DNA of 62,561 bases from a virus, in the IMG/VR virus record IMGVR_UViG_3300045993_000669, positions 1 to 62,561 of that record, one strand, 5' to 3'. Within the stretch, counting starts at the first letter, position 1; every line of letters starts with the position of its first letter. A program made the position numbers and the translations under genes. Of the stretch, positions 1 through 62,561 are shown piece by piece. The notes under the pieces were generated by a model, which saw only the letters and a list, made by a program, of their open reading frames with translations, was not told where the DNA came from and ran no database searches.

Positions 1-1
1 G

Positions 2-571
2 AGCGATGACCGCCCAATCTATGCCCATTGGTTTCGTTGCAAATCCTGTGCGAATAGGTTCCACGTGAAGCGGCTCACCGCCGATCCGGCCAAGGTGAAA
101 ACGCCCAAATGCCCGCGCAAGTCATGCGGCGGCAAGTCGCGCGAAAGCCATGTCCCCGATATCGGCTTCGACGCCGCCGAGGGCAAAGCACCCGCCGTGG
201 GAGGCTCCCTGTCCGGACGCGCCTTCGATTATGCCATGCAGACCACCATGGCCGATCACGGCATGACCGACATCAAGGACACCATGCGCGCCGGGGAAAA
301 CTCCGTCCCGCCCCTGCCGCCACGCCTTCAACAGCAGGCCGACAGTTTCTGGAACCCGAAACAGGCCCCTGCACAACGCCGCGGGCGTGTCGATCTGTCC
401 GGCCTCTACGGCGCGGCCGCCAGCCAGGGCGCACCCCCGCCGGGCGTTCAGAAATTCTCGGCGGGCGAAGGCCATGCGATCGCGCCCATCCTCAACAGCC
501 AGCCAACCGGATCGTCGCCCATCCCGAGACACACCATCGTCGGAGGGGACCGGCCGGGAGGCGCACGCTAA
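2..571 (+). CDS. Zinc-finger protein (5' end outside window)
   Basis: The reading frame is open from base 2 and lacks only its first codon. Its start is supplied by the homologous right end of the window, where a TTG at 62297 opens the same protein. The N-terminus has two Cys pairs (CKSC near residue 15 and CPRKSC near residue 40), so it is probably a small zinc-binding domain. The rest is Pro/Gly/Gln-rich and low in predicted structure. It lies just upstream of the portal gene, in the terminase-portal block. The function is unknown; a DNA-packaging or head-assembly accessory role is only inferred from position. Confidence 0.75.
   Translation, partial: SDDRPIYAHWFRCKSCANRFHVKRLTADPAKVKTPKCPRKSCGGKSRESHVPDIGFDAAEGKAPAVGGSLSGRAFDYAMQTTMADHGMTDIKDTMRAGENSVPPLPPRLQQQADSFWNPKQAPAQRRGRVDLSGLYGAAASQGAPPPGVQKFSAGEGHAIAPILNSQPTGSSPIPRHTIVGGDRPGGAR
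140..266. repeat. 127-bp exact repeat of the right end (left copy)
   Basis: Positions 140-266 are identical to 62435-62561. The base before each copy differs (g versus c), and the preceding 130 or so bases are alignable but diverged. 127 is a common maximum k-mer in short-read assemblers, so this looks like the closing overlap of a circular contig. Confidence 0.9.
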
Positions 572-619
572 ATCAACGCTTTGTTGCGGGACGCTCGCCC
601 GGCGTGTTAGCGGAACGGC

Positions 620-2392
620 ATGCGAATCCCAGGCAACGCGTCCCGCTCGCGCTGGGCGGGCGATCTCATCCAGGCTTGCACCGCCTCCCGGCCCCAGCGC
701 ATCCAGCGCGGCGCCGCCTACCGCAACCTGTTCCTCACGGGCGATGAAAACGGCATCCCGCAAACCTTTCTGAGAACACAGGACTTCATCCGCGATGTCC
801 TGGCCTTTCTCTACTCGCCGTCCGATCTCCGCTTCACCATGGACTACTTCGGACAGGTCAGCCCAGCGGAGAGGGCCAAGGGCCGCGCCGCCGCCGCCTT
901 CGTCCACCAGCACATCAGCAACGCCGAAATCGACGATGCCATGGGCGATTGCGTCCTCTGGGCACTCGTCAAGGGCAAGACGATCCAGCAAACCCTGTGG
1001 AGCCGCCAAGGGCTGGAAACCTATCTGATCCAGCCGGAAATGTTCGGGGTATATAACGAGAGCGTCACGTCCCTGGAAAGACAGGAAGCCTTCACCCACA
1101 CCACCTTCCCGACGCTATCCCGCTTCCGGCAAATCATTTCCGGATTGCCCGACAACAAGCAGGCCAGCCTGATGCGCCGGGCCGAGCAATCGCCGCAGCA
1201 GTCCAACGAACGCGATACCCAGAACTCCATGCTCCGCCAGATCGTCGTCGGCGGCCTCGCCCCCTATGCCATCGCCGGATCGGGCGCCCCGCAGGCACAC
1301 GGCATGGTCCAGCACCTGTTCGCCCCGTCCCCGCTGATGGATCGCGCCACCGCCGAAACCGTCGTGCAGATGGACGAACTGTGGTTCTGGAATGACGACC
1401 AGGACGATTGGGCCACGATCACCATGATCGGCGATACCATCGTCTTCGGCGAACACGCCCTGTTCAACGCCTTCAGCAGCCAGGACGGCCGCGAAAACCC
1501 GCACAACCCGCTGGCCAAGAAACACGGCTTCGTGGAATTTTGCCCCCTGCCGCTCGACGGATATTTCTGGGGCATGTCGTATATCCAACTGGTCTCGCTC
1601 ATCCAGAAATCCATCAACAACCGGATCGACGGCATCAACTGGATGCTCCGCAAGCAGGAAGACCCGCCAAGGGTGTTCAGCGGCTCAACCTCGGTGAACC
1701 AGAACGCCTATGCCAAACTGAACAAGCCCGGCGGGTTCTTCACCGACAGCAGCCCGAACGCCAAGGTTCAGGACCTCGTGCAGGCCATCCCAACCGATGT
1801 CTGGAAGTCCTTCCACGAACTGAACGCCATGTTCGACACCATCGGCGGCATGCCCCCCATCATGCGCGGCGAAGGCGAAGGCTCCGTGCGATCGCAAGGT
1901 CAGTCCGATACCCTGCTCCGCACGGGCGGCGCCCGGCACAAGGACGCCTCGCTGAAGGTGGAGCGCAGCGTGGAGCGGGTAGGCGGCAATTGCTTCGCGC
2001 TCCTGCAGGCCAAAACCACGGACACCCTGATCGCCTGGGTCATGCCGGGAACAAAATCGATCGAGGTTGACGCCGCCCCCGATCCCGATCTGGAACCCCC
2101 GGCCCCGGGGATGCTGCCCATCAGTTTCGGGCTTCAGCACCTGTCCGACCGGGCCAAGATCGCCGTGGACAGCCATTCCGCCAGCCCGGCCTTCCGCGAG
2201 GAAGCACGCCAACTTGCCTTTGCCTTGCACAAGGTTGGCGCGGCCAGCCCGCAGCGCGTGGTCGAAATGGTCCATCCCAGCAGCGAAGATGCGCTGATCG
2301 AGGACATCGAACGCCAGCAGATCGAGAGGGCCGCGCTGATCGCCGCGCACCCCGAAATCCTTACCAAAGGCAAGGGCAAGCCGAAGGTGTGA
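620..2392 (+). CDS. Portal protein
   Basis: A 590-residue protein with the features expected of a phage portal: an early segment rich in aromatic and polar residues, a central region with repeated NxxxDGINWMLRKQ-type helices near residue 340, and an acidic/Pro-rich C-terminal part. It would form the dodecameric ring at the unique capsid vertex through which DNA is packaged. It follows the terminase (across the circle) and precedes scaffold and capsid genes, the canonical order. ATG 620 follows the GCGGAACGGC leader and leaves 48 bases after the upstream stop. Identification rests on size, position and general resemblance, not on one diagnostic motif. Confidence 0.8.
   Translation: MRIPGNASRSRWAGDLIQACTASRPQRIQRGAAYRNLFLTGDENGIPQTFLRTQDFIRDVLAFLYSPSDLRFTMDYFGQVSPAERAKGRAAAAFVHQHISNAEIDDAMGDCVLWALVKGKTIQQTLWSRQGLETYLIQPEMFGVYNESVTSLERQEAFTHTTFPTLSRFRQIISGLPDNKQASLMRRAEQSPQQSNERDTQNSMLRQIVVGGLAPYAIAGSGAPQAHGMVQHLFAPSPLMDRATAETVVQMDELWFWNDDQDDWATITMIGDTIVFGEHALFNAFSSQDGRENPHNPLAKKHGFVEFCPLPLDGYFWGMSYIQLVSLIQKSINNRIDGINWMLRKQEDPPRVFSGSTSVNQNAYAKLNKPGGFFTDSSPNAKVQDLVQAIPTDVWKSFHELNAMFDTIGGMPPIMRGEGEGSVRSQGQSDTLLRTGGARHKDASLKVERSVERVGGNCFALLQAKTTDTLIAWVMPGTKSIEVDAAPDPDLEPPAPGMLPISFGLQHLSDRAKIAVDSHSASPAFREEARQLAFALHKVGAASPQRVVEMVHPSSEDALIEDIERQQIERAALIAAHPEILTKGKGKPKV
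1131..1139 (-). promoter_or_regulatory. Dispersed AAATGATTT site 1 (reverse orientation)
   Basis: AAATCATTT inside the portal gene, in context GGCAAATCATTTCCG. This is the only copy of the nine with the central base C on the + strand. It encodes QIIS in the portal. Confidence 0.55.
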
Positions 2393-2405
2393 TTTCAAGC
2401 AGTTG

Positions 2406-2435
2406 TTGACACTTCCTAAAACGTCACATTAGGTT
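2406..2435 (+). promoter_or_regulatory. Candidate sigma70 promoter
   Basis: A perfect TTGACA at 2406-2411 is followed 18 bases later by TAGGTT at 2430-2435. It lies in the gap after the portal stop, before the capsid-assembly genes. A second TTGAC-N18-TAGGAT pair occurs at 42267, upstream of the replication genes. Confidence 0.45.
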
Positions 2436-2496
2436 GCGCCCGCCGGCAATCCGCCGGCCCCGGTGACTTCTCTCGGGCAACTCAAGGAGATCGACC

Positions 2497-2541
2497 ATGA
2501 ACGCACGCTACAAGCGCGGCCGGAAGGCCCGCCGCCGGTAA
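2497..2541 (+). CDS. Very small basic peptide MNARYKRGRKARRR
   Basis: A 14-codon frame with a strong ribosome-binding site (AAGGAGA, seven bases before ATG). Eight of its 14 residues are Arg or Lys. It ends inside a GC-rich hairpin whose arms are 2531-2538 and 2553-2560. It could be a real nucleic-acid-binding micropeptide, a leader peptide controlling the next gene (start 2604), or chance. A longer frame opens at GTG 2463, but I prefer the ATG at 2604 for the following gene because of its AGGAGG site. Confidence 0.4.
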   Translation: MNARYKRGRKARRR

Positions 2542-2560
2542 CCGGCAGGCGCCCGGCGGC
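2531..2560 (+). other. GC-rich hairpin in leader
   Basis: The arms GCCGCCGG (2531-2538) and CCGGCGGC (2553-2560) are perfect complements around a 14-base loop. The hairpin overlaps the end of the small basic ORF and lies 43 bases before the next start. There is no T-tract, so it is more likely a translation-control or attenuation element than a terminator. Confidence 0.4.
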
Positions 2561-2603
2561 TTCGTTAGCGAATGCGCCGGGTGCCGGTCTTTCAGGAGGT
2601 TCG

Positions 2604-3035
2604 ATGGCTTTGGGGCCAATGCCGGCCGGAGTGCCAGGAGGCGGATTGCCCCCAGGCATGGGTATGCCGCCGCCCCCAGGCCCGCCCGGCAACGCAGGCC
2701 CGGCCACCATCCCCCAAGGCAACCCCGGCAATATCAAGCAGGCCGCCGAACTGCTGAACATCGCCCTTCAAGCGATGAACAAAGCCCTGCCCTCCATCCC
2801 GCTCGGTTCGCCCGCACACGGCAAGGTCATGAAAATGATCACCGACCTGCAAAAGACGATGCAGGAAACAGCGGAAGACATGAAGGGCAGCCTTCAGCAG
2901 ATGATGGAACTCATGAAACAAATGAAGGCGAAGCAGCAGCAAGGCGCGCAAAGCGCCCTCGCGCCGCCGCCCAACCAAGGCCCCGCCATGCCACAGGGCA
3001 TGCCCGCACAGCCGCCGCCGCAAGAAGGAATGTGA
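2604..3035 (+). CDS. Pro/Gly/Met-rich head-assembly protein (hypothetical)
   Basis: 143 residues. The start ATG 2604 is chosen because AGGAGG lies seven bases upstream. The N-terminal 45 residues are Pro/Gly/Met-rich (PPGMGMPPPPG). The middle is a helical segment of about 80 residues with Met/Gln-rich heptads (MQETAEDMKG, MMELMKQMK). The C-terminus is again Pro/Gln-rich. It sits between the portal and scaffold genes. The family is not recognised; a structural or assembly-accessory role is inferred from position. Confidence 0.65.
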   Translation: MALGPMPAGVPGGGLPPGMGMPPPPGPPGNAGPATIPQGNPGNIKQAAELLNIALQAMNKALPSIPLGSPAHGKVMKMITDLQKTMQETAEDMKGSLQQMMELMKQMKAKQQQGAQSALAPPPNQGPAMPQGMPAQPPPQEGM

Positions 3036-3037
3036 TC

Positions 3038-3241
3038 ATGGCCAGCACCATCAACAACCCGCCCGGACCCTTCGCCCCCTACGACAATCAGGTGAAGGAA
3101 GACGACCCGTACATGATCCGCGTGCCGACCCGGCGCATGGACATCGGCGCCAGGGCATCCGGCATGCCCGGCAGCCTCGGCGCCGGCCCGGGCGAAATCG
3201 TCCATGTCGGCACGTCCGTGAAGGGTAACCGTCAGTCGTGA
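3038..3241 (+). CDS. Small virion-operon protein (hypothetical)
   Basis: 67 residues. ATG 3038 is preferred over an in-frame GTG at 3032 because AAGGAA lies seven bases upstream. The middle reads like a short structured domain (YMIRVPTRRMDIGARASGMPG), and the C-terminus is KGNRQS. It overlaps the next gene by four bases (GTGA). No family is recognised. It belongs to the head-gene operon. Confidence 0.6.
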   Translation: MASTINNPPGPFAPYDNQVKEDDPYMIRVPTRRMDIGARASGMPGSLGAGPGEIVHVGTSVKGNRQS

Positions 3242-3852
3242 GCGACAGCGACCCAAACGCCGTTGTCGTACCGCGCGATCAGTTCGACATCGGCCAGCGC
3301 GCCACCGCGCTCCTGAACCAGATGCTCGGCCACCCCAAGCACGCGGCGGCGGCCGAAGCGATCATCCAGGAATTGAACCCGAACGCGAAGTTCCCCGGGC
3401 GGGCCGCCCGCGAGGCAGCCTACGCCCCGGTGAACGCCGCCCTGGAAGAAGAACGGGCCGAACGCCTGAAACTGGAGAAGCGCCTCAATGACCGTGAAGC
3501 CGCAGACAAAGAAGCCGCCGACAAACGCGCGGAAGCCGACATCGAAGCAAGGATCGAAGGCGTCAAGCGACAACACGGATTCTCCGACGAAGCCATGGAG
3601 AAAGTGATCGGCCGGATGCGGGAGAAGAACAACCCCGACATCGAGGCCGCCGCCGCCTACGTCGCCGGGACCATGCCGCGCGCCACACCCGCGATCGGGA
3701 ACGATGGCCTGCCGCGCAACGTGGACAACTACGGCTTCGGCACGGGCGACGAAGCCTGGAAAGGGCTGCACGCGAACCCGGATCGCTGGCTGGCGGACGA
3801 AATCCGCAAGACCGTCGCCGACCCGGAATTTCTCCGCCTCGGAAATCAGTAA
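3238..3852 (+). CDS. Probable scaffolding protein
   Basis: 204 residues, start GTG 3238 overlapping the upstream stop. Residues of about 65-125 form a strongly charged coiled coil rich in Ala/Glu/Lys/Arg (EEERAERLKLEKRLNDRE), flanked by less structured ends. Its position directly before the major capsid gene, its size and its composition match scaffolding proteins that guide procapsid assembly and are then released. There is no visible protease domain. A head-fiber or capsid-assembly chaperone remains possible. Confidence 0.65.
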   Translation: MSDSDPNAVVVPRDQFDIGQRATALLNQMLGHPKHAAAAEAIIQELNPNAKFPGRAAREAAYAPVNAALEEERAERLKLEKRLNDREAADKEAADKRAEADIEARIEGVKRQHGFSDEAMEKVIGRMREKNNPDIEAAAAYVAGTMPRATPAIGNDGLPRNVDNYGFGTGDEAWKGLHANPDRWLADEIRKTVADPEFLRLGNQ

Positions 3853-3865
3853 GGACCCGCGATAG

Positions 3866-4954
3866 ATGTCAGCCACAACCTTCACGAGCGCCATCAGTGG
3901 CGGCATCGTCCCCGGCGGCCTGACGGGCCAGCAACTGTCCTACATCACCCGCCGCGCCATCATCCCAACCGTGTTCGTCCAGGTCTATCAGGCGCATCCG
4001 CTCCTGAGCCTCCTGATGGCGAACACCCAGGCCGCCCTCGGCGGCGTCGGATCGATCACCTTCCCGGTGCAGGGTTCGTCCTTCGTGTCGTTCCAGTGGG
4101 GCGGGTTCGGCGGCGACTTCGCGATGCCGCAGGATCAGATCGCGCTCAACAACGCGCAGTTCAACCTGAAGGCGGGCATGGTCCCCATCGGGTTCTTCGG
4201 CTTCGAGAGCATCATCCAATCGTCCGAGGTCGTGATCCCCAAACTGCGGGCCGTGACATCCGACGCCGCGGTGGTGATGAAGCAGGCGCTGGCCACGGCC
4301 CTCTATTCCTACACCGCCAACCCCCAGGCGCTCGACGGCCTCGTCGGCGCCTACGACAACGGCACGAACGCCGCGACATACGGCGGCATCGCCCGGACCA
4401 ACGGCTACTGGCAGGGCCAGTACTATCCCAACAGCGCGACGATCGCGAACCGCCTGGGCGTGGCCAACGCCATCATGAAGGTCCACACGGGCGCGGGCGG
4501 CGAAGCCCCTGATTTCATCGTGATGAACCCGGTGAACTGGGCCACGCTGATGTCCGACTTCATGGGCGCGGAGATGTTCCAGACCACGCCGAAATCCCGC
4601 TACGACAGCGACAGCGTGGTGAACGCGGGCTTCAGGGCGATCCGTGTCCTCGACGTTCCGGTCTTCCCGGACCCGTTCTGCCCCATCGGCGAGATGTACG
4701 CGATCAACAGCCGATACCTCGCGATGTTCATGCACCCGTCCCTGCAAATGTTCTTCACCGGCTTCGAATCCCTCGTCTCCCAGGGCCAGCTGGCCTCGGT
4801 CGGCGTGTTGGTCGCGGGCCTGAACATGTGCTGCATGAAGCCATCATCGGGCGCGCATTTCACCGGCATCCAGTCTCCCGCATGGGTTGGCGCTCCGTCG
4901 CCGCCGCCTGTCGTCGCCTCTCAGACCGGCTTCGCCGGCGCCCCACTCGTTTAA
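3866..4954 (+). CDS. Major capsid protein
   Basis: 362 residues following the scaffold gene, with an AAGGA ribosome site about ten bases upstream. The sequence is rich in beta-prone, aromatic and Asn/Gly segments with alternating helices (e.g. NSATIANRLGVANAIMKVH, then DFIVMNPVNWATLMSDF), typical of an HK97-fold coat protein. It would form the icosahedral shell. Codon usage is strongly biased to C/G at third positions, as expected for a highly expressed gene. The C-terminal 25 residues are Pro/Ala-rich. The call rests on position, length and this pattern. Confidence 0.75.
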   Translation: MSATTFTSAISGGIVPGGLTGQQLSYITRRAIIPTVFVQVYQAHPLLSLLMANTQAALGGVGSITFPVQGSSFVSFQWGGFGGDFAMPQDQIALNNAQFNLKAGMVPIGFFGFESIIQSSEVVIPKLRAVTSDAAVVMKQALATALYSYTANPQALDGLVGAYDNGTNAATYGGIARTNGYWQGQYYPNSATIANRLGVANAIMKVHTGAGGEAPDFIVMNPVNWATLMSDFMGAEMFQTTPKSRYDSDSVVNAGFRAIRVLDVPVFPDPFCPIGEMYAINSRYLAMFMHPSLQMFFTGFESLVSQGQLASVGVLVAGLNMCCMKPSSGAHFTGIQSPAWVGAPSPPPVVASQTGFAGAPLV

Positions 4955-4966
4955 GGAACCCTCCCC

Positions 4967-6034
4967 ATGGCGAACCGTTTTGGTGGCGTTGGTGTTACGC
5001 TGCCCCTCAACCAGATCGGCACCAACGGCATATCGCTTCAGGCCGGACAGGTGCAATTCGTTCCGCCCGGATACTACAATCTGCGTCATGGCATTTATTC
5101 CTCGGTGCAGACCTTCGATCCGGTCATGAACGTGTGGCGCCCGTGCGGCTCCGATCCGGGCGCGTGGCAGCAGGTCGATTCGGACGGCAGCAACTACCGC
5201 ATCGCCAACCAGTCCGGCTGCCCGGTGGCCTGTCTCCTGACCAACGCGGGCACCGGCTACACCACGGCCCCGACTGTCACGGCCTCGGCCGGCGGCTCCA
5301 AATGGACCGCCATCATGGGGCAGGTGATCAGCACCACGATCACCGTCACGGCCCCCGGCTCGAACTACCTCTACCCGCCGCTCGCGATCATCAGCGCGCC
5401 GCAGGGGCCGGGCATCACCGCATCCGCCAAGGTGAACCTCACCGCGGGCGCCGTGTCCTCTATCACCGTGATCGACCAGGGCGGCGGCTATACCTCGCCG
5501 CCAACAATCTCGCTGGTCAACGATCCGCGCGACACGAACCCCGGCTCGGGTGCGACGGCCGTCTGCACCCTGACCGGCGCGGGCACCGTCAACGCGGTGA
5601 TCTGCACCGACCACGGCACCCCGCTCGCGGCCCTGCCCACCCTTTCCTTCACGGGCGGCGGCGGCGCATCGGCGGCGGCAACCGTCATCATGGATTGGGC
5701 GGTTCAGGCTTACGTGGTCTCCGGCGGCGGTGCCACCTACACCGGCAACGTGATCGTCACCACGATCGGAACCGGCATCCCGACAACGGCCACCGCCTAC
5801 ACCAACCCGAACAGCCAAGCGTCTTTCCTCCGCACAAGGCCCGCCGTTATCCTCGGCGCTCTCTCGGCCGGCGCGATCACGGCAACCGGACAGGTCTTGC
5901 AGGACGGCGGCTCCATCGGCGGCATCGCCTCCAATATCGGGTTCGCGACCTTCGGCGGCGCTGTCGGCACCGTGGCGACCCTGACCTTCACCGTGGGCGG
6001 CATCGACGACTTCCTGTGGATGCAGGCCGGATAA
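4967..6034 (+). CDS. Virion protein with GxGYTSxP beta repeats
   Basis: 355 residues, AAGGAA ribosome site just upstream of ATG 4967. It contains repeated beta units of the type GTGYTTAPTVTA and GGGYTSPPTISL, plus a LVNDPRD segment that recurs as LINDPRD in the gene at 22009. Such Gly/Thr-rich repeats occur in phage fibers and decoration proteins. Lying between the major capsid and adaptor genes, it may be a head-decoration or head-fiber protein. The exact role is not known. Confidence 0.6.
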   Translation: MANRFGGVGVTLPLNQIGTNGISLQAGQVQFVPPGYYNLRHGIYSSVQTFDPVMNVWRPCGSDPGAWQQVDSDGSNYRIANQSGCPVACLLTNAGTGYTTAPTVTASAGGSKWTAIMGQVISTTITVTAPGSNYLYPPLAIISAPQGPGITASAKVNLTAGAVSSITVIDQGGGYTSPPTISLVNDPRDTNPGSGATAVCTLTGAGTVNAVICTDHGTPLAALPTLSFTGGGGASAAATVIMDWAVQAYVVSGGGATYTGNVIVTTIGTGIPTTATAYTNPNSQASFLRTRPAVILGALSAGAITATGQVLQDGGSIGGIASNIGFATFGGAVGTVATLTFTVGGIDDFLWMQAG

Positions 6035-6035
6035 T

Positions 6036-6794
6036 GTGGGCTGGCAGAAATACATCAATGAAACGCGGAACCTGATCCGCGACCCGCAGGGCTTGTTCGT
6101 GCCAACGAACACCCTGACGGGCTACATCAACGACGCCCGCCATGAAACCTCGCTGCTGACCGACTGCTGCCGGAGGCTCATCACCGGCCAGTCCCCCTTT
6201 GGCGCCACCGCCGTGCCCGGATCGGCCGTTCCCGGTGGTGCCATGCCAGGATCAACATCGGCCAGCACCTTCAACACCATCGCCGGCCAGGAACGCTACC
6301 CGTTCATCGGTTTTGGAAATATTTACCTGAACCAGCAATACCAGGGCCTTCGCGGCATCCGCGACGTGATCAGCGTTTCCGTGTCCTGGGGCGGCACGTC
6401 CCGGCCATCGCTGGATTGGATGCCATGGGAGGACCTACAGGCATATCTCCGGTCCAACCAGATCCTGGTGACGAACTACCCATCGGTGTTCTCCATCTAC
6501 AACGACGGCGAGGCGGGCGAGGTCTACCTGTATTCCACCCCGCAAACGGCGAACGAGATGGAATGGGACGTGTTCTGCACCGCGGGCGATATCTTCTCCG
6601 ATGACGATTACGACGCGATCCCCGACCCGTTCACGTCCGGGGTGAAGTTCTACGCGGCGGGCCGGGCGTTCGAGGACAGCGGGCGGTACGACAGCGCATC
6701 CCTGATGTTTGCCCGCTTTGAGCATAGCAACGGCCTCCGCCGCGGCGCCGTAGACCGCGGAAAAACAAAAAGTTTCTACCCGGTTTGGCGATAA
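6036..6794 (+). CDS. Head-tail adaptor protein
   Basis: 252 residues, start GTG 6036 (an out-of-frame ATG at 6034 reaches a stop quickly). The N-terminal helix-rich segment (YINETRNLIRDPQGLFVPTN) and the Tyr/Asp-rich C-terminal half (FCTAGDIFSDDDYDAIPD) resemble adaptor proteins of short-tailed phages that dock under the portal. Position after portal, scaffold and capsid supports this. The last 19 bases overlap the convergent homing-endonuclease gene. Sequence resemblance is moderate. Confidence 0.6.
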   Translation: MGWQKYINETRNLIRDPQGLFVPTNTLTGYINDARHETSLLTDCCRRLITGQSPFGATAVPGSAVPGGAMPGSTSASTFNTIAGQERYPFIGFGNIYLNQQYQGLRGIRDVISVSVSWGGTSRPSLDWMPWEDLQAYLRSNQILVTNYPSVFSIYNDGEAGEVYLYSTPQTANEMEWDVFCTAGDIFSDDDYDAIPDPFTSGVKFYAAGRAFEDSGRYDSASLMFARFEHSNGLRRGAVDRGKTKSFYPVWR

Positions 6795-7624
6795 TGTGGG
6801 TCAGCCAATATCCCCCTTGCCTTCTCGGCCTTTCGCTCAAGGGCCGTTTCGGCATTTTGGTAAAGCGCGTCGATAACGGCGTACGCTGCCCGACAGTTCA
6901 TATACACCTTGAAAATATTCCCTTCCGGACAGACCTTGACCTTGGTTTGTGCGACGGTTTTGCAGAACGTGAGGAACTGATCCATCAGAGTTTCGCTCCC
7001 ACGGAGGGCGAGATAAGGCTTTTTGCCATTGCAAATGATCGATCCATCTCCATCGATCGTCCCTCTCCAGAAGTTTGGATTCAGTTCAAGGCCATATGTG
7101 CGTGCTGTGAAAGTTTTGCGCTCAGTGATGCCAAAGGAGGCGAGATCGCCGACCATCCTCTCGGATACGACAGTGACGAGCGCGCAGCCATTGTCTTTTA
7201 TGGCACGGCCTTTGATGTAGGAAACCTGTCCGGGGGGGTAGGTTCCTATGGGAGCGTCAGTTCCAAGGAAGATTCGGAACTTCTCCAAATGTGCCAGATC
7301 CTTAATGCTCAAATGGAGCCGCACCTTATTTCCCATAATGCAGCCGTCAGCCATCAAAAATCCGCACCAATAGGCGGAGTCTGGGGTAACCGTGGAGAAT
7401 GCCGAGTGGTTGACCGTGTATCTGCGGTTCCCAATCCATTCGCCACGGGACAGGATAAGTTGTTGGGCGTCAGTCCGGGCTCGGGCGCATTTTGCTCGCC
7501 TCACGATGCAGGAGACGTTCCAGTCGTTTATTCCCATGATGGCCGCAATGTTCTTGGGCCGATCGCCTGCCGTGTACCGGGCTATGACTTCGGCGCGGGC
7601 GTCGTCGGATATAATGTATCGCAT
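6776..7624 (-). CDS. LAGLIDADG-type homing endonuclease
   Basis: 282 residues on the opposite strand to the surrounding virion operon. Two LAGLIDADG-like motifs are visible, WCGFLMADG at residues 86-94 and WRGTIDGDG near 186-194, each ending in the catalytic acidic residue. An N-terminal helix-turn-helix-like segment (residues 23-44) may add DNA binding. Such enzymes cut an intact target allele and are copied in by repair. ATG 7624 is chosen over an upstream ATG at 7684 because translation from 7684 would run through the start of the gene at 7672. Base composition is visibly more AT-rich than its neighbours, consistent with recent transfer. Confidence 0.85.
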   Translation of the reverse strand: MRYIISDDARAEVIARYTAGDRPKNIAAIMGINDWNVSCIVRRAKCARARTDAQQLILSRGEWIGNRRYTVNHSAFSTVTPDSAYWCGFLMADGCIMGNKVRLHLSIKDLAHLEKFRIFLGTDAPIGTYPPGQVSYIKGRAIKDNGCALVTVVSERMVGDLASFGITERKTFTARTYGLELNPNFWRGTIDGDGSIICNGKKPYLALRGSETLMDQFLTFCKTVAQTKVKVCPEGNIFKVYMNCRAAYAVIDALYQNAETALERKAEKARGILADPHYRQTG

Positions 7625-7671
7625 GGGGGTGATTTTACCCCGATCCACATCGAACGCCAGCTGTAACCCCC

Positions 7672-10002
7672 GTGTCCGGCGCACAGCAAAACCCGCAGGA
7701 TCAGCAACGGGCCATGCTCGCGCGGATCGCCGCCGCCGATCAAAAGCGCCTCGGCCTGCCCGAAGACTTCAAGGTCTACTCCGCCTTCCCGTTCCAGGGG
7801 ATGAACCAGCAGGCCGCGCGCACGGCCATGCAGGATGTCGAGTTCTTCGTCCTGGAAAACTTTCTCATCACCGGCCCCGCGCAAATGCGGACCCTCTGGG
7901 ATCGGGGTGCGGCGATCTACAACGCCCAGGGCGGCCCAACCATCGTCTACTTCGCATGGTTCAACACCGGCACCGATCAGTTCTGCGCCATCTTCCTGAG
8001 CGACGGCACGGCGGTGCAGGTCTCCCCGCTCGGCGTGGTCACCACCATCTCGGCCGCCCCCGGCACCTTCTACAACGGCGGCCAATTGCCCTTCGCCCAG
8101 CAATCCGGATCGCAGTTCCTGCTCATCTCGAACAACCTGACGGCCAACAATTACTGGATCTGGGACGGCTCCGTTCTCTACGCGGCGGGCACCCTCGGCC
8201 CATACCAGCCGGGCGATATCATCGACAGCGGCAGCGGCTATACCTCCGCGCCATCGGTCACCGCATATGGCGGATCGGGCACCGGTGCCACCTTCGCCGC
8301 GTCGGTCTCCAACGGCAGCGTCGTTTCCGTGGCTGTGACGAACGCGGGAACCGGCTATCTCCCGGGCGAAACCGTGCAACTGGCCTTCTCCGGCGGCGGC
8401 TCCGACAGCAGCGCCATCCTTCTGGCCGTCCTGTCCGGCGGCTCGCTGGATCACCTGGACCTGATCTCCGGCGGCAGCGGCTACGGCGCGGCGCCCACCA
8501 TCACCATCACCGGTGGCGGCGGCACCGGTGCCACGGCGGTGGCCATTGTCGCCGCGGGCATCGTGACCGGGATCACCATCACCGCGAACGGGTCCGGCTA
8601 TACCTCGTCCCCAACGGTGGCGTTCACCGGTGGCGGCGGCGCGGGCGCGGCGGCCGTCGCGGTTCTGTCCGGCGGCTCGGTCGCATCGGTGACCATCATC
8701 AGCGGCGGCTCGGGCTTCACCGGAACCCCGGCCCTGGCGTTCGCGGGCGGCGGCGGAACCGGGGCAGCGGCAACAGCGGTCATGGCAGGCGGGGCCATCG
8801 TCGGCGTCACCATGTCGAACGGCGGCAGCGGCTACACGTCATTGCCCACCGTCGAGGTCCAGATCGCCCTGAGCAACTCGGCCATGGGCCGCATCGATGT
8901 CATGCCGTTCGGCGTGTCCGGCACCAGCATCGAGACGTTCCTGAGCCGGGTGTGGATATCCAACCCGCATCAGGTCGGCGATCAGACAACCGGCGGGACG
9001 TTCCTGGTCAGCGCGCCATCGTCGCTGACGGACTTCTCCACATCGGCCGGCGGGCTGCTCTTCAACAGTTCCGATCGCTTCCTCCGCCACACCTATACCG
9101 GGCTGCGGCAGAGCAACGGCTACCTCTACACCCTGGGCGATTCCTCAATCTCCGTCATCAACAACGTCCAGACCGGCGCCAATGCCATCACGTCCTTCAA
9201 CTACCAGAACGCCAACAGCCAGATCGGCGCGGCGTGGCGCGACAGCATCCAGGACTACAAACAGGCCGTTCTGTTCGCGAACCCGAACGGCACCCATGGC
9301 ATCTACGGCGGCTCGGTGCGAACGGTCTCCGGCAAGGTGGTAAACGTGTTCAACGACGCCCTCTTTCCCCCAACCCCTGGCGCCCTCTCCCCGTCCTCGG
9401 CGGTGGCCACAATCCATACCATCCCGGTGTACTTGCTGCTGATGACGGTCACCGATCCGATCACCGCCGCGCCGCGCAACATCATGATCTTCTACGACGA
9501 AAAGGAATGGTATTTCGCGAGCCAAAGCACGGGCCTGACCTTCATCGGATCGCAGATTTTCGACAGCGAACTGACGGCCTGGGGCACCGATGGCACGTCG
9601 CTGTTTCCGCTGTTCGACACCCCATCGGCGGCCCTGACCAAGATATTCGCCACCAAGATGTACGGCGGAGAACGCGAACTTGTCGTCAAGAACGCCATGG
9701 TCATGTATCTGCGCTCGACCGACAAATCCCCCGGCCAGAACGGCATCAGCGGCACCATCATCATGGAATCCGAGGGCAAAGCGAAGCAGGACGGGCAGCA
9801 AGAGGAAGCGCCGCAACTGCGGGTCCTGAATGAAGTCCAGCCGTCTTTCCAGGCCCCGAATGGCACCCAGCCGGTATGGGCGGCGTCGGCAACTGCCGTC
9901 GTTGGAACGGCGCTTGGCGCCACTATGATCAGCAATTCACCGGATTTCGTGATATCGGGCATAAGCATCGGCTACCGGGATGATTTCGCGATCTTCGGAT
10001 AA
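7672..10002 (+). CDS. Large virion protein with beta-repeat insertion (tail stopper/hub candidate)
   Basis: 776 residues from GTG 7672. The N-terminal ~180 residues and C-terminal ~380 residues look like a globular head-to-tail protein (e.g. VYFAWFNTGTDQFCAIFLSDG, then IMIFYDEKEWYFASQSTGLTF), as in the larger tail-hub proteins of short-tailed phages. Residues about 180-400 are inserted Gly-rich repeats (GSGYTSAP, GTGYLPGE, GSGYGAAP, GSGYTSSP, GSGFTGTP, GSGYTSLP). Position directly after the adaptor supports a stopper or tail-hub role. The start codon lies just beyond the endonuclease gene and may have been altered by its insertion. Confidence 0.6.
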   Translation: MSGAQQNPQDQQRAMLARIAAADQKRLGLPEDFKVYSAFPFQGMNQQAARTAMQDVEFFVLENFLITGPAQMRTLWDRGAAIYNAQGGPTIVYFAWFNTGTDQFCAIFLSDGTAVQVSPLGVVTTISAAPGTFYNGGQLPFAQQSGSQFLLISNNLTANNYWIWDGSVLYAAGTLGPYQPGDIIDSGSGYTSAPSVTAYGGSGTGATFAASVSNGSVVSVAVTNAGTGYLPGETVQLAFSGGGSDSSAILLAVLSGGSLDHLDLISGGSGYGAAPTITITGGGGTGATAVAIVAAGIVTGITITANGSGYTSSPTVAFTGGGGAGAAAVAVLSGGSVASVTIISGGSGFTGTPALAFAGGGGTGAAATAVMAGGAIVGVTMSNGGSGYTSLPTVEVQIALSNSAMGRIDVMPFGVSGTSIETFLSRVWISNPHQVGDQTTGGTFLVSAPSSLTDFSTSAGGLLFNSSDRFLRHTYTGLRQSNGYLYTLGDSSISVINNVQTGANAITSFNYQNANSQIGAAWRDSIQDYKQAVLFANPNGTHGIYGGSVRTVSGKVVNVFNDALFPPTPGALSPSSAVATIHTIPVYLLLMTVTDPITAAPRNIMIFYDEKEWYFASQSTGLTFIGSQIFDSELTAWGTDGTSLFPLFDTPSAALTKIFATKMYGGERELVVKNAMVMYLRSTDKSPGQNGISGTIIMESEGKAKQDGQQEEAPQLRVLNEVQPSFQAPNGTQPVWAASATAVVGTALGATMISNSPDFVISGISIGYRDDFAIFG

Positions 10003-10013
10003 GGAGCAAAGCC

Positions 10014-10280
10014 ATGGCGAGACTGCCCTTCACGGACGATTTCGTGGCCTTCGGAGAGAACCCCGGCGGCGCTACCCAGGTGACAGCCAACGGCGTGTCC
10101 CACGATCAGGGCGACGGCATGAACCATCAGGAAATCGATGGACCGTCGATCAACGGCCGCCGCTGGACCATCCGGGACGAAGCCACGATCATCCCGCCAA
10201 AGAGGGATTTCAGTTCCGTTGGCCTCGGCGGCACCAAGCGGACCCTCAAGGGCGTGCAACGCAATCGCACGGGGGGCTGA
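10014..10280 (+). CDS. Small virion-operon protein (hypothetical)
   Basis: 88 residues with a good AAGGAG ribosome site. The sequence is polar, with one DEATIIPPKRDFSSVGLGG segment and a basic C-terminus. It lies between the hub-like gene and a short helical gene. No domain is recognised; presumably it is a minor structural or assembly protein. Confidence 0.6.
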   Translation: MARLPFTDDFVAFGENPGGATQVTANGVSHDQGDGMNHQEIDGPSINGRRWTIRDEATIIPPKRDFSSVGLGGTKRTLKGVQRNRTGG

Positions 10281-10283
10281 CCC

Positions 10284-10625
10284 ATGCGCGCGGAGTTGCT
10301 GAACATCCCGCGAACCCCGGAAGACTGGGCGCTGTGGGGGTTCGCGCACCGCGACGATCACGAAATCATCCGGCTGGCCATTCAGCGCCAGACCGGCGTG
10401 AACCTGCCGGGCTACCCGCTCGACCCCGTGCCGATCGATGATGAAGCGGCGATGGCCCGCTGGTTCGAGATCGACCAACTGGCGCACAACGACATGAACA
10501 ACGTCCTGAACCTTGTCGGCGCCGCGCTGGATGAAGTGGATTTCAACAAGCCGGAGGAAGCCACGGCGTGGATTTATCTGCACCGCAAGGAGCATGAAGC
10601 AGCCGGGGGGGTGCTGGGGGTATGA
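10284..10625 (+). CDS. Helical small protein (hypothetical)
   Basis: 113 residues, ATG 10284 three bases after the upstream stop. It is mostly helical and rich in Trp, His and Asp (DWALWGFAHRDDHEIIRLAI at residues 14-33). The family is not recognised. It overlaps the next start by four bases, so it is translationally coupled to the sulfotransferase-GNAT gene. Confidence 0.6.
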   Translation: MRAELLNIPRTPEDWALWGFAHRDDHEIIRLAIQRQTGVNLPGYPLDPVPIDDEAAMARWFEIDQLAHNDMNNVLNLVGAALDEVDFNKPEEATAWIYLHRKEHEAAGGVLGV

Positions 10626-11698
10626 GCCTGCCGTTCATCGTACATGGGCTTCCCCGATCTAGAACCGCGTGGCTCGCGCGGTTCCTGTCGTATGGCGATT
10701 ACCAGTGCGCGCATCAGCAAATCCGCTATCTGCGGACGATGGACGATGCCAAGGCGTGGTTTTCCCAGGACTTCACCGGGACCTCGGAAACCGCCGCCAT
10801 GCCCTGGTGGCGCACGGTGCAGCGGCTCCGCCCCGATATCCGCACGCTGGTGGTGCGCCGCCCGGTTCAGGCGTGCGTCGATAGCATGATGCGGGTCGAT
10901 ATGCGGGGCGTGGGTTCATTCGATCGCGCGGGTTGGACGAAGGCCATGATCCAGTGTGACCACAAACTTGATCAGATCGAGCGGCGCGTCCCTGGCGTTC
11001 TGTCGGTGCAATTCGACGATCTGGCGGACGAGGCCGTTTGCGCCAAGGTCTTTGAACACTGCCTTCCGTACGCTCACGATCACGCATGGTGGTCCGCCAT
11101 GTCGGCGCAGAATGTGCAGATCGATAATCCGTCGCTCTGGCGATATGCCCTGGCCAATCGGAAGCCGCTCGAAACCCTGGCGCGGATTGCCAAACACCAG
11201 ACCCTGGCGGCGTTCGCGGCGCAACCGTTCGAGCCGCCCGAGGGAATCACGTTCCAGGTGGAGGGGTACGAGTCATTCGGGGATGCCGAGGCGATGTTCA
11301 AAGAGCATTGCGTGGCGGTCGGAGAGGACCCGGACAGCTATCTTCGCAAGAACATTCCGCTGTTCAAAAGGCTGATCGATATTGGGGCGTTGCAGTGCAT
11401 GACGGCCCGGAGCAACGGTCGGATGTTCGGCTATCTGATCACGGTGATCGCGCCATCTCTTGAGGACGAAGCGATCAAATCGGGGCACCATACCGCGTTC
11501 TACGCATCTCCCGCCTTCCCTGGCCTTGGCATGAAACTCCGGCGGGCCGCCGACGCTGAGTTAGCCAAGCGGGGATGCAGCGAGGTCTTTATGCGCGCTG
11601 GCGTGCGGGGTTCCGGAAAAAGGATCGGCTCTATCTGCCGCCGCCTTGGGTCAGAGGACATCGGCCAGATGTATAAACTCGAACTGATGAGGGCATAG
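10622..11698 (+). CDS. Sulfotransferase-like / GNAT acetyltransferase fusion
   Basis: 358 residues. Residues 5-20 (VHGLPRSRTAW) form a P-loop like the PAPS-binding loop of sulfotransferases. The next ~200 residues have the helical, Arg-rich pattern of that family, including LVVRRPVQACVDSMM (residues 79-93), similar to the 3'-phosphate-binding motif. Residues about 240-358 resemble a GNAT acetyltransferase (acetyl-CoA loop region SPAFPGLGMKLRRAADAEL). It overlaps the previous gene by four bases and sits in the virion operon, before the ejection proteins. It could modify a virion protein or a host surface or signalling molecule. Catalytic activity is not proven. Confidence 0.6.
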   Translation: MSLPFIVHGLPRSRTAWLARFLSYGDYQCAHQQIRYLRTMDDAKAWFSQDFTGTSETAAMPWWRTVQRLRPDIRTLVVRRPVQACVDSMMRVDMRGVGSFDRAGWTKAMIQCDHKLDQIERRVPGVLSVQFDDLADEAVCAKVFEHCLPYAHDHAWWSAMSAQNVQIDNPSLWRYALANRKPLETLARIAKHQTLAAFAAQPFEPPEGITFQVEGYESFGDAEAMFKEHCVAVGEDPDSYLRKNIPLFKRLIDIGALQCMTARSNGRMFGYLITVIAPSLEDEAIKSGHHTAFYASPAFPGLGMKLRRAADAELAKRGCSEVFMRAGVRGSGKRIGSICRRLGSEDIGQMYKLELMRA

Positions 11699-11700
11699 TC

Positions 11701-13353
11701 ATGGGCATCGGAGCAGCCGGTGGTTTCGGTGCTTTTTTGGCTGAAGTTAGCGCCGCTGTCTCGGAGGCGGTGGCGGCTATAGGCGTTGAAGCGGGGGCGG
11801 CTGGCACTGCCACGGCGGCGGGCGTCGAAGGGGCTGGCCTTGTCGGCGGTGCGGGTATCGCGGCCGGCGAAGCCGCCGCCGGAACGGGCGCTGCGACGGC
11901 TCTTGGCGGCGGTCTCGCTGCCGGCGTGGGGGACGCCGCTTCTGGCGCCCTGACTGGCGCGGCATTCGGCGCGACGGAGTCTGCCATCACGGGCGGCGAT
12001 CCTGGCGTGGGCGCGCTGACCGGTGGCCTGACCGGCGGGGCGGTCGGCGGCTTCGGCGGCGCGGCGGGCGGTCTGTTCGGCAGCACCATCGCGGGCGATG
12101 CGTTCGTTGGCGCCGGGGCCGGTGCGCTCGGGGCCGGGATCACGGGCGGCAACCCCCTGACCGGCGCCGCGGGCGGTGCGGCATCTGGCGCGTTCACGGG
12201 CGCCCTGGCCCCCGGCGGCGATCTGTCCAGCAGCGGCATCGCGGGCGGCGGCGGGACATCGGCCAGCGGATCGGCTGCACCACCCGGAACCACCGGGGAT
12301 TTCCAGTTCGGCCAGGAAACGCTGCCAACCGGCGGCGCGGCGGGCCAGACCACAAGCCTGTCCGGCGATATCGGATCGATCATCGGCGGCGGCGGGGCAT
12401 CTGGCGCGGTCGATGGATTTGGCGGCGCACCCCCGGCTGGCGCACCGCTCGATCCCACGGCGGCCACCGATCTGACCGCCAATCTGGCCCTCGGGGAAAG
12501 CGGCGGGACGGCGAACATCGGATTTGTGGAGGGCGCTCCAAGGCCGGATATCACCGGCCAGGGGAACGAGCCATTTGGCACCGGTGCCGGCGGCACCCAG
12601 GTTGCCAATGCGCTGCCCGGCATTTCCGTTCCTGGCGCGGCGCAACCCCTGGCGGCTCCATCGGGCGGCCTCGCGGCGGGCGCGGTAAATGATTTGCCCG
12701 GCGCTCCCCCCGGCGGCACCCCGGCGATCGCGGGCGGTGGACCGGTGGGGGCCGAGGGAGGAACATTCACAACAGGCACCCCGCCCGCTGCACCTGGGCC
12801 AACCAGCGCGCTCGGCAAGTTCCTGGCAGAACCGGGCTTCGACAAGGGATTCGACGCGCTGGGCGCCAACGCCAACTGGCTGGTTCCGGCCGCGACCCTC
12901 GGATACACCGCCCTGAACGCCCATGCCGGTCTTTCAGGGGTGCCCGGCTACACGCAGTTGAACACCACGGCCAATTCGCTCAACTCGCAGGGCCAGCAAC
13001 TGCAAAGCTACCTCAACACCGGCACCCTCCCGCCCGGCGTCCAGCAATCCCTGACCACGGCCGGGAAGTCCCTCAAAGCCTCAATCCGCAGCCAGTACGC
13101 ATCAAAAGGCATGTCCGGCTCGTCCGCCGAAATGTCCGATCTGGCCCGCGTGGATCAGACCATCGTGTCGTCGGGCGTGGACATCGCCACCCGGCTGCTT
13201 GCCCAGGGCGTCAGCGAACAGGGCCTATCGGCGCAACTGTACCAGTCCATCCTGAGCGCCAATCTGCAAAGCGATAGCCAATTGGGAACGGCCCTCGGCA
13301 CGCTCGCGGCCAGCGCGGCACGGCCCACGGTCAACTTGCAGGTGGCCCGATAA
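11701..13353 (+). CDS. Glycine/alanine-rich ejection (internal virion) protein
   Basis: 550 residues. Residues 1-180 are glycine-zipper-like (repeated GG, GAG and AAG steps), typical of a segment that inserts into membranes. The C-terminal 130 residues are helical and polar (LNTTANSLNSQGQQLQSYLN). This matches ejection proteins of short-tailed phages that form a channel across the cell envelope during infection. An AAATGATTT site lies inside, encoding VNDL. The gene overlaps the next by one base (TAATG). Confidence 0.65.
   Translation: MGIGAAGGFGAFLAEVSAAVSEAVAAIGVEAGAAGTATAAGVEGAGLVGGAGIAAGEAAAGTGAATALGGGLAAGVGDAASGALTGAAFGATESAITGGDPGVGALTGGLTGGAVGGFGGAAGGLFGSTIAGDAFVGAGAGALGAGITGGNPLTGAAGGAASGAFTGALAPGGDLSSSGIAGGGGTSASGSAAPPGTTGDFQFGQETLPTGGAAGQTTSLSGDIGSIIGGGGASGAVDGFGGAPPAGAPLDPTAATDLTANLALGESGGTANIGFVEGAPRPDITGQGNEPFGTGAGGTQVANALPGISVPGAAQPLAAPSGGLAAGAVNDLPGAPPGGTPAIAGGGPVGAEGGTFTTGTPPAAPGPTSALGKFLAEPGFDKGFDALGANANWLVPAATLGYTALNAHAGLSGVPGYTQLNTTANSLNSQGQQLQSYLNTGTLPPGVQQSLTTAGKSLKASIRSQYASKGMSGSSAEMSDLARVDQTIVSSGVDIATRLLAQGVSEQGLSAQLYQSILSANLQSDSQLGTALGTLAASAARPTVNLQVAR
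12687..12695 (+). promoter_or_regulatory. Dispersed AAATGATTT site 2
   Basis: Context GGTAAATGATTTGCC inside the Gly-rich ejection-protein gene. The codons GTA AAT GAT TTG (VNDL) are all A/T-rich or rare next to a gene that otherwise uses C/G-ending codons. Confidence 0.6.
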
Positions 13354-15143
13354 TGTCCGGTTCCCTCGCGGCATCCGCCGTCCAAGGCATCTCCGATGCG
13401 CCGGAATACCGCGCGCCGAGGCAGTCCAGCTTCCGGGCCATGCTCGGCCTGGGGGATGTGGATAGGCAGGAAGCAGCCGATCAGGCACGCATCGACAAAG
13501 CGCAAAGACAGGCGGAATTTCCGAAACTGGCCGCGCCGCCCCCGCCGCAGACGCCAACCGATCCGCTTCAGGCGTTCGGACAGCCCGCCATGTGGCTGGC
13601 CGTTTTCGGCTCTCTCGCCACCCGCCGGCCGTTCGCGAACGCGATCAACGCCGCCGGGCAGGTGATGCACGCCACCGCATCCTTGGATCATGATGCCGCC
13701 AAGGCTGCCTACGACACGTGGAAGATCAACAACGAAAACGCATTCAAGATGGCCCATTGGGAACAGGACATGCTGAAGAATGCGATCAGCCAGAAACACA
13801 CCAATTCCCAAGCCGCCGCGTCGATGATCAAAACGACATACGCCGCGACTGAGAATAAAGTCCTTGAGGAAATCTTTAACCGGGAGGGGTTCGCGGGCGT
13901 CGAAAAGTTCTTCCTGGCCGGCAAAAGGCGTCTTGGTGAAGCCGAGGCCGGCGCGAAGGGCATAGACGACCACATGAGCGCCACGACCAGCATCGTGACT
14001 GGGTGGCAGTCAAACGATCGGATGGCCCAGGCCGATGCCTTGCAAAAATTTGCCGATACGCAAGCCGCTTTGTCGAAGACCAAGAAGGGGACGGTCAAAG
14101 AGCAAATGGACGCCCAGGCCGGGGCGGTCCGGCTATATGCCGCTGCTGGCGATCTCCGCTCTGATGATCCTGCACGATGGGAGACCGGACACAAGATCGG
14201 CGCCGAGGCGATTGGCATGGGCGCCGGGGTGCTGAAGGCTCCGAAGGAAGCAACTGGCGGCGCTGCGGCCAGCAAGTTGAGAGACGAGAACACCCTGGCG
14301 TTAGACGAGTTCAAGAAGGCGCACGACGGCCGCTCCCCAGGTCCAGAGGACGAACCGGAGATGGCGAGATTGCGTGCCGTTGAGCACGCAGCGAAGCCAG
14401 GGTTCACGCCGCAAATGTCTGAATTGATGGGCGAGATGGCGATGCGCGGGATCACCCTACCGGCAGGACTTCGCTCGCGAGACCAGCAAATCTCCGCGTA
14501 TGCTGGCGCGATTGCCGCCAACCCTGGCAAGTCTATGGCCGAAATCGCGGACCTGATCAAAACCGCACAGATCGAACTTGGAGCGCAGAAGAAGGAAACG
14601 ACAACCGCGGCCGGTGTTGCCGGGCGCGTGTCGGTCGCGGCGAACGAACTTCAAACGATGGCACCGCTGGCATTGGCGGCGTCGGCCAAGGTGCCGCGTG
14701 GGTCGTTCCTGCCAATTTCCAAGTTGATGCAAGCCTCGCAGAATGCGCTGTCCGATCCGGCGTTGAAAGATTTGCAGGTCAAAACCAACGCGATGTTGAA
14801 TGCTTACGATATGCTGGCGGCGCGCGGCGGCACGGACAAGGAAAAGCGCCAGGAAGCCCACAACCTTTTGCTGACGGCCAACAGCCCAGAAGTCTATGCA
14901 GTGGCGATCAAGGCATTCATGCAGGAAGCCGAGGCTGCCTTGCAGGCGGCGGAAAGGGCCGAGCGCGTGAGGCCCCACACCGCGGCTGCTCCGACTGAGG
15001 CACCGAAGGGACCGCCGAAGCCCGCTGGCATGACGGACGAAGCCCTGATCGCCGCTGCGAAGGCACGCATTGCGGCAGGGAAACCAAAAGGCCCGGTCAT
15101 CGAGCAATTACGCTCCTGGGGTATTGAGACGGGAGGGCTGTAA
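13353..15143 (+). CDS. Second ejection/internal virion protein
   Basis: 596 residues, ATG 13353 overlapping the upstream TAA. The protein is strongly helical and Ala/Lys/Glu-rich throughout, with a Pro-rich tail (TEAPKGPPKPAGMTDEALIA). It has no enzymatic motif that I can see. Between two other membrane-active-looking virion genes, it is best read as an internal virion (DNA ejection) protein. No peptidoglycan-hydrolase signature is evident. Confidence 0.55.
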   Translation: MSGSLAASAVQGISDAPEYRAPRQSSFRAMLGLGDVDRQEAADQARIDKAQRQAEFPKLAAPPPPQTPTDPLQAFGQPAMWLAVFGSLATRRPFANAINAAGQVMHATASLDHDAAKAAYDTWKINNENAFKMAHWEQDMLKNAISQKHTNSQAAASMIKTTYAATENKVLEEIFNREGFAGVEKFFLAGKRRLGEAEAGAKGIDDHMSATTSIVTGWQSNDRMAQADALQKFADTQAALSKTKKGTVKEQMDAQAGAVRLYAAAGDLRSDDPARWETGHKIGAEAIGMGAGVLKAPKEATGGAAASKLRDENTLALDEFKKAHDGRSPGPEDEPEMARLRAVEHAAKPGFTPQMSELMGEMAMRGITLPAGLRSRDQQISAYAGAIAANPGKSMAEIADLIKTAQIELGAQKKETTTAAGVAGRVSVAANELQTMAPLALAASAKVPRGSFLPISKLMQASQNALSDPALKDLQVKTNAMLNAYDMLAARGGTDKEKRQEAHNLLLTANSPEVYAVAIKAFMQEAEAALQAAERAERVRPHTAAAPTEAPKGPPKPAGMTDEALIAAAKARIAAGKPKGPVIEQLRSWGIETGGL

Positions 15144-15144
15144 C

Positions 15145-16827
15145 GTGGCGGACGCCGTAGACCCCTTCGCACATCTCGATGCCGCTGATGGAGCGGCAAG
15201 CGATCCGTTCGCACATCTTGATGCGCCCACCGACGCTCCCGCTGATGCCGCCCCGCCAAAGCCGATGATGACGCCATTGCAGCGGTTCGGCACCGGCCTG
15301 AATGACCCGCCAACCGGCGCCGCGCAGCTTCTGCGGAATGCCACGCCGGACGTTATCGCCAAGCCGATCGACCGTCTCGGCTCCGCCCTCGGCATGGCTC
15401 CGCCTCCGACGAACGAAAACGTGGCGGCCAGGGAAGCGGATATCGCGGCCACGACGCCATCCGATCCGAGGTCGGAAACCACGCTGGATGAAAAGGGGCG
15501 GGCGATCCATCAACCCGCCAAGACTACAGGCGGAGCGGACCCCCTGCGAATGCTTGGGCAAATCGCATCCCCGATCAACTATTTGGGTGCCGCCGCGAAA
15601 AGCCCCATGGTCGCAGGCGCTTTGATGGGGGCAACGGCAGGCGCCACAACCCCGGTGGATAAGGGGCAGTTCTGGTCAGAGAAGGCCAAGCAGGTTGGGG
15701 TTGGTGCGGTCGTTGGAGCGGGCCTGGGCGCTGCCGGGAGTGCCGTTGGCCCTACGTTTCGGGCTGATGCCCAAAAACTGCTGGACGCAGGCGTTTCATT
15801 AACCCCTGGCCAAATGGCCGGCCGGATTCCCAGGAGAACGGAAGAGGCCGCGAAAAGCCTACCGATCACGGGCATGTTCATCCGTGGCGCCGAACTGCGG
15901 ACCATGGACAGTTTCAACCGGGCCACGGTGAACCGCTTGCTCGAACCGCTTGGCGTCAAGGTGGCCGATGATCTGCATGGGCATGATTTGATCGCGGCGG
16001 GACAACGCGCGCTCGACGACACCTATCACTCCATCTTGCCGAACATGAAATTCGATTTGGCGAAGGACCCTGCATTCGCCGCGGCGGAACAGAACCTAGT
16101 AGACCTGACGCGCTCCATGCCAGCGCCACAAGTTCAGCAGTTCGACACGCTTCTTCGTGATCGTGTCGCGACCCGGCTGGCCCCGACCGGAACGGCGGAC
16201 GGCGAAACCATCAAGCAAGTCGATAGCGAACTGAGCCATGTCGCGTCCGAATACATGCGCTCGCCTGACCCCGGCCACCGAGAATATGGGAGAGCCGTCG
16301 CAGAACTTCGCAATATTCTCCGGGACTCGCTGAAACGGCAGAACCCAGCCTTTGCCGACAAACTGGACGCGACCGACGCGGCATATGCAATGATGGTCCG
16401 CATTGAAGGTGCGGCGGCAAGGCGGCCCACGTCAGCAGGGCGGTTTACCCCAAGCGATCTCCTGGCCTCGGTCAAGGCGTCTGATAAGTCCGTTCGCAAG
16501 AGGCGGTTCGCGAGGGGCGATGCGCTTTTGCAGGACTGGGGGGACAGTGCCCAGGAAGTGATCGGCAACCACATGCCAGATAGTGGCACCACCGAGCGCG
16601 CTGCCTATGACGTTCTCGGCGGTGGCGGCCTACTGTTTGCCAAACCGCAGATCGCGGCTGGTCTTGCCGCTGCATCCGTCCCGTACACGAAGCCTGCCCA
16701 AGCGGCGGTGAATATGTGGGCGAAGCCTGCGGGATGGCGGCAAAGCGCGGCGCGGTTTGTAAATCAGGCCGCCCCCCCGTTGGCGCCGGCCGCCGCCGTT
16801 GGCGCCACCGAAGGGATGGAACGCTGA
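15145..16827 (+). CDS. Third ejection/internal virion protein
   Basis: 560 residues from GTG 15145, two bases after the upstream stop. The N-terminus has two direct repeats of DPFAHLDA. Residues ~140-200 contain a Gly/Ala-rich hydrophobic stretch (VGVGAVVGAGLGAAGSAVGP) suited to membrane insertion. The C-terminal half is a long helical domain (LPITGMFIRGAELRTMDSF onward) like DNA-transfer proteins of P22-type phages. It ends five bases from the convergent small membrane-protein genes. The family match is by overall pattern only. Confidence 0.6.
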   Translation: MADAVDPFAHLDAADGAASDPFAHLDAPTDAPADAAPPKPMMTPLQRFGTGLNDPPTGAAQLLRNATPDVIAKPIDRLGSALGMAPPPTNENVAAREADIAATTPSDPRSETTLDEKGRAIHQPAKTTGGADPLRMLGQIASPINYLGAAAKSPMVAGALMGATAGATTPVDKGQFWSEKAKQVGVGAVVGAGLGAAGSAVGPTFRADAQKLLDAGVSLTPGQMAGRIPRRTEEAAKSLPITGMFIRGAELRTMDSFNRATVNRLLEPLGVKVADDLHGHDLIAAGQRALDDTYHSILPNMKFDLAKDPAFAAAEQNLVDLTRSMPAPQVQQFDTLLRDRVATRLAPTGTADGETIKQVDSELSHVASEYMRSPDPGHREYGRAVAELRNILRDSLKRQNPAFADKLDATDAAYAMMVRIEGAAARRPTSAGRFTPSDLLASVKASDKSVRKRRFARGDALLQDWGDSAQEVIGNHMPDSGTTERAAYDVLGGGGLLFAKPQIAAGLAAASVPYTKPAQAAVNMWAKPAGWRQSAARFVNQAAPPLAPAAAVGATEGMER

Positions 16828-16831
16828 CCGT

Positions 16832-16990
16832 TCAACTCAGGAGCAAGAACAGCGAAAAGCCCAGAATGGCGGCGGGGAGCAGTCCGCTGGCGTCCCATGC
16901 TTTCAGCGACAGGAAGCTGATTTCGATCAGTTGCCACGATAGCCAGACGGCCAAGATCGTGGTGATCACGCCACCAGTCGTGATCGTCAT
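16832..16990 (-). CDS. Small membrane protein (hypothetical)
   Basis: 52 residues with two hydrophobic segments (VITTILAVWLSWQLI and LLPAAILGFSLFLLLS), hence probably an inner-membrane hairpin. ATG 16990 overlaps the stop of the upstream gene (ATGA). It is the last of a four-gene leftward cluster headed by the Bro-N gene. It could act in lysis or superinfection exclusion, but no family is recognised. Confidence 0.5.
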   Translation of the reverse strand: MTITTGGVITTILAVWLSWQLIEISFLSLKAWDASGLLPAAILGFSLFLLLS

Positions 16991-17151
16991 CTCTGTTCCC
17001 CGCGCAGCCACTGGAAGGCATGGCCCGCTAATTCGACGCACGAAGGACCGAATACCAGCCACGCCCCCACGCGACAGACCAATTCGATAATCGCTGGCAA
17101 CGCCATGAGAAAGAACACCGCCAGCACGATGCCCCCCGCGATCGTCAGCAT
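16987..17151 (-). CDS. Small membrane protein (hypothetical)
   Basis: 54 residues, too short for a usual ORF cutoff. It starts with the hydrophobic segment MLTIAGGIVLAVFFLMALPA, and a second stretch surrounds CRVGAWLVF. Its ATG overlaps the previous stop by one base, and its own stop overlaps the next ATG (ATGA), which supports real translation. Function unknown. Confidence 0.5.
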   Translation of the reverse strand: MLTIAGGIVLAVFFLMALPAIIELVCRVGAWLVFGPSCVELAGHAFQWLRGEQR

Positions 17152-17396
17152 CAGTGCAGTCCCCGCGTCTTGGCGATATGGAGATCGGCGTTTTCCTCGA
17201 TCTGGGCGATCTTCGCGAGCGCGGCTTCTGGATCGGGGGCCAGTCTTGCCATTTTGCGCGCGCCTTCCATAGTCACGAGAAACCCGTATTCAGGGTCCAT
17301 CGTGATGTCGTCCATCGTCAGACCGGCGCGGAAGAACAGATCAAGCCACCCGGCCACGTACTCGGCCGCTTTGTCCGGCGTTTTCTTCTTGGTCAT
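17151..17396 (-). CDS. Small helical protein (hypothetical)
   Basis: 81 residues, beginning MTKKKTPDKAAEYVAGWLDL. It is charged, helical and soluble, with no recognised motif. It lies one base after the Bro-N gene and overlaps the next membrane-protein gene, so the four leftward genes form one operon. Confidence 0.55.
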   Translation of the reverse strand: MTKKKTPDKAAEYVAGWLDLFFRAGLTMDDITMDPEYGFLVTMEGARKMARLAPDPEAALAKIAQIEENADLHIAKTRGLH

Positions 17397-17397
17397 G

Positions 17398-18000
17398 TCA
17401 GTTCACCGCCTCGGCTGCGGTTGGGGGCGTTTCGTCCAGATCGACCATGAACGAAAACTCTTGCTGGTTCAGCAAAGCGACCAGCGATGGCAGCGGCTCG
17501 AACCCGAGGGTCCGAATCCACATCTCGGCCCCGGAGCGTGATTGGCCGCAGCGGATCGCAAGCGCGATCTTCGCCATCTTGAGTTTGACCGACAGTTCTT
17601 CCGGGGCCGCCGCTGGTACCGGTCGGCCATAGCTTCCGGTCTTGCGGATCGTCGGCAGAAGGTCCGCCGTCACCCATAATCTGAACCGGTATGCCTTGGT
17701 CCCCTCCTTCATCGCCGCGTTGGAACGGAGGATTAGGGCATACAAACCGCTCTCGGAGACAATCACGCGCTCCAAACCGGTGGTTGACCCCTCGGTTTTG
17801 CCTAGGGGGGTATCGGAGTTTCCTATGGTAATGACGTCTTTTTCGTGCGGCGCGAGGACTCTGACGGCATCGGAGGGGTTCTTTAAGCCGGTGATTGGGC
17901 CGATATCGGCCACGATAAACCACGGTTCGCCGTCCCGCATGATGGATCGGATGACGGTATCGGTCTCAAACAGGTATGGTATAAGGTCGAAGGTGTTCAC
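17398..18000 (-). CDS. Bro-N domain antirepressor-like protein
   Basis: 200 residues from GTG 18000, with AAGGAG eight bases upstream. Residues 1-125 match a Bro-N domain: the GEPWFIVADIGPITG segment, then VIVSESGLYALILRSNAA and FRLWVTADLLPTIRKTGSYG. Phage proteins of this type bind DNA and often act as antirepressors. The C-terminal ~70 residues are unassigned. It is the first gene of a leftward operon, divergent from 18362, with a strong inverted repeat between them. Confidence 0.75.
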   Translation of the reverse strand: MNTFDLIPYLFETDTVIRSIMRDGEPWFIVADIGPITGLKNPSDAVRVLAPHEKDVITIGNSDTPLGKTEGSTTGLERVIVSESGLYALILRSNAAMKEGTKAYRFRLWVTADLLPTIRKTGSYGRPVPAAAPEELSVKLKMAKIALAIRCGQSRSGAEMWIRTLGFEPLPSLVALLNQQEFSFMVDLDETPPTAAEAVN

Positions 18001-18271
18001 GAAGCGTACTCCTTTGCTTTGGAGCCGCGCCCGAATAGACTGAGATTAGGCTTTCGGACGGTGGCTCGTTCGTTCAGTCAGGGGCGGCAAAGGGTCTCAC
18101 CCCGATGCCGTCCCGAACATCCTACCCATTCCCCACACCAGCGCAATGTTATTGAATCAGCCCCAAGGGGGGACCACCATGGCCCTCCCTTTGCCTCCAA
18201 GGCAGGGAAGATAAGCCCCCTACCCCCCAAGGTATGACCATGACGGTGATGCCTCGGGCCAAAATGGTAGG

Positions 18272-18307
18272 GTAAGGTACACCCCTTTGTACCTTACGGT
18301 ACACCCC
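18272..18307. promoter_or_regulatory. Operator-like inverted and direct repeats
   Basis: A perfect 10-base inverted repeat, GTAAGGTACA (18272-18281) and TGTACCTTAC (18288-18297), is separated by six bases. Overlapping it, GGTACACCCC occurs at 18276-18285 and 18298-18307, 22 bases apart (two helical turns). It lies in the 361-base gap between the divergent Bro-N (18000) and 18362 genes. A repressor or antirepressor binding site is likely. A looser ATTACC/GGTAAT pair follows at 18328-18353. I see no convincing gene in 18001-18361. Confidence 0.6.
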
Positions 18308-18361
18308 CTTGCTGAAAACCGTTTGCTATTACCCCCGGGCGCACCGTGGTAATGCCGTCCC

Positions 18362-18688
18362 ATGGCCATCGAAAAACCGAACCTCGGCGCCGATCTGGAC
18401 AACTTCTTCCGCGCGCTTTTGCGCGAGGCCAGCCCGGATGCCCAGGCGCCGGCCGATCCCGACGCGCCCGCCGGGACGCTTCCCGATGAAAAGCCCGCGC
18501 TCGGCTTCCGCGACAGGCTCGATCTGTTCAAGGCGGGCGTGGCGTATATGTCGGTGAAGAACAAACTGGATGACGGCAGCGGCAAGGAAAAGAGCGATGA
18601 GTTCGGCAAACTACAGCGGGGATACAGCCGTGGAGCGGGAAGGGGTCGTAGCGGTGCTGCCGCGGCGAACGGAGCCACCGAGCAGTAA
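18362..18688 (+). CDS. Small charged protein (hypothetical)
   Basis: 108 residues. The middle is a helical segment (LGFRDRLDLFKAGVAYMSVK) and the C-terminus is basic and Gly/Ala-rich. It is the first gene of the tail-fiber operon, overlapped over 92 bases by the next, holin-like frame. No family is recognised. Confidence 0.55.
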   Translation: MAIEKPNLGADLDNFFRALLREASPDAQAPADPDAPAGTLPDEKPALGFRDRLDLFKAGVAYMSVKNKLDDGSGKEKSDEFGKLQRGYSRGAGRGRSGAAAANGATEQ

Positions 18689-18971
18689 TCCCCCCCCCTT
18701 GGCCGCGCCGGCACCGGCACCCCCGGTTCCGCCGCCCGCCGTCACTCCGCCTCGGGATCGGGCGTTCATCGGGGTTCTGACCGCTTTAACGCACCTTCTG
18801 GCCGCGCGCTTCCTTCTTCTCTTGGCCGTGCTTGGCGCCTTCGTTCTGGCCGTCATGGCTATGCCAACCGGCGGGTATGCTGGCCTCGCCATCCTGATTG
18901 CTTATTGTTCTCTGACGGTCCTGCCGTTGGTGTATCTCGACATCGAGACCCACCGCAGAGGCGCCCGGTAA
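18597..18971 (+). CDS. Two-TM membrane protein (holin-like candidate)
   Basis: 124 residues from ATG 18597 (AAGGAAAAG upstream). A Pro-rich N-terminal half is followed by two hydrophobic segments near residues 65-87 (LTHLLAARFLLLLAVLGAFV) and 92-113 (GGYAGLAILIAYCSLTVLPL). It overlaps the upstream gene by 92 bases and the spike gene by one base. It might be a holin or a membrane anchor; a second holin candidate lies at 25787. Confidence 0.45.
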   Translation: MSSANYSGDTAVEREGVVAVLPRRTEPPSSNPPPLAAPAPAPPVPPPAVTPPRDRAFIGVLTALTHLLAARFLLLLAVLGAFVLAVMAMPTGGYAGLAILIAYCSLTVLPLVYLDIETHRRGAR

Positions 18972-21019
18972 TGACCCTTCCTGCCCTGACCGTCTATTCG
19001 GCTGGCATCGGCACGTTTTCCCCTGACTGGGGGAACGGGATTGTCCAGGGTGCGGCATTGCTGGCGAACCTCCGCGCGTTCCAGGGCCTGTCCGGCATGA
19101 CGGTCTGGATGGTCGGCACCACGGCGGCGGGCGACGGCGGGCAGGGCATGTTCGTCTGGAACGCGGCGGCAACGACGCCCGACGATGGCGGAACATCGGC
19201 CATCGCGGTGTCCGGCGTGCCAACGGGACGATGGATCAGACAGAACTATTTCGGCGAAACGATCCGCACAACGGCCACCGGAACGAACACGATCCTCCTG
19301 ACGCCCATTGGCATTCCTCTCGCCGCCTACGTCAATCAGCAAATGTTTACCTTCTTCGCGGCGGGCACGACGACGGCAGCCAGCACGATCAACATCTCCG
19401 GCCTCGGCGCGCACCGGGTGTTTCTGTCCGATGGCGTCACGCTGGCCGGGAACGGTGCGATCCAAAGCGGCATGTTCACGAAGGTGGCCTACAGCGCGGC
19501 GGGCGATAGCGGCGCGGGCAGTTTCATCATCATCGGCCCGGCGGAGCATCCCCCGCAGATCATCATGTCGGGTGCGCCATCGGGCCTCGCGGCAACGTCC
19601 ATCGGCAACGCGATACCCAGCTACAATGCGATCCTCGTCACCGCGACAACCGGGCAGGCCACGGTCTGGGAGAACGGCGCCTCGATCCAGTTGACCAACA
19701 ACCTCGGCCACGCGGCGGCGGTCAACAAGGTGGCGCTCTACACGGCGATCGAAGCGACGGGCGCGACGGCGGGCGACAGTTGGGCCTTCAACCCGCTGCT
19801 GCGGCTCGACGCCGGCGCGATCCCCAATCAGGCGCATCAGTGCGCCGAGTTCGATGTCGCCAACAACACGGGCACGGACTTCAACGACACCGAGGCCAGT
19901 TTCGGCCCGCCCGCCGTGTTCGGCTTGCAGGTCACCGGCATATCCACCAACCGCTGCACCGCCGCCATCGCCATCCTCGGCAACATCGCGGGCGTGCAGC
20001 CGATGTGGAACCGGGGCATTGTCCTGTCCAACACGTCCGTCCGCCTCGCGGGCTATCAGGACTTCACCGGCAGCACGACCAGCCTCGATATCTGGGGCAG
20101 CCACACCTACGGGTTCGACACCAAGAACGCGGCGATCTCCGGATCGGCCATCAGGGTCGCCGCCGGGCATCCGATCTCGTCTCGGAACGTCGGCGACTCC
20201 GCCGATCTGGCCCTGATCCAACTCGACGGATCAGACCGCGTATTCATCGGGAACGCGACATCGACCGACGTTCTGTTTCTGGCGCCGAACGTCGGGCCAA
20301 GCGCGGACAACACGATGACGAGCGGCAAGGCCATCGCCCGCTGGTCCGCCGTGTGGGCCGCGAACGGCGCGATCCAGACATCCGATCCGAGAATGAAAAC
20401 CGCCATCGCGCCGCTGCCAACAATCCTGCCCCTCGTGATGGCGATCCAGCCGAAAACCTTCAAATGGAAGAGCGGCGGAAAGAAGTTCGTTCCCGTCACG
20501 AAGACGCATCTGGTCCGCGACGTGGAAGCCTATGACGAAGAAGTTTCCGCCGTGGAGATGGTGGACGGCGTTGCCACCTGGGTAACGAAGACCGTCAAAC
20601 ACGAGGCGCCCGCCTACGATGAATTGGCCGTCGTGAACCCTGACGGCACCCCAGCCATCGCGATCATTCCTGGGCGCCCGGCGGTTCATGACGCGGCGGG
20701 CAGGGTCATCCGGGCGGCGGTGCCAGAACAACGGGTGCGGCGGATGCACCGCGAGCCGCGCTACGTGATGAAGACCGAGACCGTCAATGAATTGCAGGAG
20801 ACGCCCGGCGCGCGGACCCATTGGGGGTTCATGGCCCCGGAAGTAAAAGCCGCGTTCGATGGGATCAGGATGGACTTTGGCGGGCATGTGCTGGCCGAGG
20901 ACGGCACGCAGCACTTGCGGCCGGACCAGATGATCCCGGTGCTTTGGAAGGCGGTTCAGGAACTGGCCGCCGAGGTCCAGGCGCTAAAAGCGGCGGCTGC
21001 CGGGAAGGCGCCAGCATGA
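18971..21019 (+). CDS. Tail spike/fiber with S74 chaperone domain
   Basis: 682 residues. The N-terminal ~90 residues (SPDWGNGIVQGAALLANLR...) form a tail-attachment module also found in the next gene. The C-terminal ~210 residues match the intramolecular chaperone of endosialidase-type (peptidase S74) fibers: TSDPRMKT near residue 470 supplies the Ser-Asp self-cleavage site, and LAAEVQALKAAA ends it. The chaperone trimerises the fiber and then cleaves off. The middle is a beta-rich receptor-binding region. It overlaps the next gene (ATGA). Confidence 0.8.
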   Translation: MTLPALTVYSAGIGTFSPDWGNGIVQGAALLANLRAFQGLSGMTVWMVGTTAAGDGGQGMFVWNAAATTPDDGGTSAIAVSGVPTGRWIRQNYFGETIRTTATGTNTILLTPIGIPLAAYVNQQMFTFFAAGTTTAASTINISGLGAHRVFLSDGVTLAGNGAIQSGMFTKVAYSAAGDSGAGSFIIIGPAEHPPQIIMSGAPSGLAATSIGNAIPSYNAILVTATTGQATVWENGASIQLTNNLGHAAAVNKVALYTAIEATGATAGDSWAFNPLLRLDAGAIPNQAHQCAEFDVANNTGTDFNDTEASFGPPAVFGLQVTGISTNRCTAAIAILGNIAGVQPMWNRGIVLSNTSVRLAGYQDFTGSTTSLDIWGSHTYGFDTKNAAISGSAIRVAAGHPISSRNVGDSADLALIQLDGSDRVFIGNATSTDVLFLAPNVGPSADNTMTSGKAIARWSAVWAANGAIQTSDPRMKTAIAPLPTILPLVMAIQPKTFKWKSGGKKFVPVTKTHLVRDVEAYDEEVSAVEMVDGVATWVTKTVKHEAPAYDELAVVNPDGTPAIAIIPGRPAVHDAAGRVIRAAVPEQRVRRMHREPRYVMKTETVNELQETPGARTHWGFMAPEVKAAFDGIRMDFGGHVLAEDGTQHLRPDQMIPVLWKAVQELAAEVQALKAAAAGKAPA

Positions 21020-22002
21020 CCGTCCCCACCAACGCCATCCTGTCGAACGGCGTCGGGGTAATCCCGGACGATCTGGCGAATACATGGGTCCAGTGCTGTC
21101 AGACCTTCGCGCAACTCCGCCAGTTCGTCGGCAAGAGCGGGATGACGACAATCCTGCAAGGCGCGGCCGCACCCGGCGACGGCGCGGCCGGCGTGTTCTA
21201 CTGGCAAAACGGCATCTTCACGGATGACGGGCTGAACACCATCGTCCCGCCCGCCGCAGCCGGGATCGGCGCGTGGCAGCGGATCATCCTGTTCGTCTCC
21301 GGCGTGACATCGGTAAACGGCCAGACCGGCGTAGCGGTCCTCGGTGTAGCGGACATCGCGGGCGCGGCGCCGCTCGCCAGCCCGGCCTTCACCGGCAACC
21401 CCACGGCCCCCACGCCGATCCCGGCCACCAACAACACCGAACTGGCCACCACGGCCTATGTGTGGGCGTCCCTGGCCATCCCCCCGGCCTACGGCAGCAC
21501 GACCCCGAACGCCGTCTCCGCCACCACACTGAGCGCCACCGGCCTGATCACCCCGGCGACGGTGGCGGGGATCAAGGGCACCACCCTGGCCGACAGCGCC
21601 CAGGCGGGCAGCATCGGGGAAACCATCACGTCCACGGTCCTGGCCGGTGCGGCGGTCGCGCTGACAACCGTGGTATCGGCCAACATCACCCAGATCATCC
21701 TCACGGCGGGCGATTGGGATGTCTGGGCCACGGCGGCCTTCGCGGCGGCCGGCGGCACCACCGTGTCTTCCATCGCCGCGGGGATCAGCACCACCACGGC
21801 AACCCTGCCCACCATCCCAGGCGCGGGCGCTTCCTTCGTTCTCGCCGCCACGTTGACCGCCGGGGCGACACAGGCGCACCCCGTGGGCATGACGCGCATC
21901 AACGTCTCCACCACAACGACGGTGTTCCTGGTCGCCAACGCCGCGTTCGCGGTGTCCACCATGGGCGCCTATGGCTTCATCGGCGCCCGCAGAGTGAGGT
22001 AA
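21016..22002 (+). CDS. Tail fiber protein
   Basis: 328 residues. Residues 1-95 are a paralogous copy of the spike attachment module of the gene before it (PDDLANTWVQCCQTFAQLRQ ... GAAAPGDGAAGVFYWQNG). Residues ~115-145 contain the ASPAFTGNPTAPTP motif common in tail fibers. The rest is beta-rich and Thr/Ala/Val-rich. It starts within the stop of the upstream gene. It is probably a receptor-binding fiber or a fiber branch. Confidence 0.65.
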   Translation: MTVPTNAILSNGVGVIPDDLANTWVQCCQTFAQLRQFVGKSGMTTILQGAAAPGDGAAGVFYWQNGIFTDDGLNTIVPPAAAGIGAWQRIILFVSGVTSVNGQTGVAVLGVADIAGAAPLASPAFTGNPTAPTPIPATNNTELATTAYVWASLAIPPAYGSTTPNAVSATTLSATGLITPATVAGIKGTTLADSAQAGSIGETITSTVLAGAAVALTTVVSANITQIILTAGDWDVWATAAFAAAGGTTVSSIAAGISTTTATLPTIPGAGASFVLAATLTAGATQAHPVGMTRINVSTTTTVFLVANAAFAVSTMGAYGFIGARRVR

Positions 22003-22008
22003 TCCGTC

Positions 22009-22680
22009 ATGTATTTGCCAAACGCCGCCGGGCAGTCCGGCGTTCATCGTGCCTTCCGCGCCGATGGCTCCCTGACATCCTCTGTCCTGCCGCAACTGAT
22101 TCTGCCCCAGGCCCTGTCACGCTGCCAACTGATGATCATGAACACGTCCGCCGCCGGGATGTTCATGGAACACGGCCCGCCCCGGGCGAACGCCACGATC
22201 ACGGCGGGCGTGGTCACGGCGGTGACCGTCCTCAACGGCGGCTTCAACTTCACCCTGCCGCCTACCGTGCAGTTCCTCGGCGGCGCGGGCCAGGGCACCG
22301 GGGTGCTTCAGGGCTATGCCGACTTCATCGCCAATTCATCCTGGAACGGGCGCGGCCTGATCGGGTCCGTCTCCCCCACCGGCACCAGCGCCGTGACAGC
22401 CCGGCCCGCCGTCGCCCGTGCAGTGCTGACGGCCAACGCGGTGACTTCCATCGTGATCGACGACGGCGGCGCGGGCTACATCAACCCGCCCGAGGTCCTG
22501 CTGATCAACGATCCTCGCGATCCGTTCGGGTGTGCCAATCCGGCGACGGGCAGCGGGTCCGGCCTGATCCTGGCCCCGTCCGGCGGGTCCTATTACCTGA
22601 ACCACACGGCGATGTGGACGGATGCCATCGCGCTCTTTGGCACCGCCGGATCGACGTTCTTCTGTGAGTACATGATATGA
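22009..22680 (+). CDS. Virion protein with GxGYINPP beta unit
   Basis: 223 residues, with a GAGG ribosome site upstream. A unit DDGGAGYINPPEVLLINDPRD (residues about 149-168) is clearly homologous to the IDQGGGYTSPP...LVNDPRD unit in the gene at 4967. A related FNFTLPPTVQFLGGAG unit lies near residue 85. It stands between a fiber and a large spike gene, so it is likely a fiber or baseplate component. It overlaps the next gene by four bases. Confidence 0.55.
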   Translation: MYLPNAAGQSGVHRAFRADGSLTSSVLPQLILPQALSRCQLMIMNTSAAGMFMEHGPPRANATITAGVVTAVTVLNGGFNFTLPPTVQFLGGAGQGTGVLQGYADFIANSSWNGRGLIGSVSPTGTSAVTARPAVARAVLTANAVTSIVIDDGGAGYINPPEVLLINDPRDPFGCANPATGSGSGLILAPSGGSYYLNHTAMWTDAIALFGTAGSTFFCEYMI

Positions 22681-25600
22681 TCGCGCGCCTTCGCCTCGTT
22701 CTGCTGCTGATCCTCGCTTCGGGCGCGGCGGTGGCGCAGCCGGTCTTTCCGAACCAGCCGGGGCTTCTCGGCCGGTCCTACATCAACAACGATCCGATGA
22801 TCTCGACCCTGGACAGCCTCGCGAATGGCGGCGTCCGGATGTACGGGGATCTGCAAGAGTTCGACGCGGTGGCCTGCTACAACGTGGGCGGCGTGCAATG
22901 CCAGATCGCCAGCGCGGCTACCGGCGACGGCTCATCCCTCACGATAACCGGCGTGACGCTCCCGGTGTGGATCGTCGGCGGGAACCTCGTCACGATCCTG
23001 GGCACGAACGTGGCGGCCAGCACCACCATTACTTCGTTCACCGGCACGCCCGGCGGCGCGGGCACGATCACAGTCAACAATCTCCCCACGGGCGCGCTGG
23101 GCACGATCAACTTCCAGCAACCCAAAAACGTCATCGACTTCCCCCTGTCCGGAACCACCAGCACGACGGTTACCGCCGTGAAGGGATCGAACACCCTGAC
23201 GCTTGGCTCCAGCGCGTTCTGTGTCGCCAAAATCCAGGGCCAGCCCCTCTACATCGCGGGCATCACGGCGCCGGGCACGCTCCTGGCTGGCTGCCTCTCA
23301 TCCAACAAGATCGCGCTCTCCCTGCCGATCACCGCCGATCCGCTTGGCGCTACCTTCACGGTCCAATACGGCGTGAACTTCCAGGCCACTTGCCCGCCGA
23401 ACCCTGCCTCCGTGGGCGTCACCGGCTGCGTTGGATCGTATTTGACGACCCCTTTTTGGCTATCCGCTGGCAGCGCGGCGCAGGGCGATTTGCAACTGAT
23501 CACCGCCGTGAACTCGTCAACCAACATCACCTACGGGTCCAATTCCGCCGTTCTCGTGAACACCAACGCGGCCCATTTCCTGGTCGGGCATGACGACAGC
23601 GCGGGCGCCACGGCGGCGTGCGGATACGCCCTGGCGCGGAACCTGATCCTTGACGTGCCTGTGAACCACTTCACACCTGCCCTCGGGCGTACCTGCTACG
23701 ACATCAAACTGCGCGGCTTCGGCAGGCTCGCGACCGGCGGCGACACGCTCAAGGCGGCGGCCACGGTGTTCCCAGAGCCGATCGTCCCGGCATGGGATGC
23801 GCCGCTGCCATCGCCCCCGAAGCCAGGCATCATCGCCCGTCTGCATCTCCCCAACATGATCGCCGCGGGGCGGGCGCCCATCGCGGTATCGACCTATGAC
23901 AGCCTCGGTGCGCCAAACCCTAACAACTACAATTCGATGGATGCCTACCCGGCGGCCCTGCTCCGCGCGATCATGACGCAGAACCCGCTGCTCGCGCCGG
24001 CCATGAAGATGTGCGGCGTCGGTGGCGCGACGATGGCGAACTTCAACGGCAACCCCAACCAGACCGGCACGCCCTGCATCACCGGCACGGGCACGTCCTT
24101 CCTGAGCCAGATCGCGGCCTACACCACGCCGAACGCCGTCCTGGTCGGCGGCACCAACAACGACCGGGAAGGGTTCGATCCGCTGCAAATGGTGGACGCG
24201 TGGGGCAAGATCACGCTCCCCTCGGCCAATGGCGGCGCGTTCACCAACGGCGCGGATTGGATCGCGGTGGTCCACCATCCTTATTCCCGCATCAACACGA
24301 ACGCCGGTAGCACATCGCCCATCGAAATCGGGATGGAATATGCCAGCGGCTGGCTGTCCTCTTTCTGCGCCGTGATGCGATGCGGCAAGATCGACGCGGC
24401 GGTGGAAGGCATCAAGCACCTGTGGGGCTACGATCCGCTCGCCACGGCCTTTGAGAAGCGTTTCGATATAGTCTCGTCCGTCATCGGCAATCTGGCGCTT
24501 CCAACGACCTACCCCCGTTTGATCCACGGCGCCGCGATCACGGTCGGCAAGACAGCGCAGGCGGGCGCCGCGTTCTGGGCCAACTTCACGGGCGGCTCCG
24601 TTACCGATTCGCGCGGCCCCTTCATCGCGTTCAAGGTCGGATCTGACGGCAGCCTCGCGGTCGGCAACTGGGTGTGGATATTCCAGATCGCCGGGCCGAC
24701 ATTCGCCGTCCAGTGCGATCTCACGCCGCTGTTGCCCGGCCTCGGCTGCGCCGATCCGGCAACCGGCAAGCCGCCCGTTATCCCCAGCCTCAAAGGCACG
24801 ATCACCGTCCCGGCGGGCGCGTCTCCGGTGGTGACGACCAGCGCGGCGAACTGGGGCTGGACGTGCCCGGCTGCGGGCGCCACGGTCGCGATACCGCAAG
24901 CTGGCACGGCGCAGAGCATCCCCGGCCACGGCGCCTACACCGAACCCTGGATCACCACCACGTCGGCCTGCACCACCACCAGCGTGACCCTGGTTGGCAC
25001 CGCGCCAACCCCCGGCACCTACACCAACAGCTTCGTCATGCTCGGCAACCCCGTCATCTCCACGGGCGTGGTCGATGTGGGCGACGGCAGCGGCAACGAG
25101 GCGTGGGGCGTCGAATGGAAGGGCGAAGACTTCCTGATGTGGTGCAACGTCAAAAACACACCATGCTTCACGTCCAAGCTCATGCGCCCGCGCGCCGCCT
25201 ACTCCATGAAGATCGTCAGCGGCGGGACGAACCCCGTCTTTCCGATCGCCGCCGATCCCAGCAACTCGAACCTCCCGCTGTTCTCCGTGGCCGTGCCGGT
25301 CGCGAACCTGACGATCCTCCGGGACAGCGACATCAACGGCCCGGCGTCCAATATTCTGCTGAACAGCGTGGGCATTGGCCCGTCCGGCGGCGACGGCAAC
25401 AACCACAACACGTCCCGGTTTGGCGCGGGCACGGTGGCGCAGTTAATCGCGGCAAATGATTTGTCATTCCCCAGCGCGGGCGGGATCACCACCGTCGTGC
25501 CAACAACTGGCCAGACGATCACCGTCCCGGCCTCCACCGGCTCCTATATCGTCTCCCCGGCCGGCACGCTGGCCACCCTCACCGTCGTCCTGCCGCTCCA

Positions 25601-25790
25601 ATCCTACAAACTGGGCGACGTGCTGGATATCTCGTTCAACCAGATCATCACGGCGCTGACGATCACCCCAGGCACCGGCCAGACCGTCAACGGCGCGGCG
25701 GTCACCACGGCGGCCCTCGGGGCAACCCTGCGCTACAAGGTGACCGGGGTTCGCTCGGGCAACGTCGTCACGTGGCAGCGGATTCAGTGA
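22677..25790 (+). CDS. Large tail spike with signal-peptide-like start; possible SGNH esterase
   Basis: 1037 residues. The first ~22 residues are a classical Sec signal peptide (MIARLRLVLLLILASGAAVA, AxA site before Q), unusual for a virion protein. Residues ~445-540 resemble a GDSL/SGNH esterase: GVGGATM, VGGTNNDREG (the G-x-ND block) and VVHHPYS, though I cannot place the nucleophile confidently. The remainder is beta-rich with N-terminal and C-terminal Gly/Thr repeats. It could deacetylate or cleave surface polysaccharide. It includes an ANDL site at 25454. Confidence 0.55.
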   Translation: MIARLRLVLLLILASGAAVAQPVFPNQPGLLGRSYINNDPMISTLDSLANGGVRMYGDLQEFDAVACYNVGGVQCQIASAATGDGSSLTITGVTLPVWIVGGNLVTILGTNVAASTTITSFTGTPGGAGTITVNNLPTGALGTINFQQPKNVIDFPLSGTTSTTVTAVKGSNTLTLGSSAFCVAKIQGQPLYIAGITAPGTLLAGCLSSNKIALSLPITADPLGATFTVQYGVNFQATCPPNPASVGVTGCVGSYLTTPFWLSAGSAAQGDLQLITAVNSSTNITYGSNSAVLVNTNAAHFLVGHDDSAGATAACGYALARNLILDVPVNHFTPALGRTCYDIKLRGFGRLATGGDTLKAAATVFPEPIVPAWDAPLPSPPKPGIIARLHLPNMIAAGRAPIAVSTYDSLGAPNPNNYNSMDAYPAALLRAIMTQNPLLAPAMKMCGVGGATMANFNGNPNQTGTPCITGTGTSFLSQIAAYTTPNAVLVGGTNNDREGFDPLQMVDAWGKITLPSANGGAFTNGADWIAVVHHPYSRINTNAGSTSPIEIGMEYASGWLSSFCAVMRCGKIDAAVEGIKHLWGYDPLATAFEKRFDIVSSVIGNLALPTTYPRLIHGAAITVGKTAQAGAAFWANFTGGSVTDSRGPFIAFKVGSDGSLAVGNWVWIFQIAGPTFAVQCDLTPLLPGLGCADPATGKPPVIPSLKGTITVPAGASPVVTTSAANWGWTCPAAGATVAIPQAGTAQSIPGHGAYTEPWITTTSACTTTSVTLVGTAPTPGTYTNSFVMLGNPVISTGVVDVGDGSGNEAWGVEWKGEDFLMWCNVKNTPCFTSKLMRPRAAYSMKIVSGGTNPVFPIAADPSNSNLPLFSVAVPVANLTILRDSDINGPASNILLNSVGIGPSGGDGNNHNTSRFGAGTVAQLIAANDLSFPSAGGITTVVPTTGQTITVPASTGSYIVSPAGTLATLTVVLPLQSYKLGDVLDISFNQIITALTITPGTGQTVNGAAVTTAALGATLRYKVTGVRSGNVVTWQRIQ
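25454..25462 (+). promoter_or_regulatory. Dispersed AAATGATTT site 3
   Basis: Context GGCAAATGATTTGTC near the end of the large spike gene, encoding AANDLS. The flanks match the shared GGY...R dyad except the final base. Confidence 0.6.
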
Positions 25791-26041
25791 TCCGCGCCGC
25801 CGCCCCTATCGTCGTCTCGGTCATCATCCTGATCATGTTCGCCGCCGTCAGCGTCTTGGTTCTGACGAAGGGCCTGTATCCCGGCTCCGAACCCGTGGCC
25901 CTGATGCTGGTCGGCGGCCTGATCGGGATGGTCGGGCAGGTCGGGAATTACTGGCTGGGGAGCAGCGCGGGGAGCAAGGACAAGGACCTTGCCCTCGCGG
26001 CGGCCCAGAACGCGAAGGCCCCGGAACTGCCGCTGCGATAG
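25787..26041 (+). CDS. Holin
   Basis: 84 residues from GTG 25787 overlapping the spike stop (GTGA); GTG 25772 is an alternative start. There are two hydrophobic segments: APIVVSVIILIMFAAVSVLV and a second, GLIGMVGQVGNYWLGSSAG. The GLYPGSEP...NYWLGSSAGSKDK pattern followed by a charged tail is typical of a class of phage holins. It lies directly after the spike, the usual lysis position. I find no endolysin or spanin gene immediately downstream. Confidence 0.6.
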   Translation: MIRAAAPIVVSVIILIMFAAVSVLVLTKGLYPGSEPVALMLVGGLIGMVGQVGNYWLGSSAGSKDKDLALAAAQNAKAPELPLR

Positions 26042-26887
26042 CCCAGAACGCATTCCCTTGCCTTAGGTCATGGCTAAGGTAAGGTTGGGATTGGGTGTCA
26101 CTCACTCAATAACGGCAGCGTCTACTGCCGCTTCGGTAGCCCAGAACGCCGAAACGCCCGGGCGATTGACGCACCGGGCGCTTGGGTTTAGTCGGGCGCA
26201 TCGGTGCTTTTCTTGGCAGAGCACACCGACGCGACAGCTTGCGAGGCGAGATATAATCTCCCGAAACATTCTCCGCAAGAGACTGCCCGTGCCCTTGGCG
26301 CCCATGCCCTGGCGTCATCACCCCGGACCAACCGGGGAACGCAGCTTGCGGGATATGGATGGCTCCGATGAACAACGGCATCAGCACCCCGATCTGGCCT
26401 GAAACAAGGGAACGCCGCCCGCGCGTACGCACTTGCGGGATTGCCAACCAGGGCCTTTCAAATCGTGTAGGCGGTCAGGCCCGCCTGTGCGGTGACCCCA
26501 TTTCGCCCGATCGCAACAAGCGGTTCCGTGGCTGCGCGAGTACCCTCACAAGTTTTGCCTCGATGCGGCCAGCAGACCAGCAGGCGCATCCTGTCCCAAA
26601 TGCCGACACCCTACCATGCTGGGCAGTTTCACGACGGCGGCCGCCATTGAGCAGCCGAAAGCATGGGCACGCTCGTCTGGCCCGCGTAAGGGCAGTGAGG
26701 AATCATCGTTGGCTTGATACACGGGGCGAGGCGGCTGTCGATAAACCGCCAGGGACCAACTTGCCGCATGGGGTTCACACCCCCCGGTAGCTTGCATCCT
26801 GGACGTGCCTTCAGGACCGTAGAGCACGCACGCTCTACGAAATGGGGACGCTTGCCTAAAGAGCAACAAAGAGCAAACGAGGGTGAA
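26042..26887. other. 846-bp gap without a convincing gene
   Basis: ORFs in this stretch have poor codon usage and no homology that I recognise, on either strand. Features seen: a TATAAT at about 26252, without a matching -35; a tRNA-T-arm-like GGGTTCACACCCCC near 26770, not supported by acceptor or anticodon arms; and a perfect hairpin at 26818-26839. It may hold degraded DNA, an ncRNA or a short unrecognised gene. Confidence 0.4.
26818..26839 (+). other. Perfect 8-bp hairpin upstream of 26888
   Basis: CGTAGAGC (26818-26825) and GCTCTACG (26832-26839) pair around a six-base loop ACGCAC. The next gene starts 48 bases later, after a near-duplicate AAAGAGCAAC/AAAGAGCAAA. There is no T-tract, so it is an RNA element or protein site rather than a terminator. 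Confidence 0.45.
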
Positions 26888-27160
26888 ATGAGAAACGGGC
26901 CGTGGAAAGACCTGAAAGTGGAGACCGGCAGATGGCGTGATCTGAAAATCGCCAAACCGGGCGTTGCTTCTCGAACCGGGAAGCGATTGGATGACGAAAC
27001 CCTTCTCGCGCGGGCGACGGAAGATGCGAAGCGCCTCGCGAAGAAGATTGTCACATTCCCGACTGACAGCCGAGGCTATGCTGTTTCGGCCGAAATCCCA
27101 CCCGATGTTCTAGCGCACCAGATGACGCCGGTTCCGAAGAAAAAGCGGGCGCGGTTGTAA
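26888..27160 (+). CDS. Small basic protein (hypothetical)
   Basis: 90 residues from ATG 26888 (GAGGGTG before it). Basic throughout, it contains WKDLKVETGRWRDLKIAKPG, a short imperfect repeat (WKDLK/WRDLK), and ends KKKRARL. No domain is recognised; nucleic-acid binding is possible from charge alone. An upstream ATG at 26714 would add a poorly biased N-terminus. Confidence 0.5.
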   Translation: MRNGPWKDLKVETGRWRDLKIAKPGVASRTGKRLDDETLLARATEDAKRLAKKIVTFPTDSRGYAVSAEIPPDVLAHQMTPVPKKKRARL

Positions 27161-27182
27161 ACCAAGCAAAAGGCGTCCACTG

Positions 27183-27290
27183 ATGATGGAAATACTTTCC
27201 TGGCTCCTGGTGGCCGGCCTTGCTGTTGCTGCTCTCTCCGGGGTCCAGGCGTTCGACGTGCTGATCGTTGATCTCACCGGAGGATGGTAG
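27183..27290 (+). CDS. 35-residue membrane peptide
   Basis: MMEILSWLLVAGLAVAALSG begins the peptide: one hydrophobic helix after a short N-terminus, then a polar tail ending TGGW. It stops three bases before the next gene's TTG and carries that gene's GGAGG ribosome site in its own coding sequence, so the two are likely coupled. It is a candidate small phage membrane protein of unknown role. Confidence 0.45.
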   Translation: MMEILSWLLVAGLAVAALSGVQAFDVLIVDLTGGW

Positions 27291-27293
27291 TTC

Positions 27294-28052
27294 TTGCCCG
27301 AGGACGAACGCGGCAACCCACGGCTCAACCTGCCATCGCCCGATCCGTCCGTTCTCACGACGGCGCAACTGCACGAGGCGGTCAACAACCTCCGCGCCCT
27401 GATCACCGCCGACATCCGCGCCATCGAAACCCGGCTCGACGGCATCGACAAAGCGACCGAACTTTTCACCGAAAACCTGACGCGCGTGCCTACCGATGTG
27501 GACCGGCAGATCCAGCATTTGAAGGAACTGCACGAGGCGCGGTTCGCCACGGTAAAGTTGCAGTTCGAATCTGTTGAAATGCGGTTCACGGAACGCGGCC
27601 AGCGGACCATCGAGGCGATCCAGAACTCACGTGATTCGCTTGCGAACGCGATAGAATTTGCGAAGGAAGCCGCCGACACGAGAGAAGTCGCTAGCGCGCT
27701 GGCGATCGGCAAATCCGAACACGCTTTCACCAAGCAGATCGACGCGCTGATCGGCCTTCGTGTGGCCGACATGCACGCGATGGAGGGCAAGATCGAAGAC
27801 CTGAAAGGCCGGATGGACCGCACCGAGGGCCGGTTCATGGGCGGACAGGAGACGAAGACCGAACGCCGCCTCGACACCGGTTCCGTCGTGGGTATGATTT
27901 CCGCGGGCGTTGCGGTCGGCATGGCGATTGTCACGCTGGTTGGCGCCTTCGCGGTGCAGCATTCGCCCGCGCCAACCCCATCCATAGCCGTTGCCCCTGC
28001 CCCTTACGTCCTCCAGGCTGTGCCCCCCACTGCTCCTGCGCCTACTAGGTAG
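27294..28052 (+). CDS. Coiled-coil protein with C-terminal membrane anchor
   Basis: 252 residues from TTG 27294 (GGAGG eight to nine bases upstream). Residues ~18-190 are a long charged coiled coil (KELHEARFATVKLQFESVEM). One hydrophobic segment (VVGMISAGVAVGMAIVTLVGA) lies near residues 200-220, then a Pro/Ala-rich tail. The topology suggests a tail-anchored or membrane-associated protein. Functional assignment is not possible; a role in envelope interaction is a guess. Confidence 0.55.
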   Translation: MPEDERGNPRLNLPSPDPSVLTTAQLHEAVNNLRALITADIRAIETRLDGIDKATELFTENLTRVPTDVDRQIQHLKELHEARFATVKLQFESVEMRFTERGQRTIEAIQNSRDSLANAIEFAKEAADTREVASALAIGKSEHAFTKQIDALIGLRVADMHAMEGKIEDLKGRMDRTEGRFMGGQETKTERRLDTGSVVGMISAGVAVGMAIVTLVGAFAVQHSPAPTPSIAVAPAPYVLQAVPPTAPAPTR

Positions 28053-28095
28053 AAGACGGCGCTTGACGCCCGCCACCCCAAAGGAATACTGCGCC

Positions 28096-28563
28096 ATGCA
28101 CCCTCACCATCCGTGCCTGATCCGCGAAATCATCATCCGGGAATACGCCTGTCCGCCCACCGGGCCGCGCCATATCGTGCTGGGCATTCCTGAAATCACC
28201 AGAAAGGGCCAACCCGTGGCAAACTTCCCCGTTCGCAGTGACGAAATCGTTAGTCTCCCGCTTCTGCTTCAGTCCAATGGCGCGGTTGTCCCGACGCCGC
28301 CCGGCGATACCTTCACCGCCGTTTCCAGCGATCCGTCCGCCCTGAATGCCGTGATCGGCACCATGTCCAACGGCCTTCCGGCCCTGGTCATCAACCGCCT
28401 CACCCTCGCGATGAATGACGTGACCGTGACTGTTTCTGACAGCGCGGGTTCCACGCCGGCCACGCAGGTTTTCACGTCCGCCGATGCTCCGCCCGTTGCC
28501 GCGGACATCTCGATCGACACCACGAACGTGGAACGCAGCACCCAGCCTGTCCCCACGGTCTGA
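28096..28563 (+). CDS. Beta-rich protein (hypothetical)
   Basis: 155 residues from ATG 28096 with an AAAGGA ribosome site. Residues ~40-140 look like a single beta-sandwich with regular Thr/Val/Asn spacing (LVINRLTLAMNDVTVTVSDSA), resembling bacterial Ig-like modules of phage structural proteins. It overlaps the next gene's ATG by one base. The function is unknown. Confidence 0.5.
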   Translation: MHPHHPCLIREIIIREYACPPTGPRHIVLGIPEITRKGQPVANFPVRSDEIVSLPLLLQSNGAVVPTPPGDTFTAVSSDPSALNAVIGTMSNGLPALVINRLTLAMNDVTVTVSDSAGSTPATQVFTSADAPPVAADISIDTTNVERSTQPVPTV

Positions 28564-28913
28564 TGCGCCTGCATTCCACTGCCATGGCGGCGGCGGCGCT
28601 GGTGGCGCTGTCCGCCATGGCCCCCGTTGCCCCCGTTGCCTGGGCGGCTGGTACGACACCGCCCAAGGAACCGAACCCGCCGGTCTACGTCCAGTGCAAG
28701 CTGTCCGCTGCGAAGGACCTGGACCGGCTGGCGCGGGCCTTGGCGAACGCTCAGATCGGCGTCTCGGCCATGAAGGCCAATGTCCGGCCGGACGGCCAAT
28801 ACCGGGATCAGGACGTGCGCGAGACCCGTGCCGCGATGCACAAGCTGCGGGTTCTGCGGTTTGGCGCGGGCGGCGATGATGTCTGTGTTGGTCCAGCGAA
28901 GGGCGGCAAATGA
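28563..28913 (+). CDS. Exported protein with signal peptide (hypothetical)
   Basis: 116 residues. Residues 1-29 form a Sec signal peptide (basic start, hydrophobic AAAALVALSAMAPVAPVAWAA with an AxA cleavage site). The mature part is charged with two Cys (QCKLSAAKDL and DDVCVG) that may form a disulfide in the periplasm. It is not lipidated by motif. Possibly an exported host-interaction or lysis-accessory protein. Confidence 0.6.
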   Translation: MRLHSTAMAAAALVALSAMAPVAPVAWAAGTTPPKEPNPPVYVQCKLSAAKDLDRLARALANAQIGVSAMKANVRPDGQYRDQDVRETRAAMHKLRVLRFGAGGDDVCVGPAKGGK

Positions 28914-29083
28914 GCCTTGTCGCCATCATCATAATTTTGCTGCTGATTTTTGGCGGCGGCGGCCTTGGCTGGCACGCGGGATGGTATGGGAACGGCTCGG
29001 GCGCAGGCTACGGCATCTTCGGCGGGATCGGCGGGATTCTCATCTTGGTACTATTGGCGCTTTTGATCACCGGCCGATTGTAG
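28910..29083 (+). CDS. Small hydrophobic membrane protein
   Basis: 57 residues beginning MSLVAIIIILLLIFGGGGLG and ending in a second hydrophobic helix (GGILILVLLALLITGRL). Two membrane segments are joined by a Gly-rich, Tyr-containing linker (HAGWYGNGSGAG). It starts inside the upstream stop (ATGA). It resembles small Gly-rich bacterial membrane proteins; function unknown. Confidence 0.55.
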   Translation: MSLVAIIIILLLIFGGGGLGWHAGWYGNGSGAGYGIFGGIGGILILVLLALLITGRL

Positions 29084-29175
29084 CTGGCGGCACGGCCCGG
29101 CGAACGAGCGCACGCTTCCCCGCCCTTCGCCTGCCAGCCGTGCCGCCTCGCGCCGGTTGGGGCGGCGCGGTCTCG

Positions 29176-29244
29176 TTATTTGAAGAACGCCACGATCATT
29201 GCGGCGAGAAGTACGGCCGCAGCGAAGTCCATCAGGGTCTCCAT
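29176..29244 (-). CDS. 22-residue membrane peptide
   Basis: METLMDFAAAVLLAAMIVAF-FK in one hydrophobic segment. It starts four bases after the stop of the upstream leftward gene, with GGGAGAGG ahead of it. It is convergent with 28910. Credible as a phage micropeptide because of its spacing, but short. Confidence 0.4.
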   Translation of the reverse strand: METLMDFAAAVLLAAMIVAFFK

Positions 29245-29247
29245 TAC

Positions 29248-29430
29248 TCAGCCTCTCCCAGTGCGATCGTAGAGATCAACCCGCTCGTGCGGCTGGGTGC
29301 GCTGCTTGAGCCATGCGCGCCTTGCGTCCCAATCTAAGAGCCAAGCAAGGCCCTTCGAGAATCCGATCAGCAGGACGAAAAACACCAGCCAGAAGATGGT
29401 GAAATTCAGCGGTGTGTATCCGTCCATCAC
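29248..29430 (-). CDS. Small membrane protein (hypothetical)
   Basis: 60 residues, one strong hydrophobic segment (FTIFWLVFFVLLIGFSKGLAWLL), then a basic C-terminus. ATG 29430 overlaps the upstream stop (ATGA). It forms part of a leftward chain of tightly overlapped small genes (30454 to 29176). No family recognised. Confidence 0.55.
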   Translation of the reverse strand: MMDGYTPLNFTIFWLVFFVLLIGFSKGLAWLLDWDARRAWLKQRTQPHERVDLYDRTGRG

Positions 29431-29717
29431 TCCGCCCCCGCCGCGTCGATCTGGGCCAGAGTCTCGGTAATCAGCATGTCAACGGTTTGCGGCAATGGCG
29501 GTGTGCCCCATTCTGTCGCCTGCGCCCATGTGGCGTCTACCAGCGCGTCGAGCAGGGGCCGCAGTTCGGCCAGCACGGCGTCGGCGAGGATCAGTAGGTC
29601 CAAGTCACCATGGACCGGCACGTTCGTTAAGTCGGCAGAATACGGCTCGGTGACGCAATCGTTGTCATCCAGAGACTTCAGCATCCCCCGCGCGATCCGC
29701 TCCCGCAATGTGGTCAT
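29427..29717 (-). CDS. Small soluble protein (hypothetical)
   Basis: 96 residues from ATG 29717, which overlaps the previous stop. It is acidic and helical (LDLLILADAVLAELRPLLDA). Residues before 29717 in the same frame are excluded because the ATGA overlap fixes the start. Function unknown. Confidence 0.55.
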   Translation of the reverse strand: MTTLRERIARGMLKSLDDNDCVTEPYSADLTNVPVHGDLDLLILADAVLAELRPLLDALVDATWAQATEWGTPPLPQTVDMLITETLAQIDAAGAE

Positions 29718-29950
29718 GGCGTCTTCAATCCTCGGATTTCTATGGCGCAAGAGCGGCAGGCCACGGCGGACAGACTGATCTCATGTCGGTCGGCAGCGGC
29801 CTCGCACGCCTTCGCGGCGGTCTCAAGGATTGCGTTGCGCTCCGCCGTCAGCCGGGCGACCTCGGTGTTCAGGCGGACGATCTCACGCGCCATCATAGTG
29901 ATAGCCTGCTCCGGGGTCAGCGTGGTCTCGATCTGGATCGGATCGTTCAT
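29714..29950 (-). CDS. Coiled-coil protein with C-terminal CxxC (paralog of 29994)
   Basis: 78 residues from ATG 29950. A short coiled coil (EIVRLNTEVARLTAERNAIL) is followed by AAKACEAAADRHE and a terminal ACRSCAIEIRGLKTP. The last part matches CSQCAYEIRKLKT in the next gene upstream, so they are paralogs. A zinc-ribbon-like or metal-binding end is possible but has only two Cys. Confidence 0.6.
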   Translation of the reverse strand: MNDPIQIETTLTPEQAITMMAREIVRLNTEVARLTAERNAILETAAKACEAAADRHEISLSAVACRSCAIEIRGLKTP

Positions 29951-29997
29951 TTCAGCGCGTCCTTTGCCAAGTCCGCCGCCCATTGTTCGTCTGTCAT
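29947..29997 (-). CDS. 16-residue peptide MTDEQWAADLAKDALK
   Basis: Sits between two paralogous genes and shares ATGA overlaps at both ends: its ATG lies in the stop of 29994-30239 and its stop lies in the ATG of 29714-29950. This makes continuous translational coupling likely. The peptide is amphipathic-helix-like. It may be a coupling device or a functional micropeptide. Confidence 0.45.
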   Translation of the reverse strand: MTDEQWAADLAKDALK

Positions 29998-30239
29998 GTC
30001 TTCAACTTTCTAATTTCGTAAGCGCACTGCGAACACGCGAACCGCTCTCTGACACTGGCGAGTGGGTTTGCCCCGGCGTATGCTGGATCAAGAAAATTCT
30101 GCGCCTGATCCTCGCACGCCTTCGCGGCTTCTTCCAGCGCGGCGTTGCGTTCTTCCTCGCGCTCCTGCCGGTATCCGAGTTTGAACTGCCCGCTCATGTG
30201 CGCCAATTCGGGCGGGTCGGCGTAAGTGCGGGCGGTCAT
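29994..30239 (-). CDS. Coiled-coil protein with C-terminal CxxC
   Basis: 81 residues. Contains EREEERNAALEEAAKACEDQ and ends ACSQCAYEIRKLKT, the pattern shared with 29714-29950. It overlaps the upstream leftward gene by four bases. Function unknown. The duplication suggests a locally expanded small-gene family. Confidence 0.6.
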   Translation of the reverse strand: MTARTYADPPELAHMSGQFKLGYRQEREEERNAALEEAAKACEDQAQNFLDPAYAGANPLASVRERFACSQCAYEIRKLKT

Positions 30240-30454
30240 TTTAGAAGTTCCTGGATCTTGGCGGTGATGTCCTCTGAGTCATAGAGCGTTGCCGCGATCT
30301 CATCGGCAATTCCCTCGATCCCGTTCCGCAGCCGCTCAATCTCGGCCACCAGCCGCTCCGGCCACGTCGGCTCCGGCCCGCCGTGGAGCGCGCGGCGCGC
30401 GGCTCCCGTTTTGATCTCGGCCATGATCTGGTCGATCGTGAAGGCGTCAGGCAT
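30236..30454 (-). CDS. Small helical protein (hypothetical)
   Basis: 72 residues from ATG 30454, the first gene of the leftward chain starting next to the divergent promoter. It is helical and charged (WPERLVAEIERLRNGIEGIA). The upstream in-frame extension to 30514 crosses the promoter region and is excluded. Family not recognised. Confidence 0.55.
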   Translation of the reverse strand: MPDAFTIDQIMAEIKTGAARRALHGGPEPTWPERLVAEIERLRNGIEGIADEIAATLYDSEDITAKIQELLK

Positions 30455-30506
30455 CGGGCGCGTCCTATTCGTTCGATGCCGAACCATGCCCCAGCGTGGC
30501 GTGACA

Positions 30507-30548
30507 GTCAACAACAGAGTTGACGTGTGTAATACAGTGCCTTACGGT
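30507..30548. promoter_or_regulatory. Divergent promoter/operator region
   Basis: GTCAAC (30507-30512) and GTTGAC (30519-30524) form an inverted repeat that carries TTGAC -35-like hexamers on both strands. Rightward, TTGACG (30520-30525) with 17 bases before TACGGT (30543-30548) places the start of RNA very near ATG 30554. Leftward, TTGACT precedes the 30454 gene. CCTTACGGT at 30540-30548 also occurs at 18292-18300. Confidence 0.45.
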
Positions 30549-30553
30549 GCGGC

Positions 30554-30724
30554 ATGGCAAACACCCCCGCTCTTGGCTTCCGGCTGGACGAAGATGCTAC
30601 GGCGGCGCTGGTCCGTGCCGCGAAGGCGGACAGCCGCCCCGTTGGCGCCCTGATCCGGCTTATCGTGGTCCGATGGCTCGTGGAGAACGGGCACTTGCAG
30701 GAGGACAAGCCCGATGCCGGATGA
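30554..30724 (+). CDS. Ribbon-helix-helix-like regulator
   Basis: 56 residues. LGFRLDEDATAALVRAAKAD followed by the helix VGALIRLIVVRWLVENG has the size and order of an Arc/MetJ ribbon-helix-helix protein (one strand, two helices, DNA binding as a dimer). It is the first rightward gene after the divergent operator, so it may autoregulate. It overlaps the next gene by 11 bases. Confidence 0.55.
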   Translation: MANTPALGFRLDEDATAALVRAAKADSRPVGALIRLIVVRWLVENGHLQEDKPDAG

Positions 30725-30896
30725 GAAGCCGCGCGCCAAAATAAGCAGGCTCACAGGGCGTCCCGTCGTGATCGAAGCGCGCCGCCAGGGTCTACCGAAG
30801 CGTCCTGAGCCTCCATCCGCTGGTCCGCTGCCCGTGGAACCTGCACCGCTCCCGCGCCCTCTCGCGCCAGCCAAGGCCGCCGCAGATGCCGGATGA
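30714..30896 (+). CDS. Pro-rich small protein (hypothetical)
   Basis: 60 residues starting MPDEKPRAKISRLTGRPVV. The C-terminal half is Pro/Ala-rich (PLPVEPAPLPRPLAPAKAAA). Both ends overlap neighbours by 11 bases through the same sequence GATGCCGGATGA. Function unknown. Confidence 0.5.
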   Translation: MPDEKPRAKISRLTGRPVVIEARRQGLPKRPEPPSAGPLPVEPAPLPRPLAPAKAAADAG

Positions 30897-31098
30897 ACCT
30901 CGCCTTACCGCCGCGCAACGCCGGGCGCTGATGGCGCTCACGGGGGAGTGGGCGAGACCACGAAGTGATCTACCGGCGGTCAGGTCTTTGGCCCGGCACA
31001 CCGGGAGACTAGCAGAACGCGGCGTGAGCATAGCAGTGGAGTATTTCCGCCTCACGCCCGCCGGGATCGCGGTCAAGGCGCGGCTGGAGTCGGAATGA
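30886..31098 (+). CDS. Small winged-helix-like protein (hypothetical)
   Basis: 70 residues beginning MPDEPRLTAAQRRALMALTG. The order (helix, helix, then FRLTPAGIAVKARLE) is like a short winged-helix domain, with LTPAG as a wing or terminal element. DNA binding is inferred only. It overlaps the next start by four bases. Confidence 0.5.
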   Translation: MPDEPRLTAAQRRALMALTGEWARPRSDLPAVRSLARHTGRLAERGVSIAVEYFRLTPAGIAVKARLESE

Positions 31099-31436
31099 CG
31101 GACGAACCGGTCGATTTCGCAGCCCTGGCCGCCGAGGCCGCGAAGACCGCCTACGATCCGCGCGCCAAGCGGTGCTGGCCGTGGTCGCACCAGTGGACCA
31201 TGTGGGAGACGGAGCGGACGGGGCGCCAGCAGACACGCCGCTGCACTGGATGCGGCAAGACAGCCGTGAGCCAGTTGCGCCGAACGTGCGATCACGAGTG
31301 GCGGACGTTGAATGCGGTCAGTTTGTTCAGCCGGACGGATTATGGCGGGAAGGAAGATTTACCTTTTGCCCGCGCGCTCGATCAGCAATGCACTAAGTGC
31401 GGCGATATTCGGCGGGTCAGGACGGACGGGCGATAG
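31095..31436 (+). CDS. Zinc-finger-like protein (hypothetical)
   Basis: 113 residues. CTGCGK (residues ~51-56) and CTKCGD (~99-104) provide two Cys pairs, with CDHEW between them, so one or two zinc sites are plausible. It is rich in Trp and Arg. It is the last gene of the four-gene rightward insert between two leftward blocks. Function unknown. Confidence 0.5.
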   Translation: MTDEPVDFAALAAEAAKTAYDPRAKRCWPWSHQWTMWETERTGRQQTRRCTGCGKTAVSQLRRTCDHEWRTLNAVSLFSRTDYGGKEDLPFARALDQQCTKCGDIRRVRTDGR

Positions 31437-31559
31437 CCCCGCCGGGCCGGGCCGGACCGGTTAGGATCGGGCGGGGAAAACCGTGGCCCGAGGCTTTTTG
31501 GTGCCCGAACTTCGCGGATTAACGACCCGCAAATTGGGGCCGCTGGGCAACTGGCGGCC

Positions 31560-31934
31560 TCAGTTGCGTCTACGGGCCGCGATCAGCGCCACGGCGGCGG
31601 CCCCCAGCACGGCCAGCGTGCCCGGCTCGGGGGTGTTGATGGGGGCTACTATCCCAAGTTCCGGCCCTACTTGGGGTAGTCGGTCGTCAAATTGGGGCAG
31701 GAGCCGCGGCACCGATCCGGGCCAGGGCGGCACCCAGGGCACGACTCCCGGCCACGGCCGGATCAGATCGGGCGGCGCGGTCTCGGATGGCAACGGCGGC
31801 AGGGTGGTGATGACGATGCCAACGGACCAGCACACGATGCGCGCGGCACGGCGGGCGGCTACCTGGACGGCCGTGTAGCGGATGATCCGGCCACCGGGGA
31901 GCCAGCGCGCGGCGCGGGCCACACAAACGATCAA
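31560..31934 (-). CDS. PEP-CTERM-like sorting-signal protein
   Basis: 124 residues from TTG 31934. The C-terminus is a textbook PEP-CTERM signal: PEPGTLAVLG, a hydrophobic helix AAAVALIAA, then RRRN. Such proteins are sorted to the surface by exosortase systems. The region before it is Pro-rich. There is no clean N-terminal signal peptide, although IVCWSVGIVITTLPPLP could serve if translation starts at an internal GTG. It overlaps the frame 31687-32025 in another frame; which frame is translated over the shared part is not settled. Confidence 0.5.
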   Translation of the reverse strand: MIVCVARAARWLPGGRIIRYTAVQVAARRAARIVCWSVGIVITTLPPLPSETAPPDLIRPWPGVVPWVPPWPGSVPRLLPQFDDRLPQVGPELGIVAPINTPEPGTLAVLGAAAVALIAARRRN

Positions 31935-32025
31935 GACTCATCTCCATCAGTTTTCGTATTGATATTTGCCCAAGGCACCACGAGCGCCAAGCGTCGTCGT
32001 GGCGCGGATCGTCAAAAACGCTCAT
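31687..32025 (-). CDS. Overlapping frame with coupled start (hypothetical)
   Basis: 112 residues starting MSVFDDPRHDDAWRSWCLGQ. The ATG overlaps the stop of the upstream gene (ATGA), which favours a real start. Beyond residue ~32 the frame coincides with the PEP-CTERM-like frame and looks Arg/Pro-rich and low in structure. One possibility is a frameshift that joins this start to the PEP-CTERM frame. Confidence 0.35.
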   Translation of the reverse strand: MSVFDDPRHDDAWRSWCLGQISIRKLMEMSLDRLCGPRRALAPRWPDHPLHGRPGSRPPCRAHRVLVRWHRHHHPAAVAIRDRAARSDPAVAGSRALGAALARIGAAAPAPI

Positions 32026-32345
32026 GGCGTCGGTCCTTTCAGGAGCCTACGGAGGCTATATCGCCACCCGCCATCCGGCCCGGAATAAAATTCCAGTATC
32101 TTCTCGATCCCCTCCCGCAGCCGCACCAGTTCCCGTGCGTCGTCAGGGGACGCGGGGCCGATGTAGCGGTAGCCGGTTTCGTGTAGACTGCCGGGTGGCC
32201 CTATAAAGGTCCAAATACCACCACCATTCGGGAGTATTATCCACCTTCTGGCTGCAGGCGCGTTGTCCTCCAGCTGCAGCCAATGCCACCCCTCCACCTC
32301 CGGGTTTGGCGGGCGCCCGTCCCACGCGGCTGTTTTATCCGGCAT
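32022..32345 (-). CDS. Small Trp-rich protein (hypothetical)
   Basis: 107 residues from ATG 32345, chosen because it overlaps the upstream stop within GATGCCGGATAA, the same junction as at 30713 and 30885. Rich in Trp and Gly (VEGWHWLQLEDNAPAARRWI). It ends GPTP. No family recognised. Confidence 0.55.
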   Translation of the reverse strand: MPDKTAAWDGRPPNPEVEGWHWLQLEDNAPAARRWIILPNGGGIWTFIGPPGSLHETGYRYIGPASPDDARELVRLREGIEKILEFYSGPDGGWRYSLRRLLKGPTP

Positions 32346-32520
32346 CTTTAATCCCCTCATCGTAAGCCCTGACCAGCAACCTGAGCGCGGCGCGGATTGT
32401 GCGTTCGCTTCCGGGCTGCTCGGCAATGGATGCAACCACATCACGCAACGCCTTGCCGTTTTCCTCCATAGCCTTCAATCGGCGATGAAGGTTCAACGCC
32501 ACGGACTGTGCATCGCTCAT
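32335..32520 (-). CDS. Small helical protein (hypothetical)
   Basis: 61 residues, mostly helical and charged (LHRRLKAMEENGKALRDVVA). It starts MSDAQ in the same CGACGCCATGAGCG junction used at 32025. Its stop lies in the start of the downstream gene. Function unknown. Confidence 0.55.
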   Translation of the reverse strand: MSDAQSVALNLHRRLKAMEENGKALRDVVASIAEQPGSERTIRAALRLLVRAYDEGIKDAG

Positions 32521-32765
32521 GGCGTCGGCTCCTTGGCGAGAAAGGCGGCGATGTCAGACCAAAGGCCCTTGACTGTCACCTCCACGAACGCCCTCCGCAG
32601 CAGCGCGACCATCTCGGCCCGGCTGTTCACGGCGGACACGATGGAGGCGGCAATGGCGTCGTCGTCAGCCAGCGTGCCTTGGCTGTCGATTTCGCAGACA
32701 GTCTCATCATCCGCATCCAGGATAATCCACGGCTCGTCCTGGGCGACCTTCAGCGGCAGTTTCAT
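32517..32765 (-). CDS. Small protein (hypothetical)
   Basis: 82 residues from ATG 32765, chosen over a longer start because it overlaps the upstream stop. Contains LVAQDE-type acidic turns (DEPWIILDADDETVCEIDSQ) and a helical C-terminus ending AKEPTP. Function unknown. Confidence 0.5.
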   Translation of the reverse strand: MKLPLKVAQDEPWIILDADDETVCEIDSQGTLADDDAIAASIVSAVNSRAEMVALLRRAFVEVTVKGLWSDIAAFLAKEPTP

Positions 32766-33010
32766 TGCCCCCTCCATTTCCTTGCTGCCCCGTCTGCCCA
32801 ATAGGCCCGCATGTTCACGACGTTGCTGGAAGCCGATGCTGTCTGTGCGTCCTGGCGGCAGTTCTCCACGATTTCATCCAACCGCTGTTCCAGCGTTTTC
32901 ACGCGGCCCGCCAGCGGCATCAGTTCCGCGGCGATCTGCCGGGCCGTGCCGTCCGCCAGCCGGGACAGGGCCTCGGCACGGGCCGCGATTTCGTCTGCCA
33001 GCGTCGTCAT
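32762..33010 (-). CDS. Small helical protein (hypothetical)
   Basis: 82 residues, all helical and charged (IAARAEALSRLADGTARQIA), suggestive of a small coiled-coil protein. It is coupled to both neighbours by four-base overlaps. Function unknown. Confidence 0.55.
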   Translation of the reverse strand: MTTLADEIAARAEALSRLADGTARQIAAELMPLAGRVKTLEQRLDEIVENCRQDAQTASASSNVVNMRAYWADGAARKWRGQ

Positions 33011-33249
33011 CCTACGTTCCCTCCCTTGAGTCCGCAGTCGCCCTCTGGCAAGCGGTCTTTGTAAAAAGGATCATCCGGATGGGCTTTGAGATAACCGGCG
33101 GATAACGTCCAGGACCACATCATACAGGCGGACGCGAGGCAGAAAACGTTGCTTGGAACAAAGCCATCGGACTCTCGATTGTATGAGCCGTCGCTATCAA
33201 TAATACGCGCCATTGGGCACCATTTCGTTTTGGCCTCGTCCTCGGTCAT
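33007..33249 (-). CDS. Small Cys/Trp-containing protein (hypothetical)
   Basis: 80 residues from ATG 33249, chosen because it overlaps the upstream stop. It carries four Cys (WCPMAR, NVFCLASACMMWSW, GDCGLKG), compatible with metal binding. No family recognised. Confidence 0.5.
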   Translation of the reverse strand: MTEDEAKTKWCPMARIIDSDGSYNRESDGFVPSNVFCLASACMMWSWTLSAGYLKAHPDDPFYKDRLPEGDCGLKGGNVG

Positions 33250-33485
33250 CCCTTCGCCCCCTTCTTCCGTTCGCCCGTGACCATCTTCACGTCGGCCGCC
33301 AGCATATGCACCGCCATATCCGCGTCCGCATCCAGCACAGGAGGCCCAGCGGCGCCGTTCACCAGTTGCGCGGGGGTAGGCGGCGGCACCGCCCGCAGAA
33401 GCGCCTGTAGCCACCGCTGCACGTCCCGCACGCGGGCAGCATCGCCGGCCGGGATCTGAACTTTGAGTTCGATCAGGACCGTCAT
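33246..33485 (-). CDS. Small protein (hypothetical)
   Basis: 79 residues starting MTVLIELKVQIPAGDAARVR. A beta-helix order with a Pro-rich loop (VPPPTPAQ) and basic C-terminus (ERKKGAKG). It overlaps the exonuclease gene by four bases and probably belongs to the same leftward operon. Function unknown. Confidence 0.5.
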   Translation of the reverse strand: MTVLIELKVQIPAGDAARVRDVQRWLQALLRAVPPPTPAQLVNGAAGPPVLDADADMAVHMLAADVKMVTGERKKGAKG

Positions 33486-34240
33486 GCCAAATCCCCGAAT
33501 TTGTTGCCCAGCATCCCGGCCACGAGGGCGTCCAGTTCCGCGGGACTTCCGGGTTCCGGCCTGTCGCCGTATTCGGCCTCGGCCGGCGGCACGATCGCAG
33601 CGAACGCCTGATATGCTCCCAGGCTCACGGCCTTGGCTTGGAGGGCTTCCAGTTCGTCGGAAAACTGCTCCAACGCATCAGACAGTTTCTTGATGAACGC
33701 TTCGTCCCTGCCCGTCTCGGTCATGTAGAGCGGCATGCGGTTCTGATACGAGACGAAAATCGCCCTGTCCGCCTCGCACACGAAAAGCTGCCCCTGGACC
33801 TGACAAACGTAATCAGAGCCATGACCGAACAGCAGCCGCTCCAACTGCACCGGGATTGTCGGGCATTTCGACTCGGCTGTGATCGCAATCTTGTCTCCGG
33901 CCATCACCACGCGGTCAGGCGATGCGCCGAACCTGCCATCCTCGGTTTCAACAAAGCCGATTGCCTTGGTCTCGATGTCGTTCAGCATCTCCATCTGGGC
34001 CACGGCGAACTGTTCTTGCTCTCGCCCGTCCTGGATATGGGAAATGCGATCAAGGCTGTCCGCCTGCCATCGCAACAAACGTCCGGCGATGATCCTGACC
34101 GCGTATTTATGACGCGCCTCCGCCAGTTTCTGGGTCTTCGGCGTAATTACATGGTGGAACTCCGAAGCCGTGGGAATCACGGCCCGTCGTTGATACCAAT
34201 CCGCGCTCCCCTGCGATAAATCCCAAAACAATCGTGCCAT
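33482..34240 (-). CDS. YqaJ-like/lambda-exonuclease-type recombination nuclease
   Basis: 252 residues from ATG 34240, next to the DnaQ-like gene. It begins WDLSQGSADWYQRRAVIPTAS, then PDRVVMAGDKIAITAESKCP (the D-x-n-E-x-K catalytic core near residue 122), and DYVCQVQGQLFVCE. This is the order of YqaJ/lambda Exo-type 5'-3' exonucleases that degrade one strand for recombination. It works with the nearby ERF annealase. Longer N-terminal reading to 34438 overlaps the upstream gene and is excluded. Confidence 0.7.
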   Translation of the reverse strand: MARLFWDLSQGSADWYQRRAVIPTASEFHHVITPKTQKLAEARHKYAVRIIAGRLLRWQADSLDRISHIQDGREQEQFAVAQMEMLNDIETKAIGFVETEDGRFGASPDRVVMAGDKIAITAESKCPTIPVQLERLLFGHGSDYVCQVQGQLFVCEADRAIFVSYQNRMPLYMTETGRDEAFIKKLSDALEQFSDELEALQAKAVSLGAYQAFAAIVPPAEAEYGDRPEPGSPAELDALVAGMLGNKFGDLA

Positions 34241-34833
34241 TACACGCCACCCCTGATCTTGAAATAGATGCGGGCACAGGCCCGGGCATCGACCAGGGCA
34301 TCGTGGGCGCCGGGCAGTTCCTCGCCAAAGAAGTGCTTGATGGCCTCGCCAAGATTGGGAGACTTCGGCCCCGTGAACCCAGCCGCGATCTGCCGCTCCG
34401 TTGGCGGGAGTTTCAGGATGGGCTTTGCCGCCGCGCATGTGTCAAACGAAGCCCGCTTCTCGATAGCTTCGATGAAATCCCGCTCGATGCCGTAGCGGGT
34501 CATGGCGATCCGCATAATCCGATCATCGAACGGTGTATTGTGTGCCACCCGGAGCGAGCAAACACCCTGCGACATGATGTATGCCGCTACAGCCTCGTTT
34601 TCTGGCACGCCTTCGTCCATTGCGCGCTCATGGCTGATGCCGTGGATCGCGGTGACCTCAGGCGATATCGTCCATCCGTTCGGCTTGATGATCATCGTCT
34701 TGGCCCGCGCCTCAGTGCCGTCGTCAGCGTGGCGGATGAGCGCGATCTGCACCAAATGAGGCTGGTTCGGATCGTTCGACCGTGCCTTGAAATCCGGCAG
34801 GCCGGTTGTCTCCACGTCGTACACGAGGATCAT
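34240..34833 (-). CDS. DnaQ-like 3'-5' exonuclease
   Basis: 197 residues. The DEDDh exonuclease motifs are clear: DVETTG (residues 6-11), AHNTPFDDR (~96-104) and HDALVDARA (~176-184). This family acts in proofreading and RNA/DNA end trimming. It lies between the ERF gene and the YqaJ-like nuclease gene, so it likely trims ends in recombination. It overlaps its upstream neighbour by four bases. Confidence 0.8.
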   Translation of the reverse strand: MILVYDVETTGLPDFKARSNDPNQPHLVQIALIRHADDGTEARAKTMIIKPNGWTISPEVTAIHGISHERAMDEGVPENEAVAAYIMSQGVCSLRVAHNTPFDDRIMRIAMTRYGIERDFIEAIEKRASFDTCAAAKPILKLPPTERQIAAGFTGPKSPNLGEAIKHFFGEELPGAHDALVDARACARIYFKIRGGV

Positions 34834-35618
34834 GTTTGCGCCTCCCTTTTCTTGTTCTGGGCGATGAACCCAAGCAACATATTCTTCACGGCGAGGTAGG
34901 GCGCTCCGTTCTCCAATTCCTCGAAACTGTGGATCGTGCCCCCACCGTCCACGTTCTGGAACATACGTTGCAGTATCACGCTTTCCTGTTGTCTGGCCTC
35001 AACGCAGAGGTCGGCCAATTCCTGCACCATTGCGCCGTCGATGAACTTCTGCCCGCCCCTCACCCCGTCGTCGTCCATGTTCGCGAAAACGACGTTGAAC
35101 GCCCCGCAAAGGGCATACCGTTTCAGGTAGGTCTCGGTCGATCCGCCGCCGTGCAGCACGGTTTTGACCGCTTTCCCCTGCGGCCCCATCGTGTCGGCGG
35201 GCGCCTCGCGGTGGTACAGTTTGGTGTGCCGGCCAAGCGAAACGGACACTTCGACGCGGATGTTTCCAGGGGTCAGCGGCGGTATCGTGTTCGATGATAC
35301 CGAAAACCCGTGCTTGACGTAGATCGGCCGGATCGCGGCGTCCACGTGTTCCAGTTTGGCATACATGCTCCGGGTCTGGCTGTTCTCGGTGCGGCGCACC
35401 ACGGGCATGATCTCGGCTTGGCATAGGTTCATCGCGGCGTTGAACGCTTCCTCGGCCTGCCGCGCCTGTTCCCGCTCTTGCAGCGCCACCAGCCTGTCGA
35501 ACATCTCCGGGTTCAGGTCCGGCGAACTGGCCAGTTGCAGGATGCGGGTTAGGATTGCTCCGCTGTCGGACGTGGCAACCGCGCCCTCCGGCACAACGGC
35601 GATCTCGGTGTCTGTCAT
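34830..35618 (-). CDS. erf: ERF family single-strand annealing protein
   Basis: 262 residues from ATG 35618. Residues ~55-190 match the ERF domain (YAKLEHVDAAIRPIYVKHGF, then GGSTETYLKRYALCGAFNVV). ERF anneals complementary single strands during phage recombination or end joining. The nuclease and DnaQ-like genes follow it, forming a recombination cassette. It overlaps the upstream gene by four bases. Confidence 0.8.
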   Translation of the reverse strand: MTDTEIAVVPEGAVATSDSGAILTRILQLASSPDLNPEMFDRLVALQEREQARQAEEAFNAAMNLCQAEIMPVVRRTENSQTRSMYAKLEHVDAAIRPIYVKHGFSVSSNTIPPLTPGNIRVEVSVSLGRHTKLYHREAPADTMGPQGKAVKTVLHGGGSTETYLKRYALCGAFNVVFANMDDDGVRGGQKFIDGAMVQELADLCVEARQQESVILQRMFQNVDGGGTIHSFEELENGAPYLAVKNMLLGFIAQNKKREAQT

Positions 35619-36016
35619 GGCTCGTCCTTCCATTCTCCGGCTTCGATCAGGAACGCGCGGGCCTCGGCGCACAACGCTTCCAACTTCACGATGCAGTCTT
35701 GCTGTAGGGTCGCCGTGCGCGTCGTGCTGTGAAGTCTGGCAACGATGTCGTTCCGCTTTTGCTTTGCGAGGATGGCGACGACTTCCTGTTCGGCTCGATG
35801 GCCAAATCCGATACGGGACTCACCGCCAATCTGGAATCCTTCATTGGTGGAATACCTTGGTTTCCGTTTGAACCGCCTGCCTCCAATAATGATCTGTGTA
35901 TCCGTCACGCGGTCGATCTTCCGGCGCGCATAACGCGGCATCCATCCGCCTTCAAACTCGATCACCTCATCCCCAGGCCCCAGGTCGGCCAGCGTCCGCT
36001 CCTTTGTGTCGGTCAT
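35615..36016 (-). CDS. Hypothetical protein upstream of erf
   Basis: 133 residues from ATG 36016. Begins MTDTKERTLADLGPGDEVIE. The first half is beta-rich with basic turns (YARRKIDRVTDTQIIIGGRR), the second half helical (KQKRNDIVARLHSTTRTATL). A regulatory or recombination-accessory role is possible, but no family is recognised. A longer frame to 36304 covers a divergent promoter and is excluded. Confidence 0.5.
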   Translation of the reverse strand: MTDTKERTLADLGPGDEVIEFEGGWMPRYARRKIDRVTDTQIIIGGRRFKRKPRYSTNEGFQIGGESRIGFGHRAEQEVVAILAKQKRNDIVARLHSTTRTATLQQDCIVKLEALCAEARAFLIEAGEWKDEP

Positions 36017-36258
36017 GCCCCCTCTCCCGTCGCGTCCTCGATGCCCGCCTTCACGGCCAGCAGCCGCTCGGCCAGCGCGCCGCACTCGGAGGGGGAAAGG
36101 TAGAGGCACAAATCGATGCCGAGTTTTAGTGTCGTGACCTGCACGCTCACAAAATCCATGGCGGTTTCGCTGGTATAACGGAACCCTGTTGCCTTGATAC
36201 GGACTTTCTCGCCGCCAATCTTCAGCGGCTCGGAATTGATGACAACGTGGTCGGACAT
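36013..36258 (-). CDS. Small beta-rich protein (hypothetical)
   Basis: 81 residues, the first gene of the leftward recombination operon. Alternating hydrophobic strands (EKVRIKATGFRYTSETAMDF) precede a helical end. It is divergent from 36360. Function unknown. Confidence 0.55.
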   Translation of the reverse strand: MSDHVVINSEPLKIGGEKVRIKATGFRYTSETAMDFVSVQVTTLKLGIDLCLYLSPSECGALAERLLAVKAGIEDATGEGA

Positions 36259-36359
36259 CTGGATTCTCCCGTGTGTTCCGCTCTTTCATACTACCCCGCT
36301 CCATATGCTACTAGCGCAAAAGTGTTGACCGCGCCAGATTTCCGCACCATCCTCCGACC
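36259..36359. promoter_or_regulatory. Divergent promoter region
   Basis: About 100 bases between the divergent 36013 and 36360 genes. TTGACC at 36325-36330 could serve as a rightward -35, with a weak -10 17 bases later. Leftward, TAGTAT lies 35 bases upstream of ATG 36258. The region is not otherwise coding. The small XRE-like gene beginning at 36360 is a candidate regulator. Confidence 0.35.
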
Positions 36360-36584
36360 ATGGACCAACCCCTCTCTATCCCGACGCCCGAAATCGTCCG
36401 CAAGGCAGCGGCCGCCCGGGGCCTGTCGATCAACGAGATGAGCCGCCGCGCCAAAAAGCACCCGGACCTGTTCCGCCGCTGGGCGAGAGGCAACAACGCG
36501 TCCCAGGAGACGATCCAGGCGTGGCTGGACGTGATCAACGCCACCCCGCTCCAACCCCAAACCGATCAGGACACCCATGTCTGA
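36360..36584 (+). CDS. Small XRE/Cro-like helix-turn-helix protein
   Basis: 74 residues. IVRKAAAARGLSINEMSRRA followed by DLFRRWARGNNASQETIQAW has the helix-turn-helix order of small Cro/CI-type regulators. It lies at the start of the rightward early region, next to the divergent recombination operon, which is where a phage switch regulator is often found. It overlaps the next gene by eight bases. Confidence 0.55.
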   Translation: MDQPLSIPTPEIVRKAAAARGLSINEMSRRAKKHPDLFRRWARGNNASQETIQAWLDVINATPLQPQTDQDTHV

Positions 36585-37134
36585 AACCAATGGCCCAGGC
36601 CGCGCCACGCCAGAGCAGATCGCCAAAGCCCTGGCGGAATACACGACCCTGAAGACCGAAAGCAGGCGCGTGGCCGGCAAGATCAGCACCGTCCTGAAGA
36701 TGTTCGAGAAGGACGGGGGGAGCCGCAAGGCGCTGAAGGCGCTGCACGACAGCCTCAATCTAAACAAGGACGAGGCGGCGGCGGATTTGCGGGAACGCGT
36801 GCGGTACTTGGCGCTCTACGACCGCGCCGGGATTTTCACGAAGGCGACCCAAGCCAGCCTTGATCTGGGCGTGGAATTGGGCGCTTCCGTGAAGACGGCG
36901 ACCGGGGATGCCGGGGCTGGCCTCGCCCGTGCCCGTGCCCATGCTGACGGCTACAACAGCGGGAAACTGGGCGCCTCGGTGGAGGACAACGTATTCGTGC
37001 CGGGGACGCCTGAGTTCGTGGCATGGCGCAACGGCCACGCTGACGGTGCCTCCGATCGCGCGGAGCGGCTGGGCGAAGTGGCGCCCGCACCCACGCGGCG
37101 GGGCAAGGGCAGGGGCGCGGGGGCTGCGGCATGA
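36577..37134 (+). CDS. GapR-like N-terminus with RMF-like C-terminus
   Basis: 185 residues. Residues ~10-95 are a helical, lysine-rich domain (AKALAEYTTLKTESRRVAGK ... LRERVRYLALYDRAGIF) with some resemblance to GapR/DUF2312 nucleoid proteins of alphaproteobacteria. Residues ~118-160 (ARAHADGYNSGKLGA...EFVAWRNGHADG) resemble ribosome modulation factor-like domains. It overlaps both neighbours. The assignment is tentative; a DNA-topology or ribosome-silencing role would fit either domain. Confidence 0.5.
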   Translation: MSETNGPGRATPEQIAKALAEYTTLKTESRRVAGKISTVLKMFEKDGGSRKALKALHDSLNLNKDEAAADLRERVRYLALYDRAGIFTKATQASLDLGVELGASVKTATGDAGAGLARARAHADGYNSGKLGASVEDNVFVPGTPEFVAWRNGHADGASDRAERLGEVAPAPTRRGKGRGAGAAA

Positions 37135-37430
37135 GCGACCGTTACATTCTCGACGCCGCCGGGCAGCCGGTTCATGAGCCGGACCTTAACACGTGGGGCA
37201 GTTGGTTCGAGACCGCCGAACGCCACGTCGCGAAAGATCAAATCGGGGATGTGTGTGTCTCGACGGTTTTCCTTGCTTTGGACCACAGATTTGGCGGGGG
37301 CGGCGACCCGGTTTTATGGGAGACCATGATCTTTCAAGGTCCGCACGATGGCTACCAGGAACGGTACACGTCGCGCGCCGCTGCCGAAGCGGGCCACGCG
37401 GCGGCGGTCAAACTGGTGCGGGCTGCGTAG
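37131..37430 (+). CDS. Conserved phage protein (hypothetical)
   Basis: 99 residues. WGSWFETAERHVAKDQIGDV plus VSTVFLALDHRFGGGGDPVL is a pattern I have seen in many bacteriophage proteins annotated without function. It overlaps the next gene by one base. Its role is not established. Confidence 0.6.
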   Translation: MSDRYILDAAGQPVHEPDLNTWGSWFETAERHVAKDQIGDVCVSTVFLALDHRFGGGGDPVLWETMIFQGPHDGYQERYTSRAAAEAGHAAAVKLVRAA

Positions 37431-37924
37431 TGCCCACCCGCGGCGATGTGGACTGGGACCCGCCGATGATCGCACGGCTGCGGGAGTTGTGGGCGCAGAC
37501 GGAGCCATTCCTGTCCACTGCGGCAATCGGGCGGGCCATGGGCTGCTCCAAGTCCGCCATCGTGGGCAAGGCGCACCGGCTGCATCTCCCCTCGCGCGCC
37601 AATCCCATTATCCGGGGCGATGGCACCCCGCCAAAGTCCAGCCCCGTTCCCCCACCCCAACAGAAGGCCCCCGCCGCCGTGCTTCACTTTCTCCCCACAC
37701 CCGCCCCTGAGCCGGACCCGCCCGCAAAGGCGGTGCTTCTGCCCGCCGCCAGCACGGCGCCGATGAAACTGTCCCCCCCGTGGTCGCGCTGCCATTGGCC
37801 GATAGGGGAACCCGGAACCCCCGCGTTCCGCTGGTGCGGCGAACGGGTGGCCGCGCCGCAGAAGCCCTATTGCCCCGAACACGCGGCGCGGGCTTTCACC
37901 AGAAGCCGCCACGACGCAGCATGA
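37430..37924 (+). CDS. gcrA: GcrA-type cell-cycle regulator
   Basis: 164 residues from GTG 37430 overlapping TAG of the upstream gene. Residues ~12-58 are the GcrA helix-turn-helix (MIARLRELWAQTEPFLSTAA, GRAMGCSKSAIVGKAHRLHL). The C-terminal zinc-ribbon-like part (CHWPIGEPGTPAFRWCG and YCPEHAARAF) is the other hallmark. GcrA works with sigma70 and methylated GANTC sites in alphaproteobacteria. The middle is Pro-rich. A phage copy would redirect host transcription; the adjacent methyltransferase suggests a partner. Confidence 0.75.
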   Translation: MPTRGDVDWDPPMIARLRELWAQTEPFLSTAAIGRAMGCSKSAIVGKAHRLHLPSRANPIIRGDGTPPKSSPVPPPQQKAPAAVLHFLPTPAPEPDPPAKAVLLPAASTAPMKLSPPWSRCHWPIGEPGTPAFRWCGERVAAPQKPYCPEHAARAFTRSRHDAA

Positions 37925-38073
37925 TCGAGAGCGTCCAAACTCTCTGCGATGCCTGCGCGTATGTTCCTCTTTCACTAAAAGAGGGCAAGGAACACGGCGC
38001 ATTTTTCCTGTTCGGCCTTTTCTGGGTTTTGTTCTTTGCTTTTTGGTACACATTCGGAAAACGTCGTGACTGA
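37921..38073 (+). CDS. Small membrane protein with CxxC (hypothetical)
   Basis: 50 residues starting MIESVQTLCDACAYVPLSLK. One hydrophobic segment (GAFFLFGLFWVLFFAFWYTFG) lies near the C-terminus, and a CDAC motif lies in the N-terminal part. ATG overlaps the gcrA stop (ATGA). Function unknown. Confidence 0.5.
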   Translation: MIESVQTLCDACAYVPLSLKEGKEHGAFFLFGLFWVLFFAFWYTFGKRRD

Positions 38074-38245
38074 GATTGCAGGCCTCTCCTGCGCGTGCGG
38101 CGAGACGGACCTGATCGCGGTGGCGCCCGGATCGGAGCCGGAAAAGGTGGACCTGTTTACCGCCCGCATCGCGATCTCCCATGGCACCCCCGCCGTGGCT
38201 TGGTGCGCCGCGTGCTGGCCCACGAAAGCGGCGGCGGTAAGGTGA
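38066..38245 (+). CDS. Small zinc-finger-like protein (hypothetical)
   Basis: 59 residues from GTG 38066 overlapping the previous stop. Two Cys pairs, CACG near residue 9 and WCAACW near residue 49, would suit one zinc ion. It overlaps the resolvase start by four bases, so it may be translated with it. Function unknown. Confidence 0.5.
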   Translation: MTEIAGLSCACGETDLIAVAPGSEPEKVDLFTARIAISHGTPAVAWCAACWPTKAAAVR

Positions 38246-38751
38246 CGGACTACGCCCCGCTCCCCGGCGTGATCCTGTTCCTGGATTTGGCGGGCACCAT
38301 CGGCTGGGCGGCAGGGCGCAAGGGCGACGATCCCCCGGCGATGGGCGCGATCAAACTCCCGGACGGCCCGCACTACGGCAACCGGCTGATGGCGGCGGAG
38401 AACGCGCTGATCGATTTGATCGAGACGCACCGGCCCGCCAGGATCGTCTGTGAGGCGCCGCTGAGGCTCAAGGCGCAATCCAACGCTGCGACGGCCCGCT
38501 GGCTGTATGGCCTGTTGGCCTACTGCCACGGCGAGGCTGCGCGATACCAACTGCCTGTGGAGGAAGTGGACGCCGACAAATGCCGCAAGGCGGTGCTGGG
38601 CCAATCGCGGGTGACGGCGGACCAGAAGGCGCGGGGGCTGACGATGAAAATCCTTTCGTTGCGATATTGCCGATATCGGGGATGGAACCCACCGACGCAC
38701 GATGCCGCCGATGCCGCGGTGATGTTCTATTACGTAATGACGAGGCGATGA
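38242..38751 (+). CDS. RuvC-like Holliday-junction resolvase
   Basis: 169 residues from GTG 38242. The RNase-H-fold acidic residues appear in the expected order: FLDLAGTIGW (first Asp near residue 14), IVCEAPL (Glu near residue 65) and HDAADAAVMF (last pair near residue 155). Such enzymes cut recombination and replication junctions, clearing DNA for packaging. It completes the recombination set with ERF and the nuclease genes. Confidence 0.75.
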   Translation: MTDYAPLPGVILFLDLAGTIGWAAGRKGDDPPAMGAIKLPDGPHYGNRLMAAENALIDLIETHRPARIVCEAPLRLKAQSNAATARWLYGLLAYCHGEAARYQLPVEEVDADKCRKAVLGQSRVTADQKARGLTMKILSLRYCRYRGWNPPTHDAADAAVMFYYVMTRR

Positions 38752-38812
38752 GACTCTTTGAATTAACTAAGGAATGTTGTAGGTTCGTTCCGTCGCGTGG
38801 AATAATCCACCG

Positions 38813-38945
38813 GCCCAAGGCTGGGCTAGGATCGGCGTGTCCGGGACAGGCAGGGCGTGGCAGGCATGGCTGGTCAGGGATCGGCAAGGCTTGGCGGGGC
38901 AGGGATCGGCGCGGCAAGGCGAGGCAATCGGGGCGGGGCAGCAAT
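38813..38945 (+). repeat. Pentamer-periodic GGC array 1
   Basis: The + strand reads NGGCN about every five bases for ~130 bases (AAGGC TGGGC TAGGA TCGGC ... GCAAG GCTTG GCGGG). The unit is degenerate but the 5-base phase is kept. It lies in a ~300-base gap between the resolvase gene and 39054. No stop-codon-bounded gene fits it. A similar array lies at 40220 and an inverted one at 53925. Confidence 0.75.
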
Positions 38946-38978
38946 GTCCCGCCTTTCGCTATTGCGAGCGACGCACAA

Positions 38979-38987
38979 TGGTATAAG
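38979..38987 (+). promoter_or_regulatory. Extended -10 promoter candidate for 39054
   Basis: TGGTATAAG has the TGn-TATAAT-like extended -10 form, 66 bases before ATG 39054. There is no good -35. It lies at the end of array 1 and would drive the two genes between arrays 1 and 2. Confidence 0.35.
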
Positions 38988-39053
38988 GTGACCGGCGGCG
39001 GCAGGGGTGCGCTAACACCCCAGACCGCCTGATCCGAACCTTGGAGATGAGCC

Positions 39054-39671
39054 ATGGCCCGAACTGTGAAAAAGCCTACCACGAATCCGTCTCAGACGCA
39101 GGGCATTGAGTTGCCGCGTTTCGATCTTCAACGAATGCAAATCCGACTGATCGGGGACGCCCCGCTGATTTGCCACGCATGGAGCCAAAAAGCCAAACAG
39201 CAAATGCTGGACAAACAGACGAAGCAGGCCAAGGCTGCGCGAGCGGCCAAGGACCCGATGCAGGACTTCCTTGATAGCCTCTATCCTTTTCCCGGCGGCG
39301 GATACGGCTTCCCCGCTATTGGGTTGAAGTCTTCCGCCGTCGATGCGTGTTCTCATGTTGAGGGAATAACGAAAGTCGAAGCGCGCGGCGCATTCCACAT
39401 CCAGGCCGAACTGGTAAAGATTGAAAGTGGCGAACCAACCATGCGCGAAGACATGGTAAGAGTCGGCCTTGGAACGGCTGACATCCGATATCGCGGACAG
39501 TTTTTAAAGTGGGCGATCAATGTTCCGATCACGTTCAACGCCGGGGTGTTGTCCGTTGGGCAGATCACAAATCTGTTCAACGTCGCCGGATTTTCAATCG
39601 GAATCGGCGAATGGCGGCCGCAGCGGGACGGCATGTTCGGGCTGTTCCACGTTGCCCGCGAGGGCGAATAA
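39054..39671 (+). CDS. Conserved phage protein between pentamer arrays (hypothetical)
   Basis: 205 residues. LPRFDLQRMQIRLIGDAPLI, then GGGYGFPAIGLKSSAVDA and MVRVGLGTADIRYRGQF form a pattern I recognise from proteins in many phages annotated only as hypothetical. It ends RDGMFGLFHVAREGE. Adjacent to recombination and replication genes, it may be a DNA-binding or replication accessory protein, but this is inference. Confidence 0.6.
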   Translation: MARTVKKPTTNPSQTQGIELPRFDLQRMQIRLIGDAPLICHAWSQKAKQQMLDKQTKQAKAARAAKDPMQDFLDSLYPFPGGGYGFPAIGLKSSAVDACSHVEGITKVEARGAFHIQAELVKIESGEPTMREDMVRVGLGTADIRYRGQFLKWAINVPITFNAGVLSVGQITNLFNVAGFSIGIGEWRPQRDGMFGLFHVAREGE

Positions 39672-40219
39672 TGGCAGCGCGTCCATCAAGGCGGCAGGCG
39701 GAACCGGCCCGTCCGCCGCCGCGACCGGCCAATCCGCAAATGATTTATCGTTTCACGGCTGGGGCGCAACTTCCGGTGGACGCGCAAACTGCTGGCGAGG
39801 CGTTGGAACGGATACGGCGGCACCGTGGGGCGTTCTTCACGCCGGCCGATGTCGTGGAGGCGTCCCGCTTGCCCCGGGCGTCGTTGCATCGTTGTTTCGA
39901 ATGGGATGATGCGGTGGCGGCGGCTGCCCACCGGATCACGCAGGCCGGATACCTCATCCGGCACGTCGAAGTCATTCCGGCCGCCGGGACGAACACGCCG
40001 CCGGCGAGGGCTTTTGTTTCTGTCACTCAGGACGGCGGGCGGTCGCGGTCTTACACGTCGATAAGTGCGGCGATGCAAGACGCAGGATTCCGCGCGCAAA
40101 TACTGGCCCAGGCACTCGCGGACGTTGAGTCGTTCGTCCGGCGGTATGACCAGTATTATGGCGTTGCTGAATTGATGTCGGTGGTAACCGCGAAGATCAA
40201 AACGGCGGCGGCGGAGTAG
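39671..40219 (+). CDS. Hypothetical protein with AAATGATTT site
   Basis: 182 residues from ATG 39671, overlapping the previous stop (TAATG). A short basic N-terminus (ARPSRRQAEPARPPPRPANP) is followed by a helical domain (FFTPADVVEASRLPRASLHR). The site at 39738 lies in codons for QMIY, an unusual A/T-rich stretch in the gene. Function unknown. Confidence 0.5.
   Translation: MAARPSRRQAEPARPPPRPANPQMIYRFTAGAQLPVDAQTAGEALERIRRHRGAFFTPADVVEASRLPRASLHRCFEWDDAVAAAAHRITQAGYLIRHVEVIPAAGTNTPPARAFVSVTQDGGRSRSYTSISAAMQDAGFRAQILAQALADVESFVRRYDQYYGVAELMSVVTAKIKTAAAE
39738..39746 (+). promoter_or_regulatory. Dispersed AAATGATTT site 4
   Basis: Context CGCAAATGATTTATC inside the 39671 gene. It is preceded by AATCCG, as is the site at 41122 (AATCCGCAAATGATTTA in both). 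Confidence 0.55.
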
Positions 40220-40688
40220 ACTTGGCAGGCGAGGCATGGCGCGTCCACGCAAGGCGGGGAGCGGCGCGGTAAGGACGGGCTGGGCGGGGCATGGCAGGCC
40301 AGGACGGGCAAGGCGTGGAGTGGCCGGGATCGGCTCGGAACGGCTGGGCAGGGCAGGCGTGGAACGGCAGGGTGCGGCATGGCATGTCGCGGCGGGTCTA
40401 GGCGAGGCAGGCGAGGTTGGGCACGGCTAGGACGGGCGTGGAGTGGCATGGCGAGGCTGGGCAGGCGTGGCGGGTCGGGGCACGGTCGGGCGGGGCGCGG
40501 CTGGGACGGGCGCGGCAGGGCAGCCAAGGCGGGGCATGGCAACGCACGGCGAGGCAGGCACGGAATGGCAGGGCGAGCAAGGGCACGGTGGGTCAAGGCA
40601 TGGCAGGGCAGGCGAGGAGTGGCACGGCAAGGATCGGCAAGGAATGGCACGGCGCGGCGCGGCTCGGCAGGCTTGGATCGGGAACGGC
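40220..40688 (+). repeat. Pentamer-periodic GGC array 2
   Basis: About 470 bases of degenerate NGGCN units in near-perfect 5-base phase, for example GGCAA GGCGT GGAGT GGCCG, then GGCAG GGCAG GCGTG. Long open frames exist in all six frames because of the composition, not because of coding. It runs straight into the start of the 40689 gene. It is the longest of the three arrays and is bracketed by sites at 39738 and 41122. Confidence 0.8.
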
Positions 40689-41012
40689 ATGAGCCTGACC
40701 GACTACCAGATCAGGAGCCTTCGCACCCTGGCAGCCGCGGGCGTGCCTCTGCCGGATATCGCGAAGCAGTTGGGCGTGCCGGTTTCCCGCGTCAGCCACG
40801 CGGCCCATTCGCTGGGGGTTGTCCTGACGACGAAGCGTTACAAGACCAGGATGGAGAAGCGCGCGGCCAGGGACACAGATGCGTCGAAGGCGGAACGGAC
40901 GCTGGCGACGGCGCACGCGCTGAACGACGCCAAGACCGCGCTCCGCCGGGAGATCGCGCTGGCGAAGGCCGAGGCGGCAACTTCGCCGCCGTACAGGGGA
41001 TCATGGGAATGA
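40689..41012 (+). CDS. HTH-like small protein downstream of array 2
   Basis: 107 residues from ATG 40689. MSLTDYQIRSLRTLAAAGVP, then DIAKQLGVPVSRVSHAAHSL, is a helix-turn-helix like those of small transcription factors. The C-terminal half is helical and basic (EKRAARDTDASKAERTLATA). It directly follows the pentamer array, whose last bases form its leader. DNA binding is likely; regulation of the array is speculative. Confidence 0.55.
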   Translation: MSLTDYQIRSLRTLAAAGVPLPDIAKQLGVPVSRVSHAAHSLGVVLTTKRYKTRMEKRAARDTDASKAERTLATAHALNDAKTALRREIALAKAEAATSPPYRGSWE

Positions 41013-41371
41013 CCGGAACACACAGGGCCAACGGCGGCTACGCGAGGGCGGAGAAGCTATCGACCGCCCGCCGTTCCGAGATCGCACGGAAAGCGGCGAA
41101 CGCGAGATGGGCCAAATCCGCAAATGATTTACCAATCGACACGGCTGTTGTCGAAGCCTGGAACAGCGGAATCCTTTCGCAAAAGCAAATCGGCCGGAAA
41201 TTCAGGATCACGGAAAACCGGGTGGCGTATCTGGTCCGTGCCGCCCGGCTGGCTGGGATGAAGGTCCGTGCTGCTCGGGATAAGGTGCCGCACGAGGCTG
41301 TGGTGACGCGGGCGGAGTTCGAGGCGTTGGAGCGGCGGATCGCGGCGTTGGAGCGGGGGAAACGGGGATGA
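41009..41371 (+). CDS. HTH-like small protein (hypothetical)
   Basis: 120 residues from ATG 41009 (ATG 41003 in frame is an alternative). It has a basic segment GGYARAEKLSTARRSEIARK and a helix-turn-helix-like SQKQIGRKFRITENRVAYLV near residues 60-79. The site at 41122 encodes SANDLP. Function unknown. Confidence 0.5.
   Translation: MTGTHRANGGYARAEKLSTARRSEIARKAANARWAKSANDLPIDTAVVEAWNSGILSQKQIGRKFRITENRVAYLVRAARLAGMKVRAARDKVPHEAVVTRAEFEALERRIAALERGKRG
41122..41130 (+). promoter_or_regulatory. Dispersed AAATGATTT site 5
   Basis: Context CGCAAATGATTTACC inside the 41009 gene, encoding SANDLP with codons AAT GAT TTA. It is 434 bases past the end of array 2. Confidence 0.6.
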
Positions 41372-41571
41372 GGACGGTTATCCTGCTGCCCCTCCGGCTC
41401 GGCCATTTCGCCACGCGCAGGAATATCGCGATCACTTCGCAGAATCGGCACGCGTTCTCCGCGGCGCAACACGACGGCCTGATATCGATCACGCCGATTA
41501 CCAGCACGACGGCCTGGGTTGAACTGACCGCCAAGGGCCGGGCCGAGATCGATCGGAAGGGGGGAGCGTGA
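41368..41571 (+). CDS. Small protein (hypothetical)
   Basis: 67 residues overlapping the previous gene by four bases and the methyltransferase by four. MRTVILLPLRLGHFATRRNI, then SITPITSTTAWVELTAKGRA. Mixed strand and loop prediction, no motif recognised. It may be coupled to methyltransferase translation. Confidence 0.5.
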   Translation: MRTVILLPLRLGHFATRRNIAITSQNRHAFSAAQHDGLISITPITSTTAWVELTAKGRAEIDRKGGA

Positions 41572-42263
41572 AGCCACGCTGCGAGATCATTGGGAACGCC
41601 ACGCTGATTTTAGGCGATTGCCGCGAGATACTCCCGACGCTCGGGCCGGTGGATGCCGTGGTGACCGACCCTCCGTATGGGATAGCGACGGTCTGGAAGG
41701 GCGGAAACGGTTATGGTTGGGGACGTGATCGTGCTGAACGCAATGCTTGGGATAGTGCGCCTCCGTCACCCGAGACAATCGGCACGATCAGAGATATTTC
41801 TAATCAGCAGATAATCTGGGGAGGAAACTACTTCCCGCTTCCTCCGTCACGCGGCTGGCTTGTCTGGAAAAAACCCGGCAGTGGATTCAGCCTGTCCGAT
41901 GCAGAATTGGCGTGGACCAACATCGATCAGCCAGTCCGATGCTTGGAAGTGCATAGACTTACGGCTCTGAATGGGGAGTTGTCGCCCGGCGGCCCGGTGC
42001 GGCCTGATCACCCTACACAGAAGCCAATCGCACTGATGGCATGGTGCTTGGGTTTCGTTTCAGGCACGATTCTCGACCCCTTCATGGGCAGCGGCACGAC
42101 CGGCGTGGCCTGCGCGCGGCTCGGGCGGCGGTTCATCGGCATCGAGATCGACGAGAATTATTTCAACATAGCCTGTCGCCGGATCGAGGACGCCCAACGG
42201 CAGGCCGATCTGTTCGTGACGCCCGCGCCCGTGCCCAAGGCGGTCCAGACCGAACTGCTCTGA
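41568..42263 (+). CDS. Beta-class DNA methyltransferase
   Basis: 231 residues from GTG 41568. TDPPYG (~33-38) is catalytic motif IV, and DPFMGSGTTGVACARLGRRF (~168-187) is the SAM-binding motif. Motif IV before motif I is the beta class, which includes N6-adenine and N4-cytosine enzymes such as CcrM. Specificity cannot be read from the sequence. The upstream gcrA gene makes GANTC-type regulation worth testing. Some codons here are more A/T-rich than in neighbouring genes. Confidence 0.75.
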   Translation: MKPRCEIIGNATLILGDCREILPTLGPVDAVVTDPPYGIATVWKGGNGYGWGRDRAERNAWDSAPPSPETIGTIRDISNQQIIWGGNYFPLPPSRGWLVWKKPGSGFSLSDAELAWTNIDQPVRCLEVHRLTALNGELSPGGPVRPDHPTQKPIALMAWCLGFVSGTILDPFMGSGTTGVACARLGRRFIGIEIDENYFNIACRRIEDAQRQADLFVTPAPVPKAVQTELL

Positions 42264-42266
42264 CGG

Positions 42267-42296
42267 TTGACCGCGCTCGCCGGCCGGTTGTAGGAT
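42267..42296 (+). promoter_or_regulatory. Promoter candidate for replication genes
   Basis: TTGACC (42267-42272), 18 bases, then TAGGAT (42291-42296; four of six match TATAAT). This TTGAC-N18-TAGG form also appears at 2406. It is the only plausible promoter between the methyltransferase and the dnaB region, and it lies upstream of 42398. Confidence 0.4.
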
Positions 42297-42309
42297 TTTC
42301 GGAGGTTCA

Positions 42310-42337
42310 CGGGGGCCTCGCAAACCCCCGCTTTCTC
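42310..42337 (+). terminator. Weak intrinsic terminator candidate
   Basis: CGGGGG (42310-42315) pairs with CCCCCG (42325-42330) over a nine-base loop, followed by CTTTCTC. The T-tract is short, so activity would be partial. It would end the methyltransferase transcript. Confidence 0.35.
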
Positions 42338-42397
42338 ACGAACCTGCCCAGCGAATTGCTCGTTCCTGGGGAATGACGACGACAGAAAGGGTCTGCC

Positions 42398-42601
42398 ATG
42401 CGTACAATTAACGTAGATGTGTTGCAGGAAAATGCAAGCGCCGAGGTAGCCCGGCGGCGGATAAACGCCGCGCGCCAGCGATTCCTTCAGACCCTACGCG
42501 CCGAAGCACCCTATCTCACCGTCCAGGAACTGCGCTCCGACAACGCCACACTGCGCTCAGCCGCCGATCAGATCATCTTCCTGGCCCACTGCGATGGTTG
42601 A
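42398..42601 (+). CDS. Small helical protein before helicase (hypothetical)
   Basis: 67 residues. Helical and charged (AEVARRRINAARQRFLQTLR). It overlaps the DnaB start by eight bases. It could be a small replication accessory protein, but no family is recognised. Confidence 0.5.
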   Translation: MRTINVDVLQENASAEVARRRINAARQRFLQTLRAEAPYLTVQELRSDNATLRSAADQIIFLAHCDG

Positions 42602-43994
42602 TGGATCGCTCTTCGGGCTGCGCCAGCCGCCGTCCAACCAGCAGGCCGAACAGGCCCTGCTTGGCGCGATCCTGTCCAACAACAAGGCCATGGCGCGGTG
42701 CGAGGGGCTGACGCCGGACCACTTCATCGATCCCGTGAACGGGCGGATTTTCAGCGAGTGCCAGCGGCTGATCAATGCCGGGCGCCTCGCCGATCTCCTG
42801 ACCCTGCGGACCATCTTTGAAAACACCGGGTTCCTGGAAGAAGCCGGGGGAATCGCCTATCTCGCGGGACTTCTCACGGCCACGACCGGGATTATCAACA
42901 CCACCGAGTACGCCCGGGTGATCGCCGACACGGCCCGGCTGCGGCAGGCCATCGACATCGGGGAACGGCTGGTGAACGAAGCCTACGCGGGCGGCGGCGA
43001 CCCGCAGAGGCTGTTCCTGGACATAGCGGCGGACCTGGACAGGCTCGGGGCCGCGCGCCGGGAGAACGCCACCACGACCCTGGCCGATGCCATGCGGCAG
43101 GCCGAAGAGGCCATGGCGCGGGCGCAGGACGGCCAGACGGCGGGCGTCTCCACCGGCTTCCGCTCCTTCGATCTGCGGCTTGGCGGATTGGAGCCGGGAT
43201 TCGTCTACGTCCTGGCCGGACGCCCATCCATGGGGAAATCGAGCCTCGGTCACCAGATCGCGATGAACGTGGCCCGCGCCGGGGTTCCCGTGCTGGAATT
43301 TTCCCTGGAAATGTCAGCCGCACAACTCGGCCGGCGGACCCTGGCGACGGCGGCGAACGTACCGATCGAAGCCATGAAATCGGGCCGCGTGAACATGCTG
43401 GACGCCGAGGCCATCGTGCGCGCCAGGGCCGAACTGTCATCGCTGCCCCTGGCGATTATCGACGCGGGCGGCCAGACGCCAGGGCAGATCGCGGCGGCGG
43501 CGCGTGCCCAGAAGCGCAAGGCCGGTCTCGGCCTGATCATGATCGATCACCTGAACCTCGTGCGTGCCGAGGACGCGGACGCCAAGCACGGGGGGACCTG
43601 GGCGACGGAGCGGGCCAGCGGCGCCGTTCTGGAAATGGCCAAGGCATGCGATTGCCCCGTGCTGCTGCTGGCGCAACTGAGCCGGGGCGTTGAAGGCCGG
43701 GAGGACAAGCGCCCGGTTCTGTCGGATCTGCGGCAGGCGGGCGCCATCGAGCAGGACGCGGATGCGGTCGGGTTCGTGTACCGGCCTGAATACTATCTCG
43801 GGCATGAGCCACAGGCGAAAACCGGGGAGAAGGCGGAATCCTTCGCCGCGCGAAGAAACGATTGGTTTGCCGATAAGGAGAAACACAAAGGCAGTGCAGA
43901 GGTCATCTGGGCAAAGGTGCGAGACGGGGAACCCGGAATCGACAAGCTACGGTTCGACGCTCAGACGGCCACGTTTTGGGAAGAACCCAGGTGA
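42594..43994 (+). CDS. dnaB: Replicative DNA helicase (DnaB family)
   Basis: 466 residues. The N-terminal DnaB domain begins SNQQAEQALLGAILSNNKAM. The Walker A motif is AGRPSMGKSS near residues 207-216. Later RecA-fold motifs include LIMIDHLNLVRAED and the RxxQ-like QLSRGVEGREDKRP, followed by SDLRQAGAIEQDADAVGFVY. It unwinds DNA at the fork as a hexamer. It is followed directly by an initiator with iterons, the arrangement of phage replication modules. Overlaps both neighbours. Confidence 0.9.
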   Translation: MVDGSLFGLRQPPSNQQAEQALLGAILSNNKAMARCEGLTPDHFIDPVNGRIFSECQRLINAGRLADLLTLRTIFENTGFLEEAGGIAYLAGLLTATTGIINTTEYARVIADTARLRQAIDIGERLVNEAYAGGGDPQRLFLDIAADLDRLGAARRENATTTLADAMRQAEEAMARAQDGQTAGVSTGFRSFDLRLGGLEPGFVYVLAGRPSMGKSSLGHQIAMNVARAGVPVLEFSLEMSAAQLGRRTLATAANVPIEAMKSGRVNMLDAEAIVRARAELSSLPLAIIDAGGQTPGQIAAAARAQKRKAGLGLIMIDHLNLVRAEDADAKHGGTWATERASGAVLEMAKACDCPVLLLAQLSRGVEGREDKRPVLSDLRQAGAIEQDADAVGFVYRPEYYLGHEPQAKTGEKAESFAARRNDWFADKEKHKGSAEVIWAKVRDGEPGIDKLRFDAQTATFWEEPR

Positions 43995-44809
43995 GCAACG
44001 CGGCCCGGGAGTGGGCGTTCAACCTCCCCATCACCGGACCTAGGAAGTCCGTCCTAGTGGCTCTGGCGCAACATGCCGATGAGCAGGGGCTTTGCTGGCC
44101 GTCCATATCCCGTCTCGTGCTTTATTCCGGGTCCCAGGAGCGGGCCGTCAGGAACGCGCTGCGTGACCTGGAGGAAGCCGGTTTGGTGATCACTGACCGG
44201 TCAAAAGGACGGGTCGCGAGCCACTACAGGCTATCGTTCAACCCGGCATCTGATGCAAAAGACCCGGCACATGATGCCCCGTTGCCAGAACCCAACCCGG
44301 CATCTCATACCATCCAACCCGGCACGTCATACCGCAACCCGGCATCTGATGCCGTTCAACCCGGCACCACATGCCCCCTAATAGTCAATGAACAGTCAAT
44401 AGAATCGTCAATAGAATCGTCAGGGCGATTACCCAGGAAGCGCGTCAAAGCGAAACCGGAAAAGGAACCCGATACCGTCATCCCGGATTGGATCGATGCG
44501 CGGTCCTGGCAAGACTTCCTCGACCATCGGAAAAAGATGCGGCGGCCTCTCACGGCTGGGGCAACGCGGCTCCTGATCGGAAAACTCGACGGCCTCCGAT
44601 CGAAGGGATTTAATCCTAACGAACTTTTGGACACGGCGACAATGAACGGCTGGCAGGGGGTGTTCGAGCCGAAGACCGCGAACGGGCAGCGGGCGCCGCC
44701 GGCATCAAAAATCGCATGGATGAAAAACATGTTCGGCCCACAGGCCGATCCCGAGCAAGACCGGTTCGATCTCGACCTAAACCCTGAAAGGCCCAAAGAC
44801 CATGAGTAA
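43991..44809 (+). CDS. Replication initiator with internal iterons
   Basis: 272 residues from GTG 43991, overlapping the dnaB stop. Residues ~15-80 are a winged-helix domain of the replication-initiation type (QHADEQGLCWPSISRLVLYS ... VRNALRDLEEAGLVITD). Residues ~85-130 are a repetitive segment (NPASD...QPGT) whose DNA holds six direct repeats. The C-terminus (WMKNMFGPQADPEQ) may interact with the helicase. This matches origin-in-initiator systems such as lambda O. Confidence 0.75.
   Translation: MSNAAREWAFNLPITGPRKSVLVALAQHADEQGLCWPSISRLVLYSGSQERAVRNALRDLEEAGLVITDRSKGRVASHYRLSFNPASDAKDPAHDAPLPEPNPASHTIQPGTSYRNPASDAVQPGTTCPLIVNEQSIESSIESSGRLPRKRVKAKPEKEPDTVIPDWIDARSWQDFLDHRKKMRRPLTAGATRLLIGKLDGLRSKGFNPNELLDTATMNGWQGVFEPKTANGQRAPPASKIAWMKNMFGPQADPEQDRFDLDLNPERPKDHE
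44240..44424 (+). repeat. Probable origin: six iterons and AT-rich tract
   Basis: Six copies of RACCCGGCAYNTSATRC-type 17-mers begin at 44240, 44261, 44294, 44316, 44336 and 44358, mostly 20-22 bases apart (two helical turns). They are followed by an AT-rich tract near 44380-44424 with a tandem GTCAATAGAATC (44395-44406 and 44407-44418). This iteron-plus-unwinding-element order within an initiator gene is like lambda ori. Confidence 0.7.
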
Positions 44810-45356
44810 CCTAACCGTCATTCCAGGCCACGATATTCCCAGGGCTTCACGGCACCTGGAAGAAGCCATCAACCGAATACTTCAACCGTCATCAGACGCG
44901 GAATTTGGCTGGCGGAACGTCGTTGTCACGCCAAGCGATGCCAGGGAGGCCGAGATCGTTGCATCTGCTATGCGGCGGCAATCTCAACCGGTCTCGGCGG
45001 AAGCGTTGATGCGATGGTTCGCGCCGGTCAATATCGGCGTGAAGAACCCGCAGACGAAGGAAGACTTCCTTGCCAAGTGCCAAGCATTCTCCGTGGCTTG
45101 TTCTGAAATTCCCGCGCGGTTTCTGACGGATCAGACAGCGCGGGAGGCCATGCAAAAGTTCTCATTTTTCCCGTCGGCGGCGGAGGTCTATGCGCTGTTG
45201 TCCGCTCACGCCAACCCGTGGAACCTTCGGATATACGCACTGGATGAGATCGCGAAAACGCCGCCGCGGTTGATGGCGCCAGAGCGGCCAGATGATTACG
45301 AGGAAAAGCAAAAGGCCGCGCTGCTGTTGGAGCGGCGCAACTGGCAGGTTCGATAG
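44802..45356 (+). CDS. Possible helicase loader (hypothetical)
   Basis: 184 residues, overlapping the initiator by eight bases. Helical (EEAINRILQPSSDAEFGWRN ... REAEIVASAMRRQSQPVSAE), with a C-terminal AAALLLERRNWQVR. Position after the initiator and the all-helical composition match phage helicase loaders like lambda P, but I see no decisive motif. Confidence 0.5.
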   Translation: MSNLTVIPGHDIPRASRHLEEAINRILQPSSDAEFGWRNVVVTPSDAREAEIVASAMRRQSQPVSAEALMRWFAPVNIGVKNPQTKEDFLAKCQAFSVACSEIPARFLTDQTAREAMQKFSFFPSAAEVYALLSAHANPWNLRIYALDEIAKTPPRLMAPERPDDYEEKQKAALLLERRNWQVR

Positions 45357-45374
45357 GCCATGGCCTGACGGCGT

Positions 45375-45629
45375 TCAGGGGCCGTCCTGTGCGATCCCCC
45401 TGGCCTCGGGCAGCCAGAGCCACGCGGTGCCACGGTGCGCGATCCTGCGGGCGCCACGCTGCTCCCCGATCAGGCGGTACGCCAGCGCCTTGGCGTCATC
45501 GTGGGGCATCCGGCCCCGTGCCCAGTCCTCCAACTCCGGGAACGTGAACGTCCCCCTCCGCCGCATCCAGATCCCCGCCGCCAGCACCAGCGCGGCCGGC
45601 AGCGGTTTCCCCATTTCGATCCCGTCCAT
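45375..45629 (-). CDS. Winged-helix-like small protein (hypothetical)
   Basis: 84 residues from ATG 45629. MDGIEMGKPLPAALVLAAGI, then FTFPELEDWARGRMPHDDAK, ends AWLWLPEARGIAQDGP. The helix-helix-strand order resembles a winged helix. The start could also be ATG 45614. Convergent with 44802. Overlaps the next gene frame by 134 bases, so one of the two may be shorter. Confidence 0.45.
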   Translation of the reverse strand: MDGIEMGKPLPAALVLAAGIWMRRRGTFTFPELEDWARGRMPHDDAKALAYRLIGEQRGARRIAHRGTAWLWLPEARGIAQDGP

Positions 45630-45726
45630 TTTCCCCGTTTCCCCAGAAAGCCAGAACGAAGTTACGCACGCCCAAGCCAACGAAAAGCCAGCCCCCGAAC
45701 AGGCAGGCGTACTGCAGGACGATCAT
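45496..45726 (-). CDS. Small membrane protein, overlapping frame (hypothetical)
   Basis: 76 residues starting MIVLQYACLFGGWLFVGLGV, one hydrophobic segment, then Gly/Arg-rich. ATG overlaps the upstream stop (ATGA), which favours it. Its C-terminal half overlaps 45375-45629. The real end may be sooner than the frame indicates. Confidence 0.4.
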   Translation of the reverse strand: MIVLQYACLFGGWLFVGLGVRNFVLAFWGNGENGRDRNGETAAGRAGAGGGDLDAAEGDVHVPGVGGLGTGPDAPR

Positions 45727-45947
45727 ACCGGCGGCACGTCCACGACGATCCCGCCCGCGCCACGGATCGCGGAGATGATGGCCTCCACGCTTTCTAGGAC
45801 GTGCCATTCTGGGCCTCTGGCGCTGCCGACGTAGATGATCGACCCGCGATTATTCAAGGGCGCGATTGCCTTGATCCACGCCACGTTGATGGCCACCTGC
45901 TCGGGCAGCCCGTTGACGGTCAGGAGGATAAACAGCGGCGTGGTCAT
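45723..45947 (-). CDS. Small protein (hypothetical)
   Basis: 74 residues. TTPLFILLTVNGLPEQVAIN, then RGSIIYVGSARGPEWHVLES: a compact alternating strand-helix pattern. It is coupled by ATGA overlaps to both neighbours. Function unknown. Confidence 0.5.
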   Translation of the reverse strand: MTTPLFILLTVNGLPEQVAINVAWIKAIAPLNNRGSIIYVGSARGPEWHVLESVEAIISAIRGAGGIVVDVPPV

Positions 45948-46087
45948 TGCTTTTTCTCCCGATCCGCCGCCAGATCGCCGCCGCGCCGGGCAACGGCCAG
46001 ATCGGCGTTGATGACGGTCGCGATCAAAAACGCCACGGCGCCAACTGCGAACCCGCCAGCGGCAACCGCGAGATAGAACCCGTTCAT
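45944..46087 (-). CDS. 47-residue membrane protein
   Basis: MNGFYLAVAAGGFAVGAVAF followed by LIATVINADLAVARR: one membrane segment and a charged tail ending EKKQ. Starts and stops overlap its neighbours (ATGA on both sides). It was too short for the usual ORF cutoff. Function unknown. Confidence 0.5.
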   Translation of the reverse strand: MNGFYLAVAAGGFAVGAVAFLIATVINADLAVARRGGDLAADREKKQ

Positions 46088-46140
46088 GACTTGTCTCCGT
46101 GCGGGCAGGCGTGCGGTTCTACGTCGTCGATCTTGGCCAA
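46084..46140 (-). CDS. 18-residue peptide MAKIDDVEPHACPHGDKS
   Basis: TTG start 46140, with the perfect ribosome site AAGGAGG eight bases upstream. Its stop overlaps the next ATG (ATGA). It also lies inside the 3' end of the 46119-46544 gene in another frame. The strong site makes it a credible coupled leader or micropeptide. Confidence 0.4.
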   Translation of the reverse strand: MAKIDDVEPHACPHGDKS

Positions 46141-46544
46141 TTTGTTTCCTCCTTCGTTACAGGGTCGATGAAGTAAATCGCGGCGCCGAACAGGATCAGC
46201 GGGAAACGGCGGGCGAGGATATCCATCCATCGGTTGACGCGAGAGTGGCTTTGAACGCGGTATTTCCGTTCCCGCCATCGATCGTCTGGCTCGCATCGGT
46301 ATCGCCACACGAGCCGGTAGACCACGTTGCCGGGGCCTGGGCCGTTCCCGCCGCCCTCCCCATAATCCCGCGCCTCGGCCTCGGTGCCGAACCCGCCCAC
46401 GCTGCTTGCCATGTTGGCATCGCTGTCCATCAGCACGCTTTCCCAAAGCCCGTCCGCCCGCTGGCGCACCACCACCCGCCATTCGGGATTGCCGGCCAGC
46501 GGCTCCGTCCAGTGCCGGTTGCGGGATGCGCGATCGGGCGTCAC
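46119..46544 (-). CDS. Hypothetical protein with C-terminal membrane segment
   Basis: 141 residues. HWTEPLAGNPEWRVVVRQRA, an Asp/Gly-rich middle, and a C-terminal hydrophobic RRFPLILFGAAIYFIDP. The frame is read from ATG 46544. It may be a tail-anchored membrane protein. Function unknown. Confidence 0.45.
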   Translation of the reverse strand: MTPDRASRNRHWTEPLAGNPEWRVVVRQRADGLWESVLMDSDANMASSVGGFGTEAEARDYGEGGGNGPGPGNVVYRLVWRYRCEPDDRWRERKYRVQSHSRVNRWMDILARRFPLILFGAAIYFIDPVTKEETNWPRSTT

Positions 46545-47068
46545 GGCGATTGGCCGTTGATGAAATTGATCAGTAATTTGGCGTCGTCGATCATGTCGCC
46601 AATCGGCGTTTCGTTGTGGCTCCGAGTGGAGATTGCCAGGATCACGCGTTCCCGCAGCGCGCGGCGTTCCTGTTCATCGGAGGGCTGCATGGGTCCGTCC
46701 CGGTCGTAAGCAGATCGCAACGGCGGAATCGTGAAAGCGTTCGCCGGGGCCGGAGGGGCGGCCTTCATGGCCTCGGCTGCCACGCGGCGCCAAGCCGATT
46801 GGGCGGCGGCGCTGCGTTCAGACAACGTAAAATCCGGGCCTAAATAAATGCGGCTCAGCCTGTCCGCCAGGGCATCCAGGGGTTCATCGAGAGACCCAGC
46901 CGGTTCCGGGGCCTTCGCGGCGGCAACGGCGGCGTCGATCTTGGACTGGACAAGGCATGCCGTGCGGCGCCAGCGGTCGCGCTCTGATCCACTGACGCCG
47001 CGCCAAAACACCTCCGCGGGCGCCCAATGGTCTTCAAATAAATGTATCGCAAGTTGATCGGGGTCCAT
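46541..47068 (-). CDS. Hypothetical helical protein
   Basis: 175 residues starting MDPDQLAIHLFEDHWAPAEV. Charged and helical with no recognised domain; ends MIDDAKLLINFINGQSP. It overlaps the downstream gene by four bases and is two bases after its upstream neighbour. Function unknown. Confidence 0.5.
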   Translation of the reverse strand: MDPDQLAIHLFEDHWAPAEVFWRGVSGSERDRWRRTACLVQSKIDAAVAAAKAPEPAGSLDEPLDALADRLSRIYLGPDFTLSERSAAAQSAWRRVAAEAMKAAPPAPANAFTIPPLRSAYDRDGPMQPSDEQERRALRERVILAISTRSHNETPIGDMIDDAKLLINFINGQSP

Positions 47069-47069
47069 T

Positions 47070-47240
47070 TCACTCTCCTTCTGTCAGTTCGCGGGTCCAT
47101 GCCAGGAACGCGTCCAGCACCCCCGGCTCCATGAACACGATATGATCCCCCTCGGCCCGCGGCGCCCGTAGCTGGACCTGATAGCCGTCGAACGAAACGT
47201 ACAGCCCGTCGCCCAGGTATCGCTCTTCAAACGGTTTCAT
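47070..47240 (-). CDS. 56-residue protein (hypothetical)
   Basis: MKPFEERYLGDGLYVSFDGY begins this small protein, with strands QVQLRAPRA and a helix LDAFLAWTREL. It is acidic and ends TEGE. It was below the usual ORF cutoff. Spacing to neighbours (two bases) supports expression in the same operon. Function unknown. Confidence 0.5.
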   Translation of the reverse strand: MKPFEERYLGDGLYVSFDGYQVQLRAPRAEGDHIVFMEPGVLDAFLAWTRELTEGE

Positions 47241-47242
47241 GA

Positions 47243-47491
47243 TTATTCCTCTTCCACATCATCCCAGTGCCGGCGTTCGGAATGAACGCTCACCCGGAGC
47301 GATCCCATTGCCGCTGCCCAGGCCCGCCACACGGGCTGGTTCGCCCGCGTGAAAGCGTCCACCACGATCCGCACCAGCAGCCGGTCCAGCACGATCAAAC
47401 GCCGGATAGCCCGGACCCCAGCCAGGAACATCATCCCGTTCGCCACCAGCAAGGCAACGTTGGCGCCCAGCAGCACGGTCAGCCAATCCAT
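47243..47491 (-). CDS. Small membrane protein (hypothetical)
   Basis: 82 residues. A hydrophobic start (MDWLTVLLGANVALLVANGM) with a second hydrophobic stretch near residues 28-48, then a polar C-terminus ending VEEE. Overlaps the upstream gene by 13 bases. Function unknown. Confidence 0.5.
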   Translation of the reverse strand: MDWLTVLLGANVALLVANGMMFLAGVRAIRRLIVLDRLLVRIVVDAFTRANQPVWRAWAAAMGSLRVSVHSERRHWDDVEEE

Positions 47492-47733
47492 GGCCCGTCC
47501 CCCCCTTCGTCTCCCTCATCCTTGGCCGGCGGCGGCGGCGGCCGGTTGCGTGCCATCCATGCGGCATACCGTGTCAGCCACTCTTCCATTGGCTCCGTCA
47601 TCTTCACCTTGCCGTGCCAGATGCGGACGGCGGTTTGCCATTGCACGCCCATGGTCCCGGCGATCAGGCCCGGCCCGTGTCCGGTCTCCCGCAGCCGCGC
47701 GATCAGGTCGCGCTGGGGTGCGGGCGCCTTCAT
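47479..47733 (-). CDS. HTH-like small protein (hypothetical)
   Basis: 84 residues from ATG 47733. RDLIARLRETGHGPGLIAGT with VQWQTAVRIWHGKVKMTEPM is a helix-turn-helix pattern. The C-terminus is Pro-rich and acidic. The start is fixed by overlap with the upstream stop. Possible DNA-binding regulator. Confidence 0.5.
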   Translation of the reverse strand: MKAPAPQRDLIARLRETGHGPGLIAGTMGVQWQTAVRIWHGKVKMTEPMEEWLTRYAAWMARNRPPPPPAKDEGDEGGDGPWIG

Positions 47734-48056
47734 GGGCTGCCATCCCGCAGCCGCGGACACAGTTCGATCACGCGGCGTGCATCACGGGCGTTCATCAGGC
47801 TGATATGGCAGTCTTTCTTGCTCATCTGCATCATATCCGCCAATCGGCTGTAGGCGGCGCTCCTGCTCATGATTTTGTCTTTCCAGATCGGATCGAAGGC
47901 TGCATGTGCCTGTATCCGCGAAAAATGGGTTTCCCGGTCAACGAGCGGTTTCCCGCCCCAGGACCAAAGGCCGCAGCACTCCGCCTTGTCGCCAAACTTG
48001 CCCTTGCTGGCCTTGGCTGGGTTGCCGCACCTGGGGCAGATCGGCGGGGCTTTCAT
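47730..48056 (-). CDS. Zinc-finger-containing protein (DUF3268-like)
   Basis: 108 residues from ATG 48056. MKAPPICPRCGNPAKASKGK and ECCGLW form the zinc-binding Cys pairs. RIQAHAAFDPIWKDKIMSRS matches the conserved AHxxFDxxW region of zinc-finger-containing DUF3268 proteins. Function unknown. It is part of the leftward accessory operon. Confidence 0.6.
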   Translation of the reverse strand: MKAPPICPRCGNPAKASKGKFGDKAECCGLWSWGGKPLVDRETHFSRIQAHAAFDPIWKDKIMSRSAAYSRLADMMQMSKKDCHISLMNARDARRVIELCPRLRDGSP

Positions 48057-48451
48057 TCCTCGTCCTCTGGCCACGCGGCCAGCACCGGCAGGTCTTCGGG
48101 GTCCAGCGCGGCCGGTTTCTCGATCTCGTAATCCTCCAGGCTTTCCACGATGGTTTCCCATTCATCGATCAGCCGGAGCGTTTCCTCGCCCTTCGCGCTG
48201 TCCTGCCAGGTTTCGCTTTTGGCCTCGTATTGGTCGCGCCAGCCGTCGATGACGTTTTCCTTGGCCCACTCCCGCAGGTCCGATTGGGCGCCGTTGAACT
48301 CGGCCAACGCCTCCCGCAGCGGCGCGAATGCCTCTGTCACGGCGGCGTTGTATGCCTCCATGGCCTCGCTCAGTTCCTCGTATCGTGTGGATAGCTGGGC
48401 CGTCAGCGCGTCCAGATCGGCGCGGGCGGCCTTCTTCAATGTGAATGCCAT
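48053..48451 (-). CDS. Coiled-coil protein (hypothetical)
   Basis: 132 residues. Long helical coiled coil (LKKAARADLDALTAQLSTRY ... EAYNAAVTEAFAPLREALAE), acidic C-terminus DLPVLAAWPEDEE. Its leader carries AAGGAACGAAACG before the ATG, also used by the 48664 gene. Function unknown. Confidence 0.55.
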   Translation of the reverse strand: MAFTLKKAARADLDALTAQLSTRYEELSEAMEAYNAAVTEAFAPLREALAEFNGAQSDLREWAKENVIDGWRDQYEAKSETWQDSAKGEETLRLIDEWETIVESLEDYEIEKPAALDPEDLPVLAAWPEDEE

Positions 48452-48463
48452 CGTTTCGTTCCT

Positions 48464-48664
48464 TTATTGGCTAACCCATTCCGGTTCGCTGATTTCCGCG
48501 CCGTCCTCAAACCATTGGACCTTGCCGTCCGACCGCTCGAACTTGACCGTCCGGCCTTCCTGGCGGCTTTCACAAATCGCATCCCAGTCGATGCCATTGC
48601 CTAGCGATGCCTCGCCGCCGGCATCGTCATAGGCGTAGATCTGCCCGTTGATTCCCGCTCGCAT
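48464..48664 (-). CDS. Small beta-rich protein (hypothetical)
   Basis: 66 residues, MRAGINGQIYAYDDAGGEAS, then RTVKFERSDGKVQWFEDGAE. Strand-rich and acidic. The dispersed site at 48685 lies 20 bases upstream of its ATG, between the upstream gene's stop and this gene. Function unknown. Confidence 0.5.
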   Translation of the reverse strand: MRAGINGQIYAYDDAGGEASLGNGIDWDAICESRQEGRTVKFERSDGKVQWFEDGAEISEPEWVSQ

Positions 48665-48684
48665 CGTTTCGTTCCTTCGTTGGT

Positions 48685-48693
48685 AAATGATTT
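48685..48693 (+). promoter_or_regulatory. Dispersed AAATGATTT site 6 (most palindromic)
   Basis: GGTAAATGATTTACC at 48682-48696 is a perfect odd palindrome with a single central base. It is intergenic in the leftward operon, just upstream of the 48664 gene. Its copy inside that operon places it where a regulator could act on readthrough transcription. Confidence 0.65.
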
Positions 48694-49003
48694 ACCGGCC
48701 CACGGCGGCCCATTGTTCGTTGCGTTCGGCGGCCAGCCTGCGCTCGCATTCGGCCCCGTCGATCTCGCCCCGGTAATAGGCGTCATGGATCTGGCAGAAC
48801 CGGCCCGTGGCCCTGGTGCGGTCCCGCAGTCCGGACGCCTTGGCCCAGCCCGGATCGGACAAATCGGGGAACGCGGCGGCCACGGCATCCAGGGCCGAGA
48901 GGATCACCTGGATGCGCGCGGAGGCTGTCCCATCGCGCGATATCCCGGCCGATAGCCGTTCGTGGTCGAGCGCGGGCAAGAGGGTGTCGAGGATGCGTTT
49001 CAT
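48692..49003 (-). CDS. Hypothetical helical protein
   Basis: 103 residues. MKRILDTLLPALDHERLSAG, then RIQVILSALDAVAAAFPDLS, is mostly helical. It ends GRFCQIHDAYYRGEIDGAEC and a short basic tail. Its stop lies next to the 48685 site. Function unknown. Confidence 0.5.
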   Translation of the reverse strand: MKRILDTLLPALDHERLSAGISRDGTASARIQVILSALDAVAAAFPDLSDPGWAKASGLRDRTRATGRFCQIHDAYYRGEIDGAECERRLAAERNEQWAAVGR

Positions 49004-49075
49004 GGTTTGGTTTCCTGTTCCGTTTGGTTCAATTCCATCCGATTTTCACGGTGCCATTTCGGTTTCGTGTTCTGT

Positions 49076-49645
49076 TCAATCCGCCGCTTCCGGCCATTGC
49101 TCCGGGTCCCATTCGCACGGGACCAGATCCAGGACCGGGGCAGGCTCCCGTGCCGGCCCGGCCAGCCGATGGGAAACCGGCACGATCCGCCGCGGCATGA
49201 TTTCGCCCGACAGCACGGCGGGTGCGGCATAGTCCGGCCCCGCGGGCAGCACGCCGCCCGGCCAATAGCGGGCGCTGGGCATGTTCACGTCGCGGGGCGA
49301 TTTGCCCGACACCGAGAGGCCAACCCATCGCACCCACGCCGCGGGCAATCGTGCCTTCAGGCAATCGGCCGAGAGATACCAACGGGCGCCATGGTCCGCG
49401 ATCGCCAGCATGCGGGCCGCGGTGAATGCCGGCATGAAATCATCGAAACCCCGGAAGCTATTGCCCGGCTGCCGGATCGCGATTGCCCCTCCGGCCCGCC
49501 TGTGTGCTGCCAGGATGGCCCTGGCGTAGGCTACCTGATCCATGGAGGGGGCAAGGGCGATAGCCTGCCCTGGCGCATCCTGGGCAGGCTGGCGCAGCAA
49601 CGCGCCAAGCCCGGCCCCCGTGGCGGTCCAGATGCCGCCGGTCAT
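49076..49645 (-). CDS. Hypothetical protein
   Basis: 189 residues. MTGGIWTATGAGLGALLRQP, then PSMDQVAYARAILAAHRRAG and FMPAFTAARMLAIADHGARW. Mixed helix and strand, C-terminus acidic (CEWDPEQWPEAAD). It overlaps the upstream gene by four bases. Function unknown; it is in the same operon as the ParB-like gene. Confidence 0.5.
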   Translation of the reverse strand: MTGGIWTATGAGLGALLRQPAQDAPGQAIALAPSMDQVAYARAILAAHRRAGGAIAIRQPGNSFRGFDDFMPAFTAARMLAIADHGARWYLSADCLKARLPAAWVRWVGLSVSGKSPRDVNMPSARYWPGGVLPAGPDYAAPAVLSGEIMPRRIVPVSHRLAGPAREPAPVLDLVPCEWDPEQWPEAAD

Positions 49646-49866
49646 TTCAGGATTCCTTGCGCGACCATGCGACGTTCCGCCCGTGCGGCCGCATCCCGGC
49701 TGGCATAGGTAACGTCGTCCTGATCAGCGCAAACGATGCGCCATTTTTTGTCTGGATAATTCCGGCTGACGCAGCCAACGGCCCCCGAGGGGTAACGCAG
49801 ATTGTCCACGTACCACCCGCCATGGCGCCAACGGGAATACGCCGGAGTCCATGCCGCGGCGTTCAC
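49642..49866 (-). CDS. Small protein next to ParB-like gene (hypothetical)
   Basis: 74 residues. MNAAAWTPAYSRWRHGGWYV, then GCVSRNYPDKKWRIVCADQD. Trp/Arg-rich, with a helical basic C-terminus (RDAAARAERRMVAQGILK). It overlaps the ParB-like gene by four bases. Function unknown. Confidence 0.5.
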   Translation of the reverse strand: MNAAAWTPAYSRWRHGGWYVDNLRYPSGAVGCVSRNYPDKKWRIVCADQDDVTYASRDAAARAERRMVAQGILK

Positions 49867-50717
49867 GATACCGCCCCCCGGAGCGCATCGATTGCCGCAT
49901 CAAACCGGCCATCGATTTCCCCCGCATCCCATAGCCGCAACACTTCGCGGGCCGCATCCCCCACGGCTTTAATCGACAATGGCAGGGCAGCGGCCGGCCG
50001 AGGGGCAATCCCGGCCCCCCCGGAAAGCGAGGGGCTGCCGGCGCCAATGATTCCGCCCGATTGCCGGGCAGGCCGCACGGCCGCAACCTGGGTCGCGGTA
50101 GCCTTCCCCTTCGGCGATGCCGCGATCGCGGCCTGAAGCACGGCAGCGGCCCCCGTGCCATCCTGCCTGATTGCCGCTATCGCGACCGTTGGCGACACTG
50201 CCCCATCCCGGACCATTTCCCGCACCGCATGCGGTGCTTCCGCCAATTCCAACAGGCTGGCGACATGCTGCCGGGTGCGGCCGATCCGGGATGCGATCTG
50301 TGATTCCGGCCAGCCAAACGCCAATAGCCGTTTCACCACTTCCGCTTGTTCAAGCCCGGTAAGCGGAAGGCCGGAATTGCTGGTCAAGAGCATTAGCGCG
50401 CGATCCGCTTCATTGGTGCCGCGGGCTTCCGGCAGACACGGGATGGTTTGAATCTCGCACCCCTCAGCAATGGCCAGGCGGACCGCCAGCAAGCGGCAAT
50501 GGCCATCCGTCACAACCACCCGGTCCCCTTGCATGCGCACCGTCAGCGGCCGCGTTTGCATGAACCCGCCGGATTTGATGCTTTCCGCGATCGCCAGGAT
50601 ATGGTCCCGCACCGCGGGGGTATCCGACCGGACGTTAAAGCCCGGATCGATTTCGATAAGAGCGGGCGCCAGTTGATACATATCAACCCGTTTGCCCAGA
50701 TCTTGCAGCCTTGCCAT
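49863..50717 (-). CDS. ParB/KorB-like DNA-binding protein
   Basis: 284 residues from ATG 50717. Residues ~20-95 carry the ParB N-terminal core (PLTVRMQGDRVVVTDGHCRL, with DGHCRLLAVRLA the box II segment). Residues ~134-160 form a helix-turn-helix (WPESQIASRIGRTRQHVASL) like KorB/ParB. The C-terminal ~90 residues are Ala/Gly/Pro-rich, then helical. ParB relatives bind palindromic sites to partition DNA or to repress transcription. KorB acts at many dispersed odd palindromes; the AAATGATTT sites are a candidate target here. No ParA gene is visible nearby. Confidence 0.7.
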   Translation of the reverse strand: MARLQDLGKRVDMYQLAPALIEIDPGFNVRSDTPAVRDHILAIAESIKSGGFMQTRPLTVRMQGDRVVVTDGHCRLLAVRLAIAEGCEIQTIPCLPEARGTNEADRALMLLTSNSGLPLTGLEQAEVVKRLLAFGWPESQIASRIGRTRQHVASLLELAEAPHAVREMVRDGAVSPTVAIAAIRQDGTGAAAVLQAAIAASPKGKATATQVAAVRPARQSGGIIGAGSPSLSGGAGIAPRPAAALPLSIKAVGDAAREVLRLWDAGEIDGRFDAAIDALRGAVS

Positions 50718-50804
50718 TTTCCAATCCTTCCCAGGACATAAAGAAATCCGCCTATCGCGGCACGGCCAGGGGCAATCGCCCGCCCCTGGCATTGTCGAGA
50801 TACG
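50718..50804 (-). promoter_or_regulatory. Repeated hairpin leader A (ParB-like gene)
   Basis: In mRNA sense: a hairpin with arms GCCAGGGGC and GCCCCTGGC, then the conserved core TGCCGCGATAGGCG (plus-strand 50749-50762), then an extended ribosome site TCCTGGGAAGG (50726-50736 complement), then ATG 50717. The same order recurs in leaders B and C; D and E retain a hairpin and the extended ribosome site. Confidence 0.65.
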
Positions 50805-51917
50805 CTACGCCGCGGTTGCTGCCAGGACGCTGCCAAGGATATCGGCATCAGGCACGATCTCGGCCCGTGCCCGATGGGCCGGCACGTATTTGTATGATCC
50901 GTCCGCCATGGCGATCGCGCTTTCATACGCGGCCGTTTTGATCGCGGCGCCCGTGCCGAAAAATGCCGAATTGAGCCGATTGTCCTGATTTTTGGCGCGC
51001 GCGGAATGATCAACGTACTCTGTCACCGCGTTAAGCCAGCCCCAGACAGTGCCATCCGTGCCGGCCAATCCGGCCCCTTGTGCCGTGCCATCCAGGGCAA
51101 GACGCGCCACCGCCTGCACCGGGCTGGTCGCGCGCTTAATGTTCGCGGCCCGCTCGGCCGGCGACATATCGGACCATCCGGGAACAAAGATGCGGCCGGT
51201 ATGGTTGATCACTTCGGCATCTTCAATCTTGGTTTCCGCCATCCGGCGAAAATCGTTCATGGCATCGTCAAAGCGCGATCCTTCCGTGAGAAGGCCAAGC
51301 CCGGATTTCGCCGCGGCCGGATCGAACACGGAGCGATGGGCTACCCGCACGCTGGCCTTGTCCTTCCCGCGGGCAAGCGAAAGCGTGTTGTGGCAGACAA
51401 CCCGCACGGTTGTGTACCGGGCTTCCGTCGCGAGGCTGCCATCGGCCGATGTCGAAAGCAGGATGTAGCCCTTGAGCCTATCGGCCGGATCAGCGATCGC
51501 CGCGGATTCGCCCGTCGCCGCCAATGCCCAGAAACGCCGGCCGCCAAACAAGCAACCCGCCGTTTCCATTGTCATGCCCATCCGCTCCGTCAATTCGCGG
51601 AAAAATTCCATTACTTCCAATGGCTGCACAACCTGGTAGTCATCAGACACCACGCCAAGCGGGGCGGCCGTGTCACTGCGAAAGAGGACAACCCGGTCGT
51701 CCACGCTTGCCCAGCTGGCCGGATCGTCCGCGGATATCCCGTCCACGGCATAGCGGACCCGCGACCGGAGAATGCTCCAATCGAAGCCGGCCGCCGCGAT
51801 CCATTCCTCAATCGCGGCCCCGGCTGCCAGGTGGTTGCCAAGGCCATGCCAGCCAACCGCCCCCGTGTACGCCATTTCCGCGCTGCCATTGGCGCGGATG
51901 CTGATTTCGTCCGCCAT
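50805..51917 (-). CDS. DUF932-family protein
   Basis: 370 residues from ATG 51917 (GGGGAATTG upstream). TGAVGWHGLGNHLAAGAAIE, VVSDDYQVVQPLEVMEFFRE and RVVCHNTLSLARGKDKASVR match the DUF932/TIGR03299 phage and plasmid family. Its biochemical role is unknown. It is immediately upstream (in transcription) of leader A and the ParB-like gene, so it is likely in the same regulatory or partition context. Confidence 0.75.
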   Translation of the reverse strand: MADEISIRANGSAEMAYTGAVGWHGLGNHLAAGAAIEEWIAAAGFDWSILRSRVRYAVDGISADDPASWASVDDRVVLFRSDTAAPLGVVSDDYQVVQPLEVMEFFRELTERMGMTMETAGCLFGGRRFWALAATGESAAIADPADRLKGYILLSTSADGSLATEARYTTVRVVCHNTLSLARGKDKASVRVAHRSVFDPAAAKSGLGLLTEGSRFDDAMNDFRRMAETKIEDAEVINHTGRIFVPGWSDMSPAERAANIKRATSPVQAVARLALDGTAQGAGLAGTDGTVWGWLNAVTEYVDHSARAKNQDNRLNSAFFGTGAAIKTAAYESAIAMADGSYKYVPAHRARAEIVPDADILGSVLAATAA

Positions 51918-51919
51918 GA

Positions 51920-52141
51920 TCAATTCCCCCGGATAATCAATTGCTGCACCGCGTCGCGGGCCGCATCCGTCGCCAGCCGGGCCGCATCCATCGCCGCGGC
52001 ATGACGGCTGCCCTGCGGCCGGCCGTTCCTGGCATCGTCCTGCAATTCGGCGAGCGTGATTTTCCAGGGTTCGCCTACCCGGCGTTCATTCTCAATCGCG
52101 AATAGCAGCGCGGAAACCGCCCTGATTTCATCCGTGTTCAT
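51920..52141 (-). CDS. Small helical protein (hypothetical)
   Basis: 73 residues from ATG 52141, the start fixed by leader B. Helical and Ala-rich (DAARLATDAARDAVQQLIIR), acidic near the N-terminus. Function unknown; it sits between leader B and the DUF932 gene. Confidence 0.5.
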   Translation of the reverse strand: MNTDEIRAVSALLFAIENERRVGEPWKITLAELQDDARNGRPQGSRHAAAMDAARLATDAARDAVQQLIIRGN

Positions 52142-52229
52142 CGTCCGTCCTTTCCCAAAGATCAGTTGAAACCCGCGCCTATCGCGGCATTGCCGGGCGC
52201 CATGCCCCCGGCATTGTAGCAATAGGCGA
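52142..52229 (-). promoter_or_regulatory. Repeated hairpin leader B
   Basis: In mRNA sense: arms GCCGGG and CCCGGC enclosing a GGCATGGCG loop, then TGCCGCGATAGGCG (plus-strand 52176-52189), then a diverged ribosome region (TTTGGGAAAGG) before ATG 52141. The core is identical to leaders A and C, the hairpin arms are different in sequence but the same in position. Confidence 0.6.
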
Positions 52230-52733
52230 TTAGGCTGCCGTTTCCTCCCGTTCCTTCGCGCCGCGGACAAACCGGCCGCAGAAAGGACTATTTTGGCCAA
52301 TCCATGTATTGACCAGGAACTTGGCCACCAGCTTGCCCCCGCGGCTAATCGTCAAATAGAGGCAATCCGACGAAAATCCGGCATCCGACATGCGTCCCGT
52401 CGTCATGGCATCCATGTAGAACGTGAAGCCCAAAATATCGCCGGCCCGCAATGCAGCAACCGCCGTGTCCGTCACGTCCAAGCATTCGCCGCCCGGCGAG
52501 AAATACAGATGGGCGATGCAATCGACCTCGCGGACGCTCATGCGGTACGAGTGAGACAAAATGACCTCGGCCGGCACCAGATGATGTTGATCGCATGCGA
52601 AAGGATCACGCTCGGATTTCGTCGCGTTCTTGACCGCGTAAACAGAGGATGTCCCGTCCTTCCGATCCATGCGAACCACAATCGTGTTGCATTTCCGAAG
52701 CGCAGCCACGTCAATTTTTGATAACTCAGCCAT
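52230..52733 (-). CDS. Hypothetical protein in ParB operon
   Basis: 167 residues, MAELSKIDVAALRKCNTIVV. Beta-rich start (VVRMDRKDGTSSVYAVKNAT), several His/Asp residues (FACDQHHLVPAEVILSHSYR), then LYLTISRGGKLVAKFLVNTW. It may bind metal, but no family is recognised. Leader C precedes it. Confidence 0.5.
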   Translation of the reverse strand: MAELSKIDVAALRKCNTIVVRMDRKDGTSSVYAVKNATKSERDPFACDQHHLVPAEVILSHSYRMSVREVDCIAHLYFSPGGECLDVTDTAVAALRAGDILGFTFYMDAMTTGRMSDAGFSSDCLYLTISRGGKLVAKFLVNTWIGQNSPFCGRFVRGAKEREETAA

Positions 52734-52818
52734 TGTTCTACCCTTCCCAGGATCAGTGTTTTCCGCCTATCGCGGCATTCCGAGGCGCCGGTTGCCCCTC
52801 GGATTGGCGCGGCAGCCG
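52734..52818 (-). promoter_or_regulatory. Repeated hairpin leader C
   Basis: In mRNA sense: arms CCGAGG and CCTCGG, then TGCCGCGATAGGCG (plus-strand 52764-52777), then TCCTGGGAAGG (plus-strand 52742-52752), then ATG 52733. Same order and spacing as leader A. Confidence 0.6.
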
Positions 52819-53031
52819 TCAATCGTCAATCGCGGCCGTGTCCTGATAGGTCGCGAAATGGTCCGGCCCGTTGTGCAGTTCGATCCGGCCATGCCGGCCA
52901 AAAACGATCCGCGTGACCGGAACGCCGCCGCTGGTGATGCCGATCGATGCCACGGCCGCGGCCCCGACTTTCAACCGGCCCGGCAGATATGCGCGGCGCA
53001 AATCGGACGCGGAAACCATGATAATTGCCAT
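52819..53031 (-). CDS. Small beta-rich protein (hypothetical)
   Basis: 70 residues from ATG 53031. MAIIMVSASDLRRAYLPGRL, then ASIGITSGGVPVTRIVFGRH. Mostly strands, acidic end. Leader D precedes it. Function unknown. Confidence 0.5.
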   Translation of the reverse strand: MAIIMVSASDLRRAYLPGRLKVGAAAVASIGITSGGVPVTRIVFGRHGRIELHNGPDHFATYQDTAAIDD

Positions 53032-53076
53032 GTCATCATCCTTCCCAGGATAGGGGGGCAATGCCCGCCCCGGTTG
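53032..53076 (-). promoter_or_regulatory. Short hairpin leader D
   Basis: In mRNA sense: GGGGC-GGGCATT-GCCCC hairpin followed by TCCTGGGAAGG (plus-strand 53040-53050) and ATG 53031. The CCGCGATAGGC core of A-C is missing; only a CTATCC remnant is present. Confidence 0.5.
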
Positions 53077-53157
53077 TCAGATCCGGCTGGTGATTTCCAG
53101 GATGAGAAGCGGAATAACCGCGGCCCCCAGAATGATCAGTAAAATTGCCGCTTCCAT
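53077..53157 (-). CDS. 26-residue membrane peptide
   Basis: MEAAILLIILGAAVIPLLIL-EITSRI, one membrane helix. Leader E just upstream has TCCTGGGAAGG (plus-strand 53167-53177) and a CCGGC/GCCGG hairpin. It is the first gene of the leftward operon. Likely real because of the strong, repeated ribosome-site element. Confidence 0.45.
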   Translation of the reverse strand: MEAAILLIILGAAVIPLLILEITSRI

Positions 53158-53252
53158 GATGCCGTTCCTTCCCAGGAAACCCGGCTGCGCCATCCGCCGC
53201 CGGTGAACAGAACGTATGACATTGTTGTCGATCGTTCTACAGACAATCGCGC
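53158..53252. promoter_or_regulatory. Divergent intergenic region with TTGTC/GACAA dyad
   Basis: TTGTC (53225-53229) and GACAA (53242-53246) form an inverted repeat with 12 bases between, in the divergent gap between 53157 and 53253. It is an operator-like spacing for a small repressor. Clear -35/-10 pairs are not obvious. It drives the ParB operon in one direction and the zinc-ribbon gene in the other. Confidence 0.4.
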
Positions 53253-53777
53253 ATGGCAGCCATGCAAACCGCGCGGGGCGAAAATGATTTACCAATCGGA
53301 CCCATGCTTACGGAATACCGCATCGATGGCCAGCTGTTCACGGCCGTCGCGACAACCCAGCACAAACCGCCGCCGCCAGCCCGGCCCTTCTCAACAATCA
53401 CCTGGCAGTCCGTTTGCCCCCAATGCGAGCAGCCGTTCACGTTCACGCGGAAATGGCGATGCTACGCGCCAACCCAGCACGGAATCAGGCGATGTGAACC
53501 CTGCTTAGACAAAACTCGCGCGAGAAATGGCAGGGTCCCAAACAAACAGGCCAATAAGGCTGTCCTAAAATTCCGGGAAACCGCACCCGTCCCTCGCACC
53601 CCTGAACAGTTCAGACTCAACGCGCCAACCGCCACAGCAAACACCCGGAAAAGAACAGGCCGCGTTCACGTCGCGCAATTTGTGCCTCGCACGGCGCCCC
53701 CGGCAGCTGATCAGACTGCGGCGGTTGCCTCTCGCAAGCCTCGTGCGCCGCGTCCAGGTGGCGTGTTCAGTGATTGA
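53253..53777 (+). CDS. Zinc-ribbon protein (hypothetical)
   Basis: 174 residues. ENDLPIG near residue 10 is encoded by the site at 53282. The zinc-binding region is VCPQCEQPFTFTRKWRCYAP with RRCEPC. Basic, Pro-rich C-terminus ends APRPGGVFSD. Nucleic-acid binding is likely. It is divergent from the ParB operon. Confidence 0.55.
   Translation: MAAMQTARGENDLPIGPMLTEYRIDGQLFTAVATTQHKPPPPARPFSTITWQSVCPQCEQPFTFTRKWRCYAPTQHGIRRCEPCLDKTRARNGRVPNKQANKAVLKFRETAPVPRTPEQFRLNAPTATANTRKRTGRVHVAQFVPRTAPPAADQTAAVASRKPRAPRPGGVFSD
53282..53290 (+). promoter_or_regulatory. Dispersed AAATGATTT site 7
   Basis: Context CGAAAATGATTTACC, 125 bases from the start of the leftward ParB operon and inside the divergent zinc-ribbon gene. 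It encodes ENDLPI. Its closeness to the ParB operon start suits autoregulation. Confidence 0.6.
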
Positions 53778-53898
53778 CGGCCGAGTCTGTACCGCATGCC
53801 GGGTGCGATCGATCGCCGTTTCCGCTCTCGGCCGGCCGTCATACAGAACCATGATGCGTCATCAAACGACCATTTGATCGCGTGGCCACCTTTTCTGT

Positions 53899-53907
53899 AA
53901 ATGATTT
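53899..53907 (+). promoter_or_regulatory. Dispersed AAATGATTT site 8
   Basis: Context TGTAAATGATTTCAA, about 20 bases before array 3. It is in non-coding sequence, with flanks that match the GGY...RCC dyad less well on the right. Confidence 0.5.
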
Positions 53908-53924
53908 CAATGGCTTGTGCGGCA

Positions 53925-54000
53925 TTGCCTGTCCTACCCTGCCCAGCCTGCCATTCCGCCCCCCCCGGCCTGCCCTGGCCTCGGCCGGCCGCCCTCGCCG
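53925..54000 (-). repeat. Pentamer-periodic array 3 (inverted)
   Basis: The + strand reads CC-rich units every five bases (TGCCT GTCCT ACCCT GCCCA GCCTG CCATT), so the NGGCN motif is on the opposite strand. Shorter and more degenerate than arrays 1 and 2. Confidence 0.55.
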
Positions 54001-54219
54001 CGGCGCCGGTTCCGCCCGGGCTTTGGGACGCCGACGCTGGGAGAAAAGGAGCGCCCCTCATATTCCCGCCAAAAAAAATCCGAGTTTGATACCGTAATTC
54101 ATTGGGTGTCGTCGGCTTGGCGCTGCGTGGATGGCTGTGTTTGATCGCTCGGCTGGGCGGGCGATTGGCTTGGCTTGTGCGGGTGGGTTGTAGAGCCGCG
54201 CGCTTCGCTAAGATCGCGG

Positions 54220-54263
54220 AAGGATGAGGTTGTTATGGCGCTTCGCGCAATTCTCTCATCCTT
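54220..54263 (+). other. Nested hairpin with downstream T-run
   Basis: AAGGATGAG (54220-54228) pairs with CTCATCCTT (54255-54263). Between them GCGC-TTC-GCGC could form an inner stem. A CTTCTCTCCTTTTTTGG follows at about 54267. It may be an RNA element or weak terminator. Confidence 0.4.
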
Positions 54264-54476
54264 AATCCTTCTCTCCTTTTTTGGAGTGAGGACATAGGGC
54301 GTTGTTAGCCCTGGGCCGGGTCGAGCCTGACAACGAACGCGCTCCCCGTGGGTGGGGACTTTGTTCGGGCCTGCAAGCGGTGGAAGTGCCAATGCCGCTC
54401 GGTAGCCACGTGCCGCTTGGTGTCCGGTGCCGTTCGGGGGCTGCCGCCGGGGGTTATGCCCGGCGTTCGGACACGA

Positions 54477-54725
54477 TCAGGCGTTTTCTTTTCGCAGAGG
54501 GACCCAGGGGAACCCGCCTTTGTGGGCGTGCGCGACTGAGCAGAATGTGTGGACTTTCAGGCCTTCCCGGCCGTCCGGGTATCCTGTTGTGAGGGTGACG
54601 GTTTCCTTTTGGAAGCCGCAGACATCGCATTTTCGGGCGCCCGGTACGGGCGTGCGGGTGGTGATCTTTCCGGCGTCGATGGCCCGGGCCTTTTTGGCCT
54701 TGGCCCAATCGCGGCGGGCTACCAT
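54477..54725 (-). CDS. Small zinc-finger-like protein (hypothetical)
   Basis: 82 residues. MVARRDWAKAKKARAIDAGK, then KCDVCGFQKETVTLTTGYPD and VHTFCSVAHAHKGG. Cys and His positions suit one zinc ion. ATG overlaps the upstream gene by seven bases. Function unknown. Confidence 0.55.
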   Translation of the reverse strand: MVARRDWAKAKKARAIDAGKITTRTPVPGARKCDVCGFQKETVTLTTGYPDGREGLKVHTFCSVAHAHKGGFPWVPLRKENA

Positions 54726-55111
54726 TGGCCCCGGCCCCCGGCTGCCTTCGCCCGGTAGTCTTTGATCCAGGTGAGGGGTGGCTTGGGCTTGCGGCCCTTG
54801 GCGCGCTGTGAGGCGGCGTAGCGGGCATAGGTGAGCGCGAAGCCGGATGCCGCCGCTGCGTCCTCTGTGCCGTCCATGGCCGCGCTGGCGGGGTCGATGC
54901 GCCTGACGGGACCGGCGGCGCCGAATGTGCCCGGCACATATTTGCCCTTGGCCTTCCCCCCGGCCTTTGGCCGCTGCGGGTTGTGCTTTGGCTGGATGAT
55001 CTTGGCTTTGGGCAGGAAGATGCGGAGCGCGCCGGCGTTTTTGATGAGGGCCTTGCGGCGGGCCTCGATCTGGTCTGCTTCGGAGGCTTGCGTAGAGCGG
55101 GCTGCGTTCAT
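54719..55111 (-). CDS. Basic small protein (hypothetical)
   Basis: 130 residues from ATG 55111. Rich in Lys/Arg/Ala (IEARRKALIKNAGALRIFLP), then KPKPPLTWIKDYRAKAAGGR. The in-frame extension to 55261 covers the small-RNA region and is excluded. Possibly DNA-binding. Divergent from 55313. Confidence 0.5.
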   Translation of the reverse strand: MNAARSTQASEADQIEARRKALIKNAGALRIFLPKAKIIQPKHNPQRPKAGGKAKGKYVPGTFGAAGPVRRIDPASAAMDGTEDAAAASGFALTYARYAASQRAKGRKPKPPLTWIKDYRAKAAGGRGQW

Positions 55112-55225
55112 ATTCTGACGCCTGATGCTTGTTTTTCGGGCATCGGCGTTTCCCTGGAAAGTGACGCCGATGCCCAATCCTTCAGAGGAACCCGCCCGGC
55201 CGTCAAGCCCGGGCGGTTTCTTTTT
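55088..55225 (+). ncRNA. Predicted small RNA with promoter and terminator
   Basis: A -35/-10 pair TTGCGT-N17-TATTCT (55088-55116) is followed by a strong hairpin, GGGCATCGGCGT (55138-55149) with ACGCCGATGCCC (55164-55175), and then an intrinsic terminator CCGCCCGG (55192-55199) with CCGGGCGG (55209-55216) and a TTTCTTTTT tract. The likely transcript is about 100 nt, starting near 55123. It lies between divergent genes and, on the + strand, is not coding. Confidence 0.55.
55192..55225 (+). terminator. Rho-independent terminator
   Basis: An 8-bp perfect stem CCGCCCGG/CCGGGCGG with a nine-base loop is followed by nine bases TTTCTTTTT. It is the clearest terminator in the window. It would end the predicted small RNA. 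Confidence 0.7.
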
Positions 55226-55312
55226 GCCCATTTCCCCCATTCTTCCCTTCCCCCTGGGCAATTTCGGTAGTAACGGATGGCCGTATCAACGGGATAGGGC
55301 GAGGCGCGGGCC

Positions 55313-55996
55313 ATGGGCACCAACGGGATTCCCGATAAGAAACAGGATGCGGCCGCGCCGCGTGCTTCCCGTGCCTGCTTCCGCCCCGCCGACGCCGCGG
55401 ATCGTTCAAATCTTTGTGAACGGTTCGATGCCCTGATGCGGCGGCCCAGGCCGCAGCCGGCGCCTTCATCTATCCCTCGGGCCGAGCGGCCGCCATCGGG
55501 ATACACGGCGGACGAAATGGCCAGGATGCTGGCCGATTGGGAGAGGAAGCTGTACGCCCAGCCCGTGGCGCCCCCGCGCATCCGCGGCACAAACGAGGGA
55601 CGGACGATCACGATCTTCGATGAGGCCGATCTGATCGAACGGCCCCGCGATCCGGGGAAAAGCACGTTCGCCGCGGACCTTGGCAAACTGAATACGATCG
55701 CAGCCATGCGCGAGATCGGCCGCTTGGCCGAATGGCAGCGCGTCCACGATGAGATGCGGCGGATCGAGCAGGACATGCGGGCGATCGCGGAAGCCGCGGC
55801 GGAACGGCCCACGCTGGAAAGCATTACCCAGGCGGTCAACCGGGATTTTGCGCGGCGTCATCCCCTGCCGCGGACGAACCCCATGATGGAACTGATCGAG
55901 AAGGACCAGCGGCCGCCCACGAAATCCCATCCCTTCCCCGCCCGCGCCTTGCAGCAGGACAAGCCGGACATCGGATTGAGAACGCCCTGGCAATGA
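55313..55996 (+). CDS. Hypothetical protein (start of late leader genes)
   Basis: 227 residues. First gene of the rightward run that leads to the terminase. Arg/Pro-rich N-terminal half, then a helical domain (EIGRLAEWQRVHDEMRRIEQ) and the terminal GLRTPWQ. The family is not recognised. Overlaps the next gene by four bases. Confidence 0.5.
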   Translation: MGTNGIPDKKQDAAAPRASRACFRPADAADRSNLCERFDALMRRPRPQPAPSSIPRAERPPSGYTADEMARMLADWERKLYAQPVAPPRIRGTNEGRTITIFDEADLIERPRDPGKSTFAADLGKLNTIAAMREIGRLAEWQRVHDEMRRIEQDMRAIAEAAAERPTLESITQAVNRDFARRHPLPRTNPMMELIEKDQRPPTKSHPFPARALQQDKPDIGLRTPWQ

Positions 55997-56247
55997 CGGA
56001 TGCCCCATTCCCGGCCCGCGCCCTCCGGCATATCGAAACAGACATCGGCCTCAGATTTGGCGGGGGAAACCAGCACATGACCTTTGCCGAACGCCGCTGG
56101 CAGCACGCATCCGAAATGCTGGCCGTTCTGAAAGAGCAGCACCCAGGCCAGATCATCGGCGATCAGCCAACGCAACAAATGATCCGGGACGCGGCGATAC
56201 TCGCGATCGGCGAAATGCTGGACGAAATCCTCGCGAGGATCGGATGA
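55993..56247 (+). CDS. Hypothetical protein
   Basis: 84 residues. HMTFAERRWQHASEMLAVLK, then QQMIRDAAILAIGEMLDEIL: compact helical protein. Four-base overlaps on both sides. Function unknown. Confidence 0.5.
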   Translation: MTDAPFPARALRHIETDIGLRFGGGNQHMTFAERRWQHASEMLAVLKEQHPGQIIGDQPTQQMIRDAAILAIGEMLDEILARIG

Positions 56248-56468
56248 AGCAATATCTGTCCTCAGACCTCAAGCCGGGGACCTTCAGCGATGACCCCGGC
56301 CCGAATCGCGTTGACCCCGGCCCCGGACCACGGACGGACCGGGATAAACTGGCCAGGATCATTTCCGATTTCTATTCGTATGAAGCCCCTGGCAGGCTGT
56401 GCCTGAGCAAAGCCGACTATCTCGCGGCTGACGCGGCGATCGCGTTCTTTGAGAGAACGAAGCCATGA
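56244..56468 (+). CDS. Hypothetical protein
   Basis: 74 residues. A flexible Asp/Pro/Gly-rich start (GPNRVDPGPGPRTDRDKLAR) and a helical end (ADYLAADAAIAFFERTKP). Overlaps its neighbours by four bases. Function unknown. Confidence 0.5.
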   Translation: MKQYLSSDLKPGTFSDDPGPNRVDPGPGPRTDRDKLARIISDFYSYEAPGRLCLSKADYLAADAAIAFFERTKP

Positions 56469-56680
56469 GGCACGGGGCATCCCGGAACGGCTCAATCGGT
56501 GCGCGCGGCGTCCGCGCCACGGAGAGGCGAATCCGGGAATACACGGCGGCGCTATCGTCCGAAGATGAAACCGAAGCCCAATATGCGCGGGAATATCTGG
56601 CCAGCATCGGGTGGCAGGCGCCAACCCGCGAGGACCCGGGGGCTGTGCGCCTGATCGCCGGCCCCAAGCCAAAGCCATGA
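56465..56680 (+). CDS. Hypothetical protein
   Basis: 71 residues. RATERRIREYTAALSSEDET, then AQYAREYLASIGWQ: a helical, charged, small protein with a Pro-rich end. Coupled to the next gene by ATGA. Function unknown. Confidence 0.5.
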   Translation: MRHGASRNGSIGARGVRATERRIREYTAALSSEDETEAQYAREYLASIGWQAPTREDPGAVRLIAGPKPKP

Positions 56681-56892
56681 CCCCCGAAGCCAGGATCGCC
56701 CGGGCGCTCGAACTGCTGCTGCCCCTCGCGACCGCCGCCATCCCGGCCGACTACGACGTGCGATGCCGCGCGCTCGATCACGCGATAACACTCCATGGCG
56801 GCTGCCAAAGCGCCGACTTGGTGGTGTCCGAAAGCAAAAAGTTCCTCGCCTTCCTGCTGAACGTGCCGGACATGCCGAAGGAGGAATCGTAA
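56677..56892 (+). CDS. Hypothetical protein (paralog of 57119)
   Basis: 71 residues from ATG 56677. The C-terminal part (DYDVRCRALDHAITLHGG...SKKFLAFLLN) is homologous to DYEARCLALDIAARVHKE...SGRFLAFLLA in the gene at 57119. Helical, one Cys each at matching positions. Function unknown. Confidence 0.6.
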   Translation: MTPEARIARALELLLPLATAAIPADYDVRCRALDHAITLHGGCQSADLVVSESKKFLAFLLNVPDMPKEES

Positions 56893-56897
56893 GCGGT

Positions 56898-57122
56898 ATG
56901 GAAAAACGCCCTGACCCGATATCGACGACATTCCAGGTCTCTTCCCCCGACTACGAGATAACGCTGATCTCAATGACGGACCCGCAAATCGCCCGCCTGA
57001 AAATCGTTCTGCTGAATACCAATCAGGAATTTTCCGTCGATCTGTCGGAACGGGCCTGCAAGCTGATCGGCGGCAACCTCCTGGAAATGGGCGCGCAGAT
57101 GGAATGGGATGACGATAAATGA
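56898..57122 (+). CDS. Hypothetical protein
   Basis: 74 residues. MEKRPDPISTTFQVSSPDYE, then IARLKIVLLNTNQEFSVDLS, ends MGAQMEWDDDK. Mixed strand-helix protein between the two paralogs. Function unknown. Confidence 0.5.
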   Translation: MEKRPDPISTTFQVSSPDYEITLISMTDPQIARLKIVLLNTNQEFSVDLSERACKLIGGNLLEMGAQMEWDDDK

Positions 57123-57460
57123 GCGGCATCGGCGGAACAGAGGAAGAGCGGGACAAGCGGATCGCCGAGGCCGAATTTATGCGCGAGCGCGGCCTATGGG
57201 CGCCGGGGGCCGGGCCGTGGAACGATATCGCGGCCGACGCCATAGCCTCAATCAGCCGCGATCCCGGAACAGCGGAACCCGATCCCGCTCTGCCGCACGA
57301 TTACGAAGCCCGCTGCCTCGCCTTGGATATCGCGGCCCGTGTCCACAAGGAATACGGCGATGCCGATGCGATCCTCGAAGACTCCGGACGCTTCCTGGCC
57401 TTCCTGCTGGCAAAGCCCCCGCCGCCCCTGCCGGGGGAGCGGGGGCGGGACGATGGCTGA
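57119..57460 (+). CDS. Hypothetical protein (paralog of 56677)
   Basis: 113 residues. A longer N-terminal helical part (EEERDKRIAEAEFMRERGLW) precedes the shared C-terminal domain described at 56677. The tandem duplication with divergence suggests an expanded family. Overlaps the next gene by eight bases. Confidence 0.6.
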   Translation: MSGIGGTEEERDKRIAEAEFMRERGLWAPGAGPWNDIAADAIASISRDPGTAEPDPALPHDYEARCLALDIAARVHKEYGDADAILEDSGRFLAFLLAKPPPPLPGERGRDDG

Positions 57461-57863
57461 ACACACGATCAAATCCGTGGACCGGGATGTCCGGTTCGAG
57501 TGCATCGTCATGCGGCAAGGGAATAGCCATGACATTGAGTTCCTGCGCCGGTTCTCCGCCACCCGCTGGGAAATTAAGCGCGGCGATGTCTGGTGGAACC
57601 TTCACGCAGCAGAAAACCACGAGCGCGCACGTCAGGATTATATGGATCGGCTCGCTCCATCCAAGTGGTCCGTCTACCGCTGGGTTCTGTATTCCCAGCG
57701 GGAGGTCTGCGATCTCGTGACCCTTCACGGCGGCGTGGCCGATGTCCATTTCAAACGCTTCCCAACCGGCGAATGGGAAATCAACCACAGCGACGAAACC
57801 TGGGTCCCCTGGCCGGAACACGCCTGCGAAGAAGCACTGTATCAGGCATACATCAAGGAATGA
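57453..57863 (+). CDS. Hypothetical protein
   Basis: 136 residues from ATG 57453. Trp/Tyr-rich (RWEIKRGDVWWNLHAAENHE), then SKWSVYRWVLYSQREVCDLV. It may be a compact beta-rich domain. Function unknown. Confidence 0.5.
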   Translation: MAEHTIKSVDRDVRFECIVMRQGNSHDIEFLRRFSATRWEIKRGDVWWNLHAAENHERARQDYMDRLAPSKWSVYRWVLYSQREVCDLVTLHGGVADVHFKRFPTGEWEINHSDETWVPWPEHACEEALYQAYIKE

Positions 57864-58096
57864 TCACCATCGCGGTCATGAGGGACGGGGATATCTGCGT
57901 TGAAACCGTCAGCGGAAAGCGGGAACGCAAAGCCGCCGCCACCGGATTGTTGGACTGGTCCGAAATGACGCCGGAGCATTGGTCCGCCCTGAACGCATAT
58001 TGGATCGCCAAGACACCCGAGGCAGAGAAGGCCGCCTACGCCCGCATGATGGAACTCGGGTTCCCGGATGCCTATTGGGCCGAATGGGAAGATTGA
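57860..58096 (+). CDS. Hypothetical protein
   Basis: 78 residues. MITIAVMRDGDICVETVSGK, then AYWIAKTPEAEKAAYARMME. Small mixed protein; ATG follows AAGGA and overlaps the upstream stop. Function unknown. Confidence 0.5.
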   Translation: MITIAVMRDGDICVETVSGKRERKAAATGLLDWSEMTPEHWSALNAYWIAKTPEAEKAAYARMMELGFPDAYWAEWED

Positions 58097-58098
58097 CC

Positions 58099-58314
58099 AT
58101 GGCCGGACGGCCGGCGGACGAAATCCTGGCCGTCCGGATCGAAAGCAGGCTGAAGGCCCGGCACACATGGGCACGCATCCGCCGCGAACTGGCGTGCGGA
58201 ACATCGACGATCGCCCGGATCGCCAAACTGATGAAGGAACCAAAAAATGTGGACCCTCACCCTCATGATCCAGGGACAAGCCCCGGCGATCCTCCAATAC
58301 GAGAAGGGGGATAA
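58099..58314 (+). CDS. HTH-like small protein (hypothetical)
   Basis: 71 residues from ATG 58099. LKARHTWARIRRELACGTST followed by IARIAKLMKE is a helix-turn-helix. The C-terminus overlaps the next gene for 68 bases and is Pro/Gly-rich, so the protein may be longer than its functional part. Candidate DNA-binding protein near the packaging genes. Confidence 0.5.
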   Translation: MAGRPADEILAVRIESRLKARHTWARIRRELACGTSTIARIAKLMKEPKNVDPHPHDPGTSPGDPPIREGG

Positions 58315-58603
58315 GGCAGAAGCCGCGTTCGCCCTGGCCGCTTCGGCGATCGACGGCGAAAATCAGGGCGCCCTCTCCTTCCGCGATGGCTTCGGCCGCG
58401 CCTTCTCCATCATGGGCGCGCACATCCAGGCCGCCATGCTCGAAGACCTGGAAAACGCACGCAAGGGCGATATCGCGATCCAACTGCTGAACGCCCGCGC
58501 ACAGGCCAATCTCAACAGAATGGCCGCCGCCGACCCAGCCGTCCGGGCCGCCCAGGCAGGAGCGCAGCTGATCGCGCCTATGAACGGGTTCCCCCGCCAA
58601 TAG
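58247..58603 (+). CDS. Hypothetical protein
   Basis: 118 residues, MWTLTLMIQGQAPAILQYEK. Helical and acidic with a C-terminal PMNGFPRQ. It is the last gene before a small gap containing TATATA near 58627. Function unknown. Confidence 0.5.
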   Translation: MWTLTLMIQGQAPAILQYEKGDKAEAAFALAASAIDGENQGALSFRDGFGRAFSIMGAHIQAAMLEDLENARKGDIAIQLLNARAQANLNRMAAADPAVRAAQAGAQLIAPMNGFPRQ

Positions 58604-58676
58604 CCAAGGATGCCGATTCGACACTTATATAGATGTGCGACACGGGGCCATCCCGGCCCCCGGAAAGGAAACAACA

Positions 58677-58979
58677 ATGGCCGACCCATGGGATGCCCCG
58701 GATTTCTGCTCCAACGGCGAACGCGCCGCGGCGAAAAAGCTGGCCGGTGAACACGCCGATGCCCTCACCATGCTCGAACCCATGCAGGTGTGGACCCCGG
58801 AAGGCGTGCGCCATCTGATCACCCCCGACCCCAAGCCGCTTTGGCTCAACTTCCTGGCCTTCACAAAAACCGCCGCCGAAGTGCTGCCCGTGGCCCCGGC
58901 CCCGAAACCGGCCCCTGCGCCCGCGCCGATCCATCCCCAAGGGATAGACAGGCCAACCCCCCCATCCAAAGCCGCCTGA
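58677..58979 (+). CDS. Hypothetical protein
   Basis: 100 residues from ATG 58677 (AAAGGAAACAAC upstream). MADPWDAPDFCSNGERAAAK, then Pro-rich C-terminal half (PAPKPAPAPAPIHPQGIDRP). Function unknown. It is the first of four small genes before the terminase. Confidence 0.5.
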   Translation: MADPWDAPDFCSNGERAAAKKLAGEHADALTMLEPMQVWTPEGVRHLITPDPKPLWLNFLAFTKTAAEVLPVAPAPKPAPAPAPIHPQGIDRPTPPSKAA

Positions 58980-58983
58980 TCCC

Positions 58984-59190
58984 ATGCGGCGCCGGCGCCA
59001 TCCGCCCCCCAAAGGGATAGACACGCCAGACCCCCACGAGGGCCTGCTGTACCATCCAACCCAGGGGTGGGTGACGCCGGAACGGATGACCTACATCTGC
59101 CAAAGCAACATCATCGCCATGGAACTGCATCCGTCCCTCGAATGGCTGCGCGAGGAAGACCGGCGGGAAATGGAACGGCCCGATGGCTAA
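58984..59190 (+). CDS. Hypothetical protein before terminase
   Basis: 68 residues. Contains ERMTYICQSNIIAMELHPSL and EDRREMERPDG. It overlaps the next gene by eight bases. The position would suit a terminase-accessory role, but no small-terminase motif is visible. Confidence 0.5.
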   Translation: MRRRRHPPPKGIDTPDPHEGLLYHPTQGWVTPERMTYICQSNIIAMELHPSLEWLREEDRREMERPDG

Positions 59191-59392
59191 GGCCCCCGAA
59201 GCCGCGCAGATGCGGTCCATCATCAAAGCGATGACCCACATCATATTTGAACAGGATCAGGAACTGGCAAAACTGACAACCAGACGGGTGCGGTATTCCT
59301 GGCGCGATATCAACGGGAAAATACAAACCGTGCCCCGCCTGTCGAGAGCGGATGAGGCCGCCTTGCAGGCCCGGGATTTAGCCCATGGCTAA
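59183..59392 (+). CDS. Possible small terminase-like protein (hypothetical)
   Basis: 69 residues. MRSIIKAMTHIIFEQDQELA, then RRVRYSWRDINGKIQTVPRL. Short and helical at the start. It overlaps the large terminase by eight bases. A small terminase subunit would be larger, so this remains unassigned. Confidence 0.45.
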   Translation: MAKAPEAAQMRSIIKAMTHIIFEQDQELAKLTTRRVRYSWRDINGKIQTVPRLSRADEAALQARDLAHG

Positions 59393-61280
59393 GACCACCA
59401 AGGGCTGGCTGCCGATCTTCCGGAAATACCTGAAGCACGCCCGCATCCAGTCCAAACACGCCGAATCCGATCCCGATGGCACCGGCTCCCCGCTCGAACT
59501 GTGGACATCGCAAACCCGCGCGATGACCGATATCCTCAACGGCCTCGATGACGGCAAACACGTTTTCTACATCCTGAAAAGCCGTCAGCTTGGCGTCACG
59601 ACCATTACGCTTCTGATCCTGATCTTCTGGCTCGCCCTGCATCCCAACACCATCGCCTGCCTCGTCACCGACGATGAAAAGAACGCCCGGAAGAACCGCG
59701 CCACCATTGAGTTCTATCTGAAGTCTCTCGCGCCCTTCATGGGAAATTCGTTCCATACCGTGAAGCCAACCAACCGCGGCGTCATCACCTTCTCGAACGG
59801 ATCGCGGCTCGATCTTCTCGTCGCGGGCAAGAGCAAGGAAAACTGGGGCGAAGGCGAAGGATATCTGGCAGCATTATTGACCGAGGTTTCCGCCTACGGA
59901 AAGGTCGAGGGCCTGGAGTCCTTCCGCCACGCCATGGCGCCCGATAATCCCCGCGCTCTCTACATTTACGAATCTACTGCGAAATCAATGAACCACTGGA
60001 AGGATATGTGGGAGGCCGCGCGTGAGGATGAATTTTCCTCCGTCTGCATCTTCGTCGGCTGGTGGGCAAATGATTTGCAGCGCATCGGAATACGGGACCG
60101 CAGATACAAAGCCTTCGGCTCACTACCGCCAACGCCCGATGAACAGGTGCTGATCGACGCGGTGAAAGACCAGTACGACTTCGATATCACGATGGAACAA
60201 CTGGCGTGGTACCGCTGGCAGCAGACCGTGCCAAGTTCCGGCGGCATGGACATGGATCAAAACCAAGCGTGGACCGAGTCTCAATGTTTCATACAGAGTG
60301 GCATTTCGTTCTTCCAGGTCCGGCTGGTGATGAAGCGCCGCGAGGAAATCACCAGCGCCGAACCCGCGATCGTCAGCGACGGCGGCTTTTCCTATGAGGG
60401 ATACACGTTCTACCTCGGTGACGATTACCATCTGTCGAAGGTGGAGAAATTGGACCCCGAGAAGCACACCTCCGCCGATGTCAAACTGCGCGTCTGGGAA
60501 CGCCCGGACCCAAACGGATATTACGTGATCGGCTGCGATCCGGCCTACGGACGAAGCGAACTCAACGACAATCACGGAATCCAAGTATGCAGGGCCTTCG
60601 GCGACAAACTGGTGCAGGTGGCCGAATGGGCCGACAACATCCCCGATACCCGCCATTGCGCCTGGGTCCTCGCATACCTCGCCGGCCAATATGCCAACTG
60701 CCGGATCAATATCGACATGACCGGCGGACCCGGCATGGCCGTGATGCAGCAGGTGGACGATCTGCGTATCAGGATGCGGTCAGAGGAATATGCCAAGAAG
60801 GCCGAGGGCTTTGAAGACTTCATGGGCGCCGCCTCCTGGTATCTGTACCGCCGAGTCGATAGCCCCGGCCCCGGCTTCGTCTACAACTCCAAGATCGGGC
60901 GTGATCTGAAATTCCGCTGGATGAACATCCTGCGCGATAGCTGGGTCACCAACCTGCTCGAACTCCGCTCGGTCCCCCTGCTCGACGAAATGGCCATCAT
61001 CCGCCAGGAAGACAGCAACATCGGCGCATCGGCCCCCGGGCGGCAGAGAGACGATCGCACCTTCGCCATGATGCTGGCCACGGTCACCTGGGTGGAAAAC
61101 CTCCGCAACGGCCTGATCGCCAACGGCGTCACGTGGGACCGCAACATGCCCGCGGCACCCCCATCGCCCATCGCCGAAAGCCTGAACCGGCGGATTTACT
61201 CCATCCTGCGCGCCCAGGCCGAAAACGACGACGCACCCCCCGCACGCGACTTCTGGGCACAGAGAGGGATTATTGCGTAA
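59385..61280 (+). CDS. terL: Terminase large subunit
   Basis: 631 residues. The ATPase P-loop is KSRQLGVTT (residues 65-73), an R/Q-variant common in phage terminases. The Walker B region follows near residues 165-175 (AALLTEVSAYGKVEGLES). The nuclease domain starts VIGCDPAYGRSE near residues 381-391 with its first catalytic Asp. It pumps and cuts phage DNA at the portal. A site at 60068 encodes WANDLQ. The gene order terminase then portal (across the circle) supports this. Confidence 0.9.
   Translation: MAKTTKGWLPIFRKYLKHARIQSKHAESDPDGTGSPLELWTSQTRAMTDILNGLDDGKHVFYILKSRQLGVTTITLLILIFWLALHPNTIACLVTDDEKNARKNRATIEFYLKSLAPFMGNSFHTVKPTNRGVITFSNGSRLDLLVAGKSKENWGEGEGYLAALLTEVSAYGKVEGLESFRHAMAPDNPRALYIYESTAKSMNHWKDMWEAAREDEFSSVCIFVGWWANDLQRIGIRDRRYKAFGSLPPTPDEQVLIDAVKDQYDFDITMEQLAWYRWQQTVPSSGGMDMDQNQAWTESQCFIQSGISFFQVRLVMKRREEITSAEPAIVSDGGFSYEGYTFYLGDDYHLSKVEKLDPEKHTSADVKLRVWERPDPNGYYVIGCDPAYGRSELNDNHGIQVCRAFGDKLVQVAEWADNIPDTRHCAWVLAYLAGQYANCRINIDMTGGPGMAVMQQVDDLRIRMRSEEYAKKAEGFEDFMGAASWYLYRRVDSPGPGFVYNSKIGRDLKFRWMNILRDSWVTNLLELRSVPLLDEMAIIRQEDSNIGASAPGRQRDDRTFAMMLATVTWVENLRNGLIANGVTWDRNMPAAPPSPIAESLNRRIYSILRAQAENDDAPPARDFWAQRGIIA
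60068..60076 (+). promoter_or_regulatory. Dispersed AAATGATTT site 9
   Basis: Context GGCAAATGATTTGCA inside the terminase gene, encoding WANDLQ. GCAAATGATTTGC is a perfect odd palindrome. Confidence 0.6.
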
Positions 61281-61486
61281 TGATCACACGCCACCGCACC
61301 GGGGAAATCATCCCGCGCTGGAACGATAGGCCCGCCGACCGCTACATGGCCCATCCCGAACTGCGGGCCGCCACGATCCAGGTCCTCGCCGATCCCGGCC
61401 ATGTCTACGTGGTGACCGGGGGGAAAGTGCCCGAGACCGTCGCGGAAGCCGTGGCCATGGCCGCCAAATGGAAAGCCCCGAAATGA
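61280..61486 (+). CDS. Small protein after terminase (hypothetical)
   Basis: 68 residues, ATG overlapping the terminase TAA (TAATG). MITRHRTGEIIPRWNDRPAD, then helical PETVAEAVAMAAKWKAPK. Function unknown; overlaps the next gene by four bases. Confidence 0.5.
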   Translation: MITRHRTGEIIPRWNDRPADRYMAHPELRAATIQVLADPGHVYVVTGGKVPETVAEAVAMAAKWKAPK

Positions 61487-61854
61487 AAAAGCCCATCGTG
61501 ATCATCGACGCCGTGGCCGAGCCGGAACCGGAAGGGGACGGGGGTATGGTGTTAACGGCCCCCCCGGAGGCCCCCTTAAGTGGGGACCCGGAAGCCGCCC
61601 CGGAAATCGAAGAGGGCTGGTTCCGGATGGACATCGCCCCCGTGGACGGCACGCTGATCGAAGTCCACGCCGGACCCGGAACAAGGGTGATCCAGGCCCG
61701 GTACCGCATCACACGCCGGCGCGAGCCGCAATTCCGCCAATGGGTTGTGGTGGGCTTCTGGGTCAACGCGATCACGGGCGAGGAACTGTCCTTCCATCCG
61801 GCCGCTTGGCGCCTGCCGGAAGGCTTCAACCAGCCAGGGATGATCCTCCCATGA
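61483..61854 (+). CDS. Hypothetical protein
   Basis: 123 residues. An acidic Pro-rich N-terminus (VAEPEPEGDGGMVLTAPPEA) precedes a beta-rich domain (GWFRMDIAPVDGTLIEVHAG). Function unknown. It overlaps the next gene by four bases. Confidence 0.5.
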   Translation: MKKPIVIIDAVAEPEPEGDGGMVLTAPPEAPLSGDPEAAPEIEEGWFRMDIAPVDGTLIEVHAGPGTRVIQARYRITRRREPQFRQWVVVGFWVNAITGEELSFHPAAWRLPEGFNQPGMILP

Positions 61855-62090
61855 GCGCCAAGCAGCATTGGTTTGCCGTCGCGCTCCATAGTGCCGCCCT
61901 GCTGCCGGGATTGATCCTGATTCTGCTGCTGGCCGCCTGCGACCGCCCGCCCGGCCCGGCGCTTCAGGCGTGCCGCGGCATCCTCGGCCCCGATCCGCCG
62001 CACCTTCTGTCGAACATGCAGACCCGCATCGCGTTCAATCAGATGATGCGGCGTTGTATTAAGGAGCGCACCGCCTATGCCCAGCAATGA
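61851..62090 (+). CDS. Small lipoprotein (possible outer spanin)
   Basis: 79 residues. A hydrophobic start (LLPGLILILLLAACDRPPGP) ends in an LAAC lipobox, so it would be lipidated at Cys ~35 and anchored to the outer membrane. Size and lipobox suit an outer-membrane spanin or an envelope lipoprotein, but no inner-membrane spanin partner is identified. It overlaps the next gene by 14 bases. Confidence 0.5.
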   Translation: MSAKQHWFAVALHSAALLPGLILILLLAACDRPPGPALQACRGILGPDPPHLLSNMQTRIAFNQMMRRCIKERTAYAQQ

Positions 62091-62304
62091 ACAAGCCATG
62101 AGCAGGAAACCCGATCTAACGCGTCAAGACATGACGGACTTGTCGGCGGCAATCACACTGATCGCCGGTGTGGTCGTAAGGCTCGGATACGGGCGCGCAT
62201 CTGTCCATTGTGTGGACCTCGCACACGATCTGGTGGAGCGGACAGTCGGCCCCTGTGTGGCTCTGAAAGTGTGGACTGATACCGGAGGCGAAAGAATTGA
62301 GTGA
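62077..62304 (+). CDS. Hypothetical protein before the zinc-finger gene
   Basis: 75 residues from ATG 62077 (ATG 62098 is an alternative). MSRKPDLTRQDMTDLSAAIT, then VHCVDLAHDLVERTVGPCVA. Helical with two Cys. It overlaps the right-end zinc-finger gene by eight bases. Function unknown. Confidence 0.5.
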   Translation: MPSNEQAMSRKPDLTRQDMTDLSAAITLIAGVVVRLGYGRASVHCVDLAHDLVERTVGPCVALKVWTDTGGERIE

Positions 62305-62561
62305 CCGGATCAAACATGAACACTGGTTCAGGTGTAAAGCCTGCGCGAATCGGTTCCACGTCACCCGTCTGACCGCCGATCCGGCCAAGGTGAAAACGCC
62401 CAAATGCCCGCGCAAGTCCTGCGGCGGCAAATCCCGCGAAAGCCATGTCCCCGATATCGGCTTCGACGCCGCCGAGGGCAAAGCACCCGCCGTGGGAGGC
62501 TCCCTGTCCGGACGCGCCTTCGATTATGCCATGCAGACCACCATGGCCGATCACGGCATGA
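62297..62561 (+). CDS. Zinc-finger protein (3' end outside window)
   Basis: Starts TTG 62297 with GGAGG nine bases upstream and the preceding stop TGA overlapping. The protein begins SDRIKHEHWFRCKACANRFH and matches the left-end gene from residue ~10 on. In the left copy the N-terminus is SDDRPIYAHWFRCKSCANRF, so the two ends are variants of one gene. Confidence 0.75.
   Translation, partial: MSDRIKHEHWFRCKACANRFHVTRLTADPAKVKTPKCPRKSCGGKSRESHVPDIGFDAAEGKAPAVGGSLSGRAFDYAMQTTMADHGM
62435..62561. repeat. 127-bp exact repeat (right copy)
   Basis: Identical to 140-266. The upstream 130 or so bases here and at 1-139 are homologous but differ, including a short variable stretch in the N-terminal codons. 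Confidence 0.9.

Follow-up and report, generated by a model that had tools for sequence, protein, structure and literature searches.

Covarying Shine-Dalgarno Hairpins in the Leaders of a Phage ParB Operon as Possible Structured Translational Operators

Introduction

Several genes of a phage ParB operon are preceded by leaders that resemble one another, which raises the question of whether one cis-acting element is reused along the operon and, if so, whether it acts as RNA or as DNA. The operon is present in a virus record of 62561 bp (the window, i.e., the whole stretch of DNA that was analysed), which harbors genes for phage head/packaging, tail, DnaB-helicase, and recombination. The two ends of the record (26–266 and 62321–62561) show 93% identity over 241 bases, as if the contig overlapped itself with some variation, and a GC-rich stretch at 40233–40688 contains diverged tandem repeats with units of 15–29 bases.

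The ParB operon is located on the minus strand and is read leftward. Its first cistron is a 26-aa ORF (53077–53157), which encodes a hydrophobic peptide (MEAAILLIILGAAVIPLLILEITSRI) and has a full leader of its own. It is followed by the genes for a 70-aa protein (52819–53031), a 167-aa protein (52230–52733), a 73-aa protein (51920–52141), a DUF932/TIGR03299 protein (50805–51917), and a ParB-like protein (49863–50717; phrog_1033, HTH_ParB, KorB domain), after which come two coupled genes. Family searches with the first four products gave no match. The start of the DUF932 gene immediately adjoins the upstream stop. A short CxxC (zinc-ribbon-like) protein is encoded divergent from the operon (53253–53777, plus strand), and a similar product is found at the equivalent place in the related phage described below (L243, about 6950–7400, plus strand).

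Shine-Dalgarno Hairpins at the Uncoupled Cistrons

Four of the leaders had been described in an initial annotation as carrying an identical extended ribosome site, TCCTGGGAAGG, and all the exact copies were indeed found there (50726–50736, 52742–52752, 53040–53050, and 53167–53177). The element is, beyond this, itself a hairpin, UCCU-GGGA-AGGA, with the Shine-Dalgarno (SD) sequence in its 3′ arm, and it covaries: the leader at 52141 holds a fifth copy, UCUUU-GGGA-AAGGA (TCTTTGGGAAAGG), in which the loop and all pairs are kept, most pairs with other letters. The five hairpins, all on the minus strand, are UUCCU-GGGA-AGGAA (53165–53178) in the leader of the 26-aa ORF at 53157, UAUCCU-GGGA-AGGAUG (53037–53052) in that of the gene starting at 53031, AUCCU-GGGA-AGGGU (52740–52753) in that of the gene starting at 52733, UCUUU-GGGA-AAGGA (52148–52161) in that of the gene starting at 52141, and GUCCU-GGGA-AGGAU (50724–50737) in that of the ParB-like gene starting at 50717. 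They end about 4–7 nt 5′ of the start codon. Over the five leaders, 25 of 25 cells are paired and three of the five pairs are changed on both sides, whereas sliding the partner drops the pairing to 48–72%.

The SD hairpin was found at all five uncoupled (gapped) cistrons of the operon and at none of the three coupled ones, the DUF932 gene among them, whose starts lie at the preceding stop or inside it. Applied to three other phages, the same generic criterion gives an SD hairpin at 3 of 86 annotated starts; at that rate, the chance of five out of five is ∼5e-8, with the starts taken as independent and the criterion set after the hairpin had been seen. When the window was scanned for SD hairpins in general, with any loop of 4–6 and any stem of at least 4 allowed, a single recurrent family emerged; it has five members, is restricted to the ParB operon, and was the sole family of four or more. 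Among 878 dinucleotide shuffles, six yielded a family, in no case with more than three members. The hairpins themselves have only weak stability, at about −5 to −6 kcal/mol, and their folding does not surpass that of shuffles (z −1.0 to +0.9); the one at 53157 is not the predicted minimum fold in its short context.

Upstream Hairpins of the Leaders

A GC-rich hairpin is located further 5′ in each leader. In the leaders of the genes starting at 50717, 52141, and 52733, it stands just 5′ of a 14-nt core, TGCCGCGATAGGCG, which occurs in three exact copies, all on the minus strand (50749–50762, 52176–52189, and 52764–52777), with no further exact copy in the 62561-bp record. As the initial annotation had it, the arms of these inner hairpins differ between the copies while their pairing is kept: in the three aligned leaders, 87% of the cells pair in the fixed register as against 33–43% with the partner slid, and three inner pairs are changed on both sides. 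The upstream hairpins, which had been noted in these three leaders only, were also found without the core in the other two, at 53181–53203 in the first leader (CCGGC-G-GCG-GAUGG-CGC-A-GCCGG, minus strand) and at 53055–53071 in the 53031 leader (GGGGC..GCCCC, minus strand). The latter is nearly identical to the inner hairpin of the ParB leader (GGGGCGGGC[G]ATTGCCCC), and the leaders may therefore sometimes exchange segments. An extra hairpin is present upstream of the first leader at 53208–53239 (minus strand; GUAGAACGAUCGACAACAAUGUCAUACGUUCUG), and the related phage also folds one there.

The Homologous Operon of a Related Phage

A related phage was identified through a terminase search. It is represented by two contigs, G001 of 53 kb and G002 of 41 kb, which are identical to each other over the 21.9 kb surrounding the terminase (L243 and L244). 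The ParB protein of G001 is 59% identical to that of the window over 215 residues, and the terminase is 63% identical. The homologous ParB operon of this phage has five uncoupled cistrons, with genes mostly unrelated to those of the window, each with an SD hairpin of the type AGC-GARRG-GCU. The first three are GAGC-GAAAG-GCUC, CUGAGC-GAGGG-GCUUGG, and CUGAGC-GAGGG-GCUUAG, and the other two are GCAAGC-GAAAG-GUUUGC and CAGC-GAGGG-GCUG. Pairing is present in 26 of the 30 cells, the two outermost pairs failing in the two leaders with 4-bp stems, and three of the six pairs are changed on both sides. No AGC-GARRG-GCU hairpin was found outside the ParB operon within the 53 kb of the relative.

A longer hairpin with a GNUGG-type pentaloop is located 5′ of each of these SD hairpins (five of five leaders, 17–20 nt between the loops), a count to be read against about seven such hairpins expected per genome by chance and a loop pattern picked after the leaders had been seen. 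The upstream hairpin of the first leader, CCGGC-G-CGC-GAUGG-GCG-A-GCCGG, occupies the place homologous to that at 53181–53203 in the window. The two first leaders share ACCGGCG-NNN-GAUGG-NNN-AGCCGG, where NNN is GCG/CGC in the window but in the relative CGC/GCG; three consecutive pairs are thus inverted between the two phages, with both arms changed. Alignment of whole leaders from both phages using MAFFT was poor. The genes that follow the leaders are mostly non-homologous between the two phages, so the leaders do not simply belong to their genes. Covariation is thus present in the related phage as well, and the proposal of a reused cis-acting RNA under structural selection is borne out by the SD hairpins, which covary in both phages, and by the two-hairpin layout, which recurs in the homologous operon.

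The Leaders as Candidate Translational Operators

Compensated stems are not required by a DNA-binding or purely sequence role, and the covariation in the ten SD hairpins of two phages, with five leaders each, lends good support to an RNA-level structure of the leaders. The loops are fixed in the window (GGGA) and nearly fixed in the relative (GARRG) and differ between the phages, which suggests recognition by a factor differing between them. It is proposed, with a probability of roughly one half, that the leaders are translational operators, modular and present at each uncoupled cistron, which are read by a common, most likely phage-encoded, trans factor. Each leader would consist of a GC-rich hairpin and then a small weak hairpin holding the SD in its loop and 3′ arm, and would act at the RNA level. 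The trans-acting factor would read the fixed loop on its short stem and, by binding the SD hairpin, would set ribosome access to all the uncoupled cistrons together, while DUF932 and the genes after ParB, which are coupled, would be carried along passively through translational coupling. In three of the five leaders, the 14-nt core and its imperfect inverted repeat may form an added sequence-specific element. Coordinated translational control by a phage factor, as had been suggested initially, is likely as far as can be judged from the sequences. The SD is mostly in the loop in the relative as against the 3′ arm in the window; simple sequestration would therefore not be common to both, and the sequence by itself does not tell how translation would be affected.

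Candidate binders are the 167-aa protein, which is conserved, and the ParB-like protein. No RNA-binding regulator was identified in the analysis; the 167-aa protein has a homologue with ∼40% identity in the operon of the related phage, and it has no family match and a structure model of low confidence (pLDDT 49). The more specific proposal that a phage RNA-binding protein of a new family, with the 167-aa protein (52230–52733) as the candidate, reads the five ribosome-binding-site (RBS) hairpins as an operon-wide regulon, the protein and the loop having co-changed between the phages, is doubtful. A cognate protein of this kind, if there is one, would represent a new regulator that binds RNA and has more than one natural specificity.

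It is possible, if rather improbable, that no trans factor is involved and that the leaders are self-sufficient structured RBS modules, with the upstream hairpin serving to insulate or stabilise the message beyond the stop and the SD hairpin serving to keep initiation at a uniform rate. The occurrence of the leaders only at gapped cistrons and their absence from coupled starts agree with such modules, as do the GC-rich, stable upstream hairpins with their variable sequence. However, the behaviour of the loops within and between the phages points to recognition rather than mere shape, and the ParB operon is the sole user of such hairpins in either genome.

The Core as an Apparently Sequence-Conserved Element

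The core had initially been noted as able to form a small hairpin, GCC-GCGATA-GGC. This fold is possible for the core alone (GCC-GCGAUA-GGC, −5.1 kcal/mol predicted); prediction for the whole leader (−33 to −37 kcal/mol), in contrast, places the core opposite an imperfect 5′ arm, in a helix that encloses the inner hairpin. The extended hairpins so predicted, all on the minus strand, span 52764–52818 in the 52733 leader (imperfect outer helix, inner hairpin 52779–52803), 52176–52228 in the 52141 leader (outer helix CGCCUAUUGC/GCGAUAGGCG, inner hairpin 52191–52213), and 50749–50806 in the ParB leader (imperfect outer helix, inner hairpin 50764–50791), each including its copy of the core. Within the outer helix, the 14 letters of the core are invariant, and the imperfectly paired 5′ partner arm has changes that are one-sided or pair-breaking. 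No clear core was found in the leaders of the relative. Structural selection is hence unsupported for the core itself, whereas it stands for the SD and inner hairpins, in which changes are compensated; conservation appears to act on the sequence of the core and on the structure of the inner hairpin. A segment in one leader of the relative, TGCTGCGATAGCA (L243:5050–5065, minus strand), resembles the core and has a similar place, and may be due to chance.

An invariant core in three copies, an imperfect 5′ arm, and one-sided variation would be expected of a protein site and not of an RNA helix, and a ParB/KorB-like protein is encoded in the operon itself. The core and its imperfect inverted repeat might on these grounds be a DNA site, for instance an internal promoter, or an operator or other site bound by the ParB/KorB-like protein, as proposed for the ESAS elements of cluster K phages (discussed below). 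This is considered unlikely, as the inner hairpin covaries, the core copies occur in sense orientation only and are similarly placed on the 5′ side of the start codon, a search around the operon (46000–58000) revealed no sigma-70-like site, and the SD hairpins would be left unexplained.

Comparison With Known Systems

The nearest analogue found, close in layout, is the SAS/ESAS system of cluster K mycobacteriophages. The SAS, known since 2011, is a repeated SD-containing 13-mer, GGG-ATAGGAG-CCC, of unknown function, and about half of its copies have an upstream imperfect inverted repeat, the ESAS (PMC3203893); the ESAS of Adephagia hold putative SigA promoters (PMC11373665). Both systems have, within one phage, a short repeat that contains the SD and directly precedes several non-structural genes belonging to different families; they also have in common a hairpin-like symmetry and a subset with an upstream imperfect inverted repeat, the consensus differing between related groups. 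The distance of the SD hairpins from the start codons (about 4–7 nt) is within the about 3–9 bp that characterise the SAS at several non-structural genes. However, the sequences are unrelated: the 13-bp SAS consensus GGGATAGGAGCCC, with two deviations at most, matches the window at only two places, both away from these leaders, and the related phage nowhere, and the SD-hairpin scan finds the SAS in Anaya only when relaxed. The stems of the SAS are invariant, whereas those of the present leaders covary, and the SAS has 11–19 copies as against one operon of five leaders. Likewise, the ESAS is a 17-bp imperfect inverted repeat with a SigA-like promoter, for which RNA pairing was argued against by its authors, whereas here the imperfect inverted repeat is found in three leaders, with no sigma-70-like site in 46000–58000, and the hairpins covary. 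Owing to the absent consensus, the invariant SAS stems, and the lack of a promoter-like site, the leaders are taken to resemble the SAS in general layout, in an unrelated phage lineage, and not to be members of it by sequence. What they add is stem variation that reveals the base pairing and, in this other lineage, two related phages with the same layout and different loops, by which a shared structured RBS as an operon-wide control becomes directly testable.

MS2-type coat-protein hairpins are phage translational operators. The present leaders share with these, and with the T4/RB69 gene 43 operator hairpin, whose loop is kept while the operator length differs (PMC3014915), a small RBS hairpin with a conserved loop, found here as covarying SD hairpins in two phages. 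Operators of the gene 43 or MS2 type control one gene each, whereas five cistrons carry the same element here. Many cistrons are controlled at the translation start by T4 RegA and RegB, through unstructured sites or cleavage (PMC3014915). RegA is one phage protein that represses many mRNAs at their initiation regions (PMC3014915), at sites with no RNA structure and a variable sequence; the leaders, in contrast, are structured with fixed loops. RegB cuts GGAG/U in the translation initiation regions of early T4 genes (PMC3014915), and the hairpins, being at translation starts of a putative non-structural operon, could by analogy be processing or decay sites at which a host or phage ribonuclease inactivates the leaders. 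This is very unlikely, given that the loops GGGA and GARRG have no common GGAG and that RNA structure protects against RegB (PMC3014915). Least plausible, and already disfavoured, is a single duplicated segment without selected function, for which the near-identical 53031 and ParB leader hairpins might speak, as segments may be exchanged, but the leaders are mostly unlike outside the core and the loops, the stem changes are compensated, and the related phage repeats the architecture in different letters.

In fourU/ROSE RNA thermometers, a weak 3′ hairpin pairing the SD stands behind a more stable 5′ hairpin, and the leaders of the window have this likeness; they differ in that the SD of the relative is mostly in the loop and hence not sequestered, and in having no Rfam match. 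No Rfam covariance model reached the gathering score anywhere in the window, and the matches obtained in 50000–54500 were all at chance level. The CsrA/RsmA motif is ANGGA in a hairpin loop at the SD. The loop contexts are UGGGAA in the window and CGARRGG in the relative, with no shared ANGGA in the loops. The CsrA, RegB, thermometer, and promoter readings were ranked below that of translational operators.

Searches for Further Cases

Relatives of the ParB and 167-aa proteins in the viral and genome collections were confined to the G001/G002 phage, and the 27 loci with DUF932 relatives had no homologues of the other operon proteins. An exact scan of IMG/VR for the core and for a gapped core-plus-SD pattern returned only chance hits among the matches listed. 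The ParB operon was absent from 36 terminase-related records, 0.6 Mb of whose sequence was without any SD-hairpin family, as were the other ParB-bearing phages and plasmids examined. In a total of ∼2.84 Mb of other phage DNA, two more three-member families turned up: that of L064 lies within genes, and that of L302 is in real leaders. The latter record is a distant terminase relative, in which three leaders carry CGAAAGGTGA and variable 5′ arms; at positions 631, 1686, and 4086 (plus strand), an invariant CGAAAGGTGAGATC is mostly paired by the variable 5′ arms. These leaders are possibly another system of the same kind, and are noted here as a weak lead.
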